DNA of 64,000 nt, taken from positions 558,001 to 622,000 of the forward strand of contig NZ_JAAMFJ010000001.1 in the NCBI RefSeq assembly GCF_018437235.1, read 5' to 3'. Positions 1-64,000 of the stretch are shown one piece after another. The translations under genes and the position numbers were made by a program. The stretch comes from Fructobacillus papyrifericola. Its GTDB lineage: Bacteria > Bacillota > Bacilli > Lactobacillales > Lactobacillaceae. The notes under the pieces are model-generated. The model was given only the letters and a program-made list of their open reading frames with translations. It made no database searches and was not told where the DNA came from. Positions within the stretch are counted from its first letter, which is position 1; each line of letters starts with the position of its first letter.

Positions 1-306
1 CAAGCCCTGCGCAACCGCAAAAGTCATCAGCAGGCCAAAGGCCTTGGCCGGGTTATTCTTGAACGAAGCCCCACGAATCATTCCCACCAGAACCAATTCA
101 ATGGCCACGATGGCAATGGTACCGACCCATGAGCCGGCAAAGAGCGACAGTACCTGTGGTAGGAAGAAAGTCTGGACGATGTAGCCCGAAACGGCCGTCA
201 CCGCCAAGGCAATGGCCATGTAGCCGTAAACCTTTTGGAAGAAAAGCTTCATTCCCGTATCAGCACCCGTCACGTCGCGACGGTCGTTGAAATCAAAATT
301 ATTCAT
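1..306 (-). CDS. Bax inhibitor-1/YccA family membrane protein (partial, C-terminus outside window)
   Basis: The reading frame starts at an ATG ending at 306, five bases after a strong GAGGAGG ribosome site, and runs off the left edge after 102 codons. The translation opens with a short polar stretch (MNNFDFNDRRDVTGAD), then KLFFQKVYGYMAIALAVTA and further hydrophobic membrane segments. A charged N-terminus followed by a VYGYMA-like first helix is typical of the UPF0005/BI-1 family of six- to seven-helix membrane proteins, whose bacterial role is poorly defined (calcium leak or membrane protein quality control has been proposed). Only about the first two or three helices are visible, so the family call rests on the N-terminal third. 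Confidence 0.75.
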   Translation of the reverse strand, partial: MNNFDFNDRRDVTGADTGMKLFFQKVYGYMAIALAVTAVSGYIVQTFFLPQVLSLFAGSWVGTIAIVAIELVLVGMIRGASFKNNPAKAFGLLMTFAVAQGL

Positions 307-378
307 TCGTTGCCTCCTCTAAAAATCTAAATTACTTGAAAATATTCTATTAAATCCAACTTAAACCAAGATTAAAGA

Positions 379-1713
379 TTAAGTTCGGTCGGATTGGATT
401 TGGCCGAGCAGCTTTTCGAAAGTAAATTCATACTTTTCGATGTCGCCGGCCCCCATGAAGACCAAGACCCCGTCTTCGTGTTCGAGTAATGGCGACAGGT
501 TATCCTCTGTGATAATCGTTGCCCCACCCGGAATTTCCTTGGCAATGTCTTCTGCTGAAACGGTACCAGAGGCCTCTCGGGCCGAGCCAAAGATTGGCGT
601 CAAATAGACCGTATCGGCCTTGGACAAAGCCTTGGCGAATTCATCCTTGTAGGCGATCACCCGGGTAAAGGTGTGCGGCTGGAAGACCGCCACAATTTCC
701 TTGTCCGGGTGCTCCTGGCGCGCGGCATCAAGGGTTGCCTTAATTTCGGTTGGGTGGTGGGCGTAGTCATCAATGATGGTCACGCCACCAACCTGCTTTT
801 CAGAAAAGCGTCGCTTAACACCGGGATAGGTCTTCAAGTGTTCGCGGACACCGGCCAAATCCAGGCCTTCCAGATAAGCCACAGCAATCACCGCCGTCGC
901 GTTAAAGATGTTGTGCTGACCAAAGATTGGAATGAAGAAGGAGCCCAAGTCTTTGCCACGGAAGGAAACGGAGAAGGTTGACCCATTGGTCTCCTTGTCC
1001 ACCTTTTCAATTAAGAAGTCATCACGACCGGCAACGTCCCCGTAGTAGTAGAGCGGCACGTCGACGTCTAGCTTCTGCAAGGAGGGATCGTCCCCCCAGG
1101 CAACGATGCCCTTCTTCACACCCTTGGCAAAGTCTTCAAAGGCAGAGAAAACATCATCCAAGTTCTTGTAGTAGTCCGGGTGATCGAAGTCAATGTTGGT
1201 TAAGATGGCGTAGTCCGGGTGGTAGGGCTTGAAGTGCCGGCGGTACTCATCAGCCTCCAAGACGAAGAATTCAGAATCTTCAACCCCGTGTCCGGTCCCG
1301 TCTCCAATCAAGTAGGAAGTCCGGGCCACGTTCTTCATCACGTGGGCCAGCATACCAGTTGTTGACGTTTTCCCGTGGGCACCGGCAACGGCAATCGTCG
1401 TTGCTTGGGCAATTTGCTCCGCCACCGCCTCTGGGAAGGAAATCATTTCGACCCCTTCCTTCAAGGCCGCTGCCACTTCGACTTGGTCGTCTTCGAAGGC
1501 GTTTCCGCGAACAAAGATAAAGTCCTTGTGGGCAGCCACGTTCTTTTCATCAAATGGCAAGATCTGAATGCCCGCCTTTTCCAATGGAGCCTGCGTGTAG
1601 GTGAATTGTTCAATGTCGGAACCAACGACCTCGTTTCCTTGGTCATGCAGGATTTGAGCCAGTGGGCCCATTCCAGTCCCCTTAATTCCGATGAAATAGT
1701 ATTTCTTTGGCAT
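379..1713 (-). CDS. murC: UDP-N-acetylmuramate--L-alanine ligase
   Basis: Cytoplasmic Mur ligase that adds L-alanine to UDP-MurNAc, the first amino acid of the peptidoglycan stem peptide. The 444-residue protein has the usual family length and three domains. The N-terminus carries the UDP-binding Rossmann start (YYFIGIKGTGMGPLAQ, about residues 5-20). The ATP P-loop AGAHGKTSTT lies near residue 110, the central DFDHPDYY segment near 178, and the DDYAHHPTEIKATL motif of Mur ligase domain 3 near 315. ATG start with a GAGGG ribosome site. It lies 11 bases downstream of ytpR in the same direction, so co-transcription is likely. Confidence 0.97.
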   Translation of the reverse strand: MPKKYYFIGIKGTGMGPLAQILHDQGNEVVGSDIEQFTYTQAPLEKAGIQILPFDEKNVAAHKDFIFVRGNAFEDDQVEVAAALKEGVEMISFPEAVAEQIAQATTIAVAGAHGKTSTTGMLAHVMKNVARTSYLIGDGTGHGVEDSEFFVLEADEYRRHFKPYHPDYAILTNIDFDHPDYYKNLDDVFSAFEDFAKGVKKGIVAWGDDPSLQKLDVDVPLYYYGDVAGRDDFLIEKVDKETNGSTFSVSFRGKDLGSFFIPIFGQHNIFNATAVIAVAYLEGLDLAGVREHLKTYPGVKRRFSEKQVGGVTIIDDYAHHPTEIKATLDAARQEHPDKEIVAVFQPHTFTRVIAYKDEFAKALSKADTVYLTPIFGSAREASGTVSAEDIAKEIPGGATIITEDNLSPLLEHEDGVLVFMGAGDIEKYEFTFEKLLGQIQSDRT

Positions 1714-1724
1714 ACTGCCCTCTT

Positions 1725-2384
1725 TTAGTAATTCGTATCAATGCGGCCATCTTTGTACAGATTTTGTGCCTTTTCAAAGGAGAAGACCTCCCCAACTTGG
1801 CCAAAGTCATCCGGCAGGACCAGAGCCCCCGGCTTATCCGGTGCCCCTGGCAATTTCAATTCGCGACCGGACGAAATCATACCGGCTGACGGAACACCAC
1901 GCAGGGCACCGGGCCAGATGATTTCACCAGAAGGCATCATCGCCCCTGGCTTAGCAACGACGACTTTGATACCCGTCGTCATGTTCGGTGAGCCCGAAAC
2001 GATTTGTAATCGTTCGTCCTCACCAACGTCGACCTTGGTCACGTGCAGGTGGTCGGAATCGGGATGTTCGGTCATTTCTTCAACGACGCCAACAATCAAC
2101 TTTGAAGGTTCGGCCGTCACTGACAAATCAAAGCCAGCCTTTTCAATTGCCTGGTTAATTAAGGCAGCCTGTTCTTCTGAAAGAAAGACTTGGCCAGCCG
2201 CTTCCTTGTCCAAGCCAAGTTGAGCACCCAGGCCGGCCAAGTTAATCCCGAGAAGGTCCCCGGTCTGCTTGTCCTTAATCACCGTTACGTTTTGCTTTGT
2301 TTCGACTGATTCCCCGTTTTCAGATGGGGCAAAAGTCAGCATCAGGATGTCACCTTCTGCTGCTTGATTATAAACTGCAATCAT
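1725..2384 (-). CDS. ytpR: YtpR family tRNA-binding-domain protein (DUF4479)
   Basis: A 219-residue protein with an N-terminal DUF4479-like region (about 1-95) and a C-terminal OB-fold like that of the PheRS beta-subunit N-terminus. Visible segments are VGVVEEMTEHPDSDHLHVTKVDVG, here split as VGVVEEMTEHP then DSDHLHVTKVDVG, followed by LQIVSGSPN, GMISSGREL and a final LPDDF. This is the YtpR family, widespread in Bacilli and usually near murC as here. It probably binds tRNA or another nucleic acid; the exact cellular role is not established. AAAGGA ribosome site, ATG start. Length is normal for the family. Confidence 0.9.
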   Translation of the reverse strand: MIAVYNQAAEGDILMLTFAPSENGESVETKQNVTVIKDKQTGDLLGINLAGLGAQLGLDKEAAGQVFLSEEQAALINQAIEKAGFDLSVTAEPSKLIVGVVEEMTEHPDSDHLHVTKVDVGEDERLQIVSGSPNMTTGIKVVVAKPGAMMPSGEIIWPGALRGVPSAGMISSGRELKLPGAPDKPGALVLPDDFGQVGEVFSFEKAQNLYKDGRIDTNY

Positions 2385-2406
2385 GGTTTTCGTCCTTTTT
2401 ATAAGT

Positions 2407-3087
2407 TCACTTATTATTCAAGTCTTTTAGATAGGCCAACAGTAATTCAGCGGAACGCTTTCCGGCCTGAACCACGTACTCGTCAAAGTCGACATCGGAT
2501 TGGCCATCCGCCTGATCGGAAACCCCACGCAAGACGATAAAGGGCTTGTCAAAGCGACTGGCAACTTGGGCCACCGCGGCCCCTTCCATTTCGGCTAACA
2601 GCGCGTCTTGGAAGTGTTTCCTAATGCTTGCCTTCTTTGATTGCTGAACGAAGGTATCGCCCGAAACAATCAAGCCGGTCGGCGCATCCGTTAGGGCCTG
2701 AAAGGCCTTAACCAAGTCGGCGTCCGCTTCAAAGCGAGCCGGTTGTGCCGGTAACTGGCCGTAGTCATAGCCAAAGGCCGTCACGTCGGCATCAAAATAG
2801 GCCAATTCTTTTCCGATGACCAGGTCACCAATGGAAAGGCCCTCCTGCAAGGCACCAGCCGAGCCAGTGTTAATCACCAAATCCACGTCAAAGACCTGGG
2901 TCAGAATGGTCGTGGCCGTTGCGGCCGCGACTTTGCCAATTCCGGATTCGGCCAGGAAAACGTCTTGTTCCTGATAGCGGCCAACCAGGACTTCCAAATC
3001 GGAAAAAGCAACAACTTCAGCACCCTCAAGTGCTGCTGAAAGCGATTTTTTCTCCTCTGGCATCGGCGTAATAATTCCAATTTTCAT
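2407..3087 (-). CDS. mtnN: 5'-methylthioadenosine/S-adenosylhomocysteine nucleosidase
   Basis: Hydrolyses S-adenosylhomocysteine and methylthioadenosine to adenine plus the thioribose sugar, clearing methylation by-products and feeding the LuxS/AI-2 route and adenine salvage. The 226 residues match the family length. The start MKIGIITPMPEE, the SGIGKVAAA segment near residue 50, the NTGSAGAL loop near 75, the GDTFV segment near 145 and the AEMEGAAVAQVA active-site region near 170, with VLRGVSDQAD after it, are all present (the Glu-Met-Glu and final Asp are the catalytic/ribose-binding residues). ATG start five bases after AAAGGA. The adenine released could be handled by the adenine deaminase at 17.1 kb. 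Confidence 0.95.
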   Translation of the reverse strand: MKIGIITPMPEEKKSLSAALEGAEVVAFSDLEVLVGRYQEQDVFLAESGIGKVAAATATTILTQVFDVDLVINTGSAGALQEGLSIGDLVIGKELAYFDADVTAFGYDYGQLPAQPARFEADADLVKAFQALTDAPTGLIVSGDTFVQQSKKASIRKHFQDALLAEMEGAAVAQVASRFDKPFIVLRGVSDQADGQSDVDFDEYVVQAGKRSAELLLAYLKDLNNK

Positions 3088-3098
3088 GAAAATCCTTT

Positions 3099-3398
3099 CT
3101 ATGGCAAGACGAAGAAAGTCACGTAAGCCACAACCGTTGCAATCCCGACCACAATCATGCCGCGGTTATAGCGGTATGACAGGCGGTCCGTCTTCCCCTT
3201 TTGGGTTAACTGGCCATCCGAACCAAGTTCAAAGCGGCCCTTGTGCGTCAAACGCATCTCGTGCCGGTTGGCTGGTTCGACCACCGTGATTTCTTCTTCA
3301 TGGGTCTTGGCGTATTCACGCTCGACCTGCTTGCGCTGCTTAGCACGGGCCTTTTGTTCACGACTCTGTTGGTTTCGTGTAAAGAAATTATTGACCAT
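3099..3398 (-). CDS. small C-terminally membrane-anchored protein of unknown function
   Basis: I do not recognise this 99-residue protein. The first 45 residues are strongly charged and basic, rich in Arg, Lys, Gln and Glu (FFTRNQQSREQKARAKQRKQ), followed by a polar middle region. It ends in a single hydrophobic segment (about residues 80-97, MIVVGIATVVAYVTFFVLP) that would anchor it with the N-terminus in the cytoplasm. It overlaps the NUDIX gene by 11 bases and precedes mtnN by 11 bases, so it is translated as part of that operon. Ribosome site GGAG is visible upstream of the ATG. Confidence 0.75.
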   Translation of the reverse strand: MVNNFFTRNQQSREQKARAKQRKQVEREYAKTHEEEITVVEPANRHEMRLTHKGRFELGSDGQLTQKGKTDRLSYRYNRGMIVVGIATVVAYVTFFVLP

Positions 3399-3963
3399 TC
3401 TTCATTCTCCGAATTGTCCAGTGGAAGTAAGCGACTAAAGTCTTCAAGTCGTTTAATTCACCAGCTTCGTACATCTTCGTCAGCTCATCGTAGGAGACCG
3501 TGATGATGTCCAAGAACTCCCCTTCGTCACGTGGTAATTGGTCGGAACCATCCAAGTGTTCCAGTTCGGTTGCCACATACAAGGCGATTTTGGAATCCGT
3601 GAAGCCCACGGCTTCAAAGCCATCGGCGAACTCTTCCAATTTTCCAGGGTGCACGCGAATCTCTTCGTTCAACTCGCGAACCGCCGCTTCACGACAGGCC
3701 GTTTTGACATCGCCATGGTCTCTTGCATCGACTTTACCAGCTGGAATTTCCAGGACAAAGTCGCCAACCGGCTCCCGCCACTGCTTCACCAAAACCGCGT
3801 GGTCTTCATCGACCAATGGCAAAATACCAACGGCCGGTCCGCGGGTCACCACGTCACGCTGGGCAAGGCTGCCATCAAAGAGCTTGACCCGCCTGGAGTC
3901 TACTTTAAAGATTGGCCCTTCATAGACGATGTCGCTCGAATAGCGTTCTTCTTTTTTGACCAT
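3388..3963 (-). CDS. NUDIX hydrolase, ADP-ribose pyrophosphatase type
   Basis: A 191-residue protein of the ADP-ribose pyrophosphatase group, which splits ADP-ribose into AMP and ribose 5-phosphate. The Nudix region is visible at about residues 75-105: an AGKVDARDHG start, then REAAVRELNEEI, so the metal-binding RExxEE core is intact. The stretch between the first Gly and the REL block is about six residues longer than the canonical Gx5Ex7RE spacing. The N-terminal part (YEGPIFKVDSRRV, then VKQWREPVGDFVLEIPAG) matches the dimerising domain of this subgroup. Strong GAGGAGG ribosome site seven bases before the ATG. Confidence 0.9.
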   Translation of the reverse strand: MVKKEERYSSDIVYEGPIFKVDSRRVKLFDGSLAQRDVVTRGPAVGILPLVDEDHAVLVKQWREPVGDFVLEIPAGKVDARDHGDVKTACREAAVRELNEEIRVHPGKLEEFADGFEAVGFTDSKIALYVATELEHLDGSDQLPRDEGEFLDIITVSYDELTKMYEAGELNDLKTLVAYFHWTIRRMKNGQ

Positions 3964-3965
3964 GC

Positions 3966-4181
3966 TTAGTCCTCCTCAGTTAAGGGAGCAACCTGAGCGG
4001 CCTGGAAGGCGTCTTTCCCCTGCACGAGAACGTACTGAACGCGTTCGCCAGGCTGCAAGGACTTGAAGCCCTCCCCAGCGATTCCGTTAAAGTGAACGTA
4101 AACATCGTCGCCCTTTTCGTCAGGAGTGATATAACCGTAACCACGGTCTTTTTGCCAAATTTTTACTGTACCTTTTTTCAT
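3966..4181 (-). CDS. cold-shock-domain protein
   Basis: A 71-residue OB-fold protein: KKGTVKIWQKDRGYGYITPD, then DVYVHFNGI and a C-terminal PGERVQYVLVQGKD. The RNP1-like GYGYI and RNP2-like VYVHF segments are present, so single-stranded RNA/DNA binding is expected. Identity to classic CspA looks low. I chose the ATG ending at 4181 because the domain begins right after it. A GTG nine codons upstream would add a short hydrophobic-aromatic tail (TFFCYNEG). The chosen ATG lies only six bases downstream of an extended -10 promoter, which predicts a leaderless mRNA. Two bases separate its stop from the NUDIX start. Confidence 0.88.
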   Translation of the reverse strand: MKKGTVKIWQKDRGYGYITPDEKGDDVYVHFNGIAGEGFKSLQPGERVQYVLVQGKDAFQAAQVAPLTEED

Positions 4182-4196
4182 ACCTTCATTATAGCA
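4179..4196 (-). promoter_or_regulatory. extended -10 promoter of the cold-shock-like gene, predicting a leaderless mRNA
   Basis: On the minus strand TGC-TATAAT is followed by six bases (GAAGGT) and then the ATG, so a normally placed transcription start would be the A of the ATG. No good -35 hexamer is visible at 16-18 bases, as expected for an extended -10 promoter. The GAAGG could alternatively act as a very close ribosome site if transcription starts upstream. Confidence 0.5.
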
Positions 4197-4240
4197 AAAA
4201 AAGGTCACAAAGGCCTTGAAAATGGCTAATTGAACAAAAG

Positions 4241-4275
4241 AAAAAGAACCGCCAACAAGGTCGAAGGTTCTTTTT
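4241..4275 (-). terminator. intrinsic terminator after the purine permease
   Basis: AAAAAGAACC and GGTTCTTTTT are perfect 10-base arms around a 15-base loop, ending in a T run on the minus strand just downstream of the permease stop at 4284. Confidence 0.85.
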
Positions 4276-4283
4276 ATGTGGAT

Positions 4284-5735
4284 TTAAATAAAGGCCAACA
4301 GCACAAAGTTTGCCAGGAAGAAGGCCGTCACAATCAAAAGGATTGGTGACAGTTCCTTGCGCTTTCCCTGAGCCAACTTCACCAAAATGTAGAAGATGAA
4401 GCCGGCGGCGATTCCATAAGAAATGGAGAAGGAGAAGCCCATGAAGAGTGAAGTAAAGAAGGCTGGGATGGCAACGGCCAAATCAGACCAATCAATCTTC
4501 TTAAATTCACCCATCATCATGATTCCAACCATGATCAAGATTGGTGCCGTAGCAGCCGTTGGCACGATGGAAACCAATGGTGACAAGACCAACATGGCCA
4601 AGAAACCAATGGACGTGACAACGTTCGTCAAACCAGTGCGGCCACCAGAAGCGACACCAGTTGCTGATTCAATCAAAGTCGTCGTGTTTGACGTTCCAAC
4701 CGCACCGGCCAAAGTCGTCGTAAAGGTATCGACAACCAAAGCCTTGTCCATCTTTGAGTTGAAGGAGTTATCGGCCACAAAGGCTTCCTGATCCTTCTTT
4801 GAGAAGATACCGGTCTGGTTACCGATACCAATCAAGGTTCCAATGGCATCAAAGAGCCCGGTCAAGCCCATGGCAAAGACCGTCACAACGGCCAGGGAAG
4901 CCTTTGACCAAGAAGACCAAAGAGAGCCCATTCCGTTTGAACCAAAGGCAGCACCAAAGGTGTTGGTAAAGTCAGCAAAGGCGTGCGGCAGTGATGTTGC
5001 AGCACACAAGTGGGTGCTCGTAACCCCCATTGGGATTCCAATCAAAGTCGTGACAATCAGCGTAATCAAGAATGATGCAGGAACCTTTTTGATGACCAAG
5101 TAAGTCAAAATCAACAACCCAATCAAGGCCAGCAAGGCAGAGGCCTGCGTAAAGCGGGTCAATTCAGGCGTAACCGAACCAGAGGCAAGGATAGAATCGA
5201 TGCCACCCTTGACCGTTCCACCAGCATATGACTTGTCGTTAACCGTCATAATGGAAGCACCCGAAACAACGAAGTTGATAAAGCCGGCGTTCTTCAGACC
5301 AATGTAGGTCACAAAGACACCCAGTCCACCACCGATGGCGGCCTTCAATTCTTCTGGGATGGCCTTCACGATGGCCTGACGACCGTGGGTCAACGTGATC
5401 ACGATGTCTAAGAGACCAACCATGAAGACGATGGCCAAGGCCTGCTGCCACTTAAAGCCAAAGCCAAAGACAATGGTGTAAGTGAAGTAGGCCTGCATGC
5501 CGATACCGGGTGCTAAAGCAAAGGGTACGTTTGCGTAAAGCCCCATCAAAAGCGTTCCAAAAGTGGCGACGAAGATGGCGGCAATGAAGACGGCAAGTTG
5601 TGACATCCCCGCCTGTGACAGAATCTGTGGGTTCAAGAAGAAGATGTAAGCCATTGAGACAAAAGTCGTCAAGCCGGCAATCACTTCCTTCTTAACCGTG
5701 GTTTGGTTCTCTTTTAGTTTGAAAAATTTTTCCAT
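4284..5735 (-). CDS. pbuG: NCS2 family purine permease (adenine/guanine/hypoxanthine type)
   Basis: A multi-pass permease of about 483 residues, the AzgA/PbuG branch of the NCS2 family, importing purine bases by proton symport. Visible marks are the N-terminal FFKLKENQTTVKKEVIAGLT, TTFVSMAYIFFLNP, the FALAPGIGMQAYF loop near residue 75 and the VGTSNTTTLIESATGVASGGRTG segment (given here as VGTSNTTTLIESATG then VASGGRTG) near 345, which holds conserved substrate-site residues. The ATG at 5735 begins the family-typical MEKFFKLKEN. Its ribosome site AAGGAG lies 20 bases upstream, but a GGGC-GAAA-GCCC hairpin fills most of the gap. A GTG directly on the ribosome site (5756) is less likely. Together with ade, mtnN and upp it points to active purine and pyrimidine salvage. 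Confidence 0.93.
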   Translation of the reverse strand: MEKFFKLKENQTTVKKEVIAGLTTFVSMAYIFFLNPQILSQAGMSQLAVFIAAIFVATFGTLLMGLYANVPFALAPGIGMQAYFTYTIVFGFGFKWQQALAIVFMVGLLDIVITLTHGRQAIVKAIPEELKAAIGGGLGVFVTYIGLKNAGFINFVVSGASIMTVNDKSYAGGTVKGGIDSILASGSVTPELTRFTQASALLALIGLLILTYLVIKKVPASFLITLIVTTLIGIPMGVTSTHLCAATSLPHAFADFTNTFGAAFGSNGMGSLWSSWSKASLAVVTVFAMGLTGLFDAIGTLIGIGNQTGIFSKKDQEAFVADNSFNSKMDKALVVDTFTTTLAGAVGTSNTTTLIESATGVASGGRTGLTNVVTSIGFLAMLVLSPLVSIVPTAATAPILIMVGIMMMGEFKKIDWSDLAVAIPAFFTSLFMGFSFSISYGIAAGFIFYILVKLAQGKRKELSPILLIVTAFFLANFVLLAFI

Positions 5736-5779
5736 GATGTGAGGGCTTTCGCCCACTCCTTTTTAGTTTTTACGTTTTG

Positions 5780-5827
5780 CTTGCTGGTCGACAATCGCCA
5801 AAAAGGCGGTCACGCTAAAACAGCAAG
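5780..5827 (-). other. inverted repeat between polC and the purine permease
   Basis: CTTGCTG and CAGCAAG (5780-5786 and 5821-5827) form a seven-base closing stem around a segment that itself holds a CGCC/GGCG hairpin. There is no T run, so it is not a clear terminator. It also lacks the conserved loops of the purine riboswitch. Function unknown. Confidence 0.4.
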
Positions 5828-5839
5828 TCCCTTCTCCTT

Positions 5840-8800
5840 TTAAAAGTCGAAGAGCGACAGTTGGTTCTCATCTGGCAAGTCGGACACGACCGAGTGCAAA
5901 GTCAGGAAATCAATGATGGTTTGCGAGACTTTTCCACGCTTTTTCAAGTCTTCCTTGGAGATGAAGGGCTTTTCAGCCCGGGCGGCGACAATCTGGTTGG
6001 CAACGTTATCCCCAAGGCCAGGAATGGCGGAGAACGGTGGAATCAGTTCCTTACCGTCAATCACCCATTCCGTGGCCTCGGACCGTTCCAAGTCGACCAT
6101 CTTAAAGGAAATCCCTCGCTCCAGTGCTTCATTGGCCATTTCCAGCACCGTCTGCAAGTCCTGATCCCCCTTGGTGGCATCGTTTCCCAGGTCCTTAATT
6201 TTAGCAATCGCCGCCTTAACCGCTTCCTTACCACGGGCCATGGCGACAACGTCAAAGGCGTTGGCACGAACCGTGAAGTAAGTGGCGTAGTAGACGGCTG
6301 GGAAGTAAACCTTAAAGTAGGCAATTCGCAGGGCCATCAGAACGTAGGCGGCCGCGTGGGCCCGGGGGAACATGTATTTGATCTTCAGACAGGATTCGAT
6401 GTACCATTCCGGCACCTGGTGCTCACGCATCAAGGCCTGGTACTCATCTGTAATTCCCTTTCCCTTACGAACCTTTTCCATGATGTTAAAGGCGTCGGCA
6501 GCGGGCAGACCCCAGTTGATCAAATCGGTCATGATCTTATCACGGGTTCCAATCACGGTCGCAATCGTCGCCGTTCCATTTTCAACCAGGTCATGGGCGT
6601 TGCCCAACCACACATCGGTTCCGTGGGACAGACCAGAAATCTGAAGCAGTTCGGAATAGGTGTGCGGCTGCGTGTCTTCCAACATGTTTCGGACAAAGCC
6701 GGTACCAAATTCAGGCAGCCCGAGTGTTCCGGTATTGGAATAGATTTGATCGGGTGTGACCCCCAGCGGCTCGGTTGAGGTAAAGAGGTCCAAGACACCG
6801 GGATCGTTTGCCGGAATGGTCTGCGGATCAATGCCGGACAAATCCTTTAGGGTACGCACCATCGTCGGATCATCGTGACCCAGGATATCCATCTTCAACA
6901 GGTTATCGTGAATCGAGTGGTAATCCATGTGGGTCGTTTGCCAGAGGGCCGTTTGATCATCGGCCGGGTACTGCACCGGGGTAAAGTCGTAAATGTCGTA
7001 ATCGGCAGGCACGATCAAAATACCCCCGGGGTGCTGCCCGGTCGTTCGCTTCACACCGGTCACTCCCTGTGCCAAGCGTTCGACTTCGGCACCGCGGTAC
7101 TGCTTGTCATGGTCACGCTCATAGGCCTTTACGTAACCAAAGGCCGTTTTTTCGGCGACCGTGGCAATCGTTCCGGCACGGAAAACCTTCTTGACCCCGA
7201 ACATGACTTTCATGTAATCGTGGGCAATTGGCTGGTAGTCACCGGAGAAGTTCAAATCGATATCGGGTACCTTGTTCCCGGTGAAGCCCATGAAGGTTTC
7301 AAAGGGGATGTTGTGTCCATCCCCAATCAGTAATTCACCAGGATGGTTCGGATCTTCCTTGTCGGGCAAGTCATAACCGGACCCGTATTCCTTGGGATCA
7401 GCCAGTTCGAAGTAGTCCCCGTGAGCCGACCGGTAGTGCGGTGGCAGCGGGTTGACTTCAGTAATTCCAGACATGGTGGCCACAAAGGAGGAACCAACCG
7501 AACCACGGGAACCAACCAGGTAGCCGTCCTTGTTGGACTTGGCTACTAAGCGTTGCGAAATCATATAGTGCGGTGCGAAACCGTTTCCAATGATGGACTT
7601 CAATTCCTTATCGATTCGTTCCTGAATCACTTCAGGCAGTGGATCACCATAGGCCTTCTTAGCCGCCGTCAACGTCTTTTCCCGCAGTTCGTCACCGGCT
7701 TCAGGAATCTGTGGTGGGTAAGACCCCTCCTTCAGTGGCTGAATGTCTTCTAACATGTCGGCCACCTTGTGGGTGTTGTCGATCACCACTTGCTTGGCCT
7801 TGTCTTCACCAAGAAAAGTAAACTCATCCAAGAGCTCCTGGGTCGTGCGGAAGTGCACCTTTGGCAGGGCCTGGCGGTTTAGTGGATTACCGGGTTGTGA
7901 ACCAATCAAGATATCACGGTAAATGTGGTCTTCGGGATTCGTATACTTGACATCCCCCGTCACTACAACCGGCTTATCCATCTCTTCGCCAAGCTTGACC
8001 ATGTCAGCCAAAATCTTCTTTAGCTTGTTCGGTCCAGCAATCAACTCCGAATCCAACATGGGCTGGTAGTTTGGTAGTGGTTGAATCTCAATGTAATCGT
8101 AAAAGTCGGCCTTCTTCTTAGCCGCCGCATAGCCCTTTTCAATCAAAGTCACAATCAAATCGCCCGAGGTATCCCCGGAACCAATGATTAACCCATCACG
8201 GAACTTATTTAGGACCGAACGCGGAATGCGCGGCACTTTGTTGAAGTAGGAAACGTTTGACTCGGAGACCAGCCGGTACATGTTTTTCAAGCCGGTTGGG
8301 TTTTGAATCAAAAGCGAGGCGTGGAAAGGTCTTCCGTGCCGCCAAGCACCACCGTCTAGCATATGGTCGTTTAGCTGGTTTAGATTGTCGAGATCAAAGC
8401 GCTGCTTCGCCTCTTTAATCAGCTTCCAACCCAAGTGACCGGTGGTTTCGGCATCGTAGATGGCCCGGTGGGCCTGCTCCAATTCGATGCCAAACTTCTT
8501 AGCCAAGGTTCCCAGACGATATGACTTGTAGTCTGGATAGAGCCAACGGGTAAAGGGCAAGGTATCGATGACCGGCTCTTCAATCGGCCCCTCGTCGTAA
8601 CGCGCATAGGTGGCGTTCATGAAGTCCACATCGAAAGTCACGTTGTGACCAATCAAGACAGAACCCGCAATCCACTTGCGGAAGTTGTCGATGACGTCTT
8701 TTTCCGGCTTGGCATCGGCCACCATGGCGTCGGTAATCGAGGTCAGGTTGGTCGTGAATTCAGAGAGCGGAAAGCCTGGATTGATGTACTCGGAGTACTT

Positions 8801-10153
8801 ATCAATGACGTTACCCATCTGCATTTTGACGGCCGACAATTCAATGATTCGGTCGGAAACGGCCGAAAGACCGGTCGTTTCCAAATCGAAGGCGACGTAG
8901 GTCAGTTCCTTATCGGCCAGTTCCTGATCACGGGTGTTATAGGCAATTGGGTCCCCGTCTTCAACGACGTTGGCCTCCATTCCGTAAAGAATCTTAATAC
9001 CGTTTTTCTGGCCAGCCGCAATCGCCTGTGGATAACCCTGCACATTTCCGGTATCCATCACCGTCAGGGCTTCCTGTCCCCAAGAACTAGCCAGCTTAGC
9101 GACTTTGCCAAAGTCCGTGACCGCATCCATGCCCGTCATGTTCGTGTGGGCGTGAAGCTCAATCCGCTTTTCTTCCCCCTCATAGGGCTCTTGCCGGTCC
9201 TGGTGGTCGACGACTTGCAGGTCGTAAATGTTCAAGACAAGCTCACGGGCGTAGGTGTCTTCCTGCACGTTTCCGCGAGCCTTAATCCAGCAGCCGGCCT
9301 TCAACTGCTCAAAGACCGCCTCGTCTTGTTCGTTATTGGAAAACTTCTTGGCCGAAATCGAAGACGAATAATCCGTAATTTTCAAAGTCAGCAGCTGCCG
9401 CTTGGACCGCAGCACCCGAACCTCGTCAGCAAAGACATAACCTTCGATAACGACCCGGGATTCTTCCCCGTCAATCTCTGACAAGCGCGTAATTTCAGTA
9501 TCGGGATTAATGGCCCGACCGAGGCGCAGGGCGACCCCGTCAGAAGACTTCTTCGGTGCCGCCTTCTGGGCCCGTTCGATAGCCTGGTTAATGTTTTGCT
9601 GGACCTGTTCTTGGTGGGAGGCGAAGCTTTCCTGCAGCTTTTGCTGCTGTCCTTCGTCCAAGACCGCCGTGAAAGTCAAATTGGCCAAACCAAAGCATTC
9701 GTAAACCTGACGCAACTTTTCCAAGATATCCTTGGTCAAGGCAGCCGCCAAAGTCGGCGCCGCCGTTGCGATGGTCACCTGCTGACCGTCCGTTAAGCGA
9801 ACCGATGAGGCCGAGGCCAACTGTTGCACAATGGCGTAGTTCAACCCCGTTTGCTTTAAGGCGAAGTGGAAGTAGGCCTGAACGTCCTCCTCCCCAAAGC
9901 CGGCCTCCTTTGGCTGAATGGTCAAGTAAACGGCCTTGACCTGCTTAAAATTGGCAACCAAGCCCTGATAAAAGGCTAGATAAGCCGCAAAGGAGAGCGC
10001 TCGATTTGTTTCGACCACAAAGCGCCAGGACTTTTCTTCCGGATTGACCTGCACCGCTTTCAAAGTCGCGTCGGACAGGACCGCCTGCAGTTCTTCCGGC
10101 AATTCGGCCTGCATCATTAATTTTTCTAATTGTTCTCTTGAACTAAGAGGCAT
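5840..10153 (-). CDS. polC: DNA polymerase III PolC-type alpha subunit
   Basis: Main replicative polymerase of Firmicutes with built-in proofreading. At 1437 residues it has the usual PolC length. Order of domains: N-terminal region and OB fold (about 1-325); PHP domain starting at RIELHAHTNMTGMD near 333; the DnaQ-like exonuclease inserted into it (FDLETTGLS near 420, GHNVTFDVDFM and the final HRAIYDAETTGHL); then the polymerase core with VGSRGSVGSSFV, the catalytic VPDIDLNFSGDYQ near 965 and the HHH-type EKPFISKEDLKKR region near the end. ATG start with AGGAAGG four bases before. A terminator separates it from the upstream proS. Confidence 0.98.
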   Translation of the reverse strand: MPLSSREQLEKLMMQAELPEELQAVLSDATLKAVQVNPEEKSWRFVVETNRALSFAAYLAFYQGLVANFKQVKAVYLTIQPKEAGFGEEDVQAYFHFALKQTGLNYAIVQQLASASSVRLTDGQQVTIATAAPTLAAALTKDILEKLRQVYECFGLANLTFTAVLDEGQQQKLQESFASHQEQVQQNINQAIERAQKAAPKKSSDGVALRLGRAINPDTEITRLSEIDGEESRVVIEGYVFADEVRVLRSKRQLLTLKITDYSSSISAKKFSNNEQDEAVFEQLKAGCWIKARGNVQEDTYARELVLNIYDLQVVDHQDRQEPYEGEEKRIELHAHTNMTGMDAVTDFGKVAKLASSWGQEALTVMDTGNVQGYPQAIAAGQKNGIKILYGMEANVVEDGDPIAYNTRDQELADKELTYVAFDLETTGLSAVSDRIIELSAVKMQMGNVIDKYSEYINPGFPLSEFTTNLTSITDAMVADAKPEKDVIDNFRKWIAGSVLIGHNVTFDVDFMNATYARYDEGPIEEPVIDTLPFTRWLYPDYKSYRLGTLAKKFGIELEQAHRAIYDAETTGHLGWKLIKEAKQRFDLDNLNQLNDHMLDGGAWRHGRPFHASLLIQNPTGLKNMYRLVSESNVSYFNKVPRIPRSVLNKFRDGLIIGSGDTSGDLIVTLIEKGYAAAKKKADFYDYIEIQPLPNYQPMLDSELIAGPNKLKKILADMVKLGEEMDKPVVVTGDVKYTNPEDHIYRDILIGSQPGNPLNRQALPKVHFRTTQELLDEFTFLGEDKAKQVVIDNTHKVADMLEDIQPLKEGSYPPQIPEAGDELREKTLTAAKKAYGDPLPEVIQERIDKELKSIIGNGFAPHYMISQRLVAKSNKDGYLVGSRGSVGSSFVATMSGITEVNPLPPHYRSAHGDYFELADPKEYGSGYDLPDKEDPNHPGELLIGDGHNIPFETFMGFTGNKVPDIDLNFSGDYQPIAHDYMKVMFGVKKVFRAGTIATVAEKTAFGYVKAYERDHDKQYRGAEVERLAQGVTGVKRTTGQHPGGILIVPADYDIYDFTPVQYPADDQTALWQTTHMDYHSIHDNLLKMDILGHDDPTMVRTLKDLSGIDPQTIPANDPGVLDLFTSTEPLGVTPDQIYSNTGTLGLPEFGTGFVRNMLEDTQPHTYSELLQISGLSHGTDVWLGNAHDLVENGTATIATVIGTRDKIMTDLINWGLPAADAFNIMEKVRKGKGITDEYQALMREHQVPEWYIESCLKIKYMFPRAHAAAYVLMALRIAYFKVYFPAVYYATYFTVRANAFDVVAMARGKEAVKAAIAKIKDLGNDATKGDQDLQTVLEMANEALERGISFKMVDLERSEATEWVIDGKELIPPFSAIPGLGDNVANQIVAARAEKPFISKEDLKKRGKVSQTIIDFLTLHSVVSDLPDENQLSLFDF

Positions 10154-10176
10154 GGTACCTTCCTAATGGAAAAGGC

Positions 10177-10203
10177 AAAAAGCCGACCGCTGTCGACTTT
10201 TTT
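10177..10203 (-). terminator. intrinsic terminator between proS and polC
   Basis: On the minus strand AAAAGTCGAC pairs with GTCGGCTTTT (one T-G wobble) around a four-base loop, followed by T bases. It lies between the proS stop and the polC start. Confidence 0.75.
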
Positions 10204-10209
10204 CTCTTC

Positions 10210-11925
10210 TTACTTTTGCAACCAGTCGTTCAGTTTAGCAGCCACTTCGCTTGCAGGCATTTCAAAGTTTTCGCCACTTTCACGCAGCGTCACTTCAACA
10301 ATGCCCTCACTGGCCTTCTTTCCAACCGTGATGCGAACTGGCAAACCAATCAAGTCAGCATCGGCAAACTTCACGCCCGCCCGTTCCTTACGGTCATCAA
10401 CCAGGCTTTCAAAGCCGGCCTTGGCCACTTGCTCTTCCAATTCAGCAGCCACGTTGGCCTGGTCATCATCCTTCAAATTAATCGGTACGATGTGAACGTC
10501 GTATGGCGCAATTGCAGCGGGCCATACCAAGCCCTTCTCATCGGCCTTCTGTTCGGAAACAGCAGCCAACAAGCGGGAAATACCGATTCCGTAACTACCC
10601 ATGATCATGTCAACGGCTCGACCGTTTTGGTCCAGCACTTGCGCACCCAGGGCCTTGGAATACTTCGTTCCCAACTTAAAGATGTGGCCGATTTCAATTC
10701 CCTTGGTAAAGGCCAACTTACCCTTACCGTCAACGGCTAAGGCCCCTTCCTTGGCTGTTCGGAAATCACCAACTTGTTCATCCTTCAAGGCGACATCGCG
10801 GTCCCAGTTCACGTTCAGGTAGTGCTTGCCGTCTTCGTTTGCACCGGCGGCAAAGTTAACCAAGTCGGCCGCCCGTTCATCAACCAAGAGCTGCACGTCT
10901 TCTGGCAAGCCAACGGGTCCAAGGGAACCAAAGGAAGCACCCAGCTTTTCCTTGACCAAACCTTCGTCGGCCAACTCCACTTCGGGGACACCCAAGCGGT
11001 TTTGCACCTTGACCAAGTTGACTTCAACGTCACCGGTCGTCACAACGGCCGTCAGCTGCCCTTCCGGATCGGCTACGACAATCGTCTTCACCAACTGGTC
11101 GGCCGGCAGATCTAGCAAAGCCGACAATTCATCAATGGTTTTAGCATTTGGCGTGTCAATCTTTTCAATATCCGCCTTTTTCTCAGCAGAACGATCCACC
11201 CGTTCGTAAAAGTCCGAGGCCATTTCCAAGTTGGCGGCGTAGTCAGACCCTTCCGAGTAAACAATCGTGTCTTCGCCGGCGGCTGCTGGTGCGGAGAATT
11301 CCTTGGAATCGGAACCACCCATGGCACCGGCATCCCCAACGATTACCCGGTAATCCAGGCCAATCCGGTCAAAGATGTTCCGGTAGGCAACTTCCATTTG
11401 GTCAAAAATCTGATCCAAGCCTTCGTAATCCGCCGTAAAGGAGTAGGCATCCTTCATGATGAACTCACGGGTCCGCAAAAGACCGAAACGGGGACGGCCC
11501 TCGTCACGGAACTTGGCCTGAATTTGGTAAACCAACAAAGGCAACTTCTTGTAGGACTTGATATCGTTTCCAATCAATTCCGTGAAGGTTTCTTCGTGGG
11601 TTGGGCCCAAGATAAAGTCACGTTCCTGACGGTTCTTAAACTTGTACAAGTCCTGGCCGTAGGTTGCATAACGGCCGGAACGCTGCCAGAGTTCGGCTGG
11701 CAAAATTTCGGGTACCAGCATTTCGTTGGCGTTGACCGCTTCCATTTCCTCGCGGACAATCGCTTCGACTTTGTTCAAGACGCGCTTGGCCAATGGCAAG
11801 TAGGCAAAGGCACCGGCGGAAACGGGGCGAATGTAGCCGGCCTTTAACAGGTACTGGTGGGACTTAACTTCCGCATCGGCTGGCACTTCGCGGAGGGTTG
11901 GCATAAAGAGCTTACTTTGTTTCAT
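10210..11925 (-). CDS. proS: prolyl-tRNA synthetase (bacterial type with editing domain)
   Basis: Charges tRNA-Pro with proline. The 571 residues match bacterial-type ProRS with the YbaK-like editing insertion (about 230-390, DQLVKTIVVADPEGQLTAVV and neighbouring sequence). Class II motif 2 appears as FRDEGRPRFGLLRTREF near 140, motif 3 as IMGSYGIGISRLLAA near 445, and the anticodon-binding domain follows (VHIVPINLKDDDQAN onward). Start MKQSKLFMPTLREVP is typical. ATG preceded by GAAAGAAGGA. Upstream rseP ends 52 bases away. No T-box leader is visible. Confidence 0.98.
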   Translation of the reverse strand: MKQSKLFMPTLREVPADAEVKSHQYLLKAGYIRPVSAGAFAYLPLAKRVLNKVEAIVREEMEAVNANEMLVPEILPAELWQRSGRYATYGQDLYKFKNRQERDFILGPTHEETFTELIGNDIKSYKKLPLLVYQIQAKFRDEGRPRFGLLRTREFIMKDAYSFTADYEGLDQIFDQMEVAYRNIFDRIGLDYRVIVGDAGAMGGSDSKEFSAPAAAGEDTIVYSEGSDYAANLEMASDFYERVDRSAEKKADIEKIDTPNAKTIDELSALLDLPADQLVKTIVVADPEGQLTAVVTTGDVEVNLVKVQNRLGVPEVELADEGLVKEKLGASFGSLGPVGLPEDVQLLVDERAADLVNFAAGANEDGKHYLNVNWDRDVALKDEQVGDFRTAKEGALAVDGKGKLAFTKGIEIGHIFKLGTKYSKALGAQVLDQNGRAVDMIMGSYGIGISRLLAAVSEQKADEKGLVWPAAIAPYDVHIVPINLKDDDQANVAAELEEQVAKAGFESLVDDRKERAGVKFADADLIGLPVRITVGKKASEGIVEVTLRESGENFEMPASEVAAKLNDWLQK

Positions 11926-11977
11926 AATATCCTTCTTTCCTCATGGAACATGGTATGTACGGGGTTGCCCCCATGAA

Positions 11978-13234
11978 TTAAAAGTGAATCAGATCGTTTG
12001 CGGTCACCAAAATCATCAAGATGATTAAGGCAATCGTCCCAACCGTTATGAAGCCGGTCGACAGCACCTTCGGGAAGGGCCGTCGGAAAATTGACTCGTA
12101 AAGGTCTAGGAAGACTTTGCCACCGTCCAAGGGCGGAATTGGCAGGAGGTTGACCAGGCCGAGGTTGACGGAAAGCATCCCCAGCAGGGCCAAAACAGTC
12201 AAGAATCCCTGGTTTGTGGCCGTAGAAGTTGCCTTGGCCAACATCACCGGTCCGCCAATCTTATTCAATGAAAAAGTCGTGCTAAAGAGATTGACGATCC
12301 CGTTAAAGACCTGGGTGAACCAGGATGTCCCCATCAGCCAGGCGTACTGCAGGCGGTCAACAATCCCCGTCTCCCCTTTGGCTAAGACACCAATCCGATA
12401 GACTTCCTGTCCAGAAACCGTTGTCTTTTCAGCCTGAACCATGGTTGTCTTTACCTGACCGTGGCGGCGGTAAGCAATGGTCATCGGCTGATCCTTTTGC
12501 TCCGTCACCAGGCTGGCAAAGTCGGTAAAGCTGTCAACCGAATGCCCATTAACCGACGTAATCCGATCGTTTGCTTTTAAGCCGGCTTTTGCAGCCGGTT
12601 GACTCTTTTGGACCTGCCCTAAAATCGGTTCGTTTAAGGAAACCTGATTCAAGGAAAAGGATAGAATCAAGACGGCCACAATGGCCAGAACAAAGTTCAT
12701 GAAGGGACCGGCCAGGTTAATGGCCACCCGCTTAATGGCCGGTGACGATTCGACCCAGCTGCTGCGTGGGGCGACTTTGGTCTCTTGGCCGCTCTCATCG
12801 ATTAGCATGGCGTCAGGGGCGACTTTGAACTGCTCGCTCTCCTCACTTCCGGCCCGCAGACCTTTCAAAGTCATGTTGTCGACCAAGTCCGCTTCATCGA
12901 TTTGGAAGAGAAAGCCGGCCTCTTCTTGGTCGGAACGATAATCAATGCGTTGGACCAAGCCGGCCGAATTAACCTGCAAGAAGACCCGCTGCCCAGCGTC
13001 TAGTTCGTCATGGTCCTCTTCTGAGGCCATGCGCACGTAGCCACCGACCGGCAGCAGGCGAATCGTATAAGCCGTGTCATTTCGTACCCAGGCAAAGATT
13101 TTAGGGCCCATGCCAATGGCAAATTCGCGCACGAGCACGCCACACTTCTTGGCCACGATGAAGTGACCGAACTCATGAAAGGACACTAAGAGGCCAAAAA
13201 CGATGAGAAAGGCAATGATAGCAGTGATGGACAT
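11978..13234 (-). CDS. rseP: RseP family intramembrane site-2 zinc metalloprotease
   Basis: Polytopic membrane protease that cleaves transmembrane substrates such as anti-sigma factors or remnant signal peptides. The 418 residues carry the zinc-binding HEFGHF in the first membrane helix (residues 21-26). A PDZ domain lies in the middle (QKSQPAAKAGLKANDRIT, then SVNGHSVDSF), and the second conserved motif NLLPIPPLDGGKV, with the metal-ligand Asp, near 365. C-terminal membrane helices follow. A near-perfect AAAGGAGG ribosome site precedes the ATG. It sits in the conserved uppS-cdsA-rseP-proS-polC order found across Lactobacillales. Confidence 0.96.
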   Translation of the reverse strand: MSITAIIAFLIVFGLLVSFHEFGHFIVAKKCGVLVREFAIGMGPKIFAWVRNDTAYTIRLLPVGGYVRMASEEDHDELDAGQRVFLQVNSAGLVQRIDYRSDQEEAGFLFQIDEADLVDNMTLKGLRAGSEESEQFKVAPDAMLIDESGQETKVAPRSSWVESSPAIKRVAINLAGPFMNFVLAIVAVLILSFSLNQVSLNEPILGQVQKSQPAAKAGLKANDRITSVNGHSVDSFTDFASLVTEQKDQPMTIAYRRHGQVKTTMVQAEKTTVSGQEVYRIGVLAKGETGIVDRLQYAWLMGTSWFTQVFNGIVNLFSTTFSLNKIGGPVMLAKATSTATNQGFLTVLALLGMLSVNLGLVNLLPIPPLDGGKVFLDLYESIFRRPFPKVLSTGFITVGTIALIILMILVTANDLIHF

Positions 13235-13268
13235 GGAACACCTCCTTTACGAGGGATATGAAACGAAA

Positions 13269-14072
13269 TTAACGCAAGAAGCCAAGAATGGACAGCAGTG
13301 GCATCACAACCAACATCGAGTCAAAGCGGTCCAAAATACCACCGTGACCCGGCAGGATGTTACCGGAGTCCTTGACACCAAAGTAGCGCTTGAAAGATGA
13401 TTCAATCAAGTCCCCGAGTTGACCACCGAGTGAGAGCAAGGCCACGGCCAAGACGATTTCAAGCACTGGTCGGTGCAGCCAGCCAGTTAAGCCGTACAAG
13501 AGGGACATAACCACAATGGCAATGGCTGAACCGCCCAAGGACCCTTCCCAGGTCTTGTTTGGTGAAATGCTTGGGGCTAACTTGTGCTTTCCAAAAGCTT
13601 TTCCACAGAAGTAGGCAAAGGAATCGGTAATCCAGACCGTCAACATTCCGAAGAACAAGACGGAAAGGCCCTTCTGATCGGCCATGTAGAAGTAGTGGAA
13701 GCCGGTTCCGATGTAAACCATGGACAGGAAGAGAACCCCGGCATCGTTGATGTTAAAGGACTTTTTAGACAAAACCGTCCGCAACAAGAAGAGGAAGGCG
13801 ATGCCGTAGACAACCGTATCGGAAGACACCGTCATTGGCCAGTTGTCGGAAACCCAAATCCAAAAGTTATTGGGCAAAACCAGGGCCACGACCCCAATCA
13901 AGGAGATGATGGCTTCAAAGGAGACCAAGAGGGTCTTGGTCATGCGCAACATCTCCCCCATGGCCACCCAACCAAGGGCAATCGTTAAGAGCAAGAGTGG
14001 CATGTGGCCAATCACAACGAGCGGTACAAAGACCAAAAGGGCCACAATGGCCGTAATAATGCGGGTTTGCAT
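13269..14072 (-). CDS. cdsA: phosphatidate cytidylyltransferase
   Basis: Integral membrane enzyme making CDP-diacylglycerol from phosphatidic acid and CTP, the precursor of phosphatidylglycerol and cardiolipin. The 267 residues have about eight hydrophobic segments. The SPNKTWEGSLGGS motif lies near 170, and the C-terminal signature GDLIESSFKRYFGVKDSGN then LPGHGGILDRFDSML contains the metal-binding Asp residues. The gene lies between uppS (22 bases upstream) and rseP (35 bases downstream), so an operon is likely. Confidence 0.96.
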   Translation of the reverse strand: MQTRIITAIVALLVFVPLVVIGHMPLLLLTIALGWVAMGEMLRMTKTLLVSFEAIISLIGVVALVLPNNFWIWVSDNWPMTVSSDTVVYGIAFLFLLRTVLSKKSFNINDAGVLFLSMVYIGTGFHYFYMADQKGLSVLFFGMLTVWITDSFAYFCGKAFGKHKLAPSISPNKTWEGSLGGSAIAIVVMSLLYGLTGWLHRPVLEIVLAVALLSLGGQLGDLIESSFKRYFGVKDSGNILPGHGGILDRFDSMLVVMPLLSILGFLR

Positions 14073-14093
14073 TGTTCAATTCTCACTTTCAAA

Positions 14094-14885
14094 TTAAGCT
14101 TTTACATTTCCAAAACGCCGGTCGCGCTTCGTGTAGGCAGCAAGGGCCGCCTCGAAATCACCCTCGCCAAAGTCTGGCCAGAAGACATCGGTAAAGTAGA
14201 GCTCCGAATAGGCCGCCTGGTAAGGCAGGAAATTGGAAAGACGCTCTTCGCCCGAAGTCCGGACGATCAAGTCGGGGTTGGCCTTTTCGCCAAGGAAGCC
14301 AGTCGTCAAACGTTCAGCGATACTTTCTTGATCAATTTGCTCAACCAACCGATCACCGGCCGCCACTTCACGGGCCAATTGCCGAGCCGCGTCCACAATT
14401 TCTTGTTGGCCGCCGTAGTTCAAAGCAAAGTTCAGGATGAGCCCGGTGTTTTTGGCCGTCTTCTCCTTGGCGTCAATGACCGCCTGCTTGGTTGTTTCGG
14501 GCAGCTTATCAATGTCACCAATCGTTTCCACGCGAACGTTTTGTTCAATCAATTCCGGCACGAAGGTGTCAAAAAAAGTCACGGGCAACTTCATCAAGAA
14601 GGACACCTCATCGCTTGGTCGCGACCAGTTTTCCGTTGAAAAGGCATAAACCGTCAGGACTTCAATTCCGGCCTCGTTAGCCAACTTGGTCACTCTTTTG
14701 ACCGTTTCCATCCCTTCCTTGTGACCAGCAACGCGTGGCAAGTGCCGCTTTTTGGCCCAGCGGCCGTTACCGTCCATAATGATGGCTAGGTGCTTTGGAA
14801 TCTTGTAAGAACCGGCCGCAAGGCCTTCTTTCAGGCTCTGACTTTCCGTTTTTTTCGGGTGAAAGACCCGAGCAAAAATTGACAT
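14094..14885 (-). CDS. uppS: undecaprenyl diphosphate synthase (cis-prenyltransferase)
   Basis: Condenses isopentenyl diphosphate units to the C55 lipid carrier used for peptidoglycan and wall polymers. The catalytic block IMDGNGRWAKKR lies near residue 37 and the C-terminal RTSGEERLSNFLPYQAAYSELYF, written here as RTSGEERLSNFLP and YQAAYSELYF, is intact. I chose the ATG at 14885 (MSIFARVFHP), giving 263 residues, because TAGGGG stands about eight bases upstream. An in-frame ATG 12 codons earlier is possible but would add a hydrophobic tail. First gene of the uppS-cdsA-rseP-proS run after the glmS terminator. Confidence 0.95.
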   Translation of the reverse strand: MSIFARVFHPKKTESQSLKEGLAAGSYKIPKHLAIIMDGNGRWAKKRHLPRVAGHKEGMETVKRVTKLANEAGIEVLTVYAFSTENWSRPSDEVSFLMKLPVTFFDTFVPELIEQNVRVETIGDIDKLPETTKQAVIDAKEKTAKNTGLILNFALNYGGQQEIVDAARQLAREVAAGDRLVEQIDQESIAERLTTGFLGEKANPDLIVRTSGEERLSNFLPYQAAYSELYFTDVFWPDFGEGDFEAALAAYTKRDRRFGNVKA

Positions 14886-14949
14886 GTAAACTACCCCTAA
14901 AAAATGAAAAATACTCTTCATTAGTTTACCAGAATTAACAGAGACAAAC

Positions 14950-14979
14950 AAAAAAACCGGTGAAAATTCACCGGTTTTT
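14950..14979 (-). terminator. intrinsic terminator downstream of glmS
   Basis: AAAAACCGGTGA and TCACCGGTTTTT are perfect arms around a four-base loop, lying between the glmS stop and uppS. Symmetric A and T runs could also stop plus-strand transcripts. Confidence 0.85.
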
Positions 14980-15020
14980 CTTCTACTGTTAAGAGCCGTT
15001 ATGACGGGCTTTTACGAATT

Positions 15021-16823
15021 TTATTGAACGGTCACAGACTTGGCCAGGTTACGTGGACGATCAACGTCCAAGCCACGGGCAAGGGTTGCGTAGTAAGCAA
15101 CCAACTGAGCCGGAATCACGGCCAACAAAGGCATCAGCAATTCGTTCACCTGAGGCAAAACGAAGGCATCCCCCTCCTTTGCCAAGTCTTCAGAGGCAAA
15201 GACGATGGTGTTAGCACCACGGGCGGCCACTTGCGCAACTTCACCACGGAGCAAACCGGCCGTCTTTGACTGCGTCAGCAAGGCAAAGACCGGCGTTCCC
15301 TCTTCAATCAAGGAAATCGTTCCGTGCTTCAACTCGCCGGCAGCAAAGCCTTCGGTTTGAATGTAGGAAATTTCCTTCAACTTCAAAGCCGCTTCCAAGG
15401 CAACCGCCGCGTCCAAACCACGGCCGATATAAAAGGCCGAGTGTTGATCCTTCAAGGCGTCTTCTGCGATCTTCTTGAAGCTTTCCTTTTCGTCCGTAAT
15501 CGCTTGGATTTCGACAGCGACTTTGGCCAATTCAGCCTTCAAGTCAAAGCCAGGGTTGCCAAGGGAGGCAGCCAAGATGGCTTGAACCAAAACCTGAGCC
15601 GTGTAGGCCTTAGTCGAGGCAACCGCGATTTCCGGTCCGGCCAAGACTGGCAGGGCAAAGTCCGCTTCACGGGTCAAGGTTGAGTTCATCACGTTGGCCA
15701 AAGTCAAGGCTGGGTAGCCCTGCTTCTTGACGTTATCCAAAACCTCACGAGAGTCGGCCGTTTCGCCAGACTGGGACAAGAAAATGAAGAATGGCTTTTC
15801 TGACAACATTGGTTGATCGTAAGCAAATTCAGAAGCAATGTGGACTTCCGTTGGAATCTTGGCCCACTGTTCGAAGTAGCGCTTTCCAACCAAACCAGCG
15901 TGGTAAGAAGTTCCCGCAGCAACGATGTAGAGGCGGTCGGCTTCTTGAATGGTATCGGTCACCGCACACGGAATGCCCTGCAAGTTACCATCTTCATCAA
16001 AGTAGTGGGCCGAAATGTTACGGGCCACAACGGCCTGTTCATCAATTTCCTTCAACATGTAGTAAGGATAGGCACCCTTGTCCGTGTCTTCTGGATCGAT
16101 TTCAAGCGTGAATGGTTCGCGGTTGACTTCTTCACCAGCCGCGTCATAGATGACAACGGACTTTGGCTTAACGATGGCCATGTCCCCATCACGCAGTTCG
16201 ATGAATTCCTTGGTCAAGTCAATCATCGCAGCGGCATCGGACGTCACGGCGTTTCCGTGGTCAGAAACACCAACGAGCAATGGTGACTTTTTCTTGGCAA
16301 CATACAGTGTTTCGGGATCTTCGTGATCGACCAGCAAAAAACCGTAGGCCGAGTTGCCATCCAAAAGCGAAATCATCTTACGAAAGGCGTCTGGAGTGCT
16401 CATTCCATCCTTTGAGAACTTGTCGACCAGTTGCACGGCCACTTCCGTATCCGTTTCGGATACCAAGTGCACGCCCTGCAAGTAAGTTTCAGTCAATTCC
16501 TTGTAGTTTTCAATGACCCCGTTGTGAACAAGGAAGAAACGGTCGTCTGCTGACTTTTGTGGGTGGGCGTTTTCGATCGTCACGTTCCCATGGGTTGCCC
16601 AACGGGTGTGAGCAATCCCGGCCGTTCCGGAAAAGCCGTGGGCCTTGGCCTTTTCAGCCAACTTTGAAACGCGGCCCTTTTCCTTAATGAGGGCGTTTTT
16701 CCCCGAAGCATCCGTCAAGTAAACGCCGGCTGAATCATAGCCACGGTACTCCAGCTTCTGTAATCCTTGCAAGAGGTAGGGTAGTGCATCCCCGACTCCA
16801 GTAACACCAACAATTCCGCACAT
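15021..16823 (-). CDS. glmS: glutamine--fructose-6-phosphate aminotransferase
   Basis: Makes glucosamine 6-phosphate, the entry step to amino-sugar and wall precursor synthesis. The 600 residues have the N-terminal glutaminase domain with catalytic Cys2 (MCGIVGVTG) and HTRWATHG near 72. Two SIS sugar-isomerase domains follow (AAGTSYHAGLVGKRYFEQ near 290 and FYIGRGLDAAVALEAALKLK near 460), and the protein ends in the typical LAKSVTVQ. The ribosome site is weak (GAAAGCGAG). The upstream region shows a NagR/dre-like operator rather than a glmS ribozyme, so regulation is probably by a GntR-type repressor sensing amino-sugar phosphates. Confidence 0.98.
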   Translation of the reverse strand: MCGIVGVTGVGDALPYLLQGLQKLEYRGYDSAGVYLTDASGKNALIKEKGRVSKLAEKAKAHGFSGTAGIAHTRWATHGNVTIENAHPQKSADDRFFLVHNGVIENYKELTETYLQGVHLVSETDTEVAVQLVDKFSKDGMSTPDAFRKMISLLDGNSAYGFLLVDHEDPETLYVAKKKSPLLVGVSDHGNAVTSDAAAMIDLTKEFIELRDGDMAIVKPKSVVIYDAAGEEVNREPFTLEIDPEDTDKGAYPYYMLKEIDEQAVVARNISAHYFDEDGNLQGIPCAVTDTIQEADRLYIVAAGTSYHAGLVGKRYFEQWAKIPTEVHIASEFAYDQPMLSEKPFFIFLSQSGETADSREVLDNVKKQGYPALTLANVMNSTLTREADFALPVLAGPEIAVASTKAYTAQVLVQAILAASLGNPGFDLKAELAKVAVEIQAITDEKESFKKIAEDALKDQHSAFYIGRGLDAAVALEAALKLKEISYIQTEGFAAGELKHGTISLIEEGTPVFALLTQSKTAGLLRGEVAQVAARGANTIVFASEDLAKEGDAFVLPQVNELLMPLLAVIPAQLVAYYATLARGLDVDRPRNLAKSVTVQ

Positions 16824-16882
16824 GGTTGAATCTCGCTTTCATAAAAAATTGGTTTATTAAAATTAATTTATCTAACAAGGCT

Positions 16883-16910
16883 ATTCTATCAACTTTCTAT
16901 ACGGAGTTAA
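16883..16910 (-). promoter_or_regulatory. candidate glmS promoter
   Basis: On the minus strand TTAACT (16905-16910), a 16-base spacer and TAGAAT (16883-16888) form an acceptable sigma-A promoter about 60 bases before the glmS start. Confidence 0.4.
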
Positions 16911-16924
16911 AGACCAATTTATGG

Positions 16925-16940
16925 ATTGGTATAGACAAAA
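16925..16940. promoter_or_regulatory. NagR/YvoA-type dre operator upstream of glmS
   Basis: ATTGGTATAGACAAAA agrees closely with the GntR-family NagR (dre) consensus ATTGGTCTAGACCAAT known from amino-sugar genes of Bacillus and streptococci. It overlaps a second inverted repeat, ACCAAT-6-ATTGGT, at 16913-16930. It lies about 15 bases upstream of the candidate glmS -35. The match and the gene it precedes agree; binding is inferred. Confidence 0.55.
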
Positions 16941-17000
16941 AGTCAGGGAATTGTATGATTTCCTAACGATAGCCTCGAGCCCCTTTTTCCCCAATCAATA

Positions 17001-17013
17001 ATTTCCGAACATT
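17001..17013 (+). promoter_or_regulatory. PurR box upstream of adenine deaminase
   Basis: ATTTCCGAACATT fits the lactococcal/streptococcal PurBox AWWWCCGAACWWT exactly. A second, weaker copy (ATTTCCTAACGAT, two mismatches) lies 43 bases upstream at 16958-16970. The exact copy is followed by TGC-TAAAAT (-10 at 17030-17035), so it would cover the -35 region of the ade promoter. Confidence 0.65.
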
Positions 17014-17067
17014 TTACCCATAAATATGCTAAAATAAATAAAATTTAACCAATTCAAGGAGCTTTTC

Positions 17068-18726
17068 ATGACAATTCCCGTTGATTATTGCTTGCATTCC
17101 GGACGTGTCCTAAACGTCTTTACCCAGGAGTTCCAAGAAAAACCCGTTTGGATTAAGGACGACCGCGTCGTCTTTGTGGGCCAAAGCGACGCCTACCAGG
17201 CGGACACAAGCATCGACTGCAGCGGCAAGTTCATCGTTCCCGGCCTCATCGACGCCCACTTGCACATCGAGTCCTCCCTGCTGACCCCGTCGGAATTCGG
17301 CCGGCTTTCCTTAAAGCAGGGCGTGACGCGAATCTTTGCCGACCCACACGAAATCGCTTCGGTAGCTGGTGTTTCCGGAATCCAGTACATGCTTGATTCC
17401 GCTAAGAAAACCCCCTTACATATCCACTACATGCTGCCCTCATCGGTTCCGGCAACCAACTTTGAGCATGCCGGGGCGACTTTGGACGCCGAAGCCTTAA
17501 AGCCCTTCTACCAGCACAAAGAAGTGGCCGGCTTAGCCGAAGTCATGGACTACCCGGCCGTTTCCGGAAAGAACCAAGACATGTTGCAAAAGATTTCGGA
17601 CGCTCAGGCAGCCAACAAGCACGTTGATGGCCACGGTGCCGGACTCGGTCCTGATCAATTGGCCGTCTACCGGGCCTACGGGATTGATACCGATCACGAA
17701 GCAACCAACGTTCAGGAGGCCATCGACCGCATTTCAGCCGGAATGAACATCTTCATTCGGGAAGGAACGGTCGAACGTGATGAGTTGGCCCTCTTGCCAG
17801 CTGTTAATGCTGCCAACCAGGCCCATTTTTCCTTTGCCACCGATGACAAGTCCGCAAAGGACATCGAAGACGAAGGTTCGATTAACTTCAACGTCGCCTT
17901 GGCCATCAAAAACGGCCTGACGGCTGAAGAAGCCTTCACCATGGCCTCCTTGAACGCCGCCAAAGCCCACCACCTCGAAAACGTCGGAGCGATTGCCCCC
18001 GGTTTTGTCGCCGACCTACTGATTTTAGAAAACTTGGAAAAAGTGGCCGTTGAAGAAACCATGGTCGCTGGAAAGTTTTTCAAGGACCAGGCTGAGTCCG
18101 TTCTCTGGTTACCCGGTCAGCAAATCAACCTAACCCTGACAGCAGAAGACTTGGCACTGCCCCTTGATAAGGACAGGGCCGCCCACGTCATCGAGGTCGA
18201 GCCCCACCACATCACCACTAAGCACCTGATTGAAAAAGTCCCGGTTGACCAAAAGGGCCAATTTGAAGCAAACGAAGACTATGCCAAAGTCGCCGTCATC
18301 GAACGCTATCATGACTTAGGCCATGGTCTCGGCATCATCAAGGGTCTCAAGCTTCGCTCCGGAGCCATTGCCTCAACCATCGCCCACGACTCCCACAACG
18401 TCATTGTGGCCGGACAAAACGATGCAGACATGTTAACGGCCGTTTTGAAGTTAAAGGAAATCGGTGGTGGCGAGGTCGTTGTCAACAACGGCCAAGTCAC
18501 TGCCTTGCCACTGCCAATTGGTGGCCTCATGTCCGACAAGGCATACGAGGAACTGATCGCAGAACAAGATGAGCTCAACGCCGCCTTCGCTACGATTTCG
18601 GATTTGACTTTTGACCCCTTCTTGACCCTTTCCTTCATGGCCTTACCAGTTATTCCAAGTCTGAAGATTACCGATCAGGGACTTTTCGACGTCGAAAAGT
18701 TTGAATTTATCGGCATCCAAGATTAA
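17068..18726 (+). CDS. ade: adenine deaminase
   Basis: Converts adenine to hypoxanthine and ammonia in purine salvage. The 552 residues match the AdeC/Ade family. The amidohydrolase metal site appears as GLIDAHLHIESSLLTP near residue 60, followed by GVTRIFADPHEIASVAG, VDGHGAGL with a metal-ligand His near 190, and FATDDKSAKDI near 255. A C-terminal family-specific domain has LGIIKGLKLRSGAIASTIAHDSHN, written here as LGIIKGLKLRSG and AIASTIAHDSHN. ATG start six bases after AAGGAG. A PurR box and extended -10 stand upstream, tying it to purine control. It links MtnN-derived or imported adenine to the hypoxanthine pool. Confidence 0.96.
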   Translation: MTIPVDYCLHSGRVLNVFTQEFQEKPVWIKDDRVVFVGQSDAYQADTSIDCSGKFIVPGLIDAHLHIESSLLTPSEFGRLSLKQGVTRIFADPHEIASVAGVSGIQYMLDSAKKTPLHIHYMLPSSVPATNFEHAGATLDAEALKPFYQHKEVAGLAEVMDYPAVSGKNQDMLQKISDAQAANKHVDGHGAGLGPDQLAVYRAYGIDTDHEATNVQEAIDRISAGMNIFIREGTVERDELALLPAVNAANQAHFSFATDDKSAKDIEDEGSINFNVALAIKNGLTAEEAFTMASLNAAKAHHLENVGAIAPGFVADLLILENLEKVAVEETMVAGKFFKDQAESVLWLPGQQINLTLTAEDLALPLDKDRAAHVIEVEPHHITTKHLIEKVPVDQKGQFEANEDYAKVAVIERYHDLGHGLGIIKGLKLRSGAIASTIAHDSHNVIVAGQNDADMLTAVLKLKEIGGGEVVVNNGQVTALPLPIGGLMSDKAYEELIAEQDELNAAFATISDLTFDPFLTLSFMALPVIPSLKITDQGLFDVEKFEFIGIQD

Positions 18727-18736
18727 ACTAATAAAC

Positions 18737-19237
18737 ATGAAAGCAATCAATTTACCCGCAAAAGAACTCGTCAAAGTCCTCGTTGGCCAAGAGGTCAACG
18801 TCGACCCAAGCATCCAGGGAACCTTCCTCCTCGTTGCTAGCGAAAACCAGGAAAAGGGCCTCCCCTCTGCCATGGCGGCAGCCGTTGCTGACATCGCCAT
18901 CGGCCAAGTCCAACTGCAAAAACTGGTTCACCCACTAAAGGTGGCCGTTGATCAACCGGACTGGGTGCCCTATCAATTCGACGAATCCTTCTTAACGGTC
19001 GAACCACACAACTGGTTTGGGCCAGAAGCCCTCGTCTTAGAAAAGCGCTTTGCCGACTTTGTTAAGAACTATCAAGGGGAGAAGCGGCCGGACGGTGCCA
19101 TTCCTAAGAAAGCCTTCCCAAAGGAGCTCGTTGAGCCCTTGCTCATCGAAGACAACTACTGGGCCGCCTACGCCAACTTTGTTAACGACCCCGACGGTTC
19201 CTTCAAGAAAAACCTCAAGCCCCTTTTTGGCGAATAA
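18737..19237 (+). CDS. conserved-looking protein of unknown function following ade
   Basis: I do not recognise this 166-residue protein. It starts 10 bases after the ade stop and is probably co-transcribed with it. It has no signal peptide or membrane helix and is rich in Lys, Pro and aromatic residues (DQPDWVPYQFDESFL, EPHNWFGPEA, DNYWAAYANF). A strong ribosome site is not visible before the chosen ATG. An in-frame TTG at 18701 inside ade would add 12 residues. Codon use is like its neighbours. Linkage to ade suggests a purine-related role, but nothing in the sequence proves it. Confidence 0.7.
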   Translation: MKAINLPAKELVKVLVGQEVNVDPSIQGTFLLVASENQEKGLPSAMAAAVADIAIGQVQLQKLVHPLKVAVDQPDWVPYQFDESFLTVEPHNWFGPEALVLEKRFADFVKNYQGEKRPDGAIPKKAFPKELVEPLLIEDNYWAAYANFVNDPDGSFKKNLKPLFGE

Positions 19238-19272
19238 AAAGCAGTCTGATTAACTTCAGGCTGCTTTTTTTA
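19236..19272. terminator. bidirectional intrinsic terminator between the ade operon and the secreted protease
   Basis: AAAAAGCAGTCTGA and TCAGGCTGCTTTTTTT pair with one T-G wobble. The symmetric A and T runs serve both the plus-strand gene ending at 19237 and the minus-strand protease. Confidence 0.85.
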
Positions 19273-19417
19273 TTTATCGTAAACTTAAAGGTCGTCGTGC
19301 CTTGGACTACTATTACCAGCAGCACTTGGCATGGACAGGTCTAAGACCCCGAGATTACTTGGTTCGACGGCCATTACCTGCCGGGCCGTGGACTGCTCAT
19401 CAAAGAAGACCCGTTCA

Positions 19418-20299
19418 TTACCAAAGGAAACCCAGCGGTTTCGCACATTGTCTGGCGTTAACATGGTCGTCACATCGGTCGGCCGGTGTAATTCGCGTTG
19501 CGTAGTTACCAAGCGAATTGGACGAACTAACAATGCCCACAACCTGGTTCACCCGATTCAGGATTGGGCCACCGGAACTACCGTGGGCCCAGTTAACCTG
19601 CTGAGTGGCAATTTGATTGGTCGAAATACTTTCAGCAAGACCCGTATCAACATACATGCTATCGTTTTCGTTTTCAGGCTCGGTCATGCTTCCGGGTCCC
19701 AAAGTCGCCGGGAAGCCAATTGCTGAAATAGGCTCTGAGGCGATGTCTTCTGCCCGCAACTCACCCAGTGGCAGCACCTCGGCGTTTTCAACCGGCCGGC
19801 TCAGGTGAATTAAGGCCAAGTCGTGGTCACCCGGATCAGCCCCCGGTGCGTTGGGTACCAGGGCATCTCGCAAGTACGCAGGCGAAATTGAAATCGAGGC
19901 CCCACGGTAGTGCTGGCCAAATGGATAACGTTCACCCATCGAACCCGTTTCGCCCCCGTAGGCCGGTTCGATGGTCAAGTCACGTGGATTCCCGATTCGG
20001 GTTGGCCAGTCGTCTGGGTCGCCGCCCTGTCGGTTACTCATGACTACGTGAGCAGCCGTTAAGACGGTGTCCGGTCCAATCAAAACACCAGAACCCGATT
20101 CGCCGGTCTGCCGATTGATAATCAAAACGACCGATGAGAACGGAGCCTGTCGTGTGTTTGGCACCCGCCCCTTTTGAAACTTCACCGGATTAAAAACGTA
20201 GGCGTCGGCTTTGGGACTGACCGCAAAGCCAGCAGACAGGACCGTCGCCCCCACCAAAGTCACCTTTACTAAAGACTGAAACTTCTTTCCTTTTACCAT
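19418..20299 (-). CDS. secreted V8-like/trypsin-fold serine protease, probably frameshifted at the C-terminus
   Basis: Exported serine endopeptidase of the S1B (V8/glutamyl endopeptidase-like) group. A signal peptide fills about residues 1-33 (basic start, then LVKVTLVGATVLSAGFAVS, ending PKADAY). The catalytic triad is complete: His in VLTAAHVV near 82, Asp in HDLALIHL near 155 and Ser in GSSGGPIL near 250. After NYATRITPAD the frame leaves the family pattern and stops at 19418. The adjacent frame continues as DVTTMLTPDNVRNRW and runs to 19285. Removing one C from the CGACCG run near 19473-19480 would join them (ITPAD-DVTTML). So the intact protein would be about 338 residues, the annotated one 293. 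AAAGGAGG ribosome site, ATG start. Confidence 0.85.
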   Translation of the reverse strand: MVKGKKFQSLVKVTLVGATVLSAGFAVSPKADAYVFNPVKFQKGRVPNTRQAPFSSVVLIINRQTGESGSGVLIGPDTVLTAAHVVMSNRQGGDPDDWPTRIGNPRDLTIEPAYGGETGSMGERYPFGQHYRGASISISPAYLRDALVPNAPGADPGDHDLALIHLSRPVENAEVLPLGELRAEDIASEPISAIGFPATLGPGSMTEPENENDSMYVDTGLAESISTNQIATQQVNWAHGSSGGPILNRVNQVVGIVSSSNSLGNYATRITPADRCDDHVNARQCAKPLGFLW

Positions 20300-20336
20300 T
20301 CATCCTCCTTTAATCAAAGCATTTCAAATCGAAAAA

Positions 20337-20467
20337 AGAAAAAGCTACCAGCGCAGTAGATGTCTGCCAAGGGCTTGCTGGGCTAAGCACTTCCTTCCGC
20401 TTTGACCGCAGTGTCCAAATAAACGGCCACTAAAATAAGGCTTTCTGCATCCCACCACCCCCTTTCT
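20337..20467 (-). ncRNA. candidate small RNA or small-peptide locus (about 130 nt)
   Basis: A good promoter (TTGTTC at 20497-20502, 17 bases, extended -10 TGC-TATATT at 20474-20479) faces the protease and predicts a start near 20467. The transcript would begin AGAAAGGGGGTGGTGGG, a very purine-rich ribosome-site-like run. It would end near 20337 in a partial hairpin (CCAGC/GCTGG plus outer GCT/AGC) followed by GCTTTTTC. Possible peptides are short: six codons from the ATG, or about 37 codons from GTG in another frame (GCRKPYFSGRLFGHCG onward). Inverted repeats TTGACCGCAG/CTGCGGTCAA and AGATGTCTG/CAGACATCT bracket it. The GGGGGTGG leader resembles that of type I toxin mRNAs of lactobacilli, but I cannot assign a family. 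Confidence 0.35.
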
Positions 20468-20473
20468 GCGGTC

Positions 20474-20502
20474 AATATAGCACGCTTACTCCCGGAGAAC
20501 AA
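20474..20502 (-). promoter_or_regulatory. promoter of the candidate small RNA
   Basis: TTGTTC, 17-base spacer, TGC-TATATT on the minus strand. It lies between the ftsK terminator and the protease gene and could also drive the protease by read-through. Confidence 0.55.
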
Positions 20503-20546
20503 AAACGGCGGTCCAGACATCTAGACCACCCTCAAATTTGTTAAAC

Positions 20547-20584
20547 AAAAAAAGACGAATTGTCCAAGTGAACAACTCGTCTTT
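20547..20584 (-). terminator. intrinsic terminator downstream of ftsK
   Basis: AAAAGACGAGTTGT and ACAATTCGTCTTTTTTT pair around an eight-base loop just after the ftsK stop at 20588. Confidence 0.88.
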
Positions 20585-20587
20585 TGA

Positions 20588-22993
20588 TTAGTTTTCGGCA
20601 TCCGCCTTTTTCGTCACGTTTACCTGACGAGGCCTTGCCCCATCGGCTGGTCCAATGTACCCAGCGTTTTCTAAGTCATCAATTAACCGAGCAGCTCGGT
20701 TATAACCAATTCGGAAACGACGTTGTAGCAAAGAAGTCGAGGCCTTTTGCTGATCAATGACGAATTCCAGCGCTTCATCAAAGAGTTCGTCATCGGAATC
20801 GCCGGCAACACCGGCTTCGTCTTGCGCAATTTCCTCATCCGTCACGGTCATCTTATCGTCGTAAGAAGCCGTCTGCTCATCCTTAACAAAGTCAACAACG
20901 GCTGAAACGTCCGCGTTCGAAATAAAGGCCCCTTGCAAACGACGGTGCGGCTTGCCAGGTGGCGCAAAAATCATGTCACCACGGCCGAGCAGCTTTTCAG
21001 CACCGTTCGTATCCAAGATGGTTCGAGAATCGATTCCAGAAGCCGTTCGGAAGGCAATTCGACCCGGAATGTTGGACTTGATGGTCCCGTTAATGACTTT
21101 GACATCAGGACGCTGGGTGGCCAGAATCATATGAATCCCAGCGGCACGGGCTTTGGCACCCAAGCGGGCAATCGAGACTTCGATTTCCGAGCCAACGGTT
21201 GCCATCAAGTCAGCGAACTCATCAACCACCGCCACGATGTAGGGCAGTTTGGTCATCAAAGCGTTGCCCGTTTCCTTGGCATGGGCGTTGTTTTCTTCAA
21301 CGGCCGCGTTGTACTCCCCGATGTTTCGCTTGCCAAACTGGGCCAGCAAATCATAGCGGTTTTCCATTTCCTCAACCAGCTTGTTGAGCGACTTAGCCGC
21401 CTTCTTAGGATCGGAAACGACCGGTGTTAACAAGTGCGGAATGCCATTGTAAATGGACAGCTCGACAACCTTTGGATCGACCATCATCAGCTTTACTTCC
21501 GAAGGCTTGGCCTTTAACAAAAGTGAAACAATGATACCGTTTAATCCCACGGACTTACCAGAACCAGTCGAACCAGCAATCAGCAAGTGGGGCATGGCGG
21601 CCAGGTCAACCGAGACAATTTGGCCGGAAACATCCCGGCCCAGGGGCACAGTTAAGAGCCCGTCTGAAAGCGTCTTGGACTGTTCAATCATGTCCCGAAA
21701 ACCAACGACGGCCTGGGTGTCGTTTGGCACTTCGATTCCAACATAAGGCTTACCAGGAATTGGGGCCTCGATTCGAATCGACTTGGCAGCGAGGGCCAAG
21801 GCTAAGTCATCAGCCAGGTTAGCAATCCGGTTGACTTTGACACCCTGACCAGGCTTTAGCTCGTACTGGGTCACCGTCGGTCCAAGGGAAACAGATGAAA
21901 CCGTTGCTTCGACACCAAAGGACTGGAGCGTGTCGTGAACCAGGCGGGACTTGGCGTTCAGGCTCCTTGCCTCCTTTGACTGGTCGGTTGCCTTGGTCTT
22001 AGTTAGCAAAGAGGTCTGCGGCAGTTGATAGTCGTCGTCTGAAACGTCCCCCTGCCCCATGTTAAAGTCATCGGCTCGTTCGGCAGCCTTGGCTGAAGGC
22101 AGCGAAGTATCCGGTAAAACATGCTCCGTCCCCTTCGTCCCATCAATGATTGGTTCTTCTTGTGAGGTTGGCTGCTGCCAATTAATCTGCGGTTCGCTAA
22201 CTGCTGCCGGCTCGACATCTGCAGCGGACTGACTCTTTCCTTGGTCGACTGGCGCAAAGGGATCGTCATCCTGCACACCCGGCTCCGTCTTGGAACTTCC
22301 GAATGGATCGTCGCCAAAGTCGGTCAGATCCTGACGGTCCTTTTTTGCCAAAAGCGCTCGTTGATCTCGGCGTTCTGCCTGCCGTTCCTTGATTTCAACG
22401 GCCTTCTCCTGAGCCTTTTGAACTGACTTTTGCGCCATGTCACGGGCTGGTAACTTGAAGGTTACAATCAGACCGGCAATGAAGAGAACGGCAATAATGA
22501 TGACCGTTCCAACGTTTGAAAGGAAGGTTTCCGTTAACTGATAGAAGGCGGCCCCAATGATTCCAGAACCAACGGGCGTGTGGGCCGTTTGGTTGGTCAG
22601 CTCCTGGCCAATAATGCGAAGCACTTGGGCCATCGGCGTCCCGTCTGGCAGGTCGGCCTGCGTGTAAAAGAGCAGGGCGGAAAACAGCATGGCCGCCAGG
22701 TAGAGCATGGTCGAACCCGCATAAACACGGCCGGGTACGGGACAGGCCTTATCCATAATCAGGTAATACCCTGTAAAGAAAATGATCAAGGCAAGGGTCA
22801 GCTGATAAAGGTTTCCGATAAAGAAACGGACAAAGTCAGCCAGGTAGATTCCAAAAATGCCCACCTGAAAGATCGCAAAAACAGCCAAAACGATGATGGT
22901 CACCAGTGCAATGACCTGACTGGCCGCACCGGAACGTGTCATCTTTTTCGCTTTTGATCCCTTTTGCTTTGTTTTCCGGCTCTGCTTTGCCAT
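20588..22993 (-). CDS. ftsK: FtsK/SpoIIIE family DNA translocase
   Basis: Septum-associated ATPase that pumps chromosome ends during division. About 801 residues. A basic N-terminus and four membrane helices fill residues 30-180. A long acidic, Gln/Asp-rich linker (180-330) follows. The RecA-like motor has the Walker A IAGSTGSGKSVGLN near 485 and Walker B VAVVDEFADLM near 590. The C-terminal gamma winged helix that reads KOPS DNA (RRFRIGYNRAARLIDDLENA) lies near 765. Start taken at the ATG at 22993, six bases after AGGGGAG, rather than the GTG one codon earlier. Confidence 0.96.
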   Translation of the reverse strand: MAKQSRKTKQKGSKAKKMTRSGAASQVIALVTIIVLAVFAIFQVGIFGIYLADFVRFFIGNLYQLTLALIIFFTGYYLIMDKACPVPGRVYAGSTMLYLAAMLFSALLFYTQADLPDGTPMAQVLRIIGQELTNQTAHTPVGSGIIGAAFYQLTETFLSNVGTVIIIAVLFIAGLIVTFKLPARDMAQKSVQKAQEKAVEIKERQAERRDQRALLAKKDRQDLTDFGDDPFGSSKTEPGVQDDDPFAPVDQGKSQSAADVEPAAVSEPQINWQQPTSQEEPIIDGTKGTEHVLPDTSLPSAKAAERADDFNMGQGDVSDDDYQLPQTSLLTKTKATDQSKEARSLNAKSRLVHDTLQSFGVEATVSSVSLGPTVTQYELKPGQGVKVNRIANLADDLALALAAKSIRIEAPIPGKPYVGIEVPNDTQAVVGFRDMIEQSKTLSDGLLTVPLGRDVSGQIVSVDLAAMPHLLIAGSTGSGKSVGLNGIIVSLLLKAKPSEVKLMMVDPKVVELSIYNGIPHLLTPVVSDPKKAAKSLNKLVEEMENRYDLLAQFGKRNIGEYNAAVEENNAHAKETGNALMTKLPYIVAVVDEFADLMATVGSEIEVSIARLGAKARAAGIHMILATQRPDVKVINGTIKSNIPGRIAFRTASGIDSRTILDTNGAEKLLGRGDMIFAPPGKPHRRLQGAFISNADVSAVVDFVKDEQTASYDDKMTVTDEEIAQDEAGVAGDSDDELFDEALEFVIDQQKASTSLLQRRFRIGYNRAARLIDDLENAGYIGPADGARPRQVNVTKKADAEN

Positions 22994-23066
22994 CACAAAC
23001 TCCCCTAATGAACAGGCTTTTCGCCTGCAAAGTGAAAATACTTACGCTACCTATCTTAGCACAAGC

Positions 23067-23088
23067 AAAAAGAAGGCTCTACCTCTTT
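23067..23088 (-). terminator. possible terminator after the Fic module
   Basis: AAAGAGG and CCTTCTTTTT pair with one bulged base on the minus strand, downstream of the 58-codon ORF. It shares AAGGCTCTAC with the tRNA-Glu terminator at the other end of the module. Confidence 0.45.
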
Positions 23089-23116
23089 GGATAAGGAGTT
23101 GACGGGTTTTTGCGGA

Positions 23117-23293
23117 CTAGACTTTGGCCAGCATGCGCAGAACTTCTTGGATGTCGGGATTGTTGATTAAATCGGATAAGGCCTTTTCATTTAAGGCGTC
23201 GCGCAATTGTCGATACCCTTTCAGATCCGGTTCATTTTTCATGAGTGGCAACACATTTTCAATTGGAATTTTTATCAAGTTATTTTGGTTCAT
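23117..23293 (-). CDS. 58-residue protein overlapping the 3' end of the Fic gene
   Basis: An ATG inside the last codons of the Fic gene (14-base overlap) opens a 58-codon frame ending in TAG at 23117: IKIPIENVLPLMKNEPDLKG, then RQLRDALNEKALSDL and EVLRMLAKV. It is predicted mostly helical, amphipathic and slightly basic, with no membrane segment. The overlap suggests translational coupling. Partner proteins of Fic/Doc toxins are often small and adjacent. However, I do not see the inhibitory (S/T)xxxE(G/N) motif here; that motif is in the Fic protein itself. No family recognised. Confidence 0.6.
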   Translation of the reverse strand: MNQNNLIKIPIENVLPLMKNEPDLKGYRQLRDALNEKALSDLINNPDIQEVLRMLAKV

Positions 23294-23960
23294 ACTGTTT
23301 TCCCCCGATGTTTAAATTGGCAATGGGTCCATAGAAGCGGCTAAAGAAAGCAATGTTGTCTAAGTGCAGCGTTGCTTTTTTCAGAATAAACTGCTGAAGC
23401 TCCTCCCTGGACATACTGCCCTGAGCAATTCGAAGTGATAAATCATAAAGCTCCTGGGTGTCTTTATAATGAAGCCGAATAAAGTTTTGTTCCAACATTA
23501 ATAGGCCGGTTAACAAGGCAGTTCGCTTATTTCCATTATGGAAAAGTTGTTTTGAGGCAATGGCATACCAGAGGTAACTTGCCTTATCAATGACTGTTGG
23601 ATGATAGTCATGGCCAAAAGTATATTGATTTGATAATGCTAAAATTTGTTCTAACCCTGGCTGATCTTTTAAACCGTATAGGCTCTCAGACTTTAAAATC
23701 GTTTCAGCCATCTGGTTAATATGACGCATTGTGTCAACAGTAAAGTTTTCAAGAGGAAGAACTCGCAAAATAAAATGATAGTCGACCAGCCCATTATCAA
23801 CATCAAGAAAACATTCGCCGAACTTTTTAACTAGGGTAAGATTCCCCTCTGAAACCCCCTCCACAATTCCACTCTTCAAAAATAAACTTTTAAATTCGGC
23901 AAACTGTTGCTCAGTATCGTGGGCATAGAGCAGCACGCCGGAAAGATCTTTAATTGGCAT
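23280..23960 (-). CDS. Fic/Doc family protein with a substituted catalytic histidine
   Basis: A 226-residue Fic-fold protein closest in pattern to Doc/death-on-curing proteins (DYHPTVIDKASYLWYAIASK, then the motif). Canonical Fic enzymes have HxFx(D/N)GNxRxxR. Here residues 138-146 read QLFHNGNKR, so the catalytic His is Gln while the anion-binding NGNKR is kept. A candidate class II inhibitory motif SGIVEG (S/TxxxEG) lies at residues 30-35. The ATG at 23960 is preferred over the upstream TTG because TGGAG stands five bases before it. The region is clearly more AT-rich than its neighbours, suggesting transfer. Either an inactive, binding-only Fic protein or one with altered chemistry. Confidence 0.8.
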   Translation of the reverse strand: MPIKDLSGVLLYAHDTEQQFAEFKSLFLKSGIVEGVSEGNLTLVKKFGECFLDVDNGLVDYHFILRVLPLENFTVDTMRHINQMAETILKSESLYGLKDQPGLEQILALSNQYTFGHDYHPTVIDKASYLWYAIASKQLFHNGNKRTALLTGLLMLEQNFIRLHYKDTQELYDLSLRIAQGSMSREELQQFILKKATLHLDNIAFFSRFYGPIANLNIGGKQYEPK

Positions 23961-24037
23961 AAAATCTCCAGACAAAATGTCGGTTAAGATTTATCCCTTT
24001 TTACTGATTAACCATGCGCCGATTTCTTTTCTATTTC

Positions 24038-24067
24038 AGTATAGCTGCTCTTCTGTAGACGCTTCAA
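24038..24067 (-). promoter_or_regulatory. candidate promoter of the Fic gene
   Basis: Minus strand TTGAAG (24062-24067), 18-base spacer, TATACT (24038-24043). Just upstream, GCGACTTTTTGTAGC and GCGATTTTGTAGC (24087-24121) form an imperfect direct repeat that could be an operator. Confidence 0.45.
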
Positions 24068-24206
24068 TATCAGAATGTATAACATCGCGACTTTTTGTAG
24101 CCTTTGCAGCGATTTTGTAGCGATAAAAGAAAAATAGTTAGTTTAATCCATGCTAAACAGGTCCTTTTAAACACACTAAAACCCCACCACAGCAACGATT
24201 ACAAAC

Positions 24207-24246
24207 AAAAAAGGCTCTACACCAATAAATGATGTAGAACCTTTTT
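24207..24246 (-). terminator. intrinsic terminator of tRNA-Glu
   Basis: AAAAAGGTTCTACA and TGTAGAGCCTTTTTT pair (one wobble) around an 11-base loop directly after the tRNA. Confidence 0.88.
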
Positions 24247-24248
24247 AG

Positions 24249-24320
24249 TAGCCCGTGAGAGAATCGAACTCTCGATTCCGCCGTGAAAGGGCAGCGTCTT
24301 AGCCACTTGACCAACGGGCC
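24249..24320 (-). tRNA. tRNA-Glu (anticodon TTC)
   Basis: A 72-base tRNA on the minus strand: acceptor GGCCCGT pairs with ACGGGCT, anticodon loop CTTTCAC gives anticodon TTC, and the T arm contains GTTCGATTC. The 3' CCA is not encoded. A promoter TTGCGC-17-TATACT with TGC extended -10 lies at 24363-24391. Confidence 0.93.
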
Positions 24321-24362
24321 ATGGTCAGTTGTTGCTCAATATCGCTATCAAACGACTATATT

Positions 24363-24391
24363 AGTATAGCAAGGATGGCCAGCATGCGCAA
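24363..24391 (-). promoter_or_regulatory. promoter of tRNA-Glu
   Basis: Minus strand TTGCGC, 17 bases, TGC-TATACT, about 40 bases before the tRNA. The 14-base sequence GGCCAGCATGCGCA inside it recurs at 23126-23139. Confidence 0.6.
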
Positions 24392-24416
24392 GCCTTTTTG
24401 GTCAAAAAATTTTCCT

Positions 24417-24935
24417 TTATTTCAATTTATCCTGTTCGTACGTATGAATCTTATCCAACTGGGCAAAGTCCTGCTGACGCAAGGCTTCGAAGATTACAAT
24501 GGCCACTGTGTTTGAGAGGTTCAGTGACCGAATGTGCTCGTCGTTTTGCGGAATCCGGATGGCCTTTTCCGGGTTTTGGCGCATGAAGACTTCGGGCAAG
24601 CCGGTCGTTTCCTTACCGAAGAGGAAGTAGTTGTCCCCCTCACCTTCTGCCTGGTTGTAGTCCGGATCCGTGTAGTCCTGGTTGGCAAATTTAGACACCA
24701 AGTAGAGCCGGTCCTTTTCACCCAAGGTCTCTAAAAAGTCGGGCAAAGACGGATGGGTCACCAAGTTCACGTGGTCCCAGTAATCCAATCCCGCCCGTTT
24801 AACCGCCTTGTCTGAAATATCAAAGCCAAGGGGCTCAATCAGGTGCAAAACGGCGTTCGTTCCGGCAGCCGTTCGGGCAATGTTTCCCGTATTAGCTGGC
24901 ATTACTGGTTCAAATAGTACAATGTGATTGGTCAT
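24417..24935 (-). CDS. trmL: tRNA (cytidine(34)-2'-O)-methyltransferase
   Basis: SPOUT-fold methyltransferase that 2'-O-methylates the wobble base of leucine tRNAs. The 172 residues are family length. The start IVLFEPVMPANTGNIARTAAG holds the motif-1 Asn and Arg (shown as FEPVMPANTGNIAR). LFGKETTGLPEVFM (motif 2, about 100-113) and IRSLNLSNTVAIVIFEALRQQ (motif 3; here IRSLNLSNTVAIVIFEA) form the knot. ATG start with GGACCG upstream, a modest ribosome site. Confidence 0.94.
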   Translation of the reverse strand: MTNHIVLFEPVMPANTGNIARTAAGTNAVLHLIEPLGFDISDKAVKRAGLDYWDHVNLVTHPSLPDFLETLGEKDRLYLVSKFANQDYTDPDYNQAEGEGDNYFLFGKETTGLPEVFMRQNPEKAIRIPQNDEHIRSLNLSNTVAIVIFEALRQQDFAQLDKIHTYEQDKLK

Positions 24936-24987
24936 GTTGACGGTCCTTTTCCCTTTTGAATTCCCCTTATTTTAGCACAGGAAGGAC

Positions 24988-25045
24988 GGTGGTGGCAGAC
25001 CCGGCCGACTTTTGAAAAAGGTGGTAGCCGACCCGGCCGACTTTT
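24988..25045. repeat. two tandem copies of a 26-bp element upstream of the lactonase gene
   Basis: Positions 24988-25013 and 25020-25045 match at 24 of 26 positions (GGTGGTRGCMGACCCGGCCG, then ACTTTT), period 32. They lie between trmL and the -10 (TATAAT at 25052-25057) of the lactonase gene, so they may be operators or a local duplication. Confidence 0.7.
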
Positions 25046-25095
25046 CCATGTTATAATGGCTAAGATACAATAAAGACAAAGGAGTGTTTCTGAAC

Positions 25096-26127
25096 ATGAC
25101 TGTTCACCATGTACTTTTTGGTACTTATACGAAGAAAACGTCAAAGGGTGTCTATGAGGCCAAGTTTGACGACCAAACTGGTCAGCTTTCCGATGCTGAA
25201 TTGGTTTATGAAGCAACAAACCCAACTTACCTGGCCCTTTCAAAGGCCAACAAGGCCTACGTCGTCGACAAGCGCGGCGACCTTGGTGGCGTGGCCGTGA
25301 CCGACAACGACAAACGGCCAATGGTCGAAATTGGTGCCAACATGACGGAAGGCTCGACCCCCGCCTACATCGGGGTGGACGAGGACCGTCAACTGGTCTT
25401 TGCCGGATACTACCACCGCGGGACCATTGAATCCTACAAGATTTTGGCAAACGGTTCTTTGGAATTAAAGGACACCTTCCAAAACGAGGGTTCTGGTCCC
25501 CGTCCCGAACAGGGTTCTGCCCACATTCACTTTGCCAACTTAACGCCAGACAAGCGCCTGGTGGCTGTCGACCTTGGAACCGACGAAGTGATTACCTTCG
25601 ACCTTTCAGATGATGGCAAGCTCACGGAAGTCGCCCGCTACGAATCAATCGCCGGCTTTGGCCCCCGCCACATCCGCTTCTCAAAGGATGGCGAATACGC
25701 CTACTTGCTCGGTGAATTGTCTTCTTTGCTTTCCGTTTTGAAGTATAACGAAGAAGATGGTTCCTTCGAACATTTGATGACGGCCCCAACCATTCCATCC
25801 GACTGGGATGACCACAACGGTGCTGCAGCCATCCGTGTTTCGTCAGATGGGCGTTTCATCTACACGTCCAACCGTGGTCACGACACCATTGCCGTCTTCA
25901 AGACGTCCAACATGGGCGCCGAAATCGAATTGATTCAAAACATTTCGGTCGAAGGCTCCTTCCCTCGAGACATGGCGCTCGATCCAGAAGAGAAGTTCTT
26001 GGTCGTGCCAAACCAGGAAACCGACAACGTCACGGTCTTTGCCCGTGATGCAGAAACTGGTGAACTAAGCCTTGTCCAAAAGGACTTTACCATTCCAGAA
26101 GGCGTCCGCATTGCCTTTGAAAACTAA
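25096..26127 (+). CDS. pgl: 6-phosphogluconolactonase, seven-bladed propeller (YbhE/YkgB) type
   Basis: Hydrolyses 6-phosphogluconolactone in the oxidative pentose phosphate route, which carries the main carbon flow in heterofermentative lactic acid bacteria. About 343 residues, family length. Repeated propeller blades are visible, with conserved segments GTYTKKTSKGVYE at the start, SGPRPEQGSAHIHFA near 140, GPRHIRFSKDGEYAYLLGE near 190 and FIYTSNRGHDTIAVF near 255. The ATG at 25096 is 11 bases after AAAGGAG; a GTG four codons upstream overlaps that site. A TATAAT -10 lies upstream and a terminator follows. Confidence 0.93.
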   Translation: MTVHHVLFGTYTKKTSKGVYEAKFDDQTGQLSDAELVYEATNPTYLALSKANKAYVVDKRGDLGGVAVTDNDKRPMVEIGANMTEGSTPAYIGVDEDRQLVFAGYYHRGTIESYKILANGSLELKDTFQNEGSGPRPEQGSAHIHFANLTPDKRLVAVDLGTDEVITFDLSDDGKLTEVARYESIAGFGPRHIRFSKDGEYAYLLGELSSLLSVLKYNEEDGSFEHLMTAPTIPSDWDDHNGAAAIRVSSDGRFIYTSNRGHDTIAVFKTSNMGAEIELIQNISVEGSFPRDMALDPEEKFLVVPNQETDNVTVFARDAETGELSLVQKDFTIPEGVRIAFEN

Positions 26128-26130
26128 GCC

Positions 26131-26158
26131 AAAAGTCACCAATTCGGTGGCTTTTTTC
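26131..26158 (+). terminator. intrinsic terminator after pgl
   Basis: AAAAGTCACC and GGTGGCTTTTTT pair with one wobble around AATTC, just after the stop. Confidence 0.8.
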
Positions 26159-26185
26159 TTTTGTCCTCCTTACTGATGAACAAGC

Positions 26186-26225
26186 AAAAAGGCCTCAAAT
26201 CCAATCGGATTTGAAGCCTTTTTTA
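26186..26225 (-). terminator. intrinsic terminator after the amino-acid ABC transporter gene
   Basis: AAAAAGGCTTCAAATCC and GGATTTGAGGCCTTTTT arms with a four-base loop. It lies 10 bases beyond the transporter stop and is near-symmetric, so it may serve both strands. Confidence 0.85.
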
Positions 26226-26234
26226 ATACAAATA

Positions 26235-27728
26235 TTAGCGATTCATCCGCTTTTCCACGAAGCCAAGGGCCCGGGAAATGGAGAAGGTCAAAACGAAGTA
26301 AATCAACGAGGTGATCATCAGCGGTACGAAAGGTTCAAAGGAAGCCCCCTGAACAACGGACGTTTCGTACATCAGTTCACCAACACCGATCACCGAGATC
26401 ACCGAACCTTCCTTGATAACCGAAACAAATTCGTTTCCAAGGGCCGGTAAAATCGTCCGAACGGCCTGTGGCAGGATGACCAGGCGCATGGTCTTGTTCT
26501 TAGTAAAGCCAAGCGAACGGGCGGCTTCCATCTGGCCGTTATCAACGGATTCGATACCAGAACGAATGATTTCAGCCACGTAGGCAGCCGAGTTCAGCCC
26601 CATGGCAAGGGCCCCGGAGGCAAAGGCCGAGAGGTTCAAGCCAAGCACCTGGGCCCCGAAGAAGACCATGAAGGCCTGAACCAGCAGAGGCGTGCCACGG
26701 ACGTATTCAACGTAGATGTTTCCAATGGCCTTCAAGAAGAAGTTCGATGACAGTTTGAGCAAGGCAAAGACCGTACCCAGCGTCGTTCCAATCAAAACGG
26801 CCACAACGGCCAAGGCCAAGGTAATCAAGGTTCCAGACACGAAGTAGTGCCCGTACTTATCCCAGTAGGACTTGTTTTCGTTAGCAAACATTTCCTTGTT
26901 GGCTTGCTTTTGCCACTTTGAAAAAGTCCCGTCGGTCGTGACTTTATCAACAACGCTGTTCACCTTAGCCAAAAGGGCCGGTGAATTCTTCGGTACGGCA
27001 ACGGCCGAAGCCCCCGTCGTGTCCTCTGAAAAGCCGGGATTTACAACGGCAAACTGCTTGTTTTGCTCGGCATAGGCGTCGGCAATTGGCTTTTCCGTGA
27101 CAATCCCGGCCAAGACGCCCTGCGTCAGCTGGGAAATCAAGTTCGGATATTTTTGCAGGGAAACAACCGAAGCACCATCGATGCTTTTGGCGGTTTCTTC
27201 TTGAATCGTCTGCGTTTGCGCCCCGACTTTTTGACCGGAAAGCTTGTCTAAGCTGTTGTATTTAGTCGCGTTCTTCTTCAAGACCAGCATCGTCTGCGGT
27301 GCCTTCAAGTAGACCTTTGAAAAGTCCACCTGCTGCTCGCGCTCCTCGTTGGCTGTAAAGCCGGAAACAATCATGTCAATCTTGCCCGTCTTCAAGGAAC
27401 CGAGCAGGGCGTCAAAGCCCATGTCCTTGACTTCGAGCTTAACGTTTAGCTTCTTAGCAATCGCCTGGGCCAGGGAAATGTCGAAGCCGACAATCTTATC
27501 TTGCCCGTTTTTTTGCGTGTGGAATTCATAGGGGGCGTAATCGGCCGACAGACCAACCACCAGCTTGCCCCGCTTTTCAATTTTTTCTAAAGTCGGATCG
27601 GTCTCAGCCGCCGAAGCCTGCTTAGCGGCTGCTAGCGGTGCTAAGACCAGGGAAAAGAAGAGCGTGACCAAGGCCAAGAGGCTGAGCCACTTCTTCTTTT
27701 GACCGTTTTTCATTTGATAAGTACACAT
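26235..27728 (-). CDS. glnP: glutamine-type ABC transporter: substrate-binding domain fused to permease (GlnHP)
   Basis: One 497-residue chain combines an extracytoplasmic amino-acid binding domain and a permease, as in lactococcal GlnP but with a single binding domain. A hydrophobic signal helix fills about residues 10-35 (LSLLALVTLFFSLVLAPLAA). The family 3 solute-binding domain follows (LVVGLSADYAPYEF, VGFDISLAQAIAKKL, VSGFTANEEREQQVDFS). The C-terminal HisM/ArtQ-type permease has YVEYVRGTPLLVQAF and the EAARSLGFTKNKTMRLVILPQ coupling loop (EAA motif; cited in part). The ATG at 27728 lies eight bases after AAAGGA. No ATPase gene is next to it, so GlnQ must be encoded elsewhere. Glutamine or glutamate is the likely substrate. 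Confidence 0.92.
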   Translation of the reverse strand: MCTYQMKNGQKKKWLSLLALVTLFFSLVLAPLAAAKQASAAETDPTLEKIEKRGKLVVGLSADYAPYEFHTQKNGQDKIVGFDISLAQAIAKKLNVKLEVKDMGFDALLGSLKTGKIDMIVSGFTANEEREQQVDFSKVYLKAPQTMLVLKKNATKYNSLDKLSGQKVGAQTQTIQEETAKSIDGASVVSLQKYPNLISQLTQGVLAGIVTEKPIADAYAEQNKQFAVVNPGFSEDTTGASAVAVPKNSPALLAKVNSVVDKVTTDGTFSKWQKQANKEMFANENKSYWDKYGHYFVSGTLITLALAVVAVLIGTTLGTVFALLKLSSNFFLKAIGNIYVEYVRGTPLLVQAFMVFFGAQVLGLNLSAFASGALAMGLNSAAYVAEIIRSGIESVDNGQMEAARSLGFTKNKTMRLVILPQAVRTILPALGNEFVSVIKEGSVISVIGVGELMYETSVVQGASFEPFVPLMITSLIYFVLTFSISRALGFVEKRMNR

Positions 27729-27940
27729 TGCAAACATCCTTTATGGGTTCTGCTTTTAACTTATCTATTATACAAAATAACCGGTCCTTTGTCTGCCCGT
27801 TCAGTGGATTTCAGGCCCTTTCCGGAATTTTTCGGGATGAAAAACAATCTTTGGTTCTTTTCTGAATCCCTTGCTGGCCATTTTTTTGATCACGTCTTGG
27901 CTCACCTCTTTATACGATGACCCGCTGACTTTTCCACACG

Positions 27941-27970
27941 AAAAAAGGACGAACCTTTCGGTTCGCCCCC
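27941..27970 (-). terminator. intrinsic terminator after the repetitive surface protein
   Basis: GGGCGAACC-GAAA-GGTTCGTCC with a GNRA-type loop and six T bases on the minus strand, downstream of the stop at 28006. The rest of 27729-28005 holds only the transporter promoter (TATAAT-like) and nothing else I recognise. Confidence 0.88.
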
Positions 27971-28005
27971 TCAGTCTGACTAACGATCAAGACTGAAAAA
28001 GATGC

Positions 28006-30786
28006 TTAACGATCATCATCCTTCTTTTTGCGACCAATCAAGAAGAACCAGAAGCCTGCGGCGGCAAGGCCGGCAGTTCCGATGGTTTCAAAGAGTCCCC
28101 GACTTTTAGCAGTCGTACTCTCTAAGTTCTTCGTTGATTTCTTTGACTTCTTCTTCGTTGCCTTTTCAGGCGTCTGAAGGTCCTCTGTCTGGTCGACTGG
28201 TGTTGCTTCAATGGTTGCCGTTCCGGCTTCGTTTGCAGCGGGTCCGCCAACGTTTTGGCTGTTGGGGAGCACCCCAGCGTCAGATGTTACAACCGGAGCT
28301 GTAGTTGCCACAACTCGTTCTTCTTGAACGGTTGACTTGGCATCACGGATAGTCACAATGGCTTCTCGCCCATTGTTTTCTGCTTCCTCAATGACGACTT
28401 TCTTAGCAGCATGGTTTACAGCGGATTTGGCTTGTTCGGCCGCGCCATCAATTTGAACCTTCTTAGCCTGCTTGGCTTTATCGGAAAGCTGGTCGTTTTG
28501 ATCAACGGCTTGCTTGGCCTTTTGCGCAGTTTCATCGATAGCAGCATGGGCTGCCTTCTTCTGCTCGTTCAAATGGTCAATGACCGCTGCACCCGTCGAC
28601 TGGGCATCGTCGATGGCTGGCTTGGTTGATGAACGATTAATCTCACCCTTGGCGGCTTTGGCCGCTTCGTCAATCGCAGCCTTTTGATCTTGCTTAACTT
28701 GATCAGAAAGGCTTGCATCCTGCTCCAGCCTATCCTTGGCCTTCTTAGCCGATTCATCAACTACTTCATGGGCCTGCTTCTTTTGATCGTGCAGGTGCTC
28801 AATGCCATCTTGGCCAGCCTGCTTTGATTGGTCAACGCCACTTTGGTCAACGGCCTGGTCCACCTTGGACTTAGCAGCCTGGGCGGCTTCGTCGATGGCC
28901 GTCTTTTGGGCTGCCTTTGAAGAAGCGTCCAAGTCGTTGTTCTGCTCAACTTTATCCTTGGCCTTTTCTGCAGAATCCCTGATGGCGTCATGGGCCGACT
29001 TTTTCTGACCGTTTAGCTCATCAATAGCCGTCTTTGACTGGGCGGCTGAATCAGTCGCCATTGATCCGGTCTTTTCCTGATCAATGGCTGATTTTGCCTC
29101 GTCAGCTAAGTGATCAATGACTTGCTTCTGGTCCTTCTTGGACTGATCAGAGAGGTCTTTACTTCCATCAATTTCTTCCTTAGCCTTCTTTGCGGCTTCA
29201 TCGACGGTCTGATAAGCCTTTTGCTTATCGTGGTTCAGTTCATCAACGGCCTGTTTACCATGGTCAACTGACTGAGCAATTTCCTTCTCGTTTGGTGCTG
29301 CATCGACTTTTTCTTTAGCCTTGTCAGTCGACTCGTCAATGACCTGCTTTTGGTCATGCTTTCCTTGGTCGGACAAGTGCTGATCTTCATCAACCGACTG
29401 CTTGGCCTGCTTAGCAATCTCATCCAAGTGATCGTAGGCGGCCTTCTTTTGGTCGTTAAGCTGATCGATGGCTGTTTCACCCTTCGTCACAGCCTGATCA
29501 ATATCCGTGGCCTTATTGGCCCGGTTAATCTCAGACTTGGCCGCCTTAGCAGCTTCGTCAACAGCCTTTTCTTGTGCAGCCTTTGCCTGATCGGAAAGTC
29601 CGGCATCGGAAGAAATAGCACTCTTTGCAGCCTGGGCCGCTTGATCGATGGTCGCCCTTGCCTTTTCCTTCTTTTCAGTCAACCCATTGATTTGATCTTG
29701 ACCGGCTTGCGAAGCTTTTTGAACGTCCTCGGCATTCTTGGCCGAATCAATCTCAGACTTGGCTGAAGCAGCGGATTCATCAATTGAATCGCGATGTTGC
29801 TTCTTTGCCTCGTCATCGAGCTTGCCATCCTGATCAACGGCTTGCTTGGCCTTCGAAGCGGAATCAGTAATTGCCTGATAGGCAGCATCCTTTTTACCGT
29901 TTAAGTCATCAAGAGCGGATTGACCCTGATTACTTGCCTCGTCAATCGACTCTTGGTTCGTTTGCTGATCGACGACTTGTTTAGCAGCAGTTGCTGCTTG
30001 GTCGACGGCCTTTTGACGGGCCTCTTTGGCATCATCCGAAAGACCGGCTGTGTCCGTTACGGTCTGCTTGGCTTGTTCGGCAGCAGCATCGATTTTCTTA
30101 TAAGCCGCGTCCTTTTGACCATTCAAATTATCAATTGCAGTCGTAGCAGCATTTTCTGCCTGTTGAACGGCTTCCTTCGTTGATGACGTATCAACAGTCT
30201 GCTTGGCTTGTTCGGCAGCACGGTCAATGGCTTTCTGTTGCGCCTCCTTGGCTTCCTCTGAAAGGCCCTTTCCTTCTAAGGCTTCCTTTGCCTTGTTAGC
30301 GGAATTGGTGATTTTCTCATAAGCGGCGTCTTTTTGTCCGTTTAGGGCATCAAGAGCAGCTTGACCATCATGACTGGCACTTTCAATATCCTGCTGGTTC
30401 GTTTGCTGATCGATGACCGTCTTGGCAGCTGCTGCTGCTTGTTCCACGGCCTTCTGACGAGCCTCTTTTGCAGCATCCGACAAGCCGGCAGCTTCACTGG
30501 CAGTCTGCTTGGCCTTAGCTGCTGCGTCGTCGATACCCTTGTAAGCCACATCCTTTTGACCATTCAAATCATCAATGGCTTTGGTAACAGCACTTTCGGC
30601 TTCTTGAACGGCATCTTTCGTGGAAGAACGGTCAACCGTCTGCTTAGCCTTATCGGCCGCATTATCAATGGCAGTCTGTTGCGCAGCCTTCGCCTCTTTG
30701 GAAAGGTCAGTGTTTGCCTCCACGGCCTTTTTAGCCTTTTCCACGGAATCAGTAATTGCTTGATAAGCCGTGTCCTTTTGAAACAT
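28006..30786 (-). pseudogene. C-terminal half of the large repetitive surface protein, out of frame with its N-terminal half
   Basis: This frame has no ribosome site and continues the upstream surface gene in the +1 frame. It holds about 11 three-helix repeats of some 74 residues, class B, marked by LNGQKDAAY-type starts and rich in Ala, Lys, Asp and Gln with almost no aromatic or Cys residues. This is DUF1542-like architecture seen in wall-bound adhesins. After the repeats comes a Thr/Pro/Lys-rich stalk (TPEKATKKKSKKSTKNLES). A C-terminal hydrophobic helix (TIGTAGLAAAGFWFFLIG) and RKKKDDDR tail complete it. No LPxTG-like sortase motif precedes the helix. Deleting one T at about 30784-30786 would give the reading DDDHV-QKDTAY and restore one protein of roughly 2,430 residues. 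Confidence 0.75.
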
Positions 30787-33700
30787 GATCGTCATCAATC
30801 GTCTGCTTACCGGACTTAAAGTCACTGTTGACCGTATCCTGATCGTTGGCCTGGTCAATTTGACCCTCGGCCGTTGCCAGGTCGGCCTTGACCTGGCTGA
30901 CTTGCTTTTCCTTTTCAGCCGCCGTCAAGCTGACATCCCCATTAATAGCATCAATGATGCGCTGGGCTTCAGCCTCCAAGTTACTCTTTTGCAGGTTCTT
31001 TTGATCGGGCAGTGGCTTACCAGGAACGTAATCGTTATCAATGGCCGTCTTGCCACTGTTAAAGGCCGTCGTGATGTCATCGGCGTCCGTGGCCTGGTCA
31101 ATGGCGTTATCCCAGGTCGTTTCGTCGGCATTGACTTGGGCAATCTGGGCGTTTTTCGTCGTTGTCGACAAGGTGTTGTCAGCATTGATTTCAGCAATAA
31201 TCTTGGCCGCTTCATTGGCCAGTAACTGCTTTTGATTCTTCTTTTGGTCGGCAACCGAAGTGCCCGCCTTGTGATCAGCATCGATGGCCGCAAGACCGGC
31301 TGACAAGTCAGTCTTCACGCTATCAGCATTGCCATCGGCGTCAATTTTGGCTTCGGCAGCGTTCTTATCGGTCGTGACCTGATTGGTCTGAGCCGTCTTT
31401 TGAGCGGTCGTCAGGCTGCTGTCGTTTTGGATGGCGTTAATGACCTTCTTGGCCTCGTCTTCCAGTTGTTGCTTGGCGGCAGCCTTTTGACTGGCCAAGG
31501 AGGCACCGGGCACGTGGTCGTTGTCAATGGCTTGAATGCCGTTTGACTCTTGATTTTGAATGCCATCGGCATCGCTGGCTGCATCAATGGCGTCATCAGC
31601 CGTCTTCTGGCTGGCTTTAACATTGGCCACCTGCTTTGACTTGTCAGCGGCCGTTAGGGTGCTGTCGTCGTTAATGGCGGCAATGACTTTGGCGGCTTCG
31701 GCATCAACGGCGGCCTTGGCTTCCTTCTTTTGCTGATCGAGCGACTCACCTGGCGCATAATCAGAAGCAATGGCTGCCTTTCCGTCTTTCACGGCGTTGT
31801 TAATGCCGTCGGCATCGGAAGCCTTATTAATGTTATCGATGGCCGCTTGCTTGTCGGCGTTGACCCGGTCGATTTGCTTTTGCTTTTCGGCAGCGGGAAT
31901 CGTCGGATCGTTGTTAATGCCGGCAATCGCCTTCTGAGCATCCCCATCCAGGGCCTGCTTAGCAGCATCATCAATGGCCTTTTGGGCCGCCTTCTTCTGG
32001 TTGGCAATGGAATCGCCCGGCACGTGGTCGTTGTCCATTGCGCTGACCCCGTTGGTCAAGGAAGTCGAAATGGCATCGGCCGTTCCACTGTTATTCACGT
32101 TATTAATGGCGGACTGCAGGTCGTTATTGACCCAGCCCTCCTGCTTTTGTCGATCGGCTGTATCCAAAGTCTTGTCGGCTTCAATGGCGGCATCGACTTT
32201 GGCCGCTTCGGCCTTCAATTTGTTAATGGCAGCCGTCCGTTGCTGGTCCAGCGATTGACCGGCCGTGTGGTCCGCGTCAATCTTTGCGATGCCAGTCGTC
32301 ATAGCCGATTGAATGGCGTCCTTATTAGCTGCTTGATCAATGTTTTGATCAGCCGCCTGTTGGTCGGCTTTGACCTTGGCCACTTGACTGGCCTTAGCGT
32401 CAACAGAAAGCGTGTTGTCCCCGTTAATCACACCAATCAATTTGTTGGCTTCGGCATCAACACTGGCTTTGGCCGCCTGCTTCTGCTGGTCGAGTGGCGT
32501 ACCTAGTACATGATCGTTGTCAATGTTTTGAATGCCGTTTGTCACAGCGGTCTGAATGCCATCGGCACTGGTGGCGTTATCAATGTTTTGATCAGCCGTC
32601 TGGTCGTCAGCTTGGGCGGCGGCAATCTGGCTGTTTTGATCGCTTTGTGAAAGGGTACCGTCGGCTTTAATGGCCGCAATGATCTTGGCCTCTTCAGCAT
32701 CGACTTTTGCCTTGGCCTGTGTCTTGGCGTCCTTCAATGGCGTTCCTGGCTGGTAAGCCTGATCAATCGTCTGCTTACCAGAGGAAAGCGTGCTGTTGAC
32801 GGCATCGGCGTTTTCAGCGGAATCAATATTTTTCTCCGCCGTCGTCAAAGCGCCCTGGGCCTGAGCAATTTCAGCCGCTTTCTGATTGGTCGTCAAAGTC
32901 GAATCGCCGTTAATCTGAGCTTCAACCCGGCGCTCCTCGGCCTCCAAGGAAAGCTTTGCCGCACTCTTCTGGTCGGCCAAGTCGGTTCCCGGTTGGTGAA
33001 CCCCGTTTATTTGATTAATCCCGGCATCCCGACTGCTATTAATGCCATCGGCGTTGGTTCCGGCATCGATGCTGTTATCCGCATTGGTTCGGTCGGTTTC
33101 GACTTGGGCTAGCTGGGTCGCTTTTTGATCCGTCGTCAAAGTAACGTCATTGTTAATGGCGTTCTTTGCTGCTGCAGCGGCCGCATCCACGGCCGCCTTG
33201 GCCTTTGTTTTCTGATTTTGAATGCTGTCGCCAGGCTTGTAATCACTATCGACTTTGGCAAAGCCAGCATCTCGGGAACTATTGACGCCATCGGCGTTCG
33301 TCGCATTATCGATGTTTTGATCGGCCTGAGCCTGATCCTGGGTAATGGCAGCCGTCTGTGCGGACTTTTGCGTGCTGGTCAGGGTGTTATCCCCGTTGAT
33401 TTCGTTGATGAGCTTCTGGGCCTCGTCATCGACGACTTTTTTAGCCGCCTTCTTCTGGCTATCCAGACTGACACCGGCAGTGTGATCGCCATCAATGGCC
33501 GTTATGCCATTGCCCTTAGCCGTGCTAATGCTATCGGCATCGCTTGCTTGGTCAATGGCATTCTTGGCATCGGTCACCGATTGTGTGACTTTGGCCAATT
33601 CCGCGGACTTTTGTCCTGAGGTCAGGGTGTTGTCATTGTTAATGGCGTTGTTAATGGTGTTGGCTTCGGCATCAATGGCCGCCTTGGCCTTTGATTTCTG

Positions 33701-35317
33701 ATCGGGTAGTGGATCGCCAGGCACGTGGGCGCCGTCAATGGACGAGATGCCGTTGATCGTTTGACTGTTAATATCATCGGCATCACTAGCCGCATCAATG
33801 TTGTCATCGGCGGTTTTCAAATCCGAATTAACCGCATCAATCTGGGTCTTTCGCACCGTTTCTGGCAGGGTCGGATCGTTTTTGATGTCCGACAGGATCT
33901 TCTGTGCCTCCGCTGCGGCTTTGGCCTTAGCGGCTGCTTTCTGGTTAGCAATGCTGTCACCAGGCACATAGTCGCTTGAAAAGTCAGTCTGACCATCGGC
34001 CTGCGCATCATCGGCCGTCTGGTCCTGATTAATCTTGTTATCCAAACGGTTCTGATCGTTCTGCACGGCTTGAACCTGTTGGTCTTTAGCTGCCTGTGTC
34101 AGGGTGTTATCGCCCTTGATTTCGTTAATGAGCTTTTGCGCCAACGCATCAATTTTGGCCTTGGCAGCCGTTTTAACAGCGTCCAAGTCCCCCTTGGTGT
34201 AATCAGCATCAATGGCTGACTTACCGGCGGCGGTATCGCTGTTCATGTCGTCCATGTCGCTGTCGCCGTTGACCTTGTTGGTGTAAGTGGTCAGGTCGGC
34301 GTTAACTTTGGCAATTTGACTGTTGCGATCGGTGGTCGTCAGTCCATCATCGGCCTTTATTTCTGCAATCACCTTATCGGCTTCGCTCTGCAGAGAAGCG
34401 GTCAAATCGCTCTTCAGCTTCTTCACGTCAACACCGGGCGTGTTTCCAAGGTTGATGATATTGGTCTTGGCCGCATCCCCATCCGTATTGACGTCATCTT
34501 GGGTAAAGTCGGCCTTCATCTTATTGATTCCAGCATTGAAAGCGGCATCGATTTGATTATCGAGGTCGTTCTTTTGGGCCTTGGTTAGCCCTTCGTTGTT
34601 AGCAATTTGTTTCTTAGCGTCAGAAACTGCTTGTTGCAATTGGATCAGTTTCGTCTTCTTGGCAGTATCGGAACCTGCAACCTTCTTGCGGTACGAAGGA
34701 ATATCGATATTGTTGACTTGATCTTGTGTTCTAAAATCAACAAAGTTAAAGTGGTAGGTTTGCCCGTTCCAAACCAAATAGAACTGAGCGCCCTTGTAAT
34801 AATTGTTGGCCAATGTCCAGTTGGTATAAGTACCAGACAGAGTATAAGTATGGTCCCCACCATGCGGTCCAAAATCAGGATTCCAGTGGAAAACAATTGG
34901 CGGGTAGCCCTTTGTTTGACTAATTAGAAAGTGGGTCTGGCTCTGTTCAAAATCTCCAACTAACTGGCCATTGTCACCCAGGTGAACGTAAACATGGGTA
35001 AAGGCAATCGTCAGAGTTTGACCATTCGAGGTCAAAATCTGCTGGGCAGGAAGGTCCATTTGTTGTCCAATAACCGCATCCTCAATGGAATCGAAGGTCA
35101 CCGTCGTCCCGTAAATCGTGCCCGTGTAGGGAACTTTTAAGTTCGCATCACTGATGTCATCGGCGTCGGCTTCCGTGTCGACCTCCTGTCCCGGTGCACC
35201 TGGAATATTAATCATCGAGGTCACGGCTGCTATTCCCGATATCAAAGCAAAGCCCATTAGATCCGCCTCAATCCAACGTTTACCTGCTTTATACATTTTC
35301 TTGTGTTCTTTTGACAT
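30749..35317 (-). CDS. N-terminal half of a giant KxYKxGKxW-signal surface protein with DUF1542-like repeats
   Basis: Exported repetitive surface protein, 1522 residues in this frame. The N-terminus carries the KxYKxGKxW signal (KMYKAGKRW, residues 7-15, followed by a hydrophobic stretch to about 36), used by accessory Sec or glycosylated LAB adhesins. A unique domain of about 150 residues follows (VPYTGTIYGTTVTFDS to YHFNFVDFRTQDQ). Then come roughly 16 class A repeats of about 76 residues, each ending IDxDHxPGxSLxxQK. The frame ends 18 codons after the sixteenth repeat has begun its linker (QTIDDDHVSKGHGL), where a +1 shift enters the class B half. Ribosome site GAGGG seven bases before the ATG; promoter TAAACA-17-TATATT with TGC upstream. 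Likely role: adhesion or biofilm. Confidence 0.85.
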   Translation of the reverse strand: MSKEHKKMYKAGKRWIEADLMGFALISGIAAVTSMINIPGAPGQEVDTEADADDISDANLKVPYTGTIYGTTVTFDSIEDAVIGQQMDLPAQQILTSNGQTLTIAFTHVYVHLGDNGQLVGDFEQSQTHFLISQTKGYPPIVFHWNPDFGPHGGDHTYTLSGTYTNWTLANNYYKGAQFYLVWNGQTYHFNFVDFRTQDQVNNIDIPSYRKKVAGSDTAKKTKLIQLQQAVSDAKKQIANNEGLTKAQKNDLDNQIDAAFNAGINKMKADFTQDDVNTDGDAAKTNIINLGNTPGVDVKKLKSDLTASLQSEADKVIAEIKADDGLTTTDRNSQIAKVNADLTTYTNKVNGDSDMDDMNSDTAAGKSAIDADYTKGDLDAVKTAAKAKIDALAQKLINEIKGDNTLTQAAKDQQVQAVQNDQNRLDNKINQDQTADDAQADGQTDFSSDYVPGDSIANQKAAAKAKAAAEAQKILSDIKNDPTLPETVRKTQIDAVNSDLKTADDNIDAASDADDINSQTINGISSIDGAHVPGDPLPDQKSKAKAAIDAEANTINNAINNDNTLTSGQKSAELAKVTQSVTDAKNAIDQASDADSISTAKGNGITAIDGDHTAGVSLDSQKKAAKKVVDDEAQKLINEINGDNTLTSTQKSAQTAAITQDQAQADQNIDNATNADGVNSSRDAGFAKVDSDYKPGDSIQNQKTKAKAAVDAAAAAAKNAINNDVTLTTDQKATQLAQVETDRTNADNSIDAGTNADGINSSRDAGINQINGVHQPGTDLADQKSAAKLSLEAEERRVEAQINGDSTLTTNQKAAEIAQAQGALTTAEKNIDSAENADAVNSTLSSGKQTIDQAYQPGTPLKDAKTQAKAKVDAEEAKIIAAIKADGTLSQSDQNSQIAAAQADDQTADQNIDNATSADGIQTAVTNGIQNIDNDHVLGTPLDQQKQAAKASVDAEANKLIGVINGDNTLSVDAKASQVAKVKADQQAADQNIDQAANKDAIQSAMTTGIAKIDADHTAGQSLDQQRTAAINKLKAEAAKVDAAIEADKTLDTADRQKQEGWVNNDLQSAINNVNNSGTADAISTSLTNGVSAMDNDHVPGDSIANQKKAAQKAIDDAAKQALDGDAQKAIAGINNDPTIPAAEKQKQIDRVNADKQAAIDNINKASDADGINNAVKDGKAAIASDYAPGESLDQQKKEAKAAVDAEAAKVIAAINDDSTLTAADKSKQVANVKASQKTADDAIDAASDADGIQNQESNGIQAIDNDHVPGASLASQKAAAKQQLEDEAKKVINAIQNDSSLTTAQKTAQTNQVTTDKNAAEAKIDADGNADSVKTDLSAGLAAIDADHKAGTSVADQKKNQKQLLANEAAKIIAEINADNTLSTTTKNAQIAQVNADETTWDNAIDQATDADDITTAFNSGKTAIDNDYVPGKPLPDQKNLQKSNLEAEAQRIIDAINGDVSLTAAEKEKQVSQVKADLATAEGQIDQANDQDTVNSDFKSGKQTIDDDHVSKGHGLSSNY

Positions 35318-35452
35318 CACACTACCCTCTCTGAATCGTGCATTCTATGCCTTTAATATAGCACTAACAGGGCAAAATGTTTAGAATTATTCCAGTAATA
35401 ATTCAAGAGTTTAACAAAGCCTTTACAATTCAGAAAAACTTTGAAAATGCAC

Positions 35453-35483
35453 AAAAAAAAGCCGACGCCAAGCGTCGACTTTT
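35453..35483 (-). terminator. intrinsic terminator after the first 2HCT transporter
   Basis: AAAAGTCGACGC-TTG-GCGTCGGCTTTT with one wobble and a long T run on the minus strand. Confidence 0.88.
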
Positions 35484-35494
35484 AAAAATCATTT

Positions 35495-36802
35495 TTACAA
35501 AATCGTGATCAACAAACCACCCAAGATCAGGATGATGGCACCACCGATTCGGTTACCCATTTGGGCAAAGGCGATCAAGCCCATCCGGTTTGATGCTGAC
35601 AAAACAGCAACGTTACCAGTTCCACCCATTGAGTTGTTAATCATACCACCGGCGATGGCTGATTCAACAGGGTAAAGTCCGAAGAGCTTACCCAAGAATC
35701 CACCAGCGATACCGATCGTGATAACGGAAACGAATGAGCAAAGAACCAATTGCCAAGTAACCGTTTGGAGCAACTTGTTCATGTCAACAAGGGCCAAACC
35801 GATACCAGCCAACAAGGCAGGCGTCGTTGCGTACGTAATCATGTTACCAAACATGGCAGCTGATTCTTCGTAGAACTTTGGAACCAAGTTGAATCCCTTG
35901 GCCAAGATAACCAAGAGGATCATGAAGGCAAAGGCGTTAATCTTAGGAACGAAGTGGTAAAGCACGTTTCCCATCATGTAGAAGGAAAGGGCAACCATCA
36001 TACCGTTCATCAATTGACGGTTGTTAATTTCTGGCAAAGTCGTCTTCTTGATTTCCATGCCGTCAGTAGCCTTCAACAATTCACCTTGACCGTTCATCTT
36101 TGACTTAGTCGTGAACTTAACCAACAGTGATGAACCGATGATGGCCAACAAGTTGGCGATAACAACGGCTGGGAAGAGTTGGTTCAAGATGTCACCAGCT
36201 GACTGGTGCAAGGCACCGGCATAAGAAGCTGAAAGTGGCACGATTCCGGCACCAATTCCACCGGCCATCATTGGGAATGAAATGTACAAAGCGGCGTGCT
36301 TAAAGTCGTAGCCCAAAGCCATACCAACCAATGACGTCACGATGAAGGCAATGATCATCGCACCAAAGGCAACTGGCAAGAAACGAACAGCAGACTTCAA
36401 CAACAAGTCGCGGTCCATCTTCAAGATGGCTGAACAGATCAAAGCCACGATGTAGAATTCCAAAAAGTTGTTATCTGAGATGAAAGTCTTGATGTTCAAA
36501 ACTGCTGAATGAGGAACGAGTCCCATCGCAGTAAAGGCTGATCCAGCAACAACGGCCAAGGCAGACCCACCACCAAGGTAGGACTTCAAAATTGGCGTGT
36601 TGTTACCAACGAAGAAGAAGACTCCTCCGAGGATAACGAGGGCAAACAAAGCCCCACCCATGTTTTTAGGCATGGCGTTCAGGCCCAAGACGGCAACTAA
36701 GAGAAGCAGCATCAAGATAAAGGCTACTCCACCGATGTGTGTCACTTGAACTTTTTCTTCGATCTTTGCAAAAAGACCTTTTTCTGAAGTTTGTTCAGAC
36801 AT
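35495..36802 (-). CDS. 2-hydroxycarboxylate transporter (CitP/MleP/CitS family), copy 1
   Basis: Secondary transporter of about 435 residues for citrate, malate or lactate, of the 2HCT family. Eleven or so membrane segments are visible. Both GGxG re-entrant loop signatures are present: MMAGGIGAGIVPLSA near residue 190 and NNSMGGTGNVAVLSASNRMG near 400. The ATG at 36802 is six bases after AGGAG; upstream in-frame codons lack a site. It stands alone between two terminators. Its place next to the citrate lyase cluster suggests citrate or malate uptake, perhaps in exchange for lactate. Substrate cannot be read from the sequence. Confidence 0.93.
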   Translation of the reverse strand: MSEQTSEKGLFAKIEEKVQVTHIGGVAFILMLLLLVAVLGLNAMPKNMGGALFALVILGGVFFFVGNNTPILKSYLGGGSALAVVAGSAFTAMGLVPHSAVLNIKTFISDNNFLEFYIVALICSAILKMDRDLLLKSAVRFLPVAFGAMIIAFIVTSLVGMALGYDFKHAALYISFPMMAGGIGAGIVPLSASYAGALHQSAGDILNQLFPAVVIANLLAIIGSSLLVKFTTKSKMNGQGELLKATDGMEIKKTTLPEINNRQLMNGMMVALSFYMMGNVLYHFVPKINAFAFMILLVILAKGFNLVPKFYEESAAMFGNMITYATTPALLAGIGLALVDMNKLLQTVTWQLVLCSFVSVITIGIAGGFLGKLFGLYPVESAIAGGMINNSMGGTGNVAVLSASNRMGLIAFAQMGNRIGGAIILILGGLLITIL

Positions 36803-36916
36803 AGTACACTCCTGTATATCGATTTCTTGTAAATTAATACTAAGCCAGTATAACACCAAGATTAAATTAAATTAAGGCACATTTCCTTAAAATTGTTCGA
36901 TTATCAAAATAAATTC

Positions 36917-36943
36917 AAAAAAGAGGGCAAAGGCGCCCTCTTT
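36917..36943 (-). terminator. intrinsic terminator after the second 2HCT transporter
   Basis: AAAGAGGGC and GCCCTCTTTTTT, nine-base perfect arms with a six-base loop on the minus strand. Confidence 0.88.
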
Positions 36944-36982
36944 CCTCTTAATTTTTTCAACTTTCTTTTAAAATCACAAGTC

Positions 36983-38296
36983 CTATCCCCAGATAGTGAC
37001 AAGGATTCCGGCAATCACCAGAACAATCGCCCCACCGATTCGGTTCCCCATTTGGGCAAAGGCGATCAAGTTCATTCGGTTGGCCGCCGATAAGACCGCC
37101 ACGTTTCCGGTCCCACCCATTGAGTTGTTGGCTAGACCAGCCGTCACGGCCGTTTCAACAGGATAAAGGCCGAAGACTTTGCCCAAAAAGCCGGCAATAC
37201 CCATCATCGACAGAATCGAGACAATGACGCAGAGCACAAGCTGCCAGGACAGCGTCGAGACCAAAGCGGATAGATCAAGCAAGGTCAGCCCAACACCGGC
37301 TAACAAGGCGTGGGTCATCGTTTTCACGATCAGTTGGCCAAAGGCGACGGCCCCCTGTTCATAACGAGCTGGCAGAAGGCCGGCTGCCTTGACCACAACC
37401 GTCAGTAAAATCAGAAAGGCAAAGGCGTTGACGACCGGCAAGAGCTGGTGCAAGAGAAGGCCGAGCATGTAGAGGGCCAATGCGGTCATCATCCCAACCA
37501 AGACTTGCTCGGCTGAAAAGGATCCTTGAAAACCGGCCCCCTCTGTTGTACCAAAGCGTTCGCGTAAGAGCTTTCCCTGGCCGTTCCAGGGTGACTTTTC
37601 CGTATTTTTGACCAGCAGGCCGGCTGCGATAATGGCCAGCAAATTGGACAAGACCAGTGGTGGAAAGAGCTGGGATAAAATGGCCCCGGAAGGTTGTCCC
37701 AGAGCCGCCCCGTAGATTGATGACAGCGGAACGATGCCGGCCCCAACCCCACCGGCCATCATGGGAAAAGTCACGAAGAGGGCCGTGTGAAAGAAGCCCA
37801 GCCCAACCAGCTGGCCAACCAAGCTAACGACAAAGAAGGTCAAGGTCATTGTGAGAAAGGCGACCGGCAAGAAGCGGACGGTTGCCTTCAAGACCAAAGC
37901 CCGGTCCATTTTGAAGATGGCTGAGACAATCAGGGCGACAATGTAAAACTCCAAGAAGTTACTCGTCGTCAAAAAACTCTTAATGGTCGAAAGCGTTGAC
38001 GCCGGCACGTAACCCATGCCAGCCAGCAGGGCCGCGCCAATCGTGGTGAAGACCGAACCCCCACCAAAGTAGGTCCGAACAATTGGCAAGTGGCTGCCTA
38101 AATAGTAGAGCAGGCCACCCAGACTAACCATGGTAAAGATGGCCCCGGCCATGTTTTTAGGCAGGACTCGCAGGCCACCCATGCCGACGGCCAGGAGAAA
38201 GAGAAAGCAAAAGGCCAGGGCACCAAAACCGTCAATTGAGACCGCCTGCCTTTTTTTATACCAAACACCGATTCGATTCGAGCGATTCTTTGCCAT
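36983..38296 (-). CDS. 2-hydroxycarboxylate transporter (CitP/MleP/CitS family), copy 2
   Basis: Paralogue of the transporter just downstream, about 437 residues, with the same two signatures (MMAGGVGAGIVPLSS and NNSMGGTGNVAVLSAANRM). Middle loops differ clearly between the copies (for example KSPWNGQGKLLRERFG here against KSKMNGQGELLKATDG). The N-terminus is more basic (MAKNRSNRIGVWYKKRQ). The ATG at 38296 follows AGGAGG by five bases. Two divergent 2HCT carriers side by side suggest split duties, such as citrate/lactate exchange and malate uptake. It lies 51 bases after the alpha/beta hydrolase with no terminator between, so they may share a transcript. Confidence 0.93.
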   Translation of the reverse strand: MAKNRSNRIGVWYKKRQAVSIDGFGALAFCFLFLLAVGMGGLRVLPKNMAGAIFTMVSLGGLLYYLGSHLPIVRTYFGGGSVFTTIGAALLAGMGYVPASTLSTIKSFLTTSNFLEFYIVALIVSAIFKMDRALVLKATVRFLPVAFLTMTLTFFVVSLVGQLVGLGFFHTALFVTFPMMAGGVGAGIVPLSSIYGAALGQPSGAILSQLFPPLVLSNLLAIIAAGLLVKNTEKSPWNGQGKLLRERFGTTEGAGFQGSFSAEQVLVGMMTALALYMLGLLLHQLLPVVNAFAFLILLTVVVKAAGLLPARYEQGAVAFGQLIVKTMTHALLAGVGLTLLDLSALVSTLSWQLVLCVIVSILSMMGIAGFLGKVFGLYPVETAVTAGLANNSMGGTGNVAVLSAANRMNLIAFAQMGNRIGGAIVLVIAGILVTIWG

Positions 38297-38347
38297 ACAC
38301 GCCTCCTGTCGTCTAGATATATTTTTCACAAAACCATTATAGCAGCT

Positions 38348-39148
38348 TTACTGCCCCTCCGTTTGCAAAAAAACATGAAGGATCGTGTTAAAGTCTTCCG
38401 GCTTTTCCAAATGGGGCAAGTGCCCCGTTCCAGGAATGGTGACCACTTGGTCTTCTTCCTTAAAAAGGCCAGCCATGTCAGCCAGGTAGTTGTTCTTCCA
38501 AAGTGGCGACTGCTCCCCTGCCACAAAAAGCGTCGGCAAAGTGCAGTCGGCCAAGTTTTCCCGCCAGTCGGCCAGCAAGTGGTCCACCAAGAGCGGAAAG
38601 ACCAGGTCAAAGTCAAAGGGATGGGCCACCTTTTCCTTCATCAGTTCTCGCTTAAAATCCCTGGACACCGGCGCCACCGTCAAGCGCTGGTGGAAGAAAG
38701 TCTTGGACAGCACCGGAAAAGTCGTCCAGTCCAGTCCCCGAATACCGGCTGACCAGTCGGCATCGTTTAGTAGCTTGGGTGATTCGTCCACGTAGACGAC
38801 TTTTGCCAAGCGGTCCTGGCCAAAGAGGGACAAGTAAGCCCAAATCACGGAAGCCCCCATCGAGTGCCCAATCAAAATAACCTTTTTTAAATTAAGCATG
38901 GTAAAGAGCTCTTCCAAGTCCGCTGCTAAACGGCTAATCCGCAGGTTTTTGCTCGTTCGAGCCGAACGACCGTGGGAACGCCAGTCCATGGTAAGAACGC
39001 GGTAGCCCGCCGCCGTCAACATGTCAATTTGATATTGCCACTCGGCTTGAATGCCGGAAAAGCCGGACAGCAAAACAACGGTCTGCCCTTCAGCCGAACG
39101 GTCTTCATAGTTGATGGATACGCCATCCTTCGTTTTAAAAAAAGCCAT
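38348..39148 (-). CDS. alpha/beta-fold hydrolase
   Basis: About 266 residues. Typical sequence order: VVLLSGFSG with the oxyanion HG-like loop, MDWRSHGRSART, the nucleophile elbow LIGHSMGASVIWAY (Ser near residue 92), VYVDESPKL, a late Asp in the FVAGEQSPLWK area and the His in PGTGHLPHLEKPEDF near 245. The catalytic triad is therefore complete. No signal peptide. Substrate unknown. It sits between citXG and the second 2HCT transporter but is set off from citXG by a terminator, so a link to citrate use is not shown. Start is the second of two adjacent ATGs, six bases from AGGAG. Confidence 0.88.
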   Translation of the reverse strand: MAFFKTKDGVSINYEDRSAEGQTVVLLSGFSGIQAEWQYQIDMLTAAGYRVLTMDWRSHGRSARTSKNLRISRLAADLEELFTMLNLKKVILIGHSMGASVIWAYLSLFGQDRLAKVVYVDESPKLLNDADWSAGIRGLDWTTFPVLSKTFFHQRLTVAPVSRDFKRELMKEKVAHPFDFDLVFPLLVDHLLADWRENLADCTLPTLFVAGEQSPLWKNNYLADMAGLFKEEDQVVTIPGTGHLPHLEKPEDFNTILHVFLQTEGQ

Positions 39149-39165
39149 CATTTTCTCCTTAACTG

Positions 39166-39194
39166 AAAAGACTTCCAATCAAGGAAGTCTTTTT
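39166..39194 (-). terminator. intrinsic terminator after citXG
   Basis: AAAAGACTTCC and GGAAGTCTTTTT with a six-base loop, between the citXG stop and the hydrolase start. Symmetric, so possibly bidirectional. Confidence 0.82.
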
Positions 39195-39215
39195 AATCAT
39201 GCTTAGTATGCCCGT

Positions 39216-40646
39216 TTAAAGCAGGCCCGTCAACCGGCCCAAAAAAGCGGTCAAAACCAAATAGTCGGCCGCCCCACCCATTGAGAGGTTGCGCTCGATA
39301 AAGTCTTTGTCCAAGTCCTTCAAGTAGGCCAGGCCGGCTTCTGTTTCAGCACCACCCAGGTCGTCAAAGTGTGCGACCCAGTTGGCAAGTTCGGCCGTAA
39401 TTTCTGGACTCCCAGCCCGCTTAATCAAAGTCGAATCGGTGATTGACTTGGCCAGGGCCATCAAGGTGTTCAGCAGGCGAACGTTGCGGCTGCCCGTGCT
39501 TTCCCGCAGGGTCTTCAAGCCGACTCGACCAAGAACGGCAAAGCCGCCCGCCACCTCACCACGAACACCGGTTAACTGGTATTCCCGATACTGCTCTTCA
39601 CCAGCGGTTAAGCCGCCCTGCCCCCTGTCGGCTCCGCCCTGGACTTTTTCAGGAAGTTCCTTTGACAGCAGGTCCTTGCCCATCTGGCTGACCACTGATT
39701 GTACAAAGGAGAGGCTTGGGCTCTGCTGATTGCGGCTGGCATAACCATAGGCGGCAATCAAAATGCCCAGGGTAAAGATGGTTCCCTTGTGGGTGTTAAC
39801 CCCCCCGGTTGCAAGAAACATCGCTTCTTCTGCCCGACGGCCGCTGGGCCGGATGGCCATTAAGAGGCTGGTTAATTGACTGCCCCGGAAGTGCCGACCG
39901 GCATCCAGGCAAAGGCCAAAGTAGGGCTCGAGTGCGAGTGCGGAATCCAGGAAGGAATAGACGTCCATGTCCTGGTGGGCACCGGTCGAAACGGGATCGA
40001 CCAGACCGGGTTTTGGCGTTGTCACCGCCTCGGCCAAGCAGGCAAAAGTCGCCGCCTTTTTAACCGTCTCCTGGTCCCAGGCCGGGATGATCGGATCGAT
40101 CACGAAGTATTCGTTATAAATCTTGTTCACGGCCGCCTGTATTTCGGCCAAGTCGTGTCGCTTAGCCTTGGCACATTCCTTGGCGTTTTCCTCGCAGACC
40201 AAGCAGGTTCTCGGGTCAAAGCCCAAGTCCTGCCGGGATAACTGGTAGTCCGGAGACTGGGCGGCCATCGTGTCGATGTCAAAGAGCCGGCCCATGTAGA
40301 AGTGCTCTTCAAAGGCAATGGCCTTCTTCTTCACGTCGGCCAAGTCACCGGCCACCACTACAAAGCCTTCGGGTCCGGTTGGCCGACTGGCAAAGACCTG
40401 AACCTGTTGAATTTCCCAGGTGGCTAATTCCGCCAAAAAGAGCTGCCAGCCGGCCTGGAAAATTTGCTGAATCGTAGCAGAATTCTTAACGGCCCCGGGC
40501 ATGTTGACTTTGACGGCGACAACCGTGGCCTTTGGGAAACGCGCTTCTAGCTGTGCCTGCTTGGCCACCCGCCACTCTCGGTTATCGAGCACCTGTTCTA
40601 AGGCAACCACTTGCCCCTTTTCAAAGACATCGACTTGTTCACTCAT
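39216..40646 (-). CDS. citXG: CitX-CitG fusion: holo-citrate lyase synthase plus triphosphoribosyl-dephospho-CoA synthase
   Basis: A 476-residue bifunctional protein that makes the citrate lyase prosthetic group and attaches it to the acyl carrier protein CitD. The CitX part (about 1-175) shows LEARFPKATVVAVKVNMPG, SRPTGPEGF and the end TCLVCEENAKECAKAKRH. The CitG part (about 195-475) shows TTPKPGLVDPVSTGAHQDMD (cited in part), GGVNTHKGTIFTLGI and SGRRAEEAMFLATGG. The fusion is known in several lactic acid bacteria. The ATG at 40646 follows GAGG by about seven bases. A TGC-TATATT promoter lies upstream after the citF terminator, so it is not simply the last gene of the operon. Confidence 0.94.
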   Translation of the reverse strand: MSEQVDVFEKGQVVALEQVLDNREWRVAKQAQLEARFPKATVVAVKVNMPGAVKNSATIQQIFQAGWQLFLAELATWEIQQVQVFASRPTGPEGFVVVAGDLADVKKKAIAFEEHFYMGRLFDIDTMAAQSPDYQLSRQDLGFDPRTCLVCEENAKECAKAKRHDLAEIQAAVNKIYNEYFVIDPIIPAWDQETVKKAATFACLAEAVTTPKPGLVDPVSTGAHQDMDVYSFLDSALALEPYFGLCLDAGRHFRGSQLTSLLMAIRPSGRRAEEAMFLATGGVNTHKGTIFTLGILIAAYGYASRNQQSPSLSFVQSVVSQMGKDLLSKELPEKVQGGADRGQGGLTAGEEQYREYQLTGVRGEVAGGFAVLGRVGLKTLRESTGSRNVRLLNTLMALAKSITDSTLIKRAGSPEITAELANWVAHFDDLGGAETEAGLAYLKDLDKDFIERNLSMGGAADYLVLTAFLGRLTGLL

Positions 40647-40799
40647 GACAAACCTCACCCTGTTTCAATAGTTCTAATATAGCAGAAGACCGAAGTTCCT
40701 GTTCAAAATCCGGCCTGATTTAACCAAAGTGACAAGCTTTCTTAAAAGAACTGTAACCAAAAAGGCCCAATCCCCTTCACCCCCCGGTCTTAAAGCAGT

Positions 40800-40822
40800 A
40801 AAAAAGTCGCTCATCGAGCGAC
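40800..40822 (-). terminator. intrinsic terminator between citF and citXG
   Basis: GTCGCTC-GAT-GAGCGAC followed by six T bases on the minus strand, 17 bases beyond the citF stop. Confidence 0.88.
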
Positions 40823-40838
40823 CTTCTATAGAAAAACC

Positions 40839-42377
40839 TTAGTCTTTAACTTCTTTAATGACGTCAATCAGGCTACCATCACGGTATTCGGCCAGGGCAA
40901 CGACCCGGTCCGTGAATTCCAAGGGCTTTGGTTGACCAACCAACTTTTCGGCCTTCTGTTGCAGTTCTTCAATGGTGAAGATGGGCAGTCCAGGAACCTT
41001 TTTCAATTGCTCAAACAGGTCTTTGCGCTTTGGATTGATGGCGATTCCGATTTCCGTAACCAAAACGTCAATTGAATCACCCGGCGTAATCACCGTCGTC
41101 ACGTCAGGCACAACGGTGGCAATTCGTCCGCGGACCAGGGGTGCTGAAATAATCGTCAGCTTGGCCGTCGCAGCATCCTGGTGGCCACCAATGGCCCCAC
41201 GGATAACCCCGTCGGAACCGGCCATGACGTTCACGTTAAAGTTCGTATCGATTTCCAAAGCGGACAAAATGGCCACGTCCAGCTTATCCACCATGGCCCC
41301 CTTGTTGGCAGGGTCGGCATACCAGGAGGCATCGATTTCCTGCTGGGCTGGCGAATTCTTCATGGACGAAGCCGCCCCTTTATCAAAGTCCTGAACGTCC
41401 ATGACCCGGTTAACCAGTCCCTCGTTTAACAAGTCAACCGTTGGCTTGGTGATCCCACCAAGGGCAAAGGAGGCCTTGATTTGGTTATCAAGCATAGCCT
41501 GTCGGAGGAAGCGGGTAACGGCCAAGGCCGCCCCACCAGAACCAGTCTGGAAGGAGAAGCCGTCCTTGAAATAAGGCGAGTGGACGATGACGTCGTTAAC
41601 CATCCGGGCAATCTGCAGTTCCTTTGGATCCTTGGTAAAACGGGTTGCACCGGAACCAATCTTGTCGGGGTCACCGACTTTGTCAACCTTAACGACGTAG
41701 TCCACCTGGGTCTGCTTGATGGAGGCCGGGGTGTTTGGATAAGGCATCAAGCTGTCGGTAATCAAGACCAGCTTGTTGGCGTACTGGGCGTCCATCAGGG
41801 CGTAACCGAGCGAACCAAAGGCGGCCTCCCCGTTCATCCCGTTGGCGTTGCCCATTTCATCGGCGTTTGGCACGCCCAAGAAGGCCACGTCGATCTTAAT
41901 CTTCCCCGTTTCAATGGCCCGGGCACGACCACCGTGGGAGCGGAAGATGACCGGGTTCTTCAGGGCCCCGTGTGACACGGCATCGCCCAAAGAACCACGC
42001 ATTCCAGAGGAGGTGATGTTGGTCACCACGCCCTTTTCAATCGCTTCGACAACAATGTCGTTCATCACGTTGGTCAATGACGATGGGGCCAAAGTCAAAT
42101 CCTTGTAGCCGGCATCGATAATTTCACGCATGACTAAGTTGAAAACAAAGTCCCCTTCACGGAAGTGGTGATGGAAGGAAATCGTCATCCCGTCCTGCAA
42201 GGTTTCTTTGACCACTTGCTTAATGGAATCGACCACCTTTGAAGGACCGGTCTGAGCCGTTACCTTCGGTGCCACCCGTTGGATGTCTGGCTGACCAAAG
42301 TCGGTCGTCTGAAAACCTTCGTACTGCTTGTCTTTTAAAATACTGTCCGGAATTTCCCGGTTGACTTTATTCTTCAA
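40839..42377 (-). CDS. citF: citrate lyase alpha subunit (citrate:acetyl-ACP transferase)
   Basis: Swaps the acetyl group on the acyl carrier protein for citrate in the citrate lyase complex. About 512 residues, family length. Visible segments: [19 protein letters not shown] near residue 70, [15 protein letters not shown] near 155, the [17 protein letters not shown] region near 290 and [19 protein letters not shown] near 395. The start is most likely TTG at 42377 because GGAGGG lies eight bases before it, giving [12 protein letters not shown]. No ATG in the right place has such a site. It overlaps citE by 11 bases. A terminator follows directly. Confidence 0.95.
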
Positions 42378-43278
42378 TGTAGTTTCCCTCCGCATCAATC
42401 AAGTTGTTTGCCTTGGCTAACATCATCACGCGCTCGGCACGCATGACCACTGGCCGGTCGACCATTTGCCCGTTCATGGCAATGACACCAGAACCCTTGC
42501 GCTTGGCTTCCTCAATGGCGGCCATGACGTTTTGCGCGTTCAAGATTTCCTTTTGCGTTGGTGCAAAGACCTTGTTCACCGGCGCCACCTGACGGGGGTT
42601 AATAATCGACTTACCATCGAATCCAAGCTGGTGAATCAGCTTGGTTTCCCGGATAAAGCCTTCCTCGTCGTCCAGGTTGGTAAAGACCGTGTCAAAGGCG
42701 GCAATCTTCGCCGCACGGGCAGCGTGCAAGATGGCGTTACGCGCATAGAGCAATTCCTGACCGTCTGGGTAACGGTGGGTCTTCATGTCCGTCGTGTAAT
42801 CTTCTGCTGACAAAGCGATTCCAATCATGCGCTCAGAAGCAGAAGCAATTTGATAGGCGTTAACAACCCCCATGGCGGATTCGATGGCCGCCATCAGGTG
42901 GGTGGAGCCGACTTCACGGCCGAATTCCTTTTCGGCTGCTTCGACCAAGTTTTCCAATTCGTGAATCATGTCGGCGTTTTCCGTCTTTGGCAGACGGATA
43001 ACGTCGATGCCGGCTTTGACCATGGCCTTAATGTCGTTTTCGTAAAAAGGCGTGTCCAAACCGTTGATTCGAACAACCAATTCGGCATCCCCGTAGTCAA
43101 AAGTCTGCAGGGCCTCGTAAACCAAGTAGCGGGCCGAGTCCTTTTCGTTCATGTTCACGGCGTCTTCCAAGTCGAACATGATGGAATCGACCCCGAAAAT
43201 CCCCGCGTCCTTAATCAAACCCGGGTTGTTACCGGGCACAAACATCATCGTGCGGCGTAAGCGTTCGTCTGCAGCCAT
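42367..43278 (-). CDS. citE: citrate lyase beta subunit (citryl-ACP lyase)
   Basis: Cleaves citryl-ACP into oxaloacetate and acetyl-ACP. The 303 residues match Cit[21 protein letters not shown] at the start, [17 protein letters not shown] near 35, [16 protein letters not shown] with the conserved Arg near 67, [17 protein letters not shown] with the metal-ligand Glu near 128, and [14 protein letters not shown] with the Asp near 152. It shares one base with citD (start and stop overlap at 43278), a sign of tight translational coupling within the lyase operon. Confidence 0.97.
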
Positions 43279-43571
43279 TAGAGCACCTCCCAGTTTGGTT
43301 GATCTTTCAAGTCCAGGGCGCGTTGGGCGACCGTGATGGCCCGGGCCTTGATAACGGGCGTCAAGGCGCCCTTATCGATGACTTTGACATTGGCCTTTTC
43401 GATGTCATAGGCCGCTAACACGTCCTTGATGGTGGCCATAATGTCATCACCAAACTGCTTTTTAACGTCTGAGGTTAAATCAAAGTGAATGCCATCGCTT
43501 CCCTCGCTCAGCATGATCTGGATATCGGAGGATTCCAGCGTGCCGGCTAGTGCCGTTTGCTTAATTTCCAT
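43278..43571 (-). CDS. citD: citrate lyase acyl carrier protein (gamma subunit)
   Basis: The 97-residue carrier of the modified dephospho-CoA arm in citrate lyase. AGTLESSDIQIML at residues 9-21 contains Ser14, the known attachment serine of CitD. The remainder (VKKQFGDDIMATIKDVLA, NVKVIDKGALTPVIKARAI in part) fits the family. It overlaps citC by 11 bases upstream and citE by one base downstream. Confidence 0.96.
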   Translation of the reverse strand: MEIKQTALAGTLESSDIQIMLSEGSDGIHFDLTSDVKKQFGDDIMATIKDVLAAYDIEKANVKVIDKGALTPVIKARAITVAQRALDLKDQPNWEVL

Positions 43572-44625
43572 TAATCTGTTGTCCTTTCAAAATACGTTCC
43601 TGTAAGCGTTTCTGATTTTCCTTGATAAAGTCAAAGGTGCTTTCTGGTACCAATTGGGCCAGGTCATTAACCTGCTCTTCCTTGATTTTCTGCCGAACCT
43701 CGGTTGCCGAAACAACCTGGTCAGAACCGCTCGCCTTCAACCGGGGCACTTCTTCGACCAGAACTTCTGGTGGCAGAATGTTCTTTAAGGCTTCATTGTA
43801 GAGGGCCGTCGTATGGGAGAGGGGCTCCGTCCCAACATAGCGCTTTTGAATACCCAAGGGCTTGGCCAGCTGCTCTTTAAAGAGGCTGGCATCCAAAGCC
43901 GTTTGATAGGCGATGGCCTGGTCCTGGTCTTTGACAAAGTAAGCGGGGAAAGACAGGTAGGAAACCATGTAGTCACCCCCGTTTTCAACCGCCACGTTGG
44001 TCAAATCCTTGGTTCCCTCACGAACCAAGTCCGTGCGCTCCTTGGTTGTAAAGAGCGAGACGTCCTGATTCACGACAAAGACGTAGACCCAATCGTTTTC
44101 ACGAGCCGCCTTTTCCACCAAGTAGCGGTGCCCCTTGGTAAAGGGGTTGGCATTCATGACGATGGCCGCCACAGTCTTGGCGGTCGCAGGCCTTTGCTTT
44201 AGCCCCTGTCGGTAGCTGTCAATATTGGGCGTTCCCTTTTCGAGAATCAGACCGTAATCGGTCTTGGCCAACGTTTTAAAGCCAACGTGTTCAAAGGCCG
44301 CCTGGTACTTGGGCTTTGTAAAGACGAAGAGGTGAAAGCAGCCCTGTTCGGCCAGCCGGTTTTCCAGGGCCGAAACGACTTGGTTAAAGCGGGCACCGGA
44401 TGCAGCATGCGCATCGTCTTCCACCGCAATGTACTTAATCGTTTGCCCGGCAATCGAACCAGTCCCAACTAATTGGTCCTGCTCGTCAAAGAGACCAATG
44501 GTCTGGTCGATGCTAGCCGTTTCCTGACTGGCAAAGTCGTCAATCCCCCGCTTCTTTAAGAAGTTTTCCCACTGTCTTTTGACTGGTGGACTGGAAAGAT
44601 AGAGATCCTTAATCGCTTCGACCAT
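43561..44625 (-). CDS. citC: [citrate (pro-3S)-lyase] ligase
   Basis: ATP-dependent acetate:citrate lyase ligase that acetylates, and so activates, the CitD prosthetic group. The 354 residues have an N-terminal GNAT-like domain (about 1-135: DEQDQLVGTGSIAGQTIKYI, in part) and a C-terminal nucleotidyltransferase domain. The latter carries IVMNANPFTKGHRYLVEKAA near 155 (the HxGH-like GHRY element), VYVFVVNQD and SATEVRQKIKEEQ. One base separates it from citM upstream. ATG start with a moderate AGG site. Confidence 0.96.
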   Translation of the reverse strand: MVEAIKDLYLSSPPVKRQWENFLKKRGIDDFASQETASIDQTIGLFDEQDQLVGTGSIAGQTIKYIAVEDDAHAASGARFNQVVSALENRLAEQGCFHLFVFTKPKYQAAFEHVGFKTLAKTDYGLILEKGTPNIDSYRQGLKQRPATAKTVAAIVMNANPFTKGHRYLVEKAARENDWVYVFVVNQDVSLFTTKERTDLVREGTKDLTNVAVENGGDYMVSYLSFPAYFVKDQDQAIAYQTALDASLFKEQLAKPLGIQKRYVGTEPLSHTTALYNEALKNILPPEVLVEEVPRLKASGSDQVVSATEVRQKIKEEQVNDLAQLVPESTFDFIKENQKRLQERILKGQQINGN

Positions 44626-44626
44626 T

Positions 44627-45775
44627 TTAGACCTGCTTTGCGTAGTCGAGGACGGCCTGGGTGACGGCTTCCACTACCCCGTCATCAAAGACACCAGGCA
44701 CAATCTTATCGGCTTTGACCTCTTTGACCAAGTCAGCCAGTCCCTGGGCCACCTGGACCTGTAAGTCCATGTCAACGTGCTTCAAGCCAGAAGCGAGCAA
44801 TCCCTTAAAGAGGCCGGGGAAGGCCAGAACGTTGTTGACCTGGTTGGGCCACTGGGAGGAACCGGTTGCCATAACGGCCGCACCGGCCTGCTTAGCCTCG
44901 TCTGGATCAATTTCTGGGACCGGGTTGGCCAAAGCGAAGATGATGGGTGAAGCCGCCATCTTTTTGACTTGTGCAGCAGATAGAACTTTGGCATCGGACA
45001 AACCAACAAAGACGTCGGCTTCTTCAATCACTTCGTCCAAAGTCGAACCAGTCGCTTGCACAACTTTCCCAGCCAATTCGCGCTGGAAGGAATTGTAGCG
45101 GTCATCGTCAGGGCGTACGACGCCATGAATATCGACTAGCGTTTGTTGCTTAATGCCCGCAGCCAGCAATAAGTTGGCCGTCGCCACGCCGGAAGCCCCG
45201 ACACCGGTCAAGACGACCTTCAAATCGGTTAACTTCTTACCGACGACTTTGGCGGCGTTGATCAAACCAGCCAGAACGACAATGGCCGTTCCCGTTTGGT
45301 CATCGTGATAGACCGGAATGTCCAGGTCTTCTGACAGGCGGCGCTCAATTTCAAAGCAGCGGGGAGCAGCAATATCTTCTAAGTGGATGCCGGCAAAGGA
45401 TGGGGCTATTGTTTCAATGGTCTTGACGATATCGTCGACCGAATCCTGCTGCAGGGCCATAGGAATGGCGTCAACGTTCGCAAAGGACTTGTAAATCAGG
45501 GCCTTTCCTTCAACGATTGGCAGTCCGGCACCAGCGCCGATGTTGCCCAATCCCAAAACGGCCGTCCCGTCGGTAATGACCGGAATCAACTTGCCGGACA
45601 TGGTGTACTTGGCCTGGTCTTCTGGGTGGGCCTGAATGTCTTTGGCCAAGCCAGCGACACCGGGCGTGTAGGCCTTGCCTAGGTCTGACGGGCTTTTAAT
45701 GTCAAAAGTCCCCTGCACCTCGAGGACCCCCGTGTGTTCCTCGTGCAACCGCTTCACTTCCTGCATATCAACCAT
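44627..45775 (-). CDS. citM: oxaloacetate decarboxylase/malic enzyme of the citrate cluster
   Basis: Soluble malic-enzyme-type protein of 382 residues that decarboxylates oxaloacetate (or malate) to pyruvate, completing citrate breakdown. Conserved pieces: LGKAYTPGVAGLAKDI with the catalytic Tyr near residue 36, VITDGTAVLGLGNIGAGAG near 67, EDIAAPRCFEIERRL with metal ligands near 135, HDDQTGTAIVVLAGLINA near 158 and the NAD-binding VVLTGVGASGVATANLLL near 186. First gene of the citM-C-D-E-F operon, divergent from citI. GAGGGGG ribosome site six bases before the ATG; promoter TTTACT-17-TACAAT upstream. Also called mae in Leuconostoc-type clusters. Confidence 0.94.
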   Translation of the reverse strand: MVDMQEVKRLHEEHTGVLEVQGTFDIKSPSDLGKAYTPGVAGLAKDIQAHPEDQAKYTMSGKLIPVITDGTAVLGLGNIGAGAGLPIVEGKALIYKSFANVDAIPMALQQDSVDDIVKTIETIAPSFAGIHLEDIAAPRCFEIERRLSEDLDIPVYHDDQTGTAIVVLAGLINAAKVVGKKLTDLKVVLTGVGASGVATANLLLAAGIKQQTLVDIHGVVRPDDDRYNSFQRELAGKVVQATGSTLDEVIEEADVFVGLSDAKVLSAAQVKKMAASPIIFALANPVPEIDPDEAKQAGAAVMATGSSQWPNQVNNVLAFPGLFKGLLASGLKHVDMDLQVQVAQGLADLVKEVKADKIVPGVFDDGVVEAVTQAVLDYAKQV

Positions 45776-45811
45776 GAAAGGCCCCCTCTTATTAATCGAT
45801 TGGTTAGCTTT

Positions 45812-45840
45812 ATTGTAAAGCTGTGCTTGGGTGAAGTAAA
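45812..45840 (-). promoter_or_regulatory. promoter of the citM-citC-citD-citE-citF operon
   Basis: Minus strand TTTACT (45835-45840), 17-base spacer, TACAAT (45812-45817), about 35 bases before the citM start. Confidence 0.6.
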
Positions 45841-45887
45841 GAAAATCCCTTGATATTTTAATAAAAATCGTGATTTTTTTGTTTTAT

Positions 45888-45920
45888 TTCGATTTTTTAA
45901 AGGAATTCGACTTTTTTGAA
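45888..45920. promoter_or_regulatory. candidate CitI operator repeats in the citI-citM intergenic region
   Basis: TTCGATTTTTTAA (45888-45900) and TTCGACTTTTTTGAA (45906-45920) are near-identical direct repeats, 18 bases apart start to start, in a very AT-rich 289-base divergent region. A related ATCGTGATTTTTTT lies at 45867-45880. CitI of related bacteria binds AT-rich sites here; these repeats are my inference for where. Confidence 0.4.
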
Positions 45921-45952
45921 TTTGTCAGAGAAAGGCAAAGATTCGCAAAAAA

Positions 45953-45982
45953 TTGCAAAAATAACGAAAAATAGTGTAAAAT
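45953..45982 (+). promoter_or_regulatory. promoter of citI
   Basis: TTGCAA (45953-45958), 18-base spacer, TAAAAT (45977-45982), about 80 bases before the citI start. Confidence 0.55.
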
Positions 45983-46064
45983 ACATTTAATCATTTTCTT
46001 TCTAATTGGAAGAGACTTTGACCTTTTAAAGTAAAAAGGCAATAAAAAAACAAAAGGGGTTCCC

Positions 46065-47015
46065 ATGCCAACGACTGATCCGAGTTTGCTCGCTCAAATT
46101 TCCGAGGACTATTACCTAAATAAGCTGTCCTTTGGTGAAATTTCCGACAAGTACCAGGTTTCCCGCTACTTAATCAATAAGTACTTAAACGAAGCCGTTA
46201 AAAACGGTATCGTAAAAATCGAAATCGCCCAAACCGCTTCCCGCAATTCACAGCTGGAACAGGTCTTTAAAGAAAAGTTTCCAAAGACGGCTTGCTACAT
46301 CATCCAAGACGATGCTACGGCAACGGCTACCGAAGAATTGCTTTCCAACTACGCGGCCAACTTTGTGGTCAAGCACCTGGAAAAGGGGCCACACATCGTT
46401 GGAATGACTTGGGGTGAAACGATGTATTCGATGATTGATGCCATCACCACCAACCCCTTGGACCAGGTCAAGTTCACCCAGTTCGTTGGTGAAAACATGA
46501 AGTACAACTCAACGGCCGGTTCCGTTCGCATTGTCGAGCGTGCCGCTAAAAAAGTCGCCGGTGAGTTTTTGACTTTACCAGCACCTCTCTACTTGTCCGA
46601 CGATGCCGTTCGCCACGGCCTCTACAACGCCGTTTCCATTAAGCAAACGATGGACGTCGCCAAGAAGATGGACACGGTCTTAACCGGTCTTGGCACGATT
46701 GCTTCCCTTGAATCAATCGCCATCTGGAACCAGAACTTAAACCGCCTCTTCCCCGAAGTTCGCTTGGGTGAAGTCGCCGGAATGATCTTTGGCCGACCAT
46801 ATGACATTAACGGTAAGATTTTGAATCTTGATTCAGACAAGACCGTTGGTCTGCCCTTGAACAACATTTTAGGCGTTCAAAAACGGATTGGTGTGGTCCG
46901 CTCAAAGGCCAAGTCAAAGGCCGCCATCGGTGCCCTCCGTGGTCAATTCCTAACGGACTTGATCATGTCAGAGTCCCTGGCCTACCGAATCCTAAACGAA
47001 TCCGAAGAAAACTAA
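46065..47015 (+). CDS. citI: CitI-type SorC/DeoR family transcriptional regulator
   Basis: A 316-residue regulator with an N-terminal helix-turn-helix (SFGEISDKYQVSRYLINKYL, residues 22-41). It has a large C-terminal SorC sugar-binding-like effector domain (VGMTWGETMYSMIDAI near 110, TVLTGLGTIASLESIAIWNQ near 205, RSKAKSKAAIGALRGQFLTDL, in part, near 285). In Weissella and Leuconostoc, CitI activates the citrate operon on binding citrate. Divergent placement 289 bases from citM supports the same job here. ATG start after AAAAGGGG. Confidence 0.9.
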   Translation: MPTTDPSLLAQISEDYYLNKLSFGEISDKYQVSRYLINKYLNEAVKNGIVKIEIAQTASRNSQLEQVFKEKFPKTACYIIQDDATATATEELLSNYAANFVVKHLEKGPHIVGMTWGETMYSMIDAITTNPLDQVKFTQFVGENMKYNSTAGSVRIVERAAKKVAGEFLTLPAPLYLSDDAVRHGLYNAVSIKQTMDVAKKMDTVLTGLGTIASLESIAIWNQNLNRLFPEVRLGEVAGMIFGRPYDINGKILNLDSDKTVGLPLNNILGVQKRIGVVRSKAKSKAAIGALRGQFLTDLIMSESLAYRILNESEEN

Positions 47016-47021
47016 GTCAAT

Positions 47022-47058
47022 AAAAAAACTGCCCTGATTTTTCAGGGCAGTTTTTTTT
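47022..47058. terminator. bidirectional intrinsic terminator between citI and brnQ
   Basis: AAAAAAACTGCCCTGA and TCAGGGCAGTTTTTTTT, long perfect arms with a short T loop. It serves the two convergent genes. Confidence 0.92.
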
Positions 47059-48439
47059 AGTTCACCGTAGGCGCATCAACGGATGGCGACTTTTTAATCA
47101 ATTGAATGGCAAAGCCAATGATCAAGCCGGCCGCTGCAAAGAGCAACCAGGAGAAACCTTCGGAAGCCATGAAGACGTGGGCCTGGTACCAGCCAACGTG
47201 TTCAACCCCGTTTTCCTTGTAGCTCACAAAGCCGCCAAGCAACTTGGCGAAAGGCACCTGGGTCAACCCATCGCCAATCGAACCAATCAAAGTCAGACCG
47301 ATTGACCACTCAAAGAGGGCCTTGGTCCGGCCAATCCAGGGCGAGAGCAGGTTCAGCAAAACCAAAATAATGGCCACCGGATACATAATCAACAGAACCG
47401 GCACGGCCCAGGCGATGATCTTGTCCAAGCCAAGCAGGGCAACCAGGAAGGCCAGGCCGACCGCTAAGGCCAACCAGGCTTCATAGCTCACCTTTGGAAA
47501 GGCCCGGTGAAAGTCGTGGGCCATCGATGAAGATTCGCCCATGGCCGTGGTAAAGACGGCGACCGGCCCCATGATGGCCAAGAAGATTTGGCCAAAGGAA
47601 CCAAAGTAGTTCATCATGATTTGTGTCAGGGCAATGGCACCGTTAGCAGAGATGTCGACTTTGCCAAGGGAGGTCGTTCCAAGCATAATCAAGCCAACGT
47701 AGACCAATGAAAGACCAATCAAGGCCCAGGTACCACTTTTAACAATAATCTTAGCCACGTGGGCTGGCTTGGTATAGCCCATGTTTTCAATGGCGTGCAC
47801 GATGGTCACACCAAGAACCAGAGAGGCCAGAGCGTCGACCGTGTTGTACCCCTCAATGGTTGAAGAGAGAACCGGCGTGCTTTGGTAAGGGGCCGTGATG
47901 TGCTGGTGCAAGTCCCCCATTGGCCAAACCAGGGCCAAAACGAAGACGACGGCCAGCAAAATCAAAAAGGCTGGGTTCAGGTACTTCCCAATCACCGAGG
48001 TGATCGAATCGGCCTTCAAGCAGGCCCAGTAGACCAGAATAAAGTAGATGAAAGAAAAGATCATCAGGCCCAATTGTTGGGCACTAGCAGGCAACCAGTT
48101 GGCCAAAGAAAAGGAATAGGCAACCGTTGCCGTACGGGGAGCAACCACCAAAGGACTCAAGCAAAAGTGCAAGATGACCACAAAGACAACCGACACCCGG
48201 GGACCCAGTGGCTTAATTAGGTCAAAGACGGAACTCGAACGGGTTACGCCAAGGGCGACCAACGCCAACAGTGGCAGCAAAACCGCCGATAAGATAAAGC
48301 CAAAAGTCGCCTGTCCCCAAGCGGCCCCGGCCAACTGCCCCAAGTGAACCGGGAAAATCAGGTTCCCGGCTCCGAAGAACATGCCAAAAATTAAGGACAC
48401 CATCAGTAGATTCTGGCGCCATGTTAATTTCTTTTCCAT
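47057..48439 (-). CDS. brnQ: branched-chain amino acid:cation symporter
   Basis: LIVCS-family carrier of 460 residues with about 12 membrane segments that takes up leucine, isoleucine and valine with sodium or protons. The N-terminal FGMFFGAGNLIFPVHLGQLAG is the family hallmark (cited as FGMFFGAGNLIFP). VIGKYLNPAFLILLAVVF and MGESSSMAHDFHRAFPKVSY follow. Good GGAGTG ribosome site. No T-box leader is visible in the 150-base region shared with the divergent peptidase-like gene. Confidence 0.95.
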   Translation of the reverse strand: MEKKLTWRQNLLMVSLIFGMFFGAGNLIFPVHLGQLAGAAWGQATFGFILSAVLLPLLALVALGVTRSSSVFDLIKPLGPRVSVVFVVILHFCLSPLVVAPRTATVAYSFSLANWLPASAQQLGLMIFSFIYFILVYWACLKADSITSVIGKYLNPAFLILLAVVFVLALVWPMGDLHQHITAPYQSTPVLSSTIEGYNTVDALASLVLGVTIVHAIENMGYTKPAHVAKIIVKSGTWALIGLSLVYVGLIMLGTTSLGKVDISANGAIALTQIMMNYFGSFGQIFLAIMGPVAVFTTAMGESSSMAHDFHRAFPKVSYEAWLALAVGLAFLVALLGLDKIIAWAVPVLLIMYPVAIILVLLNLLSPWIGRTKALFEWSIGLTLIGSIGDGLTQVPFAKLLGGFVSYKENGVEHVGWYQAHVFMASEGFSWLLFAAAGLIIGFAIQLIKKSPSVDAPTVN

Positions 48440-48553
48440 TTACGACACTCCAATTTAAATTAATCGTAGTCAAAGCTTACTCACATCTATCCATTGTACT
48501 CGCTTTTTGGTCATCTCGCCATTGACTTTGATAGAAAAGCTGACGTAAAAAGT

Positions 48554-48583
48554 CTGACAGGAAGCAAAGCAATTTGCTATGCT
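48554..48583 (+). promoter_or_regulatory. promoter of the YiiX-like gene, predicting a leaderless mRNA
   Basis: CTGACA (48554-48559), 18-base spacer, TGC-TATGCT (-10 at 48578-48583), then six bases AAGGCC and the ATG at 48590. A normally spaced start is the A of the ATG. Confidence 0.5.
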
Positions 48584-48589
48584 AAGGCC

Positions 48590-49153
48590 ATGAATAAAAA
48601 AGTCCCTGACAATTTACAAAATGCTGATTTGGCCTTTGTCCGCCCCAGTGAAGATGCACTTGACGAGGCCATCAATCGGAGCACACAGGCTAAGCTCAAA
48701 AAGGGCTACGTTCACGTGGCCCTCATTGCTCTCGATCAAGGGGCAGGACCCAGTGTCATCGAAGCCACCGGAGAACATGGTGTCATTGAACGACCCCTGG
48801 CTGACTTTTTAGCAGAACACGGTTCTTTGGTGGACTTTTACCGAGCGAAGAAGGCCTTGAAAGATTCAGCCACCATTGTCGAACGGGCCCGCAATGAAAT
48901 TGGTCAACCCTATAACCACGGCTTTTTTGAAAAGGGTCCGGGCTTTTACTGTTCTCAACTCGTTTCCCATGCTTTTAAAAAAGAAGGACTCTTTTCTGAC
49001 GAGCCCCTCTCCTTTGGCCCAGAGGGGACCATTCTCCCCCACTGGCAGCAGTATTACGAGGAGCTGGGCAGAGCTATTCCCATCCATGACCTGGGTTCTT
49101 CTCCAAACAGCCTGCTGGCCAAAGACCAACTGCAAGAATTACCACATCCATAA
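48590..49153 (+). CDS. YiiX/YebB-like permuted papain-fold (NlpC/P60 superfamily) protein
   Basis: About 187 residues, cytoplasmic by sequence (no signal peptide). The circularly permuted NlpC/P60 fold is suggested by KKGYVHVALIALDQG with the catalytic His near residue 43, VIEATGEHGVIERPLADFL, IGQPYNHGFF and GFYCSQLVSHAFKKEG with the catalytic Cys near 125. Such proteins cleave amide bonds in peptides or lipids; the substrate is unknown. The ATG at 48590 begins where similarity starts. Upstream codons in frame look non-coding and contain the promoter. Confidence 0.82.
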   Translation: MNKKVPDNLQNADLAFVRPSEDALDEAINRSTQAKLKKGYVHVALIALDQGAGPSVIEATGEHGVIERPLADFLAEHGSLVDFYRAKKALKDSATIVERARNEIGQPYNHGFFEKGPGFYCSQLVSHAFKKEGLFSDEPLSFGPEGTILPHWQQYYEELGRAIPIHDLGSSPNSLLAKDQLQELPHP

Positions 49154-49154
49154 G

Positions 49155-49185
49155 AAAAGTGCGAACCAACTGGTTCGCACTTTTT
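49155..49185. terminator. bidirectional terminator between the YiiX-like gene and the glutaredoxin-like gene
   Basis: AAAAGTGCGAACCA and TGGTTCGCACTTTTT, perfect arms with a two-to-four-base loop, between convergent genes. Confidence 0.9.
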
Positions 49186-49411
49186 AAATGCTTTTAATGT
49201 ATTCGTTTAGTTTCTTTGGTGAAAAGCCAAGCCAATCGCCAACCGATGATTCAACAATTGGCGTGCGCTTCTTCCCCTCCGCCTTAAAGCGGTCGTAGAG
49301 TTCCAGTTGCTGATCAAGCGAAACCTCTTCATAGGGAACCTTGCGCGTCTTGAGGTACAGCTTCGTTGCGGCGCATTCGGCACAGGTCTTACGGGTGTAG
49401 AGTTTAAGCAT
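49184..49411 (-). CDS. glutaredoxin-like (NrdH-type) protein
   Basis: A 75-residue thioredoxin-fold protein: LKLYTRKTCAECAATKLYL carries the redox CxxC as CAEC (residues 9-12), then VPYEEVSLDQQ and the cis-Pro region KRTPIVESSVGDWLGFSP. This matches the NrdH/glutaredoxin-like family that supplies electrons, for example to ribonucleotide reductase; no nrd gene is adjacent. AGGAGG ribosome site. Monocistronic between two terminators. Confidence 0.88.
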   Translation of the reverse strand: MLKLYTRKTCAECAATKLYLKTRKVPYEEVSLDQQLELYDRFKAEGKKRTPIVESSVGDWLGFSPKKLNEYIKSI

Positions 49412-49491
49412 GAAAGAGCCTCCTATTTGTTAATTGGTCTATTTCTTATTTTAACGTTTTCGCCGACTTTTTCAAGGGCTTAGTCCAAAAG

Positions 49492-49517
49492 AAAAAGGAC
49501 CAAGTTACTTGGTCCAA
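49492..49517 (-). terminator. intrinsic terminator after the aldo/keto reductase
   Basis: TTGGACCAAG and CTTGGTCC with a TAA loop, then five T bases on the minus strand. Confidence 0.85.
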
Positions 49518-49522
49518 TTTCC

Positions 49523-50515
49523 TTAACCCTTAATAATCTTTTCAATGGCGCTTAATTCGTCATTTGAAAAGTCCAGGTTCTTTGTAAATTCAAGGTTGTC
49601 TGAAAGGTGGTCGACCGATGAGGTTCCGATCACAACCGAGGCCACGCGCTTGTCCTGCAAGAGCCAGGCCAAAGACATCTGTGACAGCGTTTGGTTACGG
49701 TTCTTGGCCAAGTCGTTCAAGGCGTTCAGCTTCTTAACCAAGGCGTCCCGGCCATCGTCAAAGAGGAAGCCGTTGGTCTTGTGAATTGGGAAGTCCGCTG
49801 GGATTTCCTTCAAGTAGCGGTCCGTCAGCAAGCCTTCCGCCAGTGGGCCATAGGCAAAGAGGCCGGCGTGGTGCTCGTCAAGGATATCCAGCAGGCCGGA
49901 TTCCTTTTCCTCTTGGTTCAGCATGTTGTAAGAAACTTGGTTTCCAATAAAGGGCGTTCCCAAGTCCTTGAAGATTTCGGCAATCGCCTTGGTCTGTTCA
50001 GCCGTGTAGTTGGAAACCCCAACGTACAGAGCCTTTCCCTGCTTAACCAAGTGGTCCAAGGCCCGGGCCGTTTCTTCCAAGTTGGTGTTTGGATCAAAGC
50101 GGTGGGCGTAGAAGATGTCCACGTAATCCAGGTTCATCTTTTCTAAGGAAGTGTCCAGCGCGTTAATCAAAGTCTTGCGACCGGAAAACTCCCCCATTGG
50201 CCCGGGCCACATGTGGTAACCGGCCTTGGTCGTGATGACCAATTCGTTTCGGTAGGGCTTCAAGTCGGACTTGTAAACCTGACCGAAGGTTTCTTCAGCC
50301 GTTCCGTTATTGGGGCCGTAGTTAAAGGCGTTATCAAAGGAGAAAATACCGGAATCAAAGGCCTTCAAAATCACCTTGCGGGAGTTTTCGAGCGGCATGG
50401 TATCGCCAAGATTACGCCAGAGGCCAAAGGAAACGGCCGGCACAATCAGTCCGGAGTCCGACACGCGCCGGTAGGGCAACTTTTCGTAACGATCTTCTGC
50501 TGCTTGGTAAACCAT
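49523..50515 (-). CDS. aldo/keto reductase (YghZ-like)
   Basis: NADPH-dependent oxidoreductase of 330 residues. It has the TIM-barrel signature: GLIVPAVSFGLWRNLGD, FDNAFNYGPNNGTAEETFG with catalytic Asp and Tyr near 60, ITTKAGYHMWPGPMGEFSGR with the catalytic Lys near 97, and DYVDIFYAHRFDP with the His near 135. The cofactor site shows SVVIGTSSVDHLSDN near 295. The WPGP/GR segment is typical of the YghZ and Kv-beta-like AKR branch, some of which reduce L-glyceraldehyde 3-phosphate or methylglyoxal. Strong AGGAGG site. It precedes its own terminator. Confidence 0.93.
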   Translation of the reverse strand: MVYQAAEDRYEKLPYRRVSDSGLIVPAVSFGLWRNLGDTMPLENSRKVILKAFDSGIFSFDNAFNYGPNNGTAEETFGQVYKSDLKPYRNELVITTKAGYHMWPGPMGEFSGRKTLINALDTSLEKMNLDYVDIFYAHRFDPNTNLEETARALDHLVKQGKALYVGVSNYTAEQTKAIAEIFKDLGTPFIGNQVSYNMLNQEEKESGLLDILDEHHAGLFAYGPLAEGLLTDRYLKEIPADFPIHKTNGFLFDDGRDALVKKLNALNDLAKNRNQTLSQMSLAWLLQDKRVASVVIGTSSVDHLSDNLEFTKNLDFSNDELSAIEKIIKG

Positions 50516-50527
50516 TTCAATTTCCTC

Positions 50528-51457
50528 CTATAAAATCCCTGCCAAGTGCTTGGCAATTTTTTCGTGGTCGGCCAAACCGGGATGGTGTGGCCTGGTTTGA
50601 ATCTGCCAGTCGCTGGTATCAATCACCGTAAAGCAATCAAAGCGCGCGGCTTCTTCTTTAAAAATGTCTTGGAACTTGCCGTTCCAAGGTGTTAACAAAT
50701 AAAAATGCGCCTGGTGGAAACGTTTCACCAGTTCCAGCAAGTAGACCCGTAAGCCAAAGGCAAAGTCTTCCGCACTGGCACCATAGTTGGCGTCGTTTAA
50801 GCCATAGGCAACGACCACCTGGTCGGTTTGAACCCGCCGCCTGGGCAAGTCTTTGCCAACTCGCCAAAGGGCATCAATCGCCTTTGGCTCCTGGAAGGGG
50901 GCCGAAGTCGTCAGCCCCGTCCCGCCATAGGCAATCCGGTTCAATGGCCGGTCCAATTGACGGGCCAGCAGAGCCGGAAAGGACTGGGTTGGCCGGTGTC
51001 GGTCGTGTTCAACCCCCACCATAGCCTCACCAGCCACAATGGAATCGCCGACAAAGGTCAGATAAGGCCTTTCACCGGCCTTCCCTTCGCTTGGCAAAGT
51101 AGCCGTTAGTTCACCAGCACCGGTGTAGGAGACTTGGCTAATCGTGAGGCCGTTCTGCCAAAAGGCCACCTGCCCGGTTGCCCACTGGTCCAAAGTCAAC
51201 TGGTAGTCGTGCTGGCCGGCTTCTAAGAAAACCGTCAGCTCTCGGCCATCAGCCAAAAGTTCTTTTTCGTCCTGACCATCGACGGTCAAAGTCCACGCCA
51301 TGTCTGGATAATCATCATCAAAGAATAAGGAGAGCTGACCCGCCCCAGAGGAGGCAAAGGCCAAATAAGCGCCATATTGCGAACAGCGAATGCCGTCTTC
51401 TTCTTGTAGAGCCGACCATTCCGGTGAGGCAATCGTTAAGAGTTCTTTTTCCTTCAT
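50528..51457 (-). CDS. SGNH/GDSL-family esterase with N-terminal jelly-roll-like domain
   Basis: About 309 residues. The C-terminal two thirds show the SGNH blocks: LTFVGDSIVAGEA with the nucleophile Ser near 133, YGGTGLTTSAP with the Gly, VVVAYGLNDANYG with the Asn near 215, and a late Asp/His pair (PHHPGLADHEKIAKHL) near 290. The N-terminal third (FFDDDYPDMAWTLTVDGQ) resembles the beta-sandwich of family 2 carbohydrate esterases. No signal peptide, so probably intracellular deacetylation of sugars. The ATG overlaps the prs stop by one base (TGATG), indicating coupled translation with that gene. Confidence 0.86.
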   Translation of the reverse strand: MKEKELLTIASPEWSALQEEDGIRCSQYGAYLAFASSGAGQLSLFFDDDYPDMAWTLTVDGQDEKELLADGRELTVFLEAGQHDYQLTLDQWATGQVAFWQNGLTISQVSYTGAGELTATLPSEGKAGERPYLTFVGDSIVAGEAMVGVEHDRHRPTQSFPALLARQLDRPLNRIAYGGTGLTTSAPFQEPKAIDALWRVGKDLPRRRVQTDQVVVAYGLNDANYGASAEDFAFGLRVYLLELVKRFHQAHFYLLTPWNGKFQDIFKEEAARFDCFTVIDTSDWQIQTRPHHPGLADHEKIAKHLAGIL

Positions 51458-52422
51458 CACTGATCCTCCCGCTCGTCATTTGGCAGGAGTACTTGTGCTA
51501 AGGACTTCTGTTCGATCACCTGCTGCAATGCCTCGGCAAAGAGGTGGGCGACTGAAATCACTTCGAGCTTATCAAATTGCTTTTCTTCTGGAATGGCAAC
51601 CGTGTCTGAAATCAAAAGCCGGTCCAAATCGGAAGCCTGCAAGGCTTCGGACGCCTGATCGGAGAAGACTCCGTGGGTAGCCAAACCATCAATTTTAGCA
51701 GCGCCGGCCTTCTTCAAGGCCGAAGCCGCCTTCATCATCGTCAGGCCCGTATCAACCATGTCGGCCACAATAATGGCGTGCTTACCAGCAACATCCCCCG
51801 TCACCCGGGCCGGCTGGTTGGAATAACGATCCTGGTCGATAATCGCCCACTGGCTGTTAATGGCAGAGGCCAGGCGTTGAACCAATTTCAAAGTCGATGG
51901 ACCAGAAGCCACGCAGACAACTTCTTGGCCAACCAGGCCCTGCTTTTCCAAATAGTCGACTTGGGCCGGCAAGGCGATCAAGTGATCGACTGGAATGTCA
52001 AAGAAGCCTTGGACCTGGGCGGTGTGCAAGTCCATGGTCATCACCCGCTTAATGCCCTGCTCTTGGAGCATGTCGGCAATCAAACGGGCGACGATTGGTT
52101 CGCGCGAACGGGTCTTGCGATCCGAGCGGGCGTAGCCCATGTATGGGATGATCACGTTGATGGACTTGGCGGAAGTGCGCTTTGCGGCATCAATGAAGAT
52201 CATCAACTTCATGAAGTTTTCGTTGACCGGGTCAGCGATTGGGGCAATGACGTAAACGTCAATCCCACGGACGGATTCGACGATTCGTTCGTAAATTTCA
52301 CGGTCGGCAAAGGTCCGAATGTCAACGGGTGACAAGGGTACACCGAGTTTTTCGGCGACTTTTTCAGAGAATGCTTTGTTAATTCCTAAATCAAAGAGAC
52401 GAAATTTTGGATTAGCAGTCAT
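51457..52422 (-). CDS. ribose-phosphate pyrophosphokinase paralogue with altered active-site residues
   Basis: PRPP-synthetase-fold protein of 321 residues; classical Prs makes PRPP from ribose 5-phosphate and ATP. Overall similarity is clear (INVIIPYMGYARSDRKTRSR, MDLHTAQVQGFFDIPVDHL, in part). Several functional elements differ from the norm: FSDGE is FADRE, the PDHGGVTRA block is ASGPSTLKL, the catalytic-loop KRR is QDR, and DDxxDTxGT is ADMVDTGLT. It may be a regulatory or inactive second copy, with a canonical prs elsewhere. The ATG at 52422 follows GGAG by five bases. Coupled to the SGNH esterase downstream. Confidence 0.88.
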   Translation of the reverse strand: MTANPKFRLFDLGINKAFSEKVAEKLGVPLSPVDIRTFADREIYERIVESVRGIDVYVIAPIADPVNENFMKLMIFIDAAKRTSAKSINVIIPYMGYARSDRKTRSREPIVARLIADMLQEQGIKRVMTMDLHTAQVQGFFDIPVDHLIALPAQVDYLEKQGLVGQEVVCVASGPSTLKLVQRLASAINSQWAIIDQDRYSNQPARVTGDVAGKHAIIVADMVDTGLTMMKAASALKKAGAAKIDGLATHGVFSDQASEALQASDLDRLLISDTVAIPEEKQFDKLEVISVAHLFAEALQQVIEQKSLAQVLLPNDEREDQ

Positions 52423-52453
52423 ATTGGCTCCAGGCAAATGCTTCATTCTTCAA

Positions 52454-52495
52454 GACTGTCATTACAAAAACAGTCATCACTGTCATCATTATACT
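52454..52495 (-). promoter_or_regulatory. promoter and overlapping inverted repeats before the prs paralogue
   Basis: TATAAT (minus strand, 52490-52495) is followed at once by ATGACAGTGATGACTGT and then ATGACAGTC. The central ACTGT can pair with either flanking ACAGT, giving two mutually exclusive hairpins, or the repeats may be a protein operator at the transcription start. Confidence 0.45.
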
Positions 52496-52500
52496 AAATT

Positions 52501-55035
52501 TTAAGGCTTTTCTGACATAAAATCGGCCGGACTGAGATCAGCCATGCCCACCATGGGATCAATGCCCGCCTTCAAGTGGTCAACGGTCAGGATTCCCTCG
52601 GGCAAAGTCGCCTCGGTCGTTGCTTCTTCATCCACAGCCGCCGGCCTTGGTATAGGCTTATCGACAGCAGCACTGCTTTCAACAGTCCCCTTCGACTCGG
52701 CCGGCTTTTCTTCTGCAACCGTAGCCGCCTCACTTACTGAAAGATTGGCAGCAGCCGGCTTTTTCTCCGTCTTGCTAGCTGCAAGTGGCCGACTGGCAGC
52801 ACTCTCGCCCTTTAACAGGGCGGTCAGCTTGGTTTGCCGGGCCGGCACTTCGTTTTCGGCCGCATACTGGTAGGCGTCGTAGTCCCCCACCATGACCAGG
52901 GCTTCCTTGGCTCTAGTGATGGCCGTGTAAACCAGGTTTTGGTTCAGCATGATTTTAAACTGGGAACTCAATACGAGAATCACCAGCTTAAATTCGTTAC
53001 CCTGGGCCTTGTGAATGGTCGTCGCGTAGGCCAAAGTCAACTGGTTCAGCGTCTTGGTCGTGTACCAGACTTCCTGCCCGGCAAAGTCGACCACTAAGGC
53101 ATCGGCGGAAACGCCCTTATCGGCCTGGTTGTGCACGGCCACCACTTCGCCCATGTCCCCGTTATAAATGTCACGTTCGCTATCGTTTTCAAGCTGGAGG
53201 ACTTTGTCACCAAGACGAAAGACCGTGTCGCCGAACTGAAGCGTCTTTTGGCCCGGCTGAACCGGATTAAAAAGGTCTTGGGCCAGTTGGTTTAGGGCGT
53301 TTACCCCTGACACCGTCTTGTACATGGGGGCTAAAACCTGCACTTGATCGGCCGTAAAGCCCTTTTTAATGGCCGAAGCCAGGACCTGGCCGACGGCCGA
53401 CGGCACCTGGGCCGTCTTCGTCAAGAAGGTCGAGCGATCCTTTTGCTTTTCTTCAAAGTCGGCCGGCAGCTGACCCTGGTTAATGGCTGCAGCCAAGGCC
53501 GAGATGGACGAACCCTTTCCCTGCCGGTAAATCCGCTGAAGGGCCACGTGGTCGACCAGAGGGCTGTCAATCAAGTCGGCTAAGACGTTTCCTGGCCCCA
53601 CCGAAGGCAGCTGGTCCGCATCCCCCACCAAGACGACGTGCATGGTCTTAGGAATGGCGGAAAACAGCGTGGCAGCCAAAGCCGAATCAAGCATCGAGGC
53701 TTCATCAATCACCAGCAAGCCACCGGAAAGTGGGTTATCGGCATCGAATTCGGCGTCATCCCCATCGGAAATACCCAGTAAGCGGTGAATGGTCGTGGCT
53801 TCGTAGCCCGTAATTTCCGTCATTCGCTTGGCCGCACGGCCGGTTGGCGAGGCTAGGCGAACCCGTTGCTCCTTCAGCCATTCCTGGTCCTTGCCTTGGG
53901 CCTTGGCTTGTTTCTTGACCAGCGCTTCCCAGGTCTTAATCAAGGTCTTGGTCACCGTCGTCTTCCCGGTTCCCGGTCCGCCAGTTAAGACAAAAATTTG
54001 ACTGGAAAGGGCTTTTTTAACAGCTTCTTCTTGCACGTCGTCTAAGTTTAAGTTATCGGGTACAAAAAAGGCCTCGTCGATGGCAGCAGCCGTCGTTTCA
54101 ACGGCCGAGCGCTTTTCGGTCAACTGGCCAATTTTATCGGCCACCGTTTGTTCAGCAAGGGCCAAATCGCGTGGCTGATAAGCTCCGTCAGCAAAAGTCA
54201 GGCGGCCTTCGGCCACCAAAGCGCCGAGCGAGGCATCGACGGCCTGTTCATCAGCCTCTAACGCAGCCCCCAACATGGACCAGGCCGCTTCCTTGGCCTG
54301 TTGAACCGTCAAATAGGTGTGCCCATGGGCAAAGCAGGCCGCAGCAATGGCCGCAAAGACGCCGGCCTTCAAACGTTCCGGACTGTTTTCGTCAAAGCCA
54401 GCCGTTCGGGCAATGGCATCGACTTTTTTAAAGGGCAGACCGTCGACATCGTAAACCAGTTCATAGGGCTTTTCTTGCAAAATTGTCTGGGCTTCTTCCC
54501 CGTAGCGGTCAAAGAGCCGCCCGGCCAGATCAGCCGAAAGGCCGACCTTGTGTCCGAAGGCAAAGAGCCGCTCCAGTCCCATGTTGTTCTTCAGGGTCTC
54601 GACCATGTTTTCAGCGACCTTAGGCTTCAACAAACCGTTTAAGACGGTCGGATCGGCCAGAATCTTATCCAGGGCCTCTTCCCCCAAAGCATCAACCAGC
54701 TTTTCGGCTGTTTTCTTTCCAATCCCGGCAAAGTCCCCCGAAGAAAAGAAGGCTACCAGACCCTTTTCATCAGTAGCCACCTGGTTTTCGTAGCGGGCTG
54801 CTTGAAACTGCTGACCGTAGCGGGGGTGGGTCACCAGTTGGCCAAAGAAGGCGTAGGTCGAACCGGGCTTGACCGAGGCAAAGGTCCCGGTAACAATCAG
54901 TTCCTCTTCGTCCCAGTCGAAGTCATTCTCTTCCACCTGGACAGAGAGAATCTTAAAGTAGGAATCCTTGGCCGCAAAAATCACGTTTTGCAGCACACCC
55001 TTTACTTGATTGTCCTCAGAAATCGTTCTCGCCAT
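52501..55035 (-). CDS. recD2: RecD2 family DNA helicase
   Basis: SF1B helicase of 844 residues, the RecD-like protein found in bacteria without RecBC, involved in DNA repair and replication-fork maintenance. An N-terminal OB and helix-hairpin-helix region (SSGDFAGIGKKTAEKLVDAL near 95) precedes motif I LTGGPGTGKTTVTKTL near 350. DEASML (motif II) lies near 440, GDADQLPSVGPGN (motif III) near 465 and YATTIHKAQGNEF (motif V) near 665. The last 100 residues are a low-complexity Ala/Glu/Lys/Pro tail not needed by the helicase fold. ATG start after AGGA. Confidence 0.95.
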   Translation of the reverse strand: MARTISEDNQVKGVLQNVIFAAKDSYFKILSVQVEENDFDWDEEELIVTGTFASVKPGSTYAFFGQLVTHPRYGQQFQAARYENQVATDEKGLVAFFSSGDFAGIGKKTAEKLVDALGEEALDKILADPTVLNGLLKPKVAENMVETLKNNMGLERLFAFGHKVGLSADLAGRLFDRYGEEAQTILQEKPYELVYDVDGLPFKKVDAIARTAGFDENSPERLKAGVFAAIAAACFAHGHTYLTVQQAKEAAWSMLGAALEADEQAVDASLGALVAEGRLTFADGAYQPRDLALAEQTVADKIGQLTEKRSAVETTAAAIDEAFFVPDNLNLDDVQEEAVKKALSSQIFVLTGGPGTGKTTVTKTLIKTWEALVKKQAKAQGKDQEWLKEQRVRLASPTGRAAKRMTEITGYEATTIHRLLGISDGDDAEFDADNPLSGGLLVIDEASMLDSALAATLFSAIPKTMHVVLVGDADQLPSVGPGNVLADLIDSPLVDHVALQRIYRQGKGSSISALAAAINQGQLPADFEEKQKDRSTFLTKTAQVPSAVGQVLASAIKKGFTADQVQVLAPMYKTVSGVNALNQLAQDLFNPVQPGQKTLQFGDTVFRLGDKVLQLENDSERDIYNGDMGEVVAVHNQADKGVSADALVVDFAGQEVWYTTKTLNQLTLAYATTIHKAQGNEFKLVILVLSSQFKIMLNQNLVYTAITRAKEALVMVGDYDAYQYAAENEVPARQTKLTALLKGESAASRPLAASKTEKKPAAANLSVSEAATVAEEKPAESKGTVESSAAVDKPIPRPAAVDEEATTEATLPEGILTVDHLKAGIDPMVGMADLSPADFMSEKP

Positions 55036-55085
55036 CTCGTCCTACTCTAGTGTATGTACGGTACAAAGCGTACCATTAAAATCTT

Positions 55086-55742
55086 TTAAATCGTCGTTGA
55101 CGCATCCTGGGCCTTGTCCAAATAATCGGTCTGGTTCCAAGCCAGCAAGTTAAAATGCTTGCCATCGTCCGTTTGAATCGTGGTTGTCGACGTGTTGGAC
55201 AGGCCGCCCAGCCGGCTACGAATCTCGTCTCTTGGCACGCCCAATAAGTTCGTCATACCAAAGGTCAAAATCAAGCCGTGGGCAACGACCAAAACGGCCT
55301 CGTCCGGATAGTCCGCCGCCACCTGTTCAATGAAGCGGCGGAAGCGAGCAACTGCCTTAGTGTAGCCCTCGCCATGAAAGCCCTGGCCCTCAAAGTTTTC
55401 GAGGTGGTTTTGATAGGTGTCAAAGGCTTCCGGATAGTCCCGGGCGACGACTTCCTTCTTCTGCCCTTCCCAATCACCCAAGCCAACCTCGACGATGTTG
55501 GAGTGAAGGGATAGCTTGGGATCACCCGGCAGGCCATCCACAATGGTTTGGGCCGTCTTTTGGGCCCGTGGTAAAGGCGAGGAAAAGGCCCGGCCAATCT
55601 TCTTGTCCTTCAAGAAGCCGGCGACTTTGGCCATGTCCTCGTAGGAACTTTTGAGCAGTGGTGAATCACCATGCGCCCCCTGGAAGCGCTTTTCCAGGTT
55701 CCATTCCGTCTGTCCGTGTCGCACAAAGTAAAAAGTCGTCAT
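55086..55742 (-). CDS. histidine phosphatase (phosphoglycerate mutase-like) protein
   Basis: A 218-residue member of the histidine phosphatase superfamily: FYFVRHGQTEWNLEKRFQG has the catalytic RHG with His at residue 9, AFSSPLPRAQKTAQ supplies the second Arg near 55, and VLVVAHGLIL gives the second His near 150. It is of the GpmB/PhoE type, more likely a broad phosphatase than a glycolytic mutase. It overlaps the DUF1831 gene by four bases (ATGA), so both are translated together. Confidence 0.92.
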   Translation of the reverse strand: MTTFYFVRHGQTEWNLEKRFQGAHGDSPLLKSSYEDMAKVAGFLKDKKIGRAFSSPLPRAQKTAQTIVDGLPGDPKLSLHSNIVEVGLGDWEGQKKEVVARDYPEAFDTYQNHLENFEGQGFHGEGYTKAVARFRRFIEQVAADYPDEAVLVVAHGLILTFGMTNLLGVPRDEIRSRLGGLSNTSTTTIQTDDGKHFNLLAWNQTDYLDKAQDASTTI

Positions 55743-56077
55743 GCCACTTGCTCCAAGACCTGCCGGTCAACGAGTTCCTTGAAGTAGAAGGCCAGGAGCT
55801 CCTCCATGTCAGCCTTATCCGTCCGTTTTTCAATGGCAACGGGTCCACCAGCCGCACCGACGATGTCGACTTTGACAGCGGAAAGATCCTTTGAAACGAC
55901 AATCTTCAAAGAAATTGCCTGATCAAGTGCTGCTTCCGGCTGCAAAGAGCGCTTCAAAACAAAGGCCCCGGCGTTGTTTGCCAAAAAGCCCAGGTCCATG
56001 AGCGTAAACTTCTTAATCGAAGGACTGATGGCAAAGTCGCCCAGTCCCGCTACTGTCACTTGCTTTTGAAATGCCAT
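55739..56077 (-). CDS. DUF1831 family protein
   Basis: A 112-residue protein of the lactobacillar DUF1831 family, often found near cysteine desulfurase and tRNA-thiolation genes; function unknown. The sequence opens with AFQKQVTVAGLGDFAISPSI, has FTLMDLGFLANNAGAFVLKR (cited in full length of 20), then SLKIVVSKDLSAVKVDIVG, and lacks membrane segments. Start at the second Met, seven bases after AAAGGAG. It is the first gene of a pair with the histidine phosphatase. Confidence 0.85.
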   Translation of the reverse strand: MAFQKQVTVAGLGDFAISPSIKKFTLMDLGFLANNAGAFVLKRSLQPEAALDQAISLKIVVSKDLSAVKVDIVGAAGGPVAIEKRTDKADMEELLAFYFKELVDRQVLEQVA

Positions 56078-56107
56078 GTGCAATCTCCTTTTTCGTTTTG
56101 GGCCGTC

Positions 56108-57472
56108 TTAATGACGCAGCCCCTTTGGATAAAAGTTCTTCAATTGGCCGTTTACAAATTTGGCCCAGCCGACCCCGTTACCGCCGGCCTTCATCAAGAC
56201 GAAGCCCTTTTGCAGATCCGCCTTGGTCGTTAAGGCCTCACCGTGAATGTAGGCTGCCCATTCGCTTGGTTCATCAACGGCAAAAACCTGGGCGGCCTGG
56301 TCTGGCTGAATGGCCAGGGCCAAAGCATGGTCCGGTTCGAAGCGTTTCTTCTTAAAAGAGCCCAGGCAGAGACCGGCTCGCAGGATTTTCACTTTCCCAA
56401 AGGCTGGGCAGTCCTTTGGCAGCAAGAAGACCCGGTCGCCAAAGCGCACCAGCCGGTTCAAGTCAACGGATAATCCAGGCACCGTCTCCTTCAAGAAGTC
56501 TTGTAAGAGCTTTTCCTCATCAGCAGACAAGTGGTCGGCCTTTTGCTCCTTAACGGTCTTTGTACTCTTTTCGGCATCCGCCTTCTTTTGCAGCTTGGCC
56601 ACAAAGTGGCCCTCGCCAGGTAGGTCCTGCGGCCAAAGACGGGCCGTCTTCTTCAACTCTTCCTGGTTGCCTGCCCATTCGGGACGGCCGTCTGTGATAC
56701 CAGAGCCAGCGACTTTATCAATGGCTAAGAGTTCAAAGTCAGGGTACCTTTCAAGCAGGCTCGCAATCGTCTGCTCGTCTTCTTCCGGGGCAAAGGTACA
56801 GGTCGAATAAACCAAAATACCCCCGGGTTTAACTAGCTGAACGGCGTTTGCCAAAATCTCTTCGGAACGTTCCGCACATTCGCGCGGGTAGTCTTCCGAC
56901 CAGTAAGAAATGGCGTCCGGGTCCTTTCGAAACATCCCCTCGCCCGAACAGGGCGTATCCAGCAAGACCCGGTCGAAAAAGTCCGGCAGGAGCTTGGCCA
57001 AGTCCTTGGAATCGGCGGAGGAGACAATGGCGTTTTGGACGCCAAAGCGTTCGATGTTTTCAGAGAGCACCTTGGCTCGGCCAAAGAAGATCTCGTTTGT
57101 CCACAGCAGGCCCTGGCCCATCATTTGGCCGGCTAGCTGGGTTGACTTCCCCCCCGGAGCGGCCGCTAGATCCAGGACTTTTTCACCGGGCTTGGCTGCA
57201 ACAACTTCAGCGACAAACTGAGCCGAAGGTTCCTGGGAGTAGACCAGGCCGGTCGTATGCTCAATACTCTTACCAGACACTTGGCCGAAGTAGCCCTGTT
57301 TCGACCAGGGAATGGGCTCGTCTAAGCTGAGTGAACTTGGCTTTTGCTTGGCCTTTAAGGGATTGATTCGAAAGCCCTTGTCAACCGGCCCTTTCAAGGC
57401 CGCAAAAAAAGGCCCGCTTTCGTTGCCGAGCAGGTCTTGATATTTTGCGATGAATGCGTCTGGAAGTGCCAT
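56108..57472 (-). CDS. rsmF: rRNA m5C methyltransferase, RsmF/NOL1-NOP2-Sun family
   Basis: SAM-dependent cytosine-5 methyltransferase acting on 16S rRNA, about 454 residues. FRINPLKAK opens the PUA-like N-terminal part, then VLDLAAAPGGKSTQLAGQM (SAM motif I) near 105, VLLDTPCSGEGMFRKDP with the first catalytic-region Cys near 180 and LVYSTCTFAPEEDE with the nucleophile Cys near 232. The C-terminal RsmF-specific RNA-binding domain follows (GDRVFLLPKDCPAF and FVLMKAGGNGVGWAKFVNGQ in part). ATG at 57472 after GAGG. Confidence 0.93.
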   Translation of the reverse strand: MALPDAFIAKYQDLLGNESGPFFAALKGPVDKGFRINPLKAKQKPSSLSLDEPIPWSKQGYFGQVSGKSIEHTTGLVYSQEPSAQFVAEVVAAKPGEKVLDLAAAPGGKSTQLAGQMMGQGLLWTNEIFFGRAKVLSENIERFGVQNAIVSSADSKDLAKLLPDFFDRVLLDTPCSGEGMFRKDPDAISYWSEDYPRECAERSEEILANAVQLVKPGGILVYSTCTFAPEEDEQTIASLLERYPDFELLAIDKVAGSGITDGRPEWAGNQEELKKTARLWPQDLPGEGHFVAKLQKKADAEKSTKTVKEQKADHLSADEEKLLQDFLKETVPGLSVDLNRLVRFGDRVFLLPKDCPAFGKVKILRAGLCLGSFKKKRFEPDHALALAIQPDQAAQVFAVDEPSEWAAYIHGEALTTKADLQKGFVLMKAGGNGVGWAKFVNGQLKNFYPKGLRH

Positions 57473-57498
57473 CTTCACCTCATCTCGAGAATAATCTC

Positions 57499-58287
57499 TT
57501 ACAAATACTTTGCGTCTTCAACCGGGTCCTGTGATGTCAAAATCTTTGGACCATCCTTGGTAATGGCCAGGGTGTGCTCGTATTGAGCCGACCATGAACC
57601 ATCGGCAGTACGGACCGTCCAGCCATCTTCCGGCGTTTCGTCCGTCGTGACTTCCCAGCCGCCCATGTTAATCATCGGCTCAATGGTAATCGTCATCCCT
57701 TCCTTCAAGCGGAGGCCGTGACCGGCCTTTCCAAAGTGGGGAATTGCTGGGTCTTCGTGCATCGTTGGGCCAACACCGTGGCCGATGTACTGGCGAACAT
57801 CGCCGTAGCCCATTTCGTCTTCGGCATACTGTTGAATGGCGGCACCAATGTCACCCACCCGGTTTCCAACTACTGCCTGATCAATACCCAGGTAAAGGGA
57901 CTTCTTGGCCACGTCCATTAACTTTTGAACTTCCGGTGAAACTTCACCAACGGCATAGGACCAAGCCGAATCCGAAACCGCCCCGTCGAGGCCAACGACC
58001 GTGTCGACTTTGACCAAGTCACCGTTCTTTAACTTCAAGCCCTTGCGAGGCAGGCCGTGGGCCACTTCGTTGTTAACTGAAATCGTGACCGCGTACTTGA
58101 AACCTTCGAAACCGATTTGCAGGGGAACCCCACCGTGATCCTCGATGTAGGCCCTACACTTGGTCTCAATCTCCCAGGTATCAAGCCCGGGCTTAATCAA
58201 ATCCCGAAGCATGTGGTGCATGCCGGCGATGATGGCACCGGACTTGCGCATGGCTTCGATTTCACGTGGTGATTTCAAACTAATCAT
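57499..58287 (-). CDS. map: methionine aminopeptidase, type I
   Basis: Removes the initiator methionine from nascent proteins. The 262 residues are type I length. Metal and active-site residues are visible: NEVAHGLPRKG with His near 77, VKVDTVVGLDGAVSDSAWSY with the first Asp ligands near 95, YIGHGVGPTMHEDPAIPHFG with the His ligand near 170, MTITIEPMINMGG with Glu near 200 and YEHTLAITKDG with the last Glu near 235. AAAGGG ribosome site. It lies 26 bases before the rRNA methyltransferase in the same direction. Confidence 0.97.
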   Translation of the reverse strand: MISLKSPREIEAMRKSGAIIAGMHHMLRDLIKPGLDTWEIETKCRAYIEDHGGVPLQIGFEGFKYAVTISVNNEVAHGLPRKGLKLKNGDLVKVDTVVGLDGAVSDSAWSYAVGEVSPEVQKLMDVAKKSLYLGIDQAVVGNRVGDIGAAIQQYAEDEMGYGDVRQYIGHGVGPTMHEDPAIPHFGKAGHGLRLKEGMTITIEPMINMGGWEVTTDETPEDGWTVRTADGSWSAQYEHTLAITKDGPKILTSQDPVEDAKYL

Positions 58288-58392
58288 GAATGTCCCTTTC
58301 TCGTCTTTTAAAGTACTTTCATTATACCATTTTCGCCCTGGACAAAACGGTCGAAAAGCGCTTTTTTGTCCAGTCGATTTTGGCCCTTTCAG

Positions 58393-58421
58393 TTGACTTT
58401 TCTAAAGTCCAAAGCCATAAT
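58393..58421 (+). promoter_or_regulatory. promoter of the YtxH-like gene
   Basis: TTGACT (58393-58398), 17-base spacer, CATAAT (58416-58421), giving a leader of about 27 bases with a strong AAAGGAG site. Confidence 0.7.
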
Positions 58422-58454
58422 GAAGAAAAGAAGAAGGAAAAGGAGTCTCTGATT

Positions 58455-58814
58455 ATGAAGAACTTTTTACTTGGTGTTTCATTGTTTGGTAACGCAGCAT
58501 TGGCATACGCTTTGTTGAAGGATGACGACCGTGTCGCCGACTTGAAAGACAAGGCCCAAGACGCTGTCGAAGCCGGTAAGGCAAAGGGTCAAGAAGCCTT
58601 CGCCTACGGGAAGCAAAAGGCCGCCGATTTGACGGAAGCCGGTAAGCAAAAGGCAGCGGACCTGACGGAAGCTGGCAAAGAAAAGGCCAACCAAGCCAAG
58701 GGCAAGTTCCAAGAAGTCAAGGGACAGGCCGCCGCTAACAAGGAAGAAGCTGCCAAGTCATTGGATGACCAATTGGCCGAATTGAAGGAACGCGCGGGCG
58801 TTTCCGAAAACTAA
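58455..58814 (+). CDS. YtxH-like small protein with late-embryogenesis-type helical repeats
   Basis: A 119-residue protein. A short N-terminal hydrophobic segment (FLLGVSLFGNAALAYALL, residues 3-20) may anchor it in the membrane. The rest is Ala/Lys/Glu/Gln-rich with near-identical 11-residue units, such as KQKAADLTEAG occurring twice and followed by KEKANQAKG. This resembles YtxH and LEA/apolipoprotein-like amphipathic proteins linked to general stress in Bacilli. Role here unknown. It has its own consensus promoter and a bidirectional terminator, so it is probably well expressed. Confidence 0.8.
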   Translation: MKNFLLGVSLFGNAALAYALLKDDDRVADLKDKAQDAVEAGKAKGQEAFAYGKQKAADLTEAGKQKAADLTEAGKEKANQAKGKFQEVKGQAAANKEEAAKSLDDQLAELKERAGVSEN

Positions 58815-58832
58815 TTCCAAAAAAATTTCAAA

Positions 58833-58866
58833 CAAAAAAGCAGAACCCAATCGGTTCTGCTTTTTC
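58833..58866. terminator. bidirectional terminator between the YtxH-like gene and dacA
   Basis: AAAAAAGCAGAACC and GGTTCTGCTTTTT with a CAATC loop, between convergent genes. Confidence 0.9.
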
Positions 58867-58877
58867 TTTTGCTTCAA

Positions 58878-60302
58878 TTACTTATAGAACTGCAGCCAGT
58901 TCTTTCGGTAACCCGAATCATCCAGCTGTTCCACCATTTCCTTGTTGGTCATCGGCAGGTTCTTTTCGGAAGAGGAAACCCCCGTTAAGTAACTCGCCTT
59001 CACGTTTGGCGCCACCGACAAGACCACGTCGTCATCACTAAGCGACTGACTGTTGTAGCGCTTGACTTTGGCAAAGGTCAAACGACCCTTTTCACTCTTC
59101 TTAATCCAGTAAGTGCGCTTTTCCTTGGTAATCAGTTCCACTTCACCACCCTTGGCCCAGGCGTTTTTGGTGACCTTTGAACCAGGTAGTGACTGCCCAG
59201 CTTCGATGCTTTGGTTCTGGTAGTGATCGAGCACCTCATTAACGGCATCCAGTGTCGCCTGGTAGCGTTCCTTTGAATCCGTGTACTTGCCAGCACCGGA
59301 AACAACGGTGATGAATTCGTGCCCGTCCTGGTCTTTAATCAGACCGGTCAAAGCCCCACCACTCTGCGGTGTCGAACCGGTTTTCAAGCCTTCGACCGTC
59401 AGGTTCTTTGGATTGTTCAGCTGACCCTTAATTTCCTGGGCGAACTTGCCCCCTTCAGTCAGCTTAATCTTAGTGGCCGTTGTATCGCCGTTTGGACTGT
59501 AAACCAGGCCAACCTTTTCGTAATAGCCCTTCACATCCGGATAGTCCTTAATGATCTGATAGGCCATGATGGCTAGGTCGGTTGGCGTCGCCTTGTTTTC
59601 GGCCGTCTTCTTAGCGGACTTCACCTTGTAATCAAAGGCGTCGTCGTTAACCTGACCGGCGGCGTTGTACCAAACGCTATCCTTCAGCTCTAGCTTCTTG
59701 GCCCAGCGCTCTAAGAATTCCTGCTGTGTTTCGGACTTCTTCTTGGCAAAGTCGGCCAAAGCCAGCGAGGCGTCGTTGGCCGAGGTCGTAAACATGGCCG
59801 TGAAGAGCTCTTTTACCGTCAAGGTCTGACCGGCGTGAATATCGAGGTGGGCGTAGGTCGCGTTGTCCTTATCGGACCAGTCAGAGGACTTGCTGATGGT
59901 GACCGGCGTGGACCATTGGTAGTCCCCGTCATCGATCCCCTGCAAGATGGCATAGGCCGTCAGCATTTTACTCTGAGAGGCAATCCCAATTTGTTGGTTG
60001 GGGTTCTTTTCGCCCAAAATCTGCCCCGTGTTGGCATCAATTACCAAAGCACTGCGGGCCTTGACCGACAGTTTCATGGCCGAGCCATCCAGCTTGTGTC
60101 CGGAGGCCTGAATCTGATCCCGGTTTTGGAAGTAGGCCATTCCAAAGAAGCCAGCTGAAGAAAGAATTAAAATTGTCAGCAGTCCCCAAATAATGATTCG
60201 GAGAAAGAGCGGGAGCTTCTTTCGTTCCTTGACCGACGTATAGGCCGGTCGGAAAGTCATTTTAAAGGTTGCTTTTCGTTTGAAAGGATTTTTCAAATGC
60301 AT
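58878..60302 (-). CDS. D-alanyl-D-alanine carboxypeptidase with N-terminal membrane anchor
   Basis: Penicillin-binding protein of the S11 family, trimming the terminal D-Ala from stem peptides outside the membrane. The 474 residues show SxxK as SQSK near 110 (IASQSKMLTAYAIL), SxN as SAN (TTSANDASLALADF) near 170 and KTG (VEGLKTGSTPQSGG) near 310. A PBP5-like C-terminal domain follows. Unlike typical DacA it has a cytoplasmic basic N-terminus and a single membrane helix (about 30-55, LFLRIIIWGLLTILILSSAG) rather than a cleaved signal and C-terminal amphipathic anchor. The ribosome site is weak (CTGGA). Confidence 0.92.
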   Translation of the reverse strand: MHLKNPFKRKATFKMTFRPAYTSVKERKKLPLFLRIIIWGLLTILILSSAGFFGMAYFQNRDQIQASGHKLDGSAMKLSVKARSALVIDANTGQILGEKNPNQQIGIASQSKMLTAYAILQGIDDGDYQWSTPVTISKSSDWSDKDNATYAHLDIHAGQTLTVKELFTAMFTTSANDASLALADFAKKKSETQQEFLERWAKKLELKDSVWYNAAGQVNDDAFDYKVKSAKKTAENKATPTDLAIMAYQIIKDYPDVKGYYEKVGLVYSPNGDTTATKIKLTEGGKFAQEIKGQLNNPKNLTVEGLKTGSTPQSGGALTGLIKDQDGHEFITVVSGAGKYTDSKERYQATLDAVNEVLDHYQNQSIEAGQSLPGSKVTKNAWAKGGEVELITKEKRTYWIKKSEKGRLTFAKVKRYNSQSLSDDDVVLSVAPNVKASYLTGVSSSEKNLPMTNKEMVEQLDDSGYRKNWLQFYK

Positions 60303-60332
60303 GTGTCAATCCAGCTTTAAGTCAAGTGTTTT

Positions 60333-60962
60333 TTAGTGTGTCCCGAAAAGGCGGTCACCGGCGTCACCAAGGCCAGGCACGATGTAGCCATCTTCGTTCA
60401 AGCCTTCGTCAATTGAAGCAGTGACGATGGCAACGTCAGGGTGGGCTTCTTGGACGGCCTTGATACCTTCTGGTGCAGAAACCAGGGTAATCAGCTTAAT
60501 TTGTGTGGCCCCACGGACCTTCAAGGCGTTAATGGCATCCTTTGCAGAGCCACCAGTGGCCAACATTGGGTCAATCAGCAAGACTTCGCGCTGGGCGATG
60601 TCTTCTGGCAACTTCACGAAGTATTCGACTGGCTCCAGCGTTTCTTCGTCCCGGTACATCCCGATGTGGCCGACTTTGGCAGCTGGAATCAACTGCAAGA
60701 TACCGTCCACCATGCCGAGTCCGGCACGCAGGATGGGCACAACGGCCAACTTCTTTCCGGCAAGTGACTGGGCCTTTGTTTCTTGCACCGGCGTCTTGAC
60801 CGAAATCGTTTCCATTGGCAAATCAGCGGAAGCTTCGTAGGTGAGCAACATGGCCAACTCATCGACCAATGCTCGAAAATCTTTCGTTCCAACCGCTTCG
60901 TTACGAATCATGGTCAACTTGTGTTGAACCAGTGGGTGCTTCACTTCAATTACTTCCGCCAT
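60333..60962 (-). CDS. upp: uracil phosphoribosyltransferase
   Basis: Makes UMP from uracil and PRPP in pyrimidine salvage. The 209 residues are family length. Conserved segments: [15 protein letters not shown] at the start, [14 protein letters not shown] near 75, the PRPP-binding loop [18 protein letters not shown] near 130 and the uracil-binding end [18 protein letters not shown]. The ATG at 60962 follows GGAGG by five bases. Upstream in-frame codons are not family-like. It lies 30 bases before the carboxypeptidase gene, with no terminator seen between them. Confidence 0.97.
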
Positions 60963-61078
60963 TTTATCCTCCAAAAAACTCATTTTTATTAAGTGTAGCA
61001 GATAATCATGGCATTTTTGGGTCAAATGCTTTAAAAAAGGCTTAAGAATGGCAAAAAACTTCTTTTTTTAATCTTCAA

Positions 61079-61107
61079 TTGTCAGCCACCTGCTTCTTCG
61101 CTATAAT
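61079..61107 (+). promoter_or_regulatory. promoter of tRNA-Arg
   Basis: TTGTCA (61079-61084), 17-base spacer, TATAAT (61102-61107), 12 bases before the tRNA. Confidence 0.85.
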
Positions 61108-61119
61108 TAAAGGTACTTT

Positions 61120-61192
<73 letters not shown>

Positions 61193-61201
61193 TTCATCAC
61201 C

Positions 61202-61235
61202 AAAAAAGTCGTCGGGCAACGCCCGACGACTTTTT
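61202..61235. terminator. bidirectional terminator after tRNA-Arg
   Basis: AAAAAAGTCGTCGGGC and GCCCGACGACTTTTT with an AAC loop, between the tRNA and the convergent ECF gene. Confidence 0.92.
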
Positions 61236-61238
61236 CAT

Positions 61239-61838
61239 TTACTTCAGTTTAAAACGGCCCTGCAAGACCGAACCAATGGCTGCGACCAAGAAGCCGTTCA
61301 CCACGAATTCGAAAATAAAGTTGAAGGCCAAGACCGCCACCAACCAGAAGAGCAGGTTATCCCTTGGAATGCCATAGGCATGGGTTGGCAGGATCGTCAA
61401 CGATAGCCAGGTCAACAAGATGACCATGGCCGTGTTGATAAAGGCAGCCAGTCCCCCCAATGAAAAGAGAAAGGCAATTGGCTTTTTCTGACCAACAAAG
61501 TAACGCTTAGCCAAATAACCAATCAAAAAGCCGACCATCAGTCGGGGAATGAAGGCCACCAAGGGGTTTGAAAAGAGTAGCGCCCCGAAGGTTCCAGGAT
61601 GAAGCAGCGCCCGCACCCAGGAGTAAAAGGCCCAAAAGAAGGCCACGATGAAGCCCGACTTTGGCCCGAGGACCAGGCCAGCCAAGGCAGCCGTTGCTGG
61701 CAAAATAACGGCTGAGGCCCCAACGACAACGGCCCCCAAAGGCACGTAGCCCAAGAAAGGCACGGCCGACTGCAAGAGGATAATGGCCACAAACATAGTG
61801 GTCAACACGAATTGTTGGTTCTTTTGCTTTGCTTTCAT
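61239..61838 (-). CDS. ECF transporter S component (vitamin-binding membrane subunit)
   Basis: A 199-residue, six-helix membrane protein of the ECF substrate-binding (S) type, which captures a vitamin and docks on a shared EcfAA'T module encoded elsewhere. The N-terminus has MFVAIILLQSAVPFLGYVP, where the AxxxA-like docking contacts would lie. Then come GAVVVGASAVILPATAALAG and LGPKSGFIVAFFWAFYSW; the end is FNFIFEFVVNGFLVAAIGS. Length and pattern resemble PanT/ThiW-like members, but I cannot fix the vitamin and see no riboswitch upstream. AGGAGAG ribosome site. Confidence 0.85.
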   Translation of the reverse strand: MKAKQKNQQFVLTTMFVAIILLQSAVPFLGYVPLGAVVVGASAVILPATAALAGLVLGPKSGFIVAFFWAFYSWVRALLHPGTFGALLFSNPLVAFIPRLMVGFLIGYLAKRYFVGQKKPIAFLFSLGGLAAFINTAMVILLTWLSLTILPTHAYGIPRDNLLFWLVAVLAFNFIFEFVVNGFLVAAIGSVLQGRFKLK

Positions 61839-61940
61839 TTTTCTCTCCTAAACACTAATGCGAAGAGTATACCCGCAAGTAAAAAAGCTGTCAACAGCCG
61901 CCATCAAAAACGACTCCCAACAACTCGATTAGCTTCTCTT

Positions 61941-62804
61941 TTAAAATTCTAATAACAAGCGGTTCAGCCGTGGCGCATAGATGTCACCAAAGCGAACAAA
62001 GTGCATCAAAATGTAGTAGAACTCATACCACTTGAAGCGTTCCTGATAGCCTTCATCAAGTGGATAAGCCGCTTGGTAAGCCTCGTAGAACTTGTCGTTA
62101 AAGCCTGGGAAGACTTTGGAAACGGCAATATCGTATTCCCGGTCACCGTAAAAGGCGTTAGGATCGATAAAGACTGGCTGCCCCTTTTCATCAAACATGA
62201 AGTTTCCAGCCCAAAGGTCCCCGTGCAAAAGGGATGGCTTCACGTTTTTAGCGTGTTCGTCATTTAAGATGGTCTTCTTCAGATTTTCGTAGTGGTCACC
62301 GCGTTGGGTTAACCAGAAGCCCCGCTTAATGGCCTGCTTCATCAGCGGTTCCAGTCGCTGGTTAACAAAGAATTCAGCCCATGAATCACACCAGCGGTTA
62401 TCCTTTTTAACAAAGTCGGCTTCGTTTGATAATTCAAAGCCAAACTGTTCATTGGTTCCCTGGTGCAAAACGGACAAGGCCCGGCCTAAGTCACCCTGGT
62501 TGCTTGGCCCTGACTTGACCCATGACAAAAGTAAGTAAGCAAAGCCCTGAATCTCGCCTTGCTTCATTACTTTTGGCACCGTCACGTACTTGCCAAGGGC
62601 CTTCAAGGAAGCGACTTCGGAATCGAAGAAGTGCTTGTCGTGGTCCGGTTGGACTTTTAAAAAGTAGCGGTCGTTACCCGAATAAAGAGAGTAGGCCAGG
62701 TTGACATCCCCACCCGAAACCGGCTTCAAATCGTGCGGATCCTGTAGATTTAACCGACTCAAAAAGTCCGGTCCAAGTAATTGCGCGTTTGCTGATGACA
62801 GCAT
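61941..62804 (-). CDS. fructosamine kinase family protein
   Basis: A 287-residue kinase-fold protein of the fructosamine-3-kinase family, which phosphorylates sugar-modified lysines or free ketoamines so that they break down (protein deglycation). SGGDVNLAYSLYSGNDRYFLK, in part, gives the Gly-rich loop and Lys near 48. The HRD-like catalytic loop is LLHGDLWAGNFMFD near 200, followed by FIDPNAFYGDREYDIA with the metal-binding Asp near 220. AGGAGG ribosome site six bases before the ATG. An intrinsic terminator lies 20 bases upstream of the start and overlaps a 28-codon ORF, suggesting attenuation. Confidence 0.93.
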   Translation of the reverse strand: MLSSANAQLLGPDFLSRLNLQDPHDLKPVSGGDVNLAYSLYSGNDRYFLKVQPDHDKHFFDSEVASLKALGKYVTVPKVMKQGEIQGFAYLLLSWVKSGPSNQGDLGRALSVLHQGTNEQFGFELSNEADFVKKDNRWCDSWAEFFVNQRLEPLMKQAIKRGFWLTQRGDHYENLKKTILNDEHAKNVKPSLLHGDLWAGNFMFDEKGQPVFIDPNAFYGDREYDIAVSKVFPGFNDKFYEAYQAAYPLDEGYQERFKWYEFYYILMHFVRFGDIYAPRLNRLLLEF

Positions 62805-62824
62805 CGAATACCTCCTAAAAAAGT

Positions 62825-62861
62825 AAAAAACAGCCCCCGTTAGTTAACGGAAGCTGTTTTT
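62825..62861 (-). terminator. intrinsic terminator immediately before the fructosamine kinase
   Basis: AAAAACAGCTTCCGTTA and TAACGGGGGCTGTTTTTT arms, placed between a short ORF and the kinase ribosome site. The 5' arm is inside the short ORF, so translation to its stop would block the hairpin. Confidence 0.85.
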
Positions 62862-62926
62862 GAGCAAATAAGGGCCTTAGCAGTGACAAGTTTATCAAGA
62901 ATTGATTGGACAGTGTAACCAGACAT
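62840..62926 (-). CDS. 28-residue possible leader peptide upstream of the fructosamine kinase
   Basis: ATG at 62926 five bases after GAGG, 28 codons, stop at 62840: SGYTVQSILDKLVTAKALIC, then SKTASVN. A weak promoter (TTGAAA-17-TATCTG, 62958-62986) lies upstream, behind the terminator of the nicotinamide gene. Its last codons form the 5' arm of the next terminator. No run of one amino acid is seen, so if it is a leader it senses something other than a simple charged-tRNA shortage. Coding is plausible but unproven. Confidence 0.4.
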   Translation of the reverse strand: MSGYTVQSILDKLVTAKALICSKTASVN

Positions 62927-62987
62927 AAGACCTCTTTTCTTTACTTCCACTCTACCACAGATACGAAGGGGACGGAACGTTTTCAAT

Positions 62988-63018
62988 AAAAAAAGATTGA
63001 TCCAAGATCAATCTTTTT
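62988..63018 (-). terminator. intrinsic terminator after the nicotinamide phosphoribosyltransferase
   Basis: AAAAAGATTGATC and GATCAATCTTTTT with a three-base loop, directly after the stop at 63022. Confidence 0.9.
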
Positions 63019-63021
63019 AAA

Positions 63022-64000
63022 CTAGCCATTGACATGACCAAGGGTCACTTTTTCTTTTAAGTGCCGTTCGGCTCGTTCAAAGACATCATCGATTTTTTCT
63101 TCAAAAATCTGCCCGTCTTCATAAACCGTCTGCAAGAGGTCCTTGCCTTTCTGTTCCTGTGGGACAGTTTGAATCTGACCGGCATCATCGACAATGACTT
63201 TGAGTAAGCCGGCCTTGGAAGCCTTGGTCAAGTCGGTCTTCGGCTGCTTTTTGATGGCCAGGTCTTCACCGTCTGACGTGTGGGCATAGGCCGCCTTGAT
63301 GGCGAAACGTTCCGTGTCCCGGGTAAAGCCTTCCTGCAGCAGTCCCCCACCGGACCCAACAACCAAGTTATCGGTCGACCAGCCCTTTTCAATCAGGGCT
63401 TCGTAGAGCTTGATGATGGTGTCGGCCTTCATGCCGTCACCCTGAATCAGGCCGACGTTGTGCTTCAAGACTTTATAACCCTTTTCGTTCACTTCCGTGC
63501 CAAAGAGCTCGGCCAAAATATCGAGAGCCGCTAGATCCATGGTGATTGGATCACCGGAATCCGGGCGGAGTACAACACGACCAGGTCGGCTCTTAATCCG
63601 TTCAACCATTTCAGCAGAACCCACCACCTCGCGAACAAAGTGGAAGGTGTCGTAAGAATCAATCACAATGGAAACCGGTGCGTCGTCTGGTGTCCGGTCC
63701 AGTTGGGCGTTTAAGTAGTCAAACTCCCCCTGCCCCGAACCGTAGGCCGTGGCCACCGAGTGCTCGGTTGCCCAGATGGACAGGGCCCGTCCGGCTTGGC
63801 CATAGACTTTTTCAAAGTAGTTGGAAGCCGCCAGGTTATCGGAGCCACGGAAGTGCAGCAAGTGGGCCGCCCCACCCCGCTGGCCAGATTCCAAAGACGT
63901 TGCCCCACGCAGGCCAAAGTCATTGACCATCAATGGTAGCATGTCCACGTTACCGGTCTTTTCAACCAAAGGCAGCAGACGCTTTTTGATGTAGAGCGAG
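63022..64000 (-). CDS. nadV: nicotinamide phosphoribosyltransferase (partial, N-terminus outside window)
   Basis: Makes NMN from nicotinamide and PRPP, the first step of NAD salvage. About 326 C-terminal residues are visible. VNDFGLRGATSLESGQRGGA, WATEHSVATAYG, VIDSYDTFHFVREVVG, RVVLRPDSGDP, LIQGDGMKADTI and NLVVGSGGGLLQEGFTRDTE follow the NAMPT order. The SLESGQRGGA loop and LIQGDG segment favour this family over nicotinate phosphoribosyltransferase. The frame stays open to the right edge (SLYIKKRLLPLVEKTG), so the internal TTG at 63969 is not the start. Confidence 0.93.
   Translation of the reverse strand, partial: SLYIKKRLLPLVEKTGNVDMLPLMVNDFGLRGATSLESGQRGGAAHLLHFRGSDNLAASNYFEKVYGQAGRALSIWATEHSVATAYGSGQGEFDYLNAQLDRTPDDAPVSIVIDSYDTFHFVREVVGSAEMVERIKSRPGRVVLRPDSGDPITMDLAALDILAELFGTEVNEKGYKVLKHNVGLIQGDGMKADTIIKLYEALIEKGWSTDNLVVGSGGGLLQEGFTRDTERFAIKAAYAHTSDGEDLAIKKQPKTDLTKASKAGLLKVIVDDAGQIQTVPQEQKGKDLLQTVYEDGQIFEEKIDDVFERAERHLKEKVTLGHVNG

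Follow-up and report, generated by a model that had tools for sequence, protein, structure and literature searches.

A giant DUF1542-repeat surface-protein gene of Fructobacillus papyrifericola, probably a recent pseudogene, changes frame where its repeats change class

Described counterparts and the broken gene

Fructobacillus, the host of the gene described here, is a plant-dwelling lactic acid bacterium, and the very large surface protein Ebh of Staphylococcus aureus carries DUF1542-like repeats. Broken large surface genes have already been described in lactic acid bacteria, and the present case adds one. The LAB-Secretome paper (PMC3017865) reports that pseudogenes are numerous among the large mucus-binding genes of these bacteria, which its authors call striking and unlikely to be due to errors in every case. 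The likeness to our locus lies in the breakage of large surface genes, there mostly by frameshifts; the proteins themselves differ, those of the LAB-Secretome being mucus-binding proteins with MUB domains and the Fructobacillus protein a DUF1542 rod with a KxYKxGKxW signal. In S. aureus ET3-1 (PMC2040198) the very large surface gene ebh is interrupted and other surface genes carry premature stops; the authors regard random mutation as the probable origin of the pseudogenes in that strain. That ebh is mostly missing and is interrupted by a mobile element, however, whereas the Fructobacillus gene has undergone one small shift. The giant extracellular proteins of Apilactobacillus and Fructobacillus treated in PMC12863079 come, like ours, from fructophilic lactic acid bacteria and form helical-repeat rods. 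In the relevant part of that paper they have an N-terminal beta-solenoid domain, whereas the first 324 residues of our protein, as modelled (three-sequence alignment, mean pLDDT 68.6, residues 1-52 below 50), matched no PDB entry at E <= 0.001. The words 'frameshift' and 'pseudogene' are absent from the main text of that paper, and our literature search found no publication naming both Fructobacillus and KxYKxGKxW. DUF1542 and frameshift occur together in PMC6116112, in the pertinent passages of which the frameshifts concern other genes, and also in PMC3690210.

The window (64,000 nucleotides) lies on a 731,438-base contig of the F. papyrifericola M1-21 assembly, which comprises 1,296,716 bases in 9 contigs. 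On its minus strand a giant surface-protein gene is distributed over two frames (Table 1), represented by the ORFs 30749-35320(-) and 28006-30858(-); the gene starts at ATG 35317, and GTG 35320 is a mechanical ORF start only. The signal region scored 28.9 bits against PF19258 (cut-off 23.6) and 19.9 bits against TIGR03715 (cut-off 18). Pfam PF07564 recognized 16 DUF1542 stretches in the N-terminal frame (E 7.1e-94) and 10 in the C-terminal frame (E 4.8e-50), and a search with unit profiles returned 16 class A units, counted after one spurious 20-aa match had been removed by hand from 17 profile rows, and 11 class B units. With its tandem DUF1542 units and KxYKxGKxW signal the gene is classed as encoding a KxYKxGKxW-signal, DUF1542-repeat surface protein. 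These counts bear out an earlier sequence-only reading of the window, which had put the repeats at about 16 and about 11; the joined length of about 2,430 residues that it proposed agrees with our 1,512 + 924 codons. Beyond the switch, the N-terminal frame continues for 10 codons (SKGHGLSSNY) to a stop at 30749-30751, and all 924 codons of the C-terminal frame are free of stops. The C-terminal tail (window 28006-28200, minus strand) is anchor-like, with a hydrophobic stretch and lysines. No Pfam or NCBIfam anchor family was found on the C-terminal frame at E 0.1, and the tail was not assigned to the LPXTG sortase anchors; no signal family of either collection was found in this frame. ATG codons of the C-terminal frame sit 7 and 16 bases ahead of the switch, and no AGGAGG-like motif was seen by eye in front of them. 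Two separate genes were considered and rejected, the second frame having neither a start with a ribosome site nor a signal.

Table 1. Positions of the giant gene, its neighbours and the lesions recorded in the F. papyrifericola genome (window coordinates unless a locus is named)
Feature	Position	Strand	Content
N-terminal frame	30749..35317	-	KxYKxGKxW signal, predicted beta-rich N domain, 16 class A DUF1542 units, 10 out-of-register codons, stop
KxYKxGKxW-type signal peptide region	35216..35317	-	Pfam PF19258 E 1.1e-6; TIGR03715
Frame change	30776..30787	-	linker joining A16 to B1, with a short T3/A4 tract
C-terminal frame	28006..30780	-	11 class B DUF1542 units and hydrophobic, lysine-rich tail
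Downstream neighbour, amino-acid ABC transporter	26235..27737	-	Pfam SBP_bac_3 and BPD_transp_1
Upstream neighbours, two 2-hydroxycarboxylate transporters	35495..38329	-	Pfam 2HCT
Window giant gene, lesion	break ~30780	-	frame shift
L040 KxYKxGKxW/DUF1542 giant	4641-8116		frame shift
L041 KxYKxGKxW/DUF1542 giant	6291-10772		in-frame TAA
L073 Muc_B2-type gene	about 3173		frame shift
L075 giant DUF1542 surface gene	2600-10915 (C1 about 292.6-300.9 kb)		TAA at 2807, TAG at 5588
L078 TPP enzyme gene	about 2930-4749, break 3173 (C1 about 403 kb)		N-terminal Pfam domain divided between two frames
L073 amino-acid-permease-like gene (by eye)	about 5365-6825 (C1 about 267-269 kb)		in-frame TAG about 6170
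Trypsin-like peptidase gene (uncertain lesion)	19285-20263	-	apparent frame change at 19478, near 3' end

The break and the two classes of repeat unit

A frame model trained on the F. papyrifericola genome placed the switch at 30779/30780 with no non-coding gap and, together with the ORFs and their translations, confirmed, in place and in direction, the earlier proposal that the frame changes in the linker where the A units end and the B units begin. The net shift amounts to one base, beside T3 and A4 runs, and no homopolymer at the break is longer than 4; the whole gene contains a single homopolymer of six or more (A6) and a single (AGC)4, both away from the break. The break thus does not fit a slipped-strand phase-variable gene, showing T3/A4 and no long homopolymer or short tandem repeat. 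Read by eye at the DNA level, the join brings the end of an A-type linker against the start of a B-type linker out of register. Within the gene, the longest exact repeat that reaches into either 300-base flank of the break measures 19 bp, and the 201-base junction matches its own genome at just one further place, 36 bp at 86% within the same gene. The break and the A/B join are no more than about 10 bases apart, a closeness that by our own estimate a random indel would reach with a chance of roughly 0.2-0.8% and that favours a rearrangement scar, short of showing one.

The syntenic orthologue in F. papyriferae M1-10 (L037) is intact, a single frame of 2,710 aa that is colinear with the window gene at 57% identity across query residues 2-1520 and has a tail resembling that of the C-terminal frame. 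Since this relative has the gene whole and a shift at 30780 disrupts it here, the window gene is probably a pseudogene. Best matches between A units of the two species stand at equal index in 10 of the 16 cases, and an odd 89-residue unit 12 is common to both. The F. papyriferae array consists of 29 A units followed by one B-like unit in one frame; the B-like unit is 39% identical to B6 against 29% to the window's closest A unit, and B6 is the only B unit of which it is the best F. papyriferae match. The orthologue of F. broussonetiae M2-14 is also broken, at another place, and its passage from A to B units likewise runs in one frame. When the B units were compared by BLAST with all collected loci except the window and L001, the best match lay at the same locus of F. 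broussonetiae for 8 of the 11, with modest identities of 33-48%, and in loci of other genomes for B3, B7 and B11; against the two orthologues alone some margins were small, and B8 was closer to an F. papyriferae A unit. In both orthologues A units and B-like units follow one another in a single frame; from this, and from the eight matches, we infer one ancestral gene and not two fused ones. Array lengths of both classes differ across all three species, which would point to the gain and loss of units, and on these comparisons the change of class may most simply be regarded as the architecture of this locus.

The surroundings of the gene were compared by running Pfam on the window's own neighbours and likening the neighbours of the orthologues to them by eye. 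A similar ABC transporter gene lies directly downstream of the F. papyriferae giant, in F. broussonetiae with one gene in between, and 2HCT-like genes precede the orthologues, one in the F. papyriferae stretch examined and two in F. broussonetiae. In F. parabroussonetiae S1-1 two contig ends (L106 1-330 and L156 1-80) hold the orthologue's N-terminal part and its tail, and each of them also has a short segment that cannot be read as part of the gene, of the kind expected from an inserted repeat element.

Lesions in the surface genes of the strain and of the genus

We scanned 450,003 bases of the F. papyrifericola genome for frame switches and start-less in-frame stops and read the candidates by eye; the scan covered 394,466-397,066 coding bases and 398-401 coding segments of at least 60 aa, depending on which of two model trainings was used. 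Large surface genes numbered 12, made up of 10 PF19258 matches (two below the curated cut-off) together with the genes at L042 and L075. Five of them were broken and carried six lesions, three shifts and three in-frame stops (Table 1); the remaining seven count as unbroken in the sense that no break was flagged, not that each was compared with a relative. The L075 gene reads in one frame of about 2,770 codons with two in-frame stops. L041 contains exact repeats of 200 bases or more. Outside the surface genes there were at most three lesions among about 386 coding segments, including the uncertain one in the trypsin-like gene, the Pfam domain of which is complete ahead of the switch. Six of the nine lesions thus fell within 45.6 of 394 kb (P 1.5e-4, descriptive, the grouping having been made post hoc), and by gene the comparison was 5/12 vs 3/386 (Fisher P 5e-7, likewise descriptive, with both surface class and lesion list set post hoc); the gene lengths used in these statistics were entered by hand. 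The excess of lesions in surface genes argues for real inactivation over uniform sequencing error.

The survey of the genus covered the stretches around KxYKxGKxW genes in eight other genomes, in which the frame model was read by eye with no homology check of each case; G011 F. fructosus, in which stretches read N, and G002, G005 and G006 were left out. On this by-eye reading, surface-type genes were broken in 6 of the 9 genomes scored, F. papyrifericola included. The breaks lie in Fructobacillus sp. KI3_B9 (G001; L092), F. broussonetiae (G004; L038 and L105), G007 (L126), F. parabroussonetiae (G009; L111) and G012 (L137, L138, L139, L142, L144 and L146, some genes several times). No surface-gene break was judged present in F. 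papyriferae (G003) or G010, with 0 events flagged in each, nor in G008, where all three flagged events were read as ordinary gene starts. It could be imagined that selection favours the repeated and independent inactivation of giant rods in Fructobacillus species through point lesions, which would diversify the cell surface by slow on/off changes, with broken alleles stable beside intact ones in populations and array recombination breaking and restoring frames; we regard this as doubtful.

Explanations of the break

On the comparisons of sequence given above, we consider it probable that a single ancestral gene for a giant rod-shaped surface protein lost its frame recently in the F. papyrifericola M1-21 lineage and is now a recent pseudogene. 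The ancestral order would have been signal, N domain, class A DUF1542 array, class B array and C-terminal tail, and the break most likely makes an ordinary pseudogene and not a new mechanism. Of the two forms in which the sequence-only reading had offered a one-base indel, the loss of function is supported by the intact orthologue and by the five broken surface genes; the switchable form is opposed by a break offering T3/A4 only. The product would be a secreted protein of at most ~1,520 residues that lacks the C-terminal tail. The second half, with no signal and no usable start of its own, would stay unexported. Since the 924 downstream codons hold no stop, the break would be recent, with divergence since the break of less than about 2.4% under neutrality. 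The lesion itself may have been a small indel that fell in the linker, or it may be the scar of a rearrangement in the repeat array by which an A linker and a B linker came together out of register. One such join would change frame and repeat class at one place, and the break may thus be a scar left by recombination where A meets B, possibly formed inside the single gene; the loss or gain of one base in the linker fits equally well.

That the living strain's gene is whole, and that its repeats led to a wrong base call or a wrong assembly, seems unlikely. The assembly is a draft, the net change is one base beside short T and A runs, and some ordinary genes of the same assembly look broken too, but the lesions cluster in surface genes, where three of the six are in-frame stops and not shifts, and F. 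papyriferae M1-10, published together with M1-21 according to the reference list of PMC9934391, gave 0 events in 90,787 bases. The near uniqueness of the junction and the 19-bp limit on nearby exact repeats speak against the repeat misassembly that had been suggested earlier; a plain base-call error may still lie behind the break. We think it very improbable that some cells regain the long protein through a functional switch or bypass, be it slipped-strand phase variation, transcriptional slippage or programmed frameshifting. The downstream frame has stayed open, and strand-slipping was raised for broken mucus-binding genes by the LAB-Secretome authors (PMC3017865), but no run at the break exceeds 4 and the gene has only an A6 elsewhere. 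The breaks of the other genes, moreover, differ in context and some are stops; no slippery motif was recognised at the break, and the frame change, absent in F. papyriferae and placed elsewhere in F. broussonetiae, does not show the pattern of a programmed frameshift. Hardly credible, finally, is the fusion of two paralogous repeat genes out of frame by recombination, which had also been put forward. Third-position GC is unequal between the arrays (0.604 in A vs 0.489 in B), and A units 17-29 of F. papyriferae occupy the place of the window gene's B units; against this, B-like units and tail are native to the locus in the relatives, and the closest other match of the C-terminal (B) frame in its own genome is 32% identical.

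The reading that we prefer, inactivation of a formerly continuous gene, suggests that several giant adhesins of strain M1-21 would be non-functional. It is relevant to the annotation and comparison of Fructobacillus surface proteins and to inferring adhesion from gene content.
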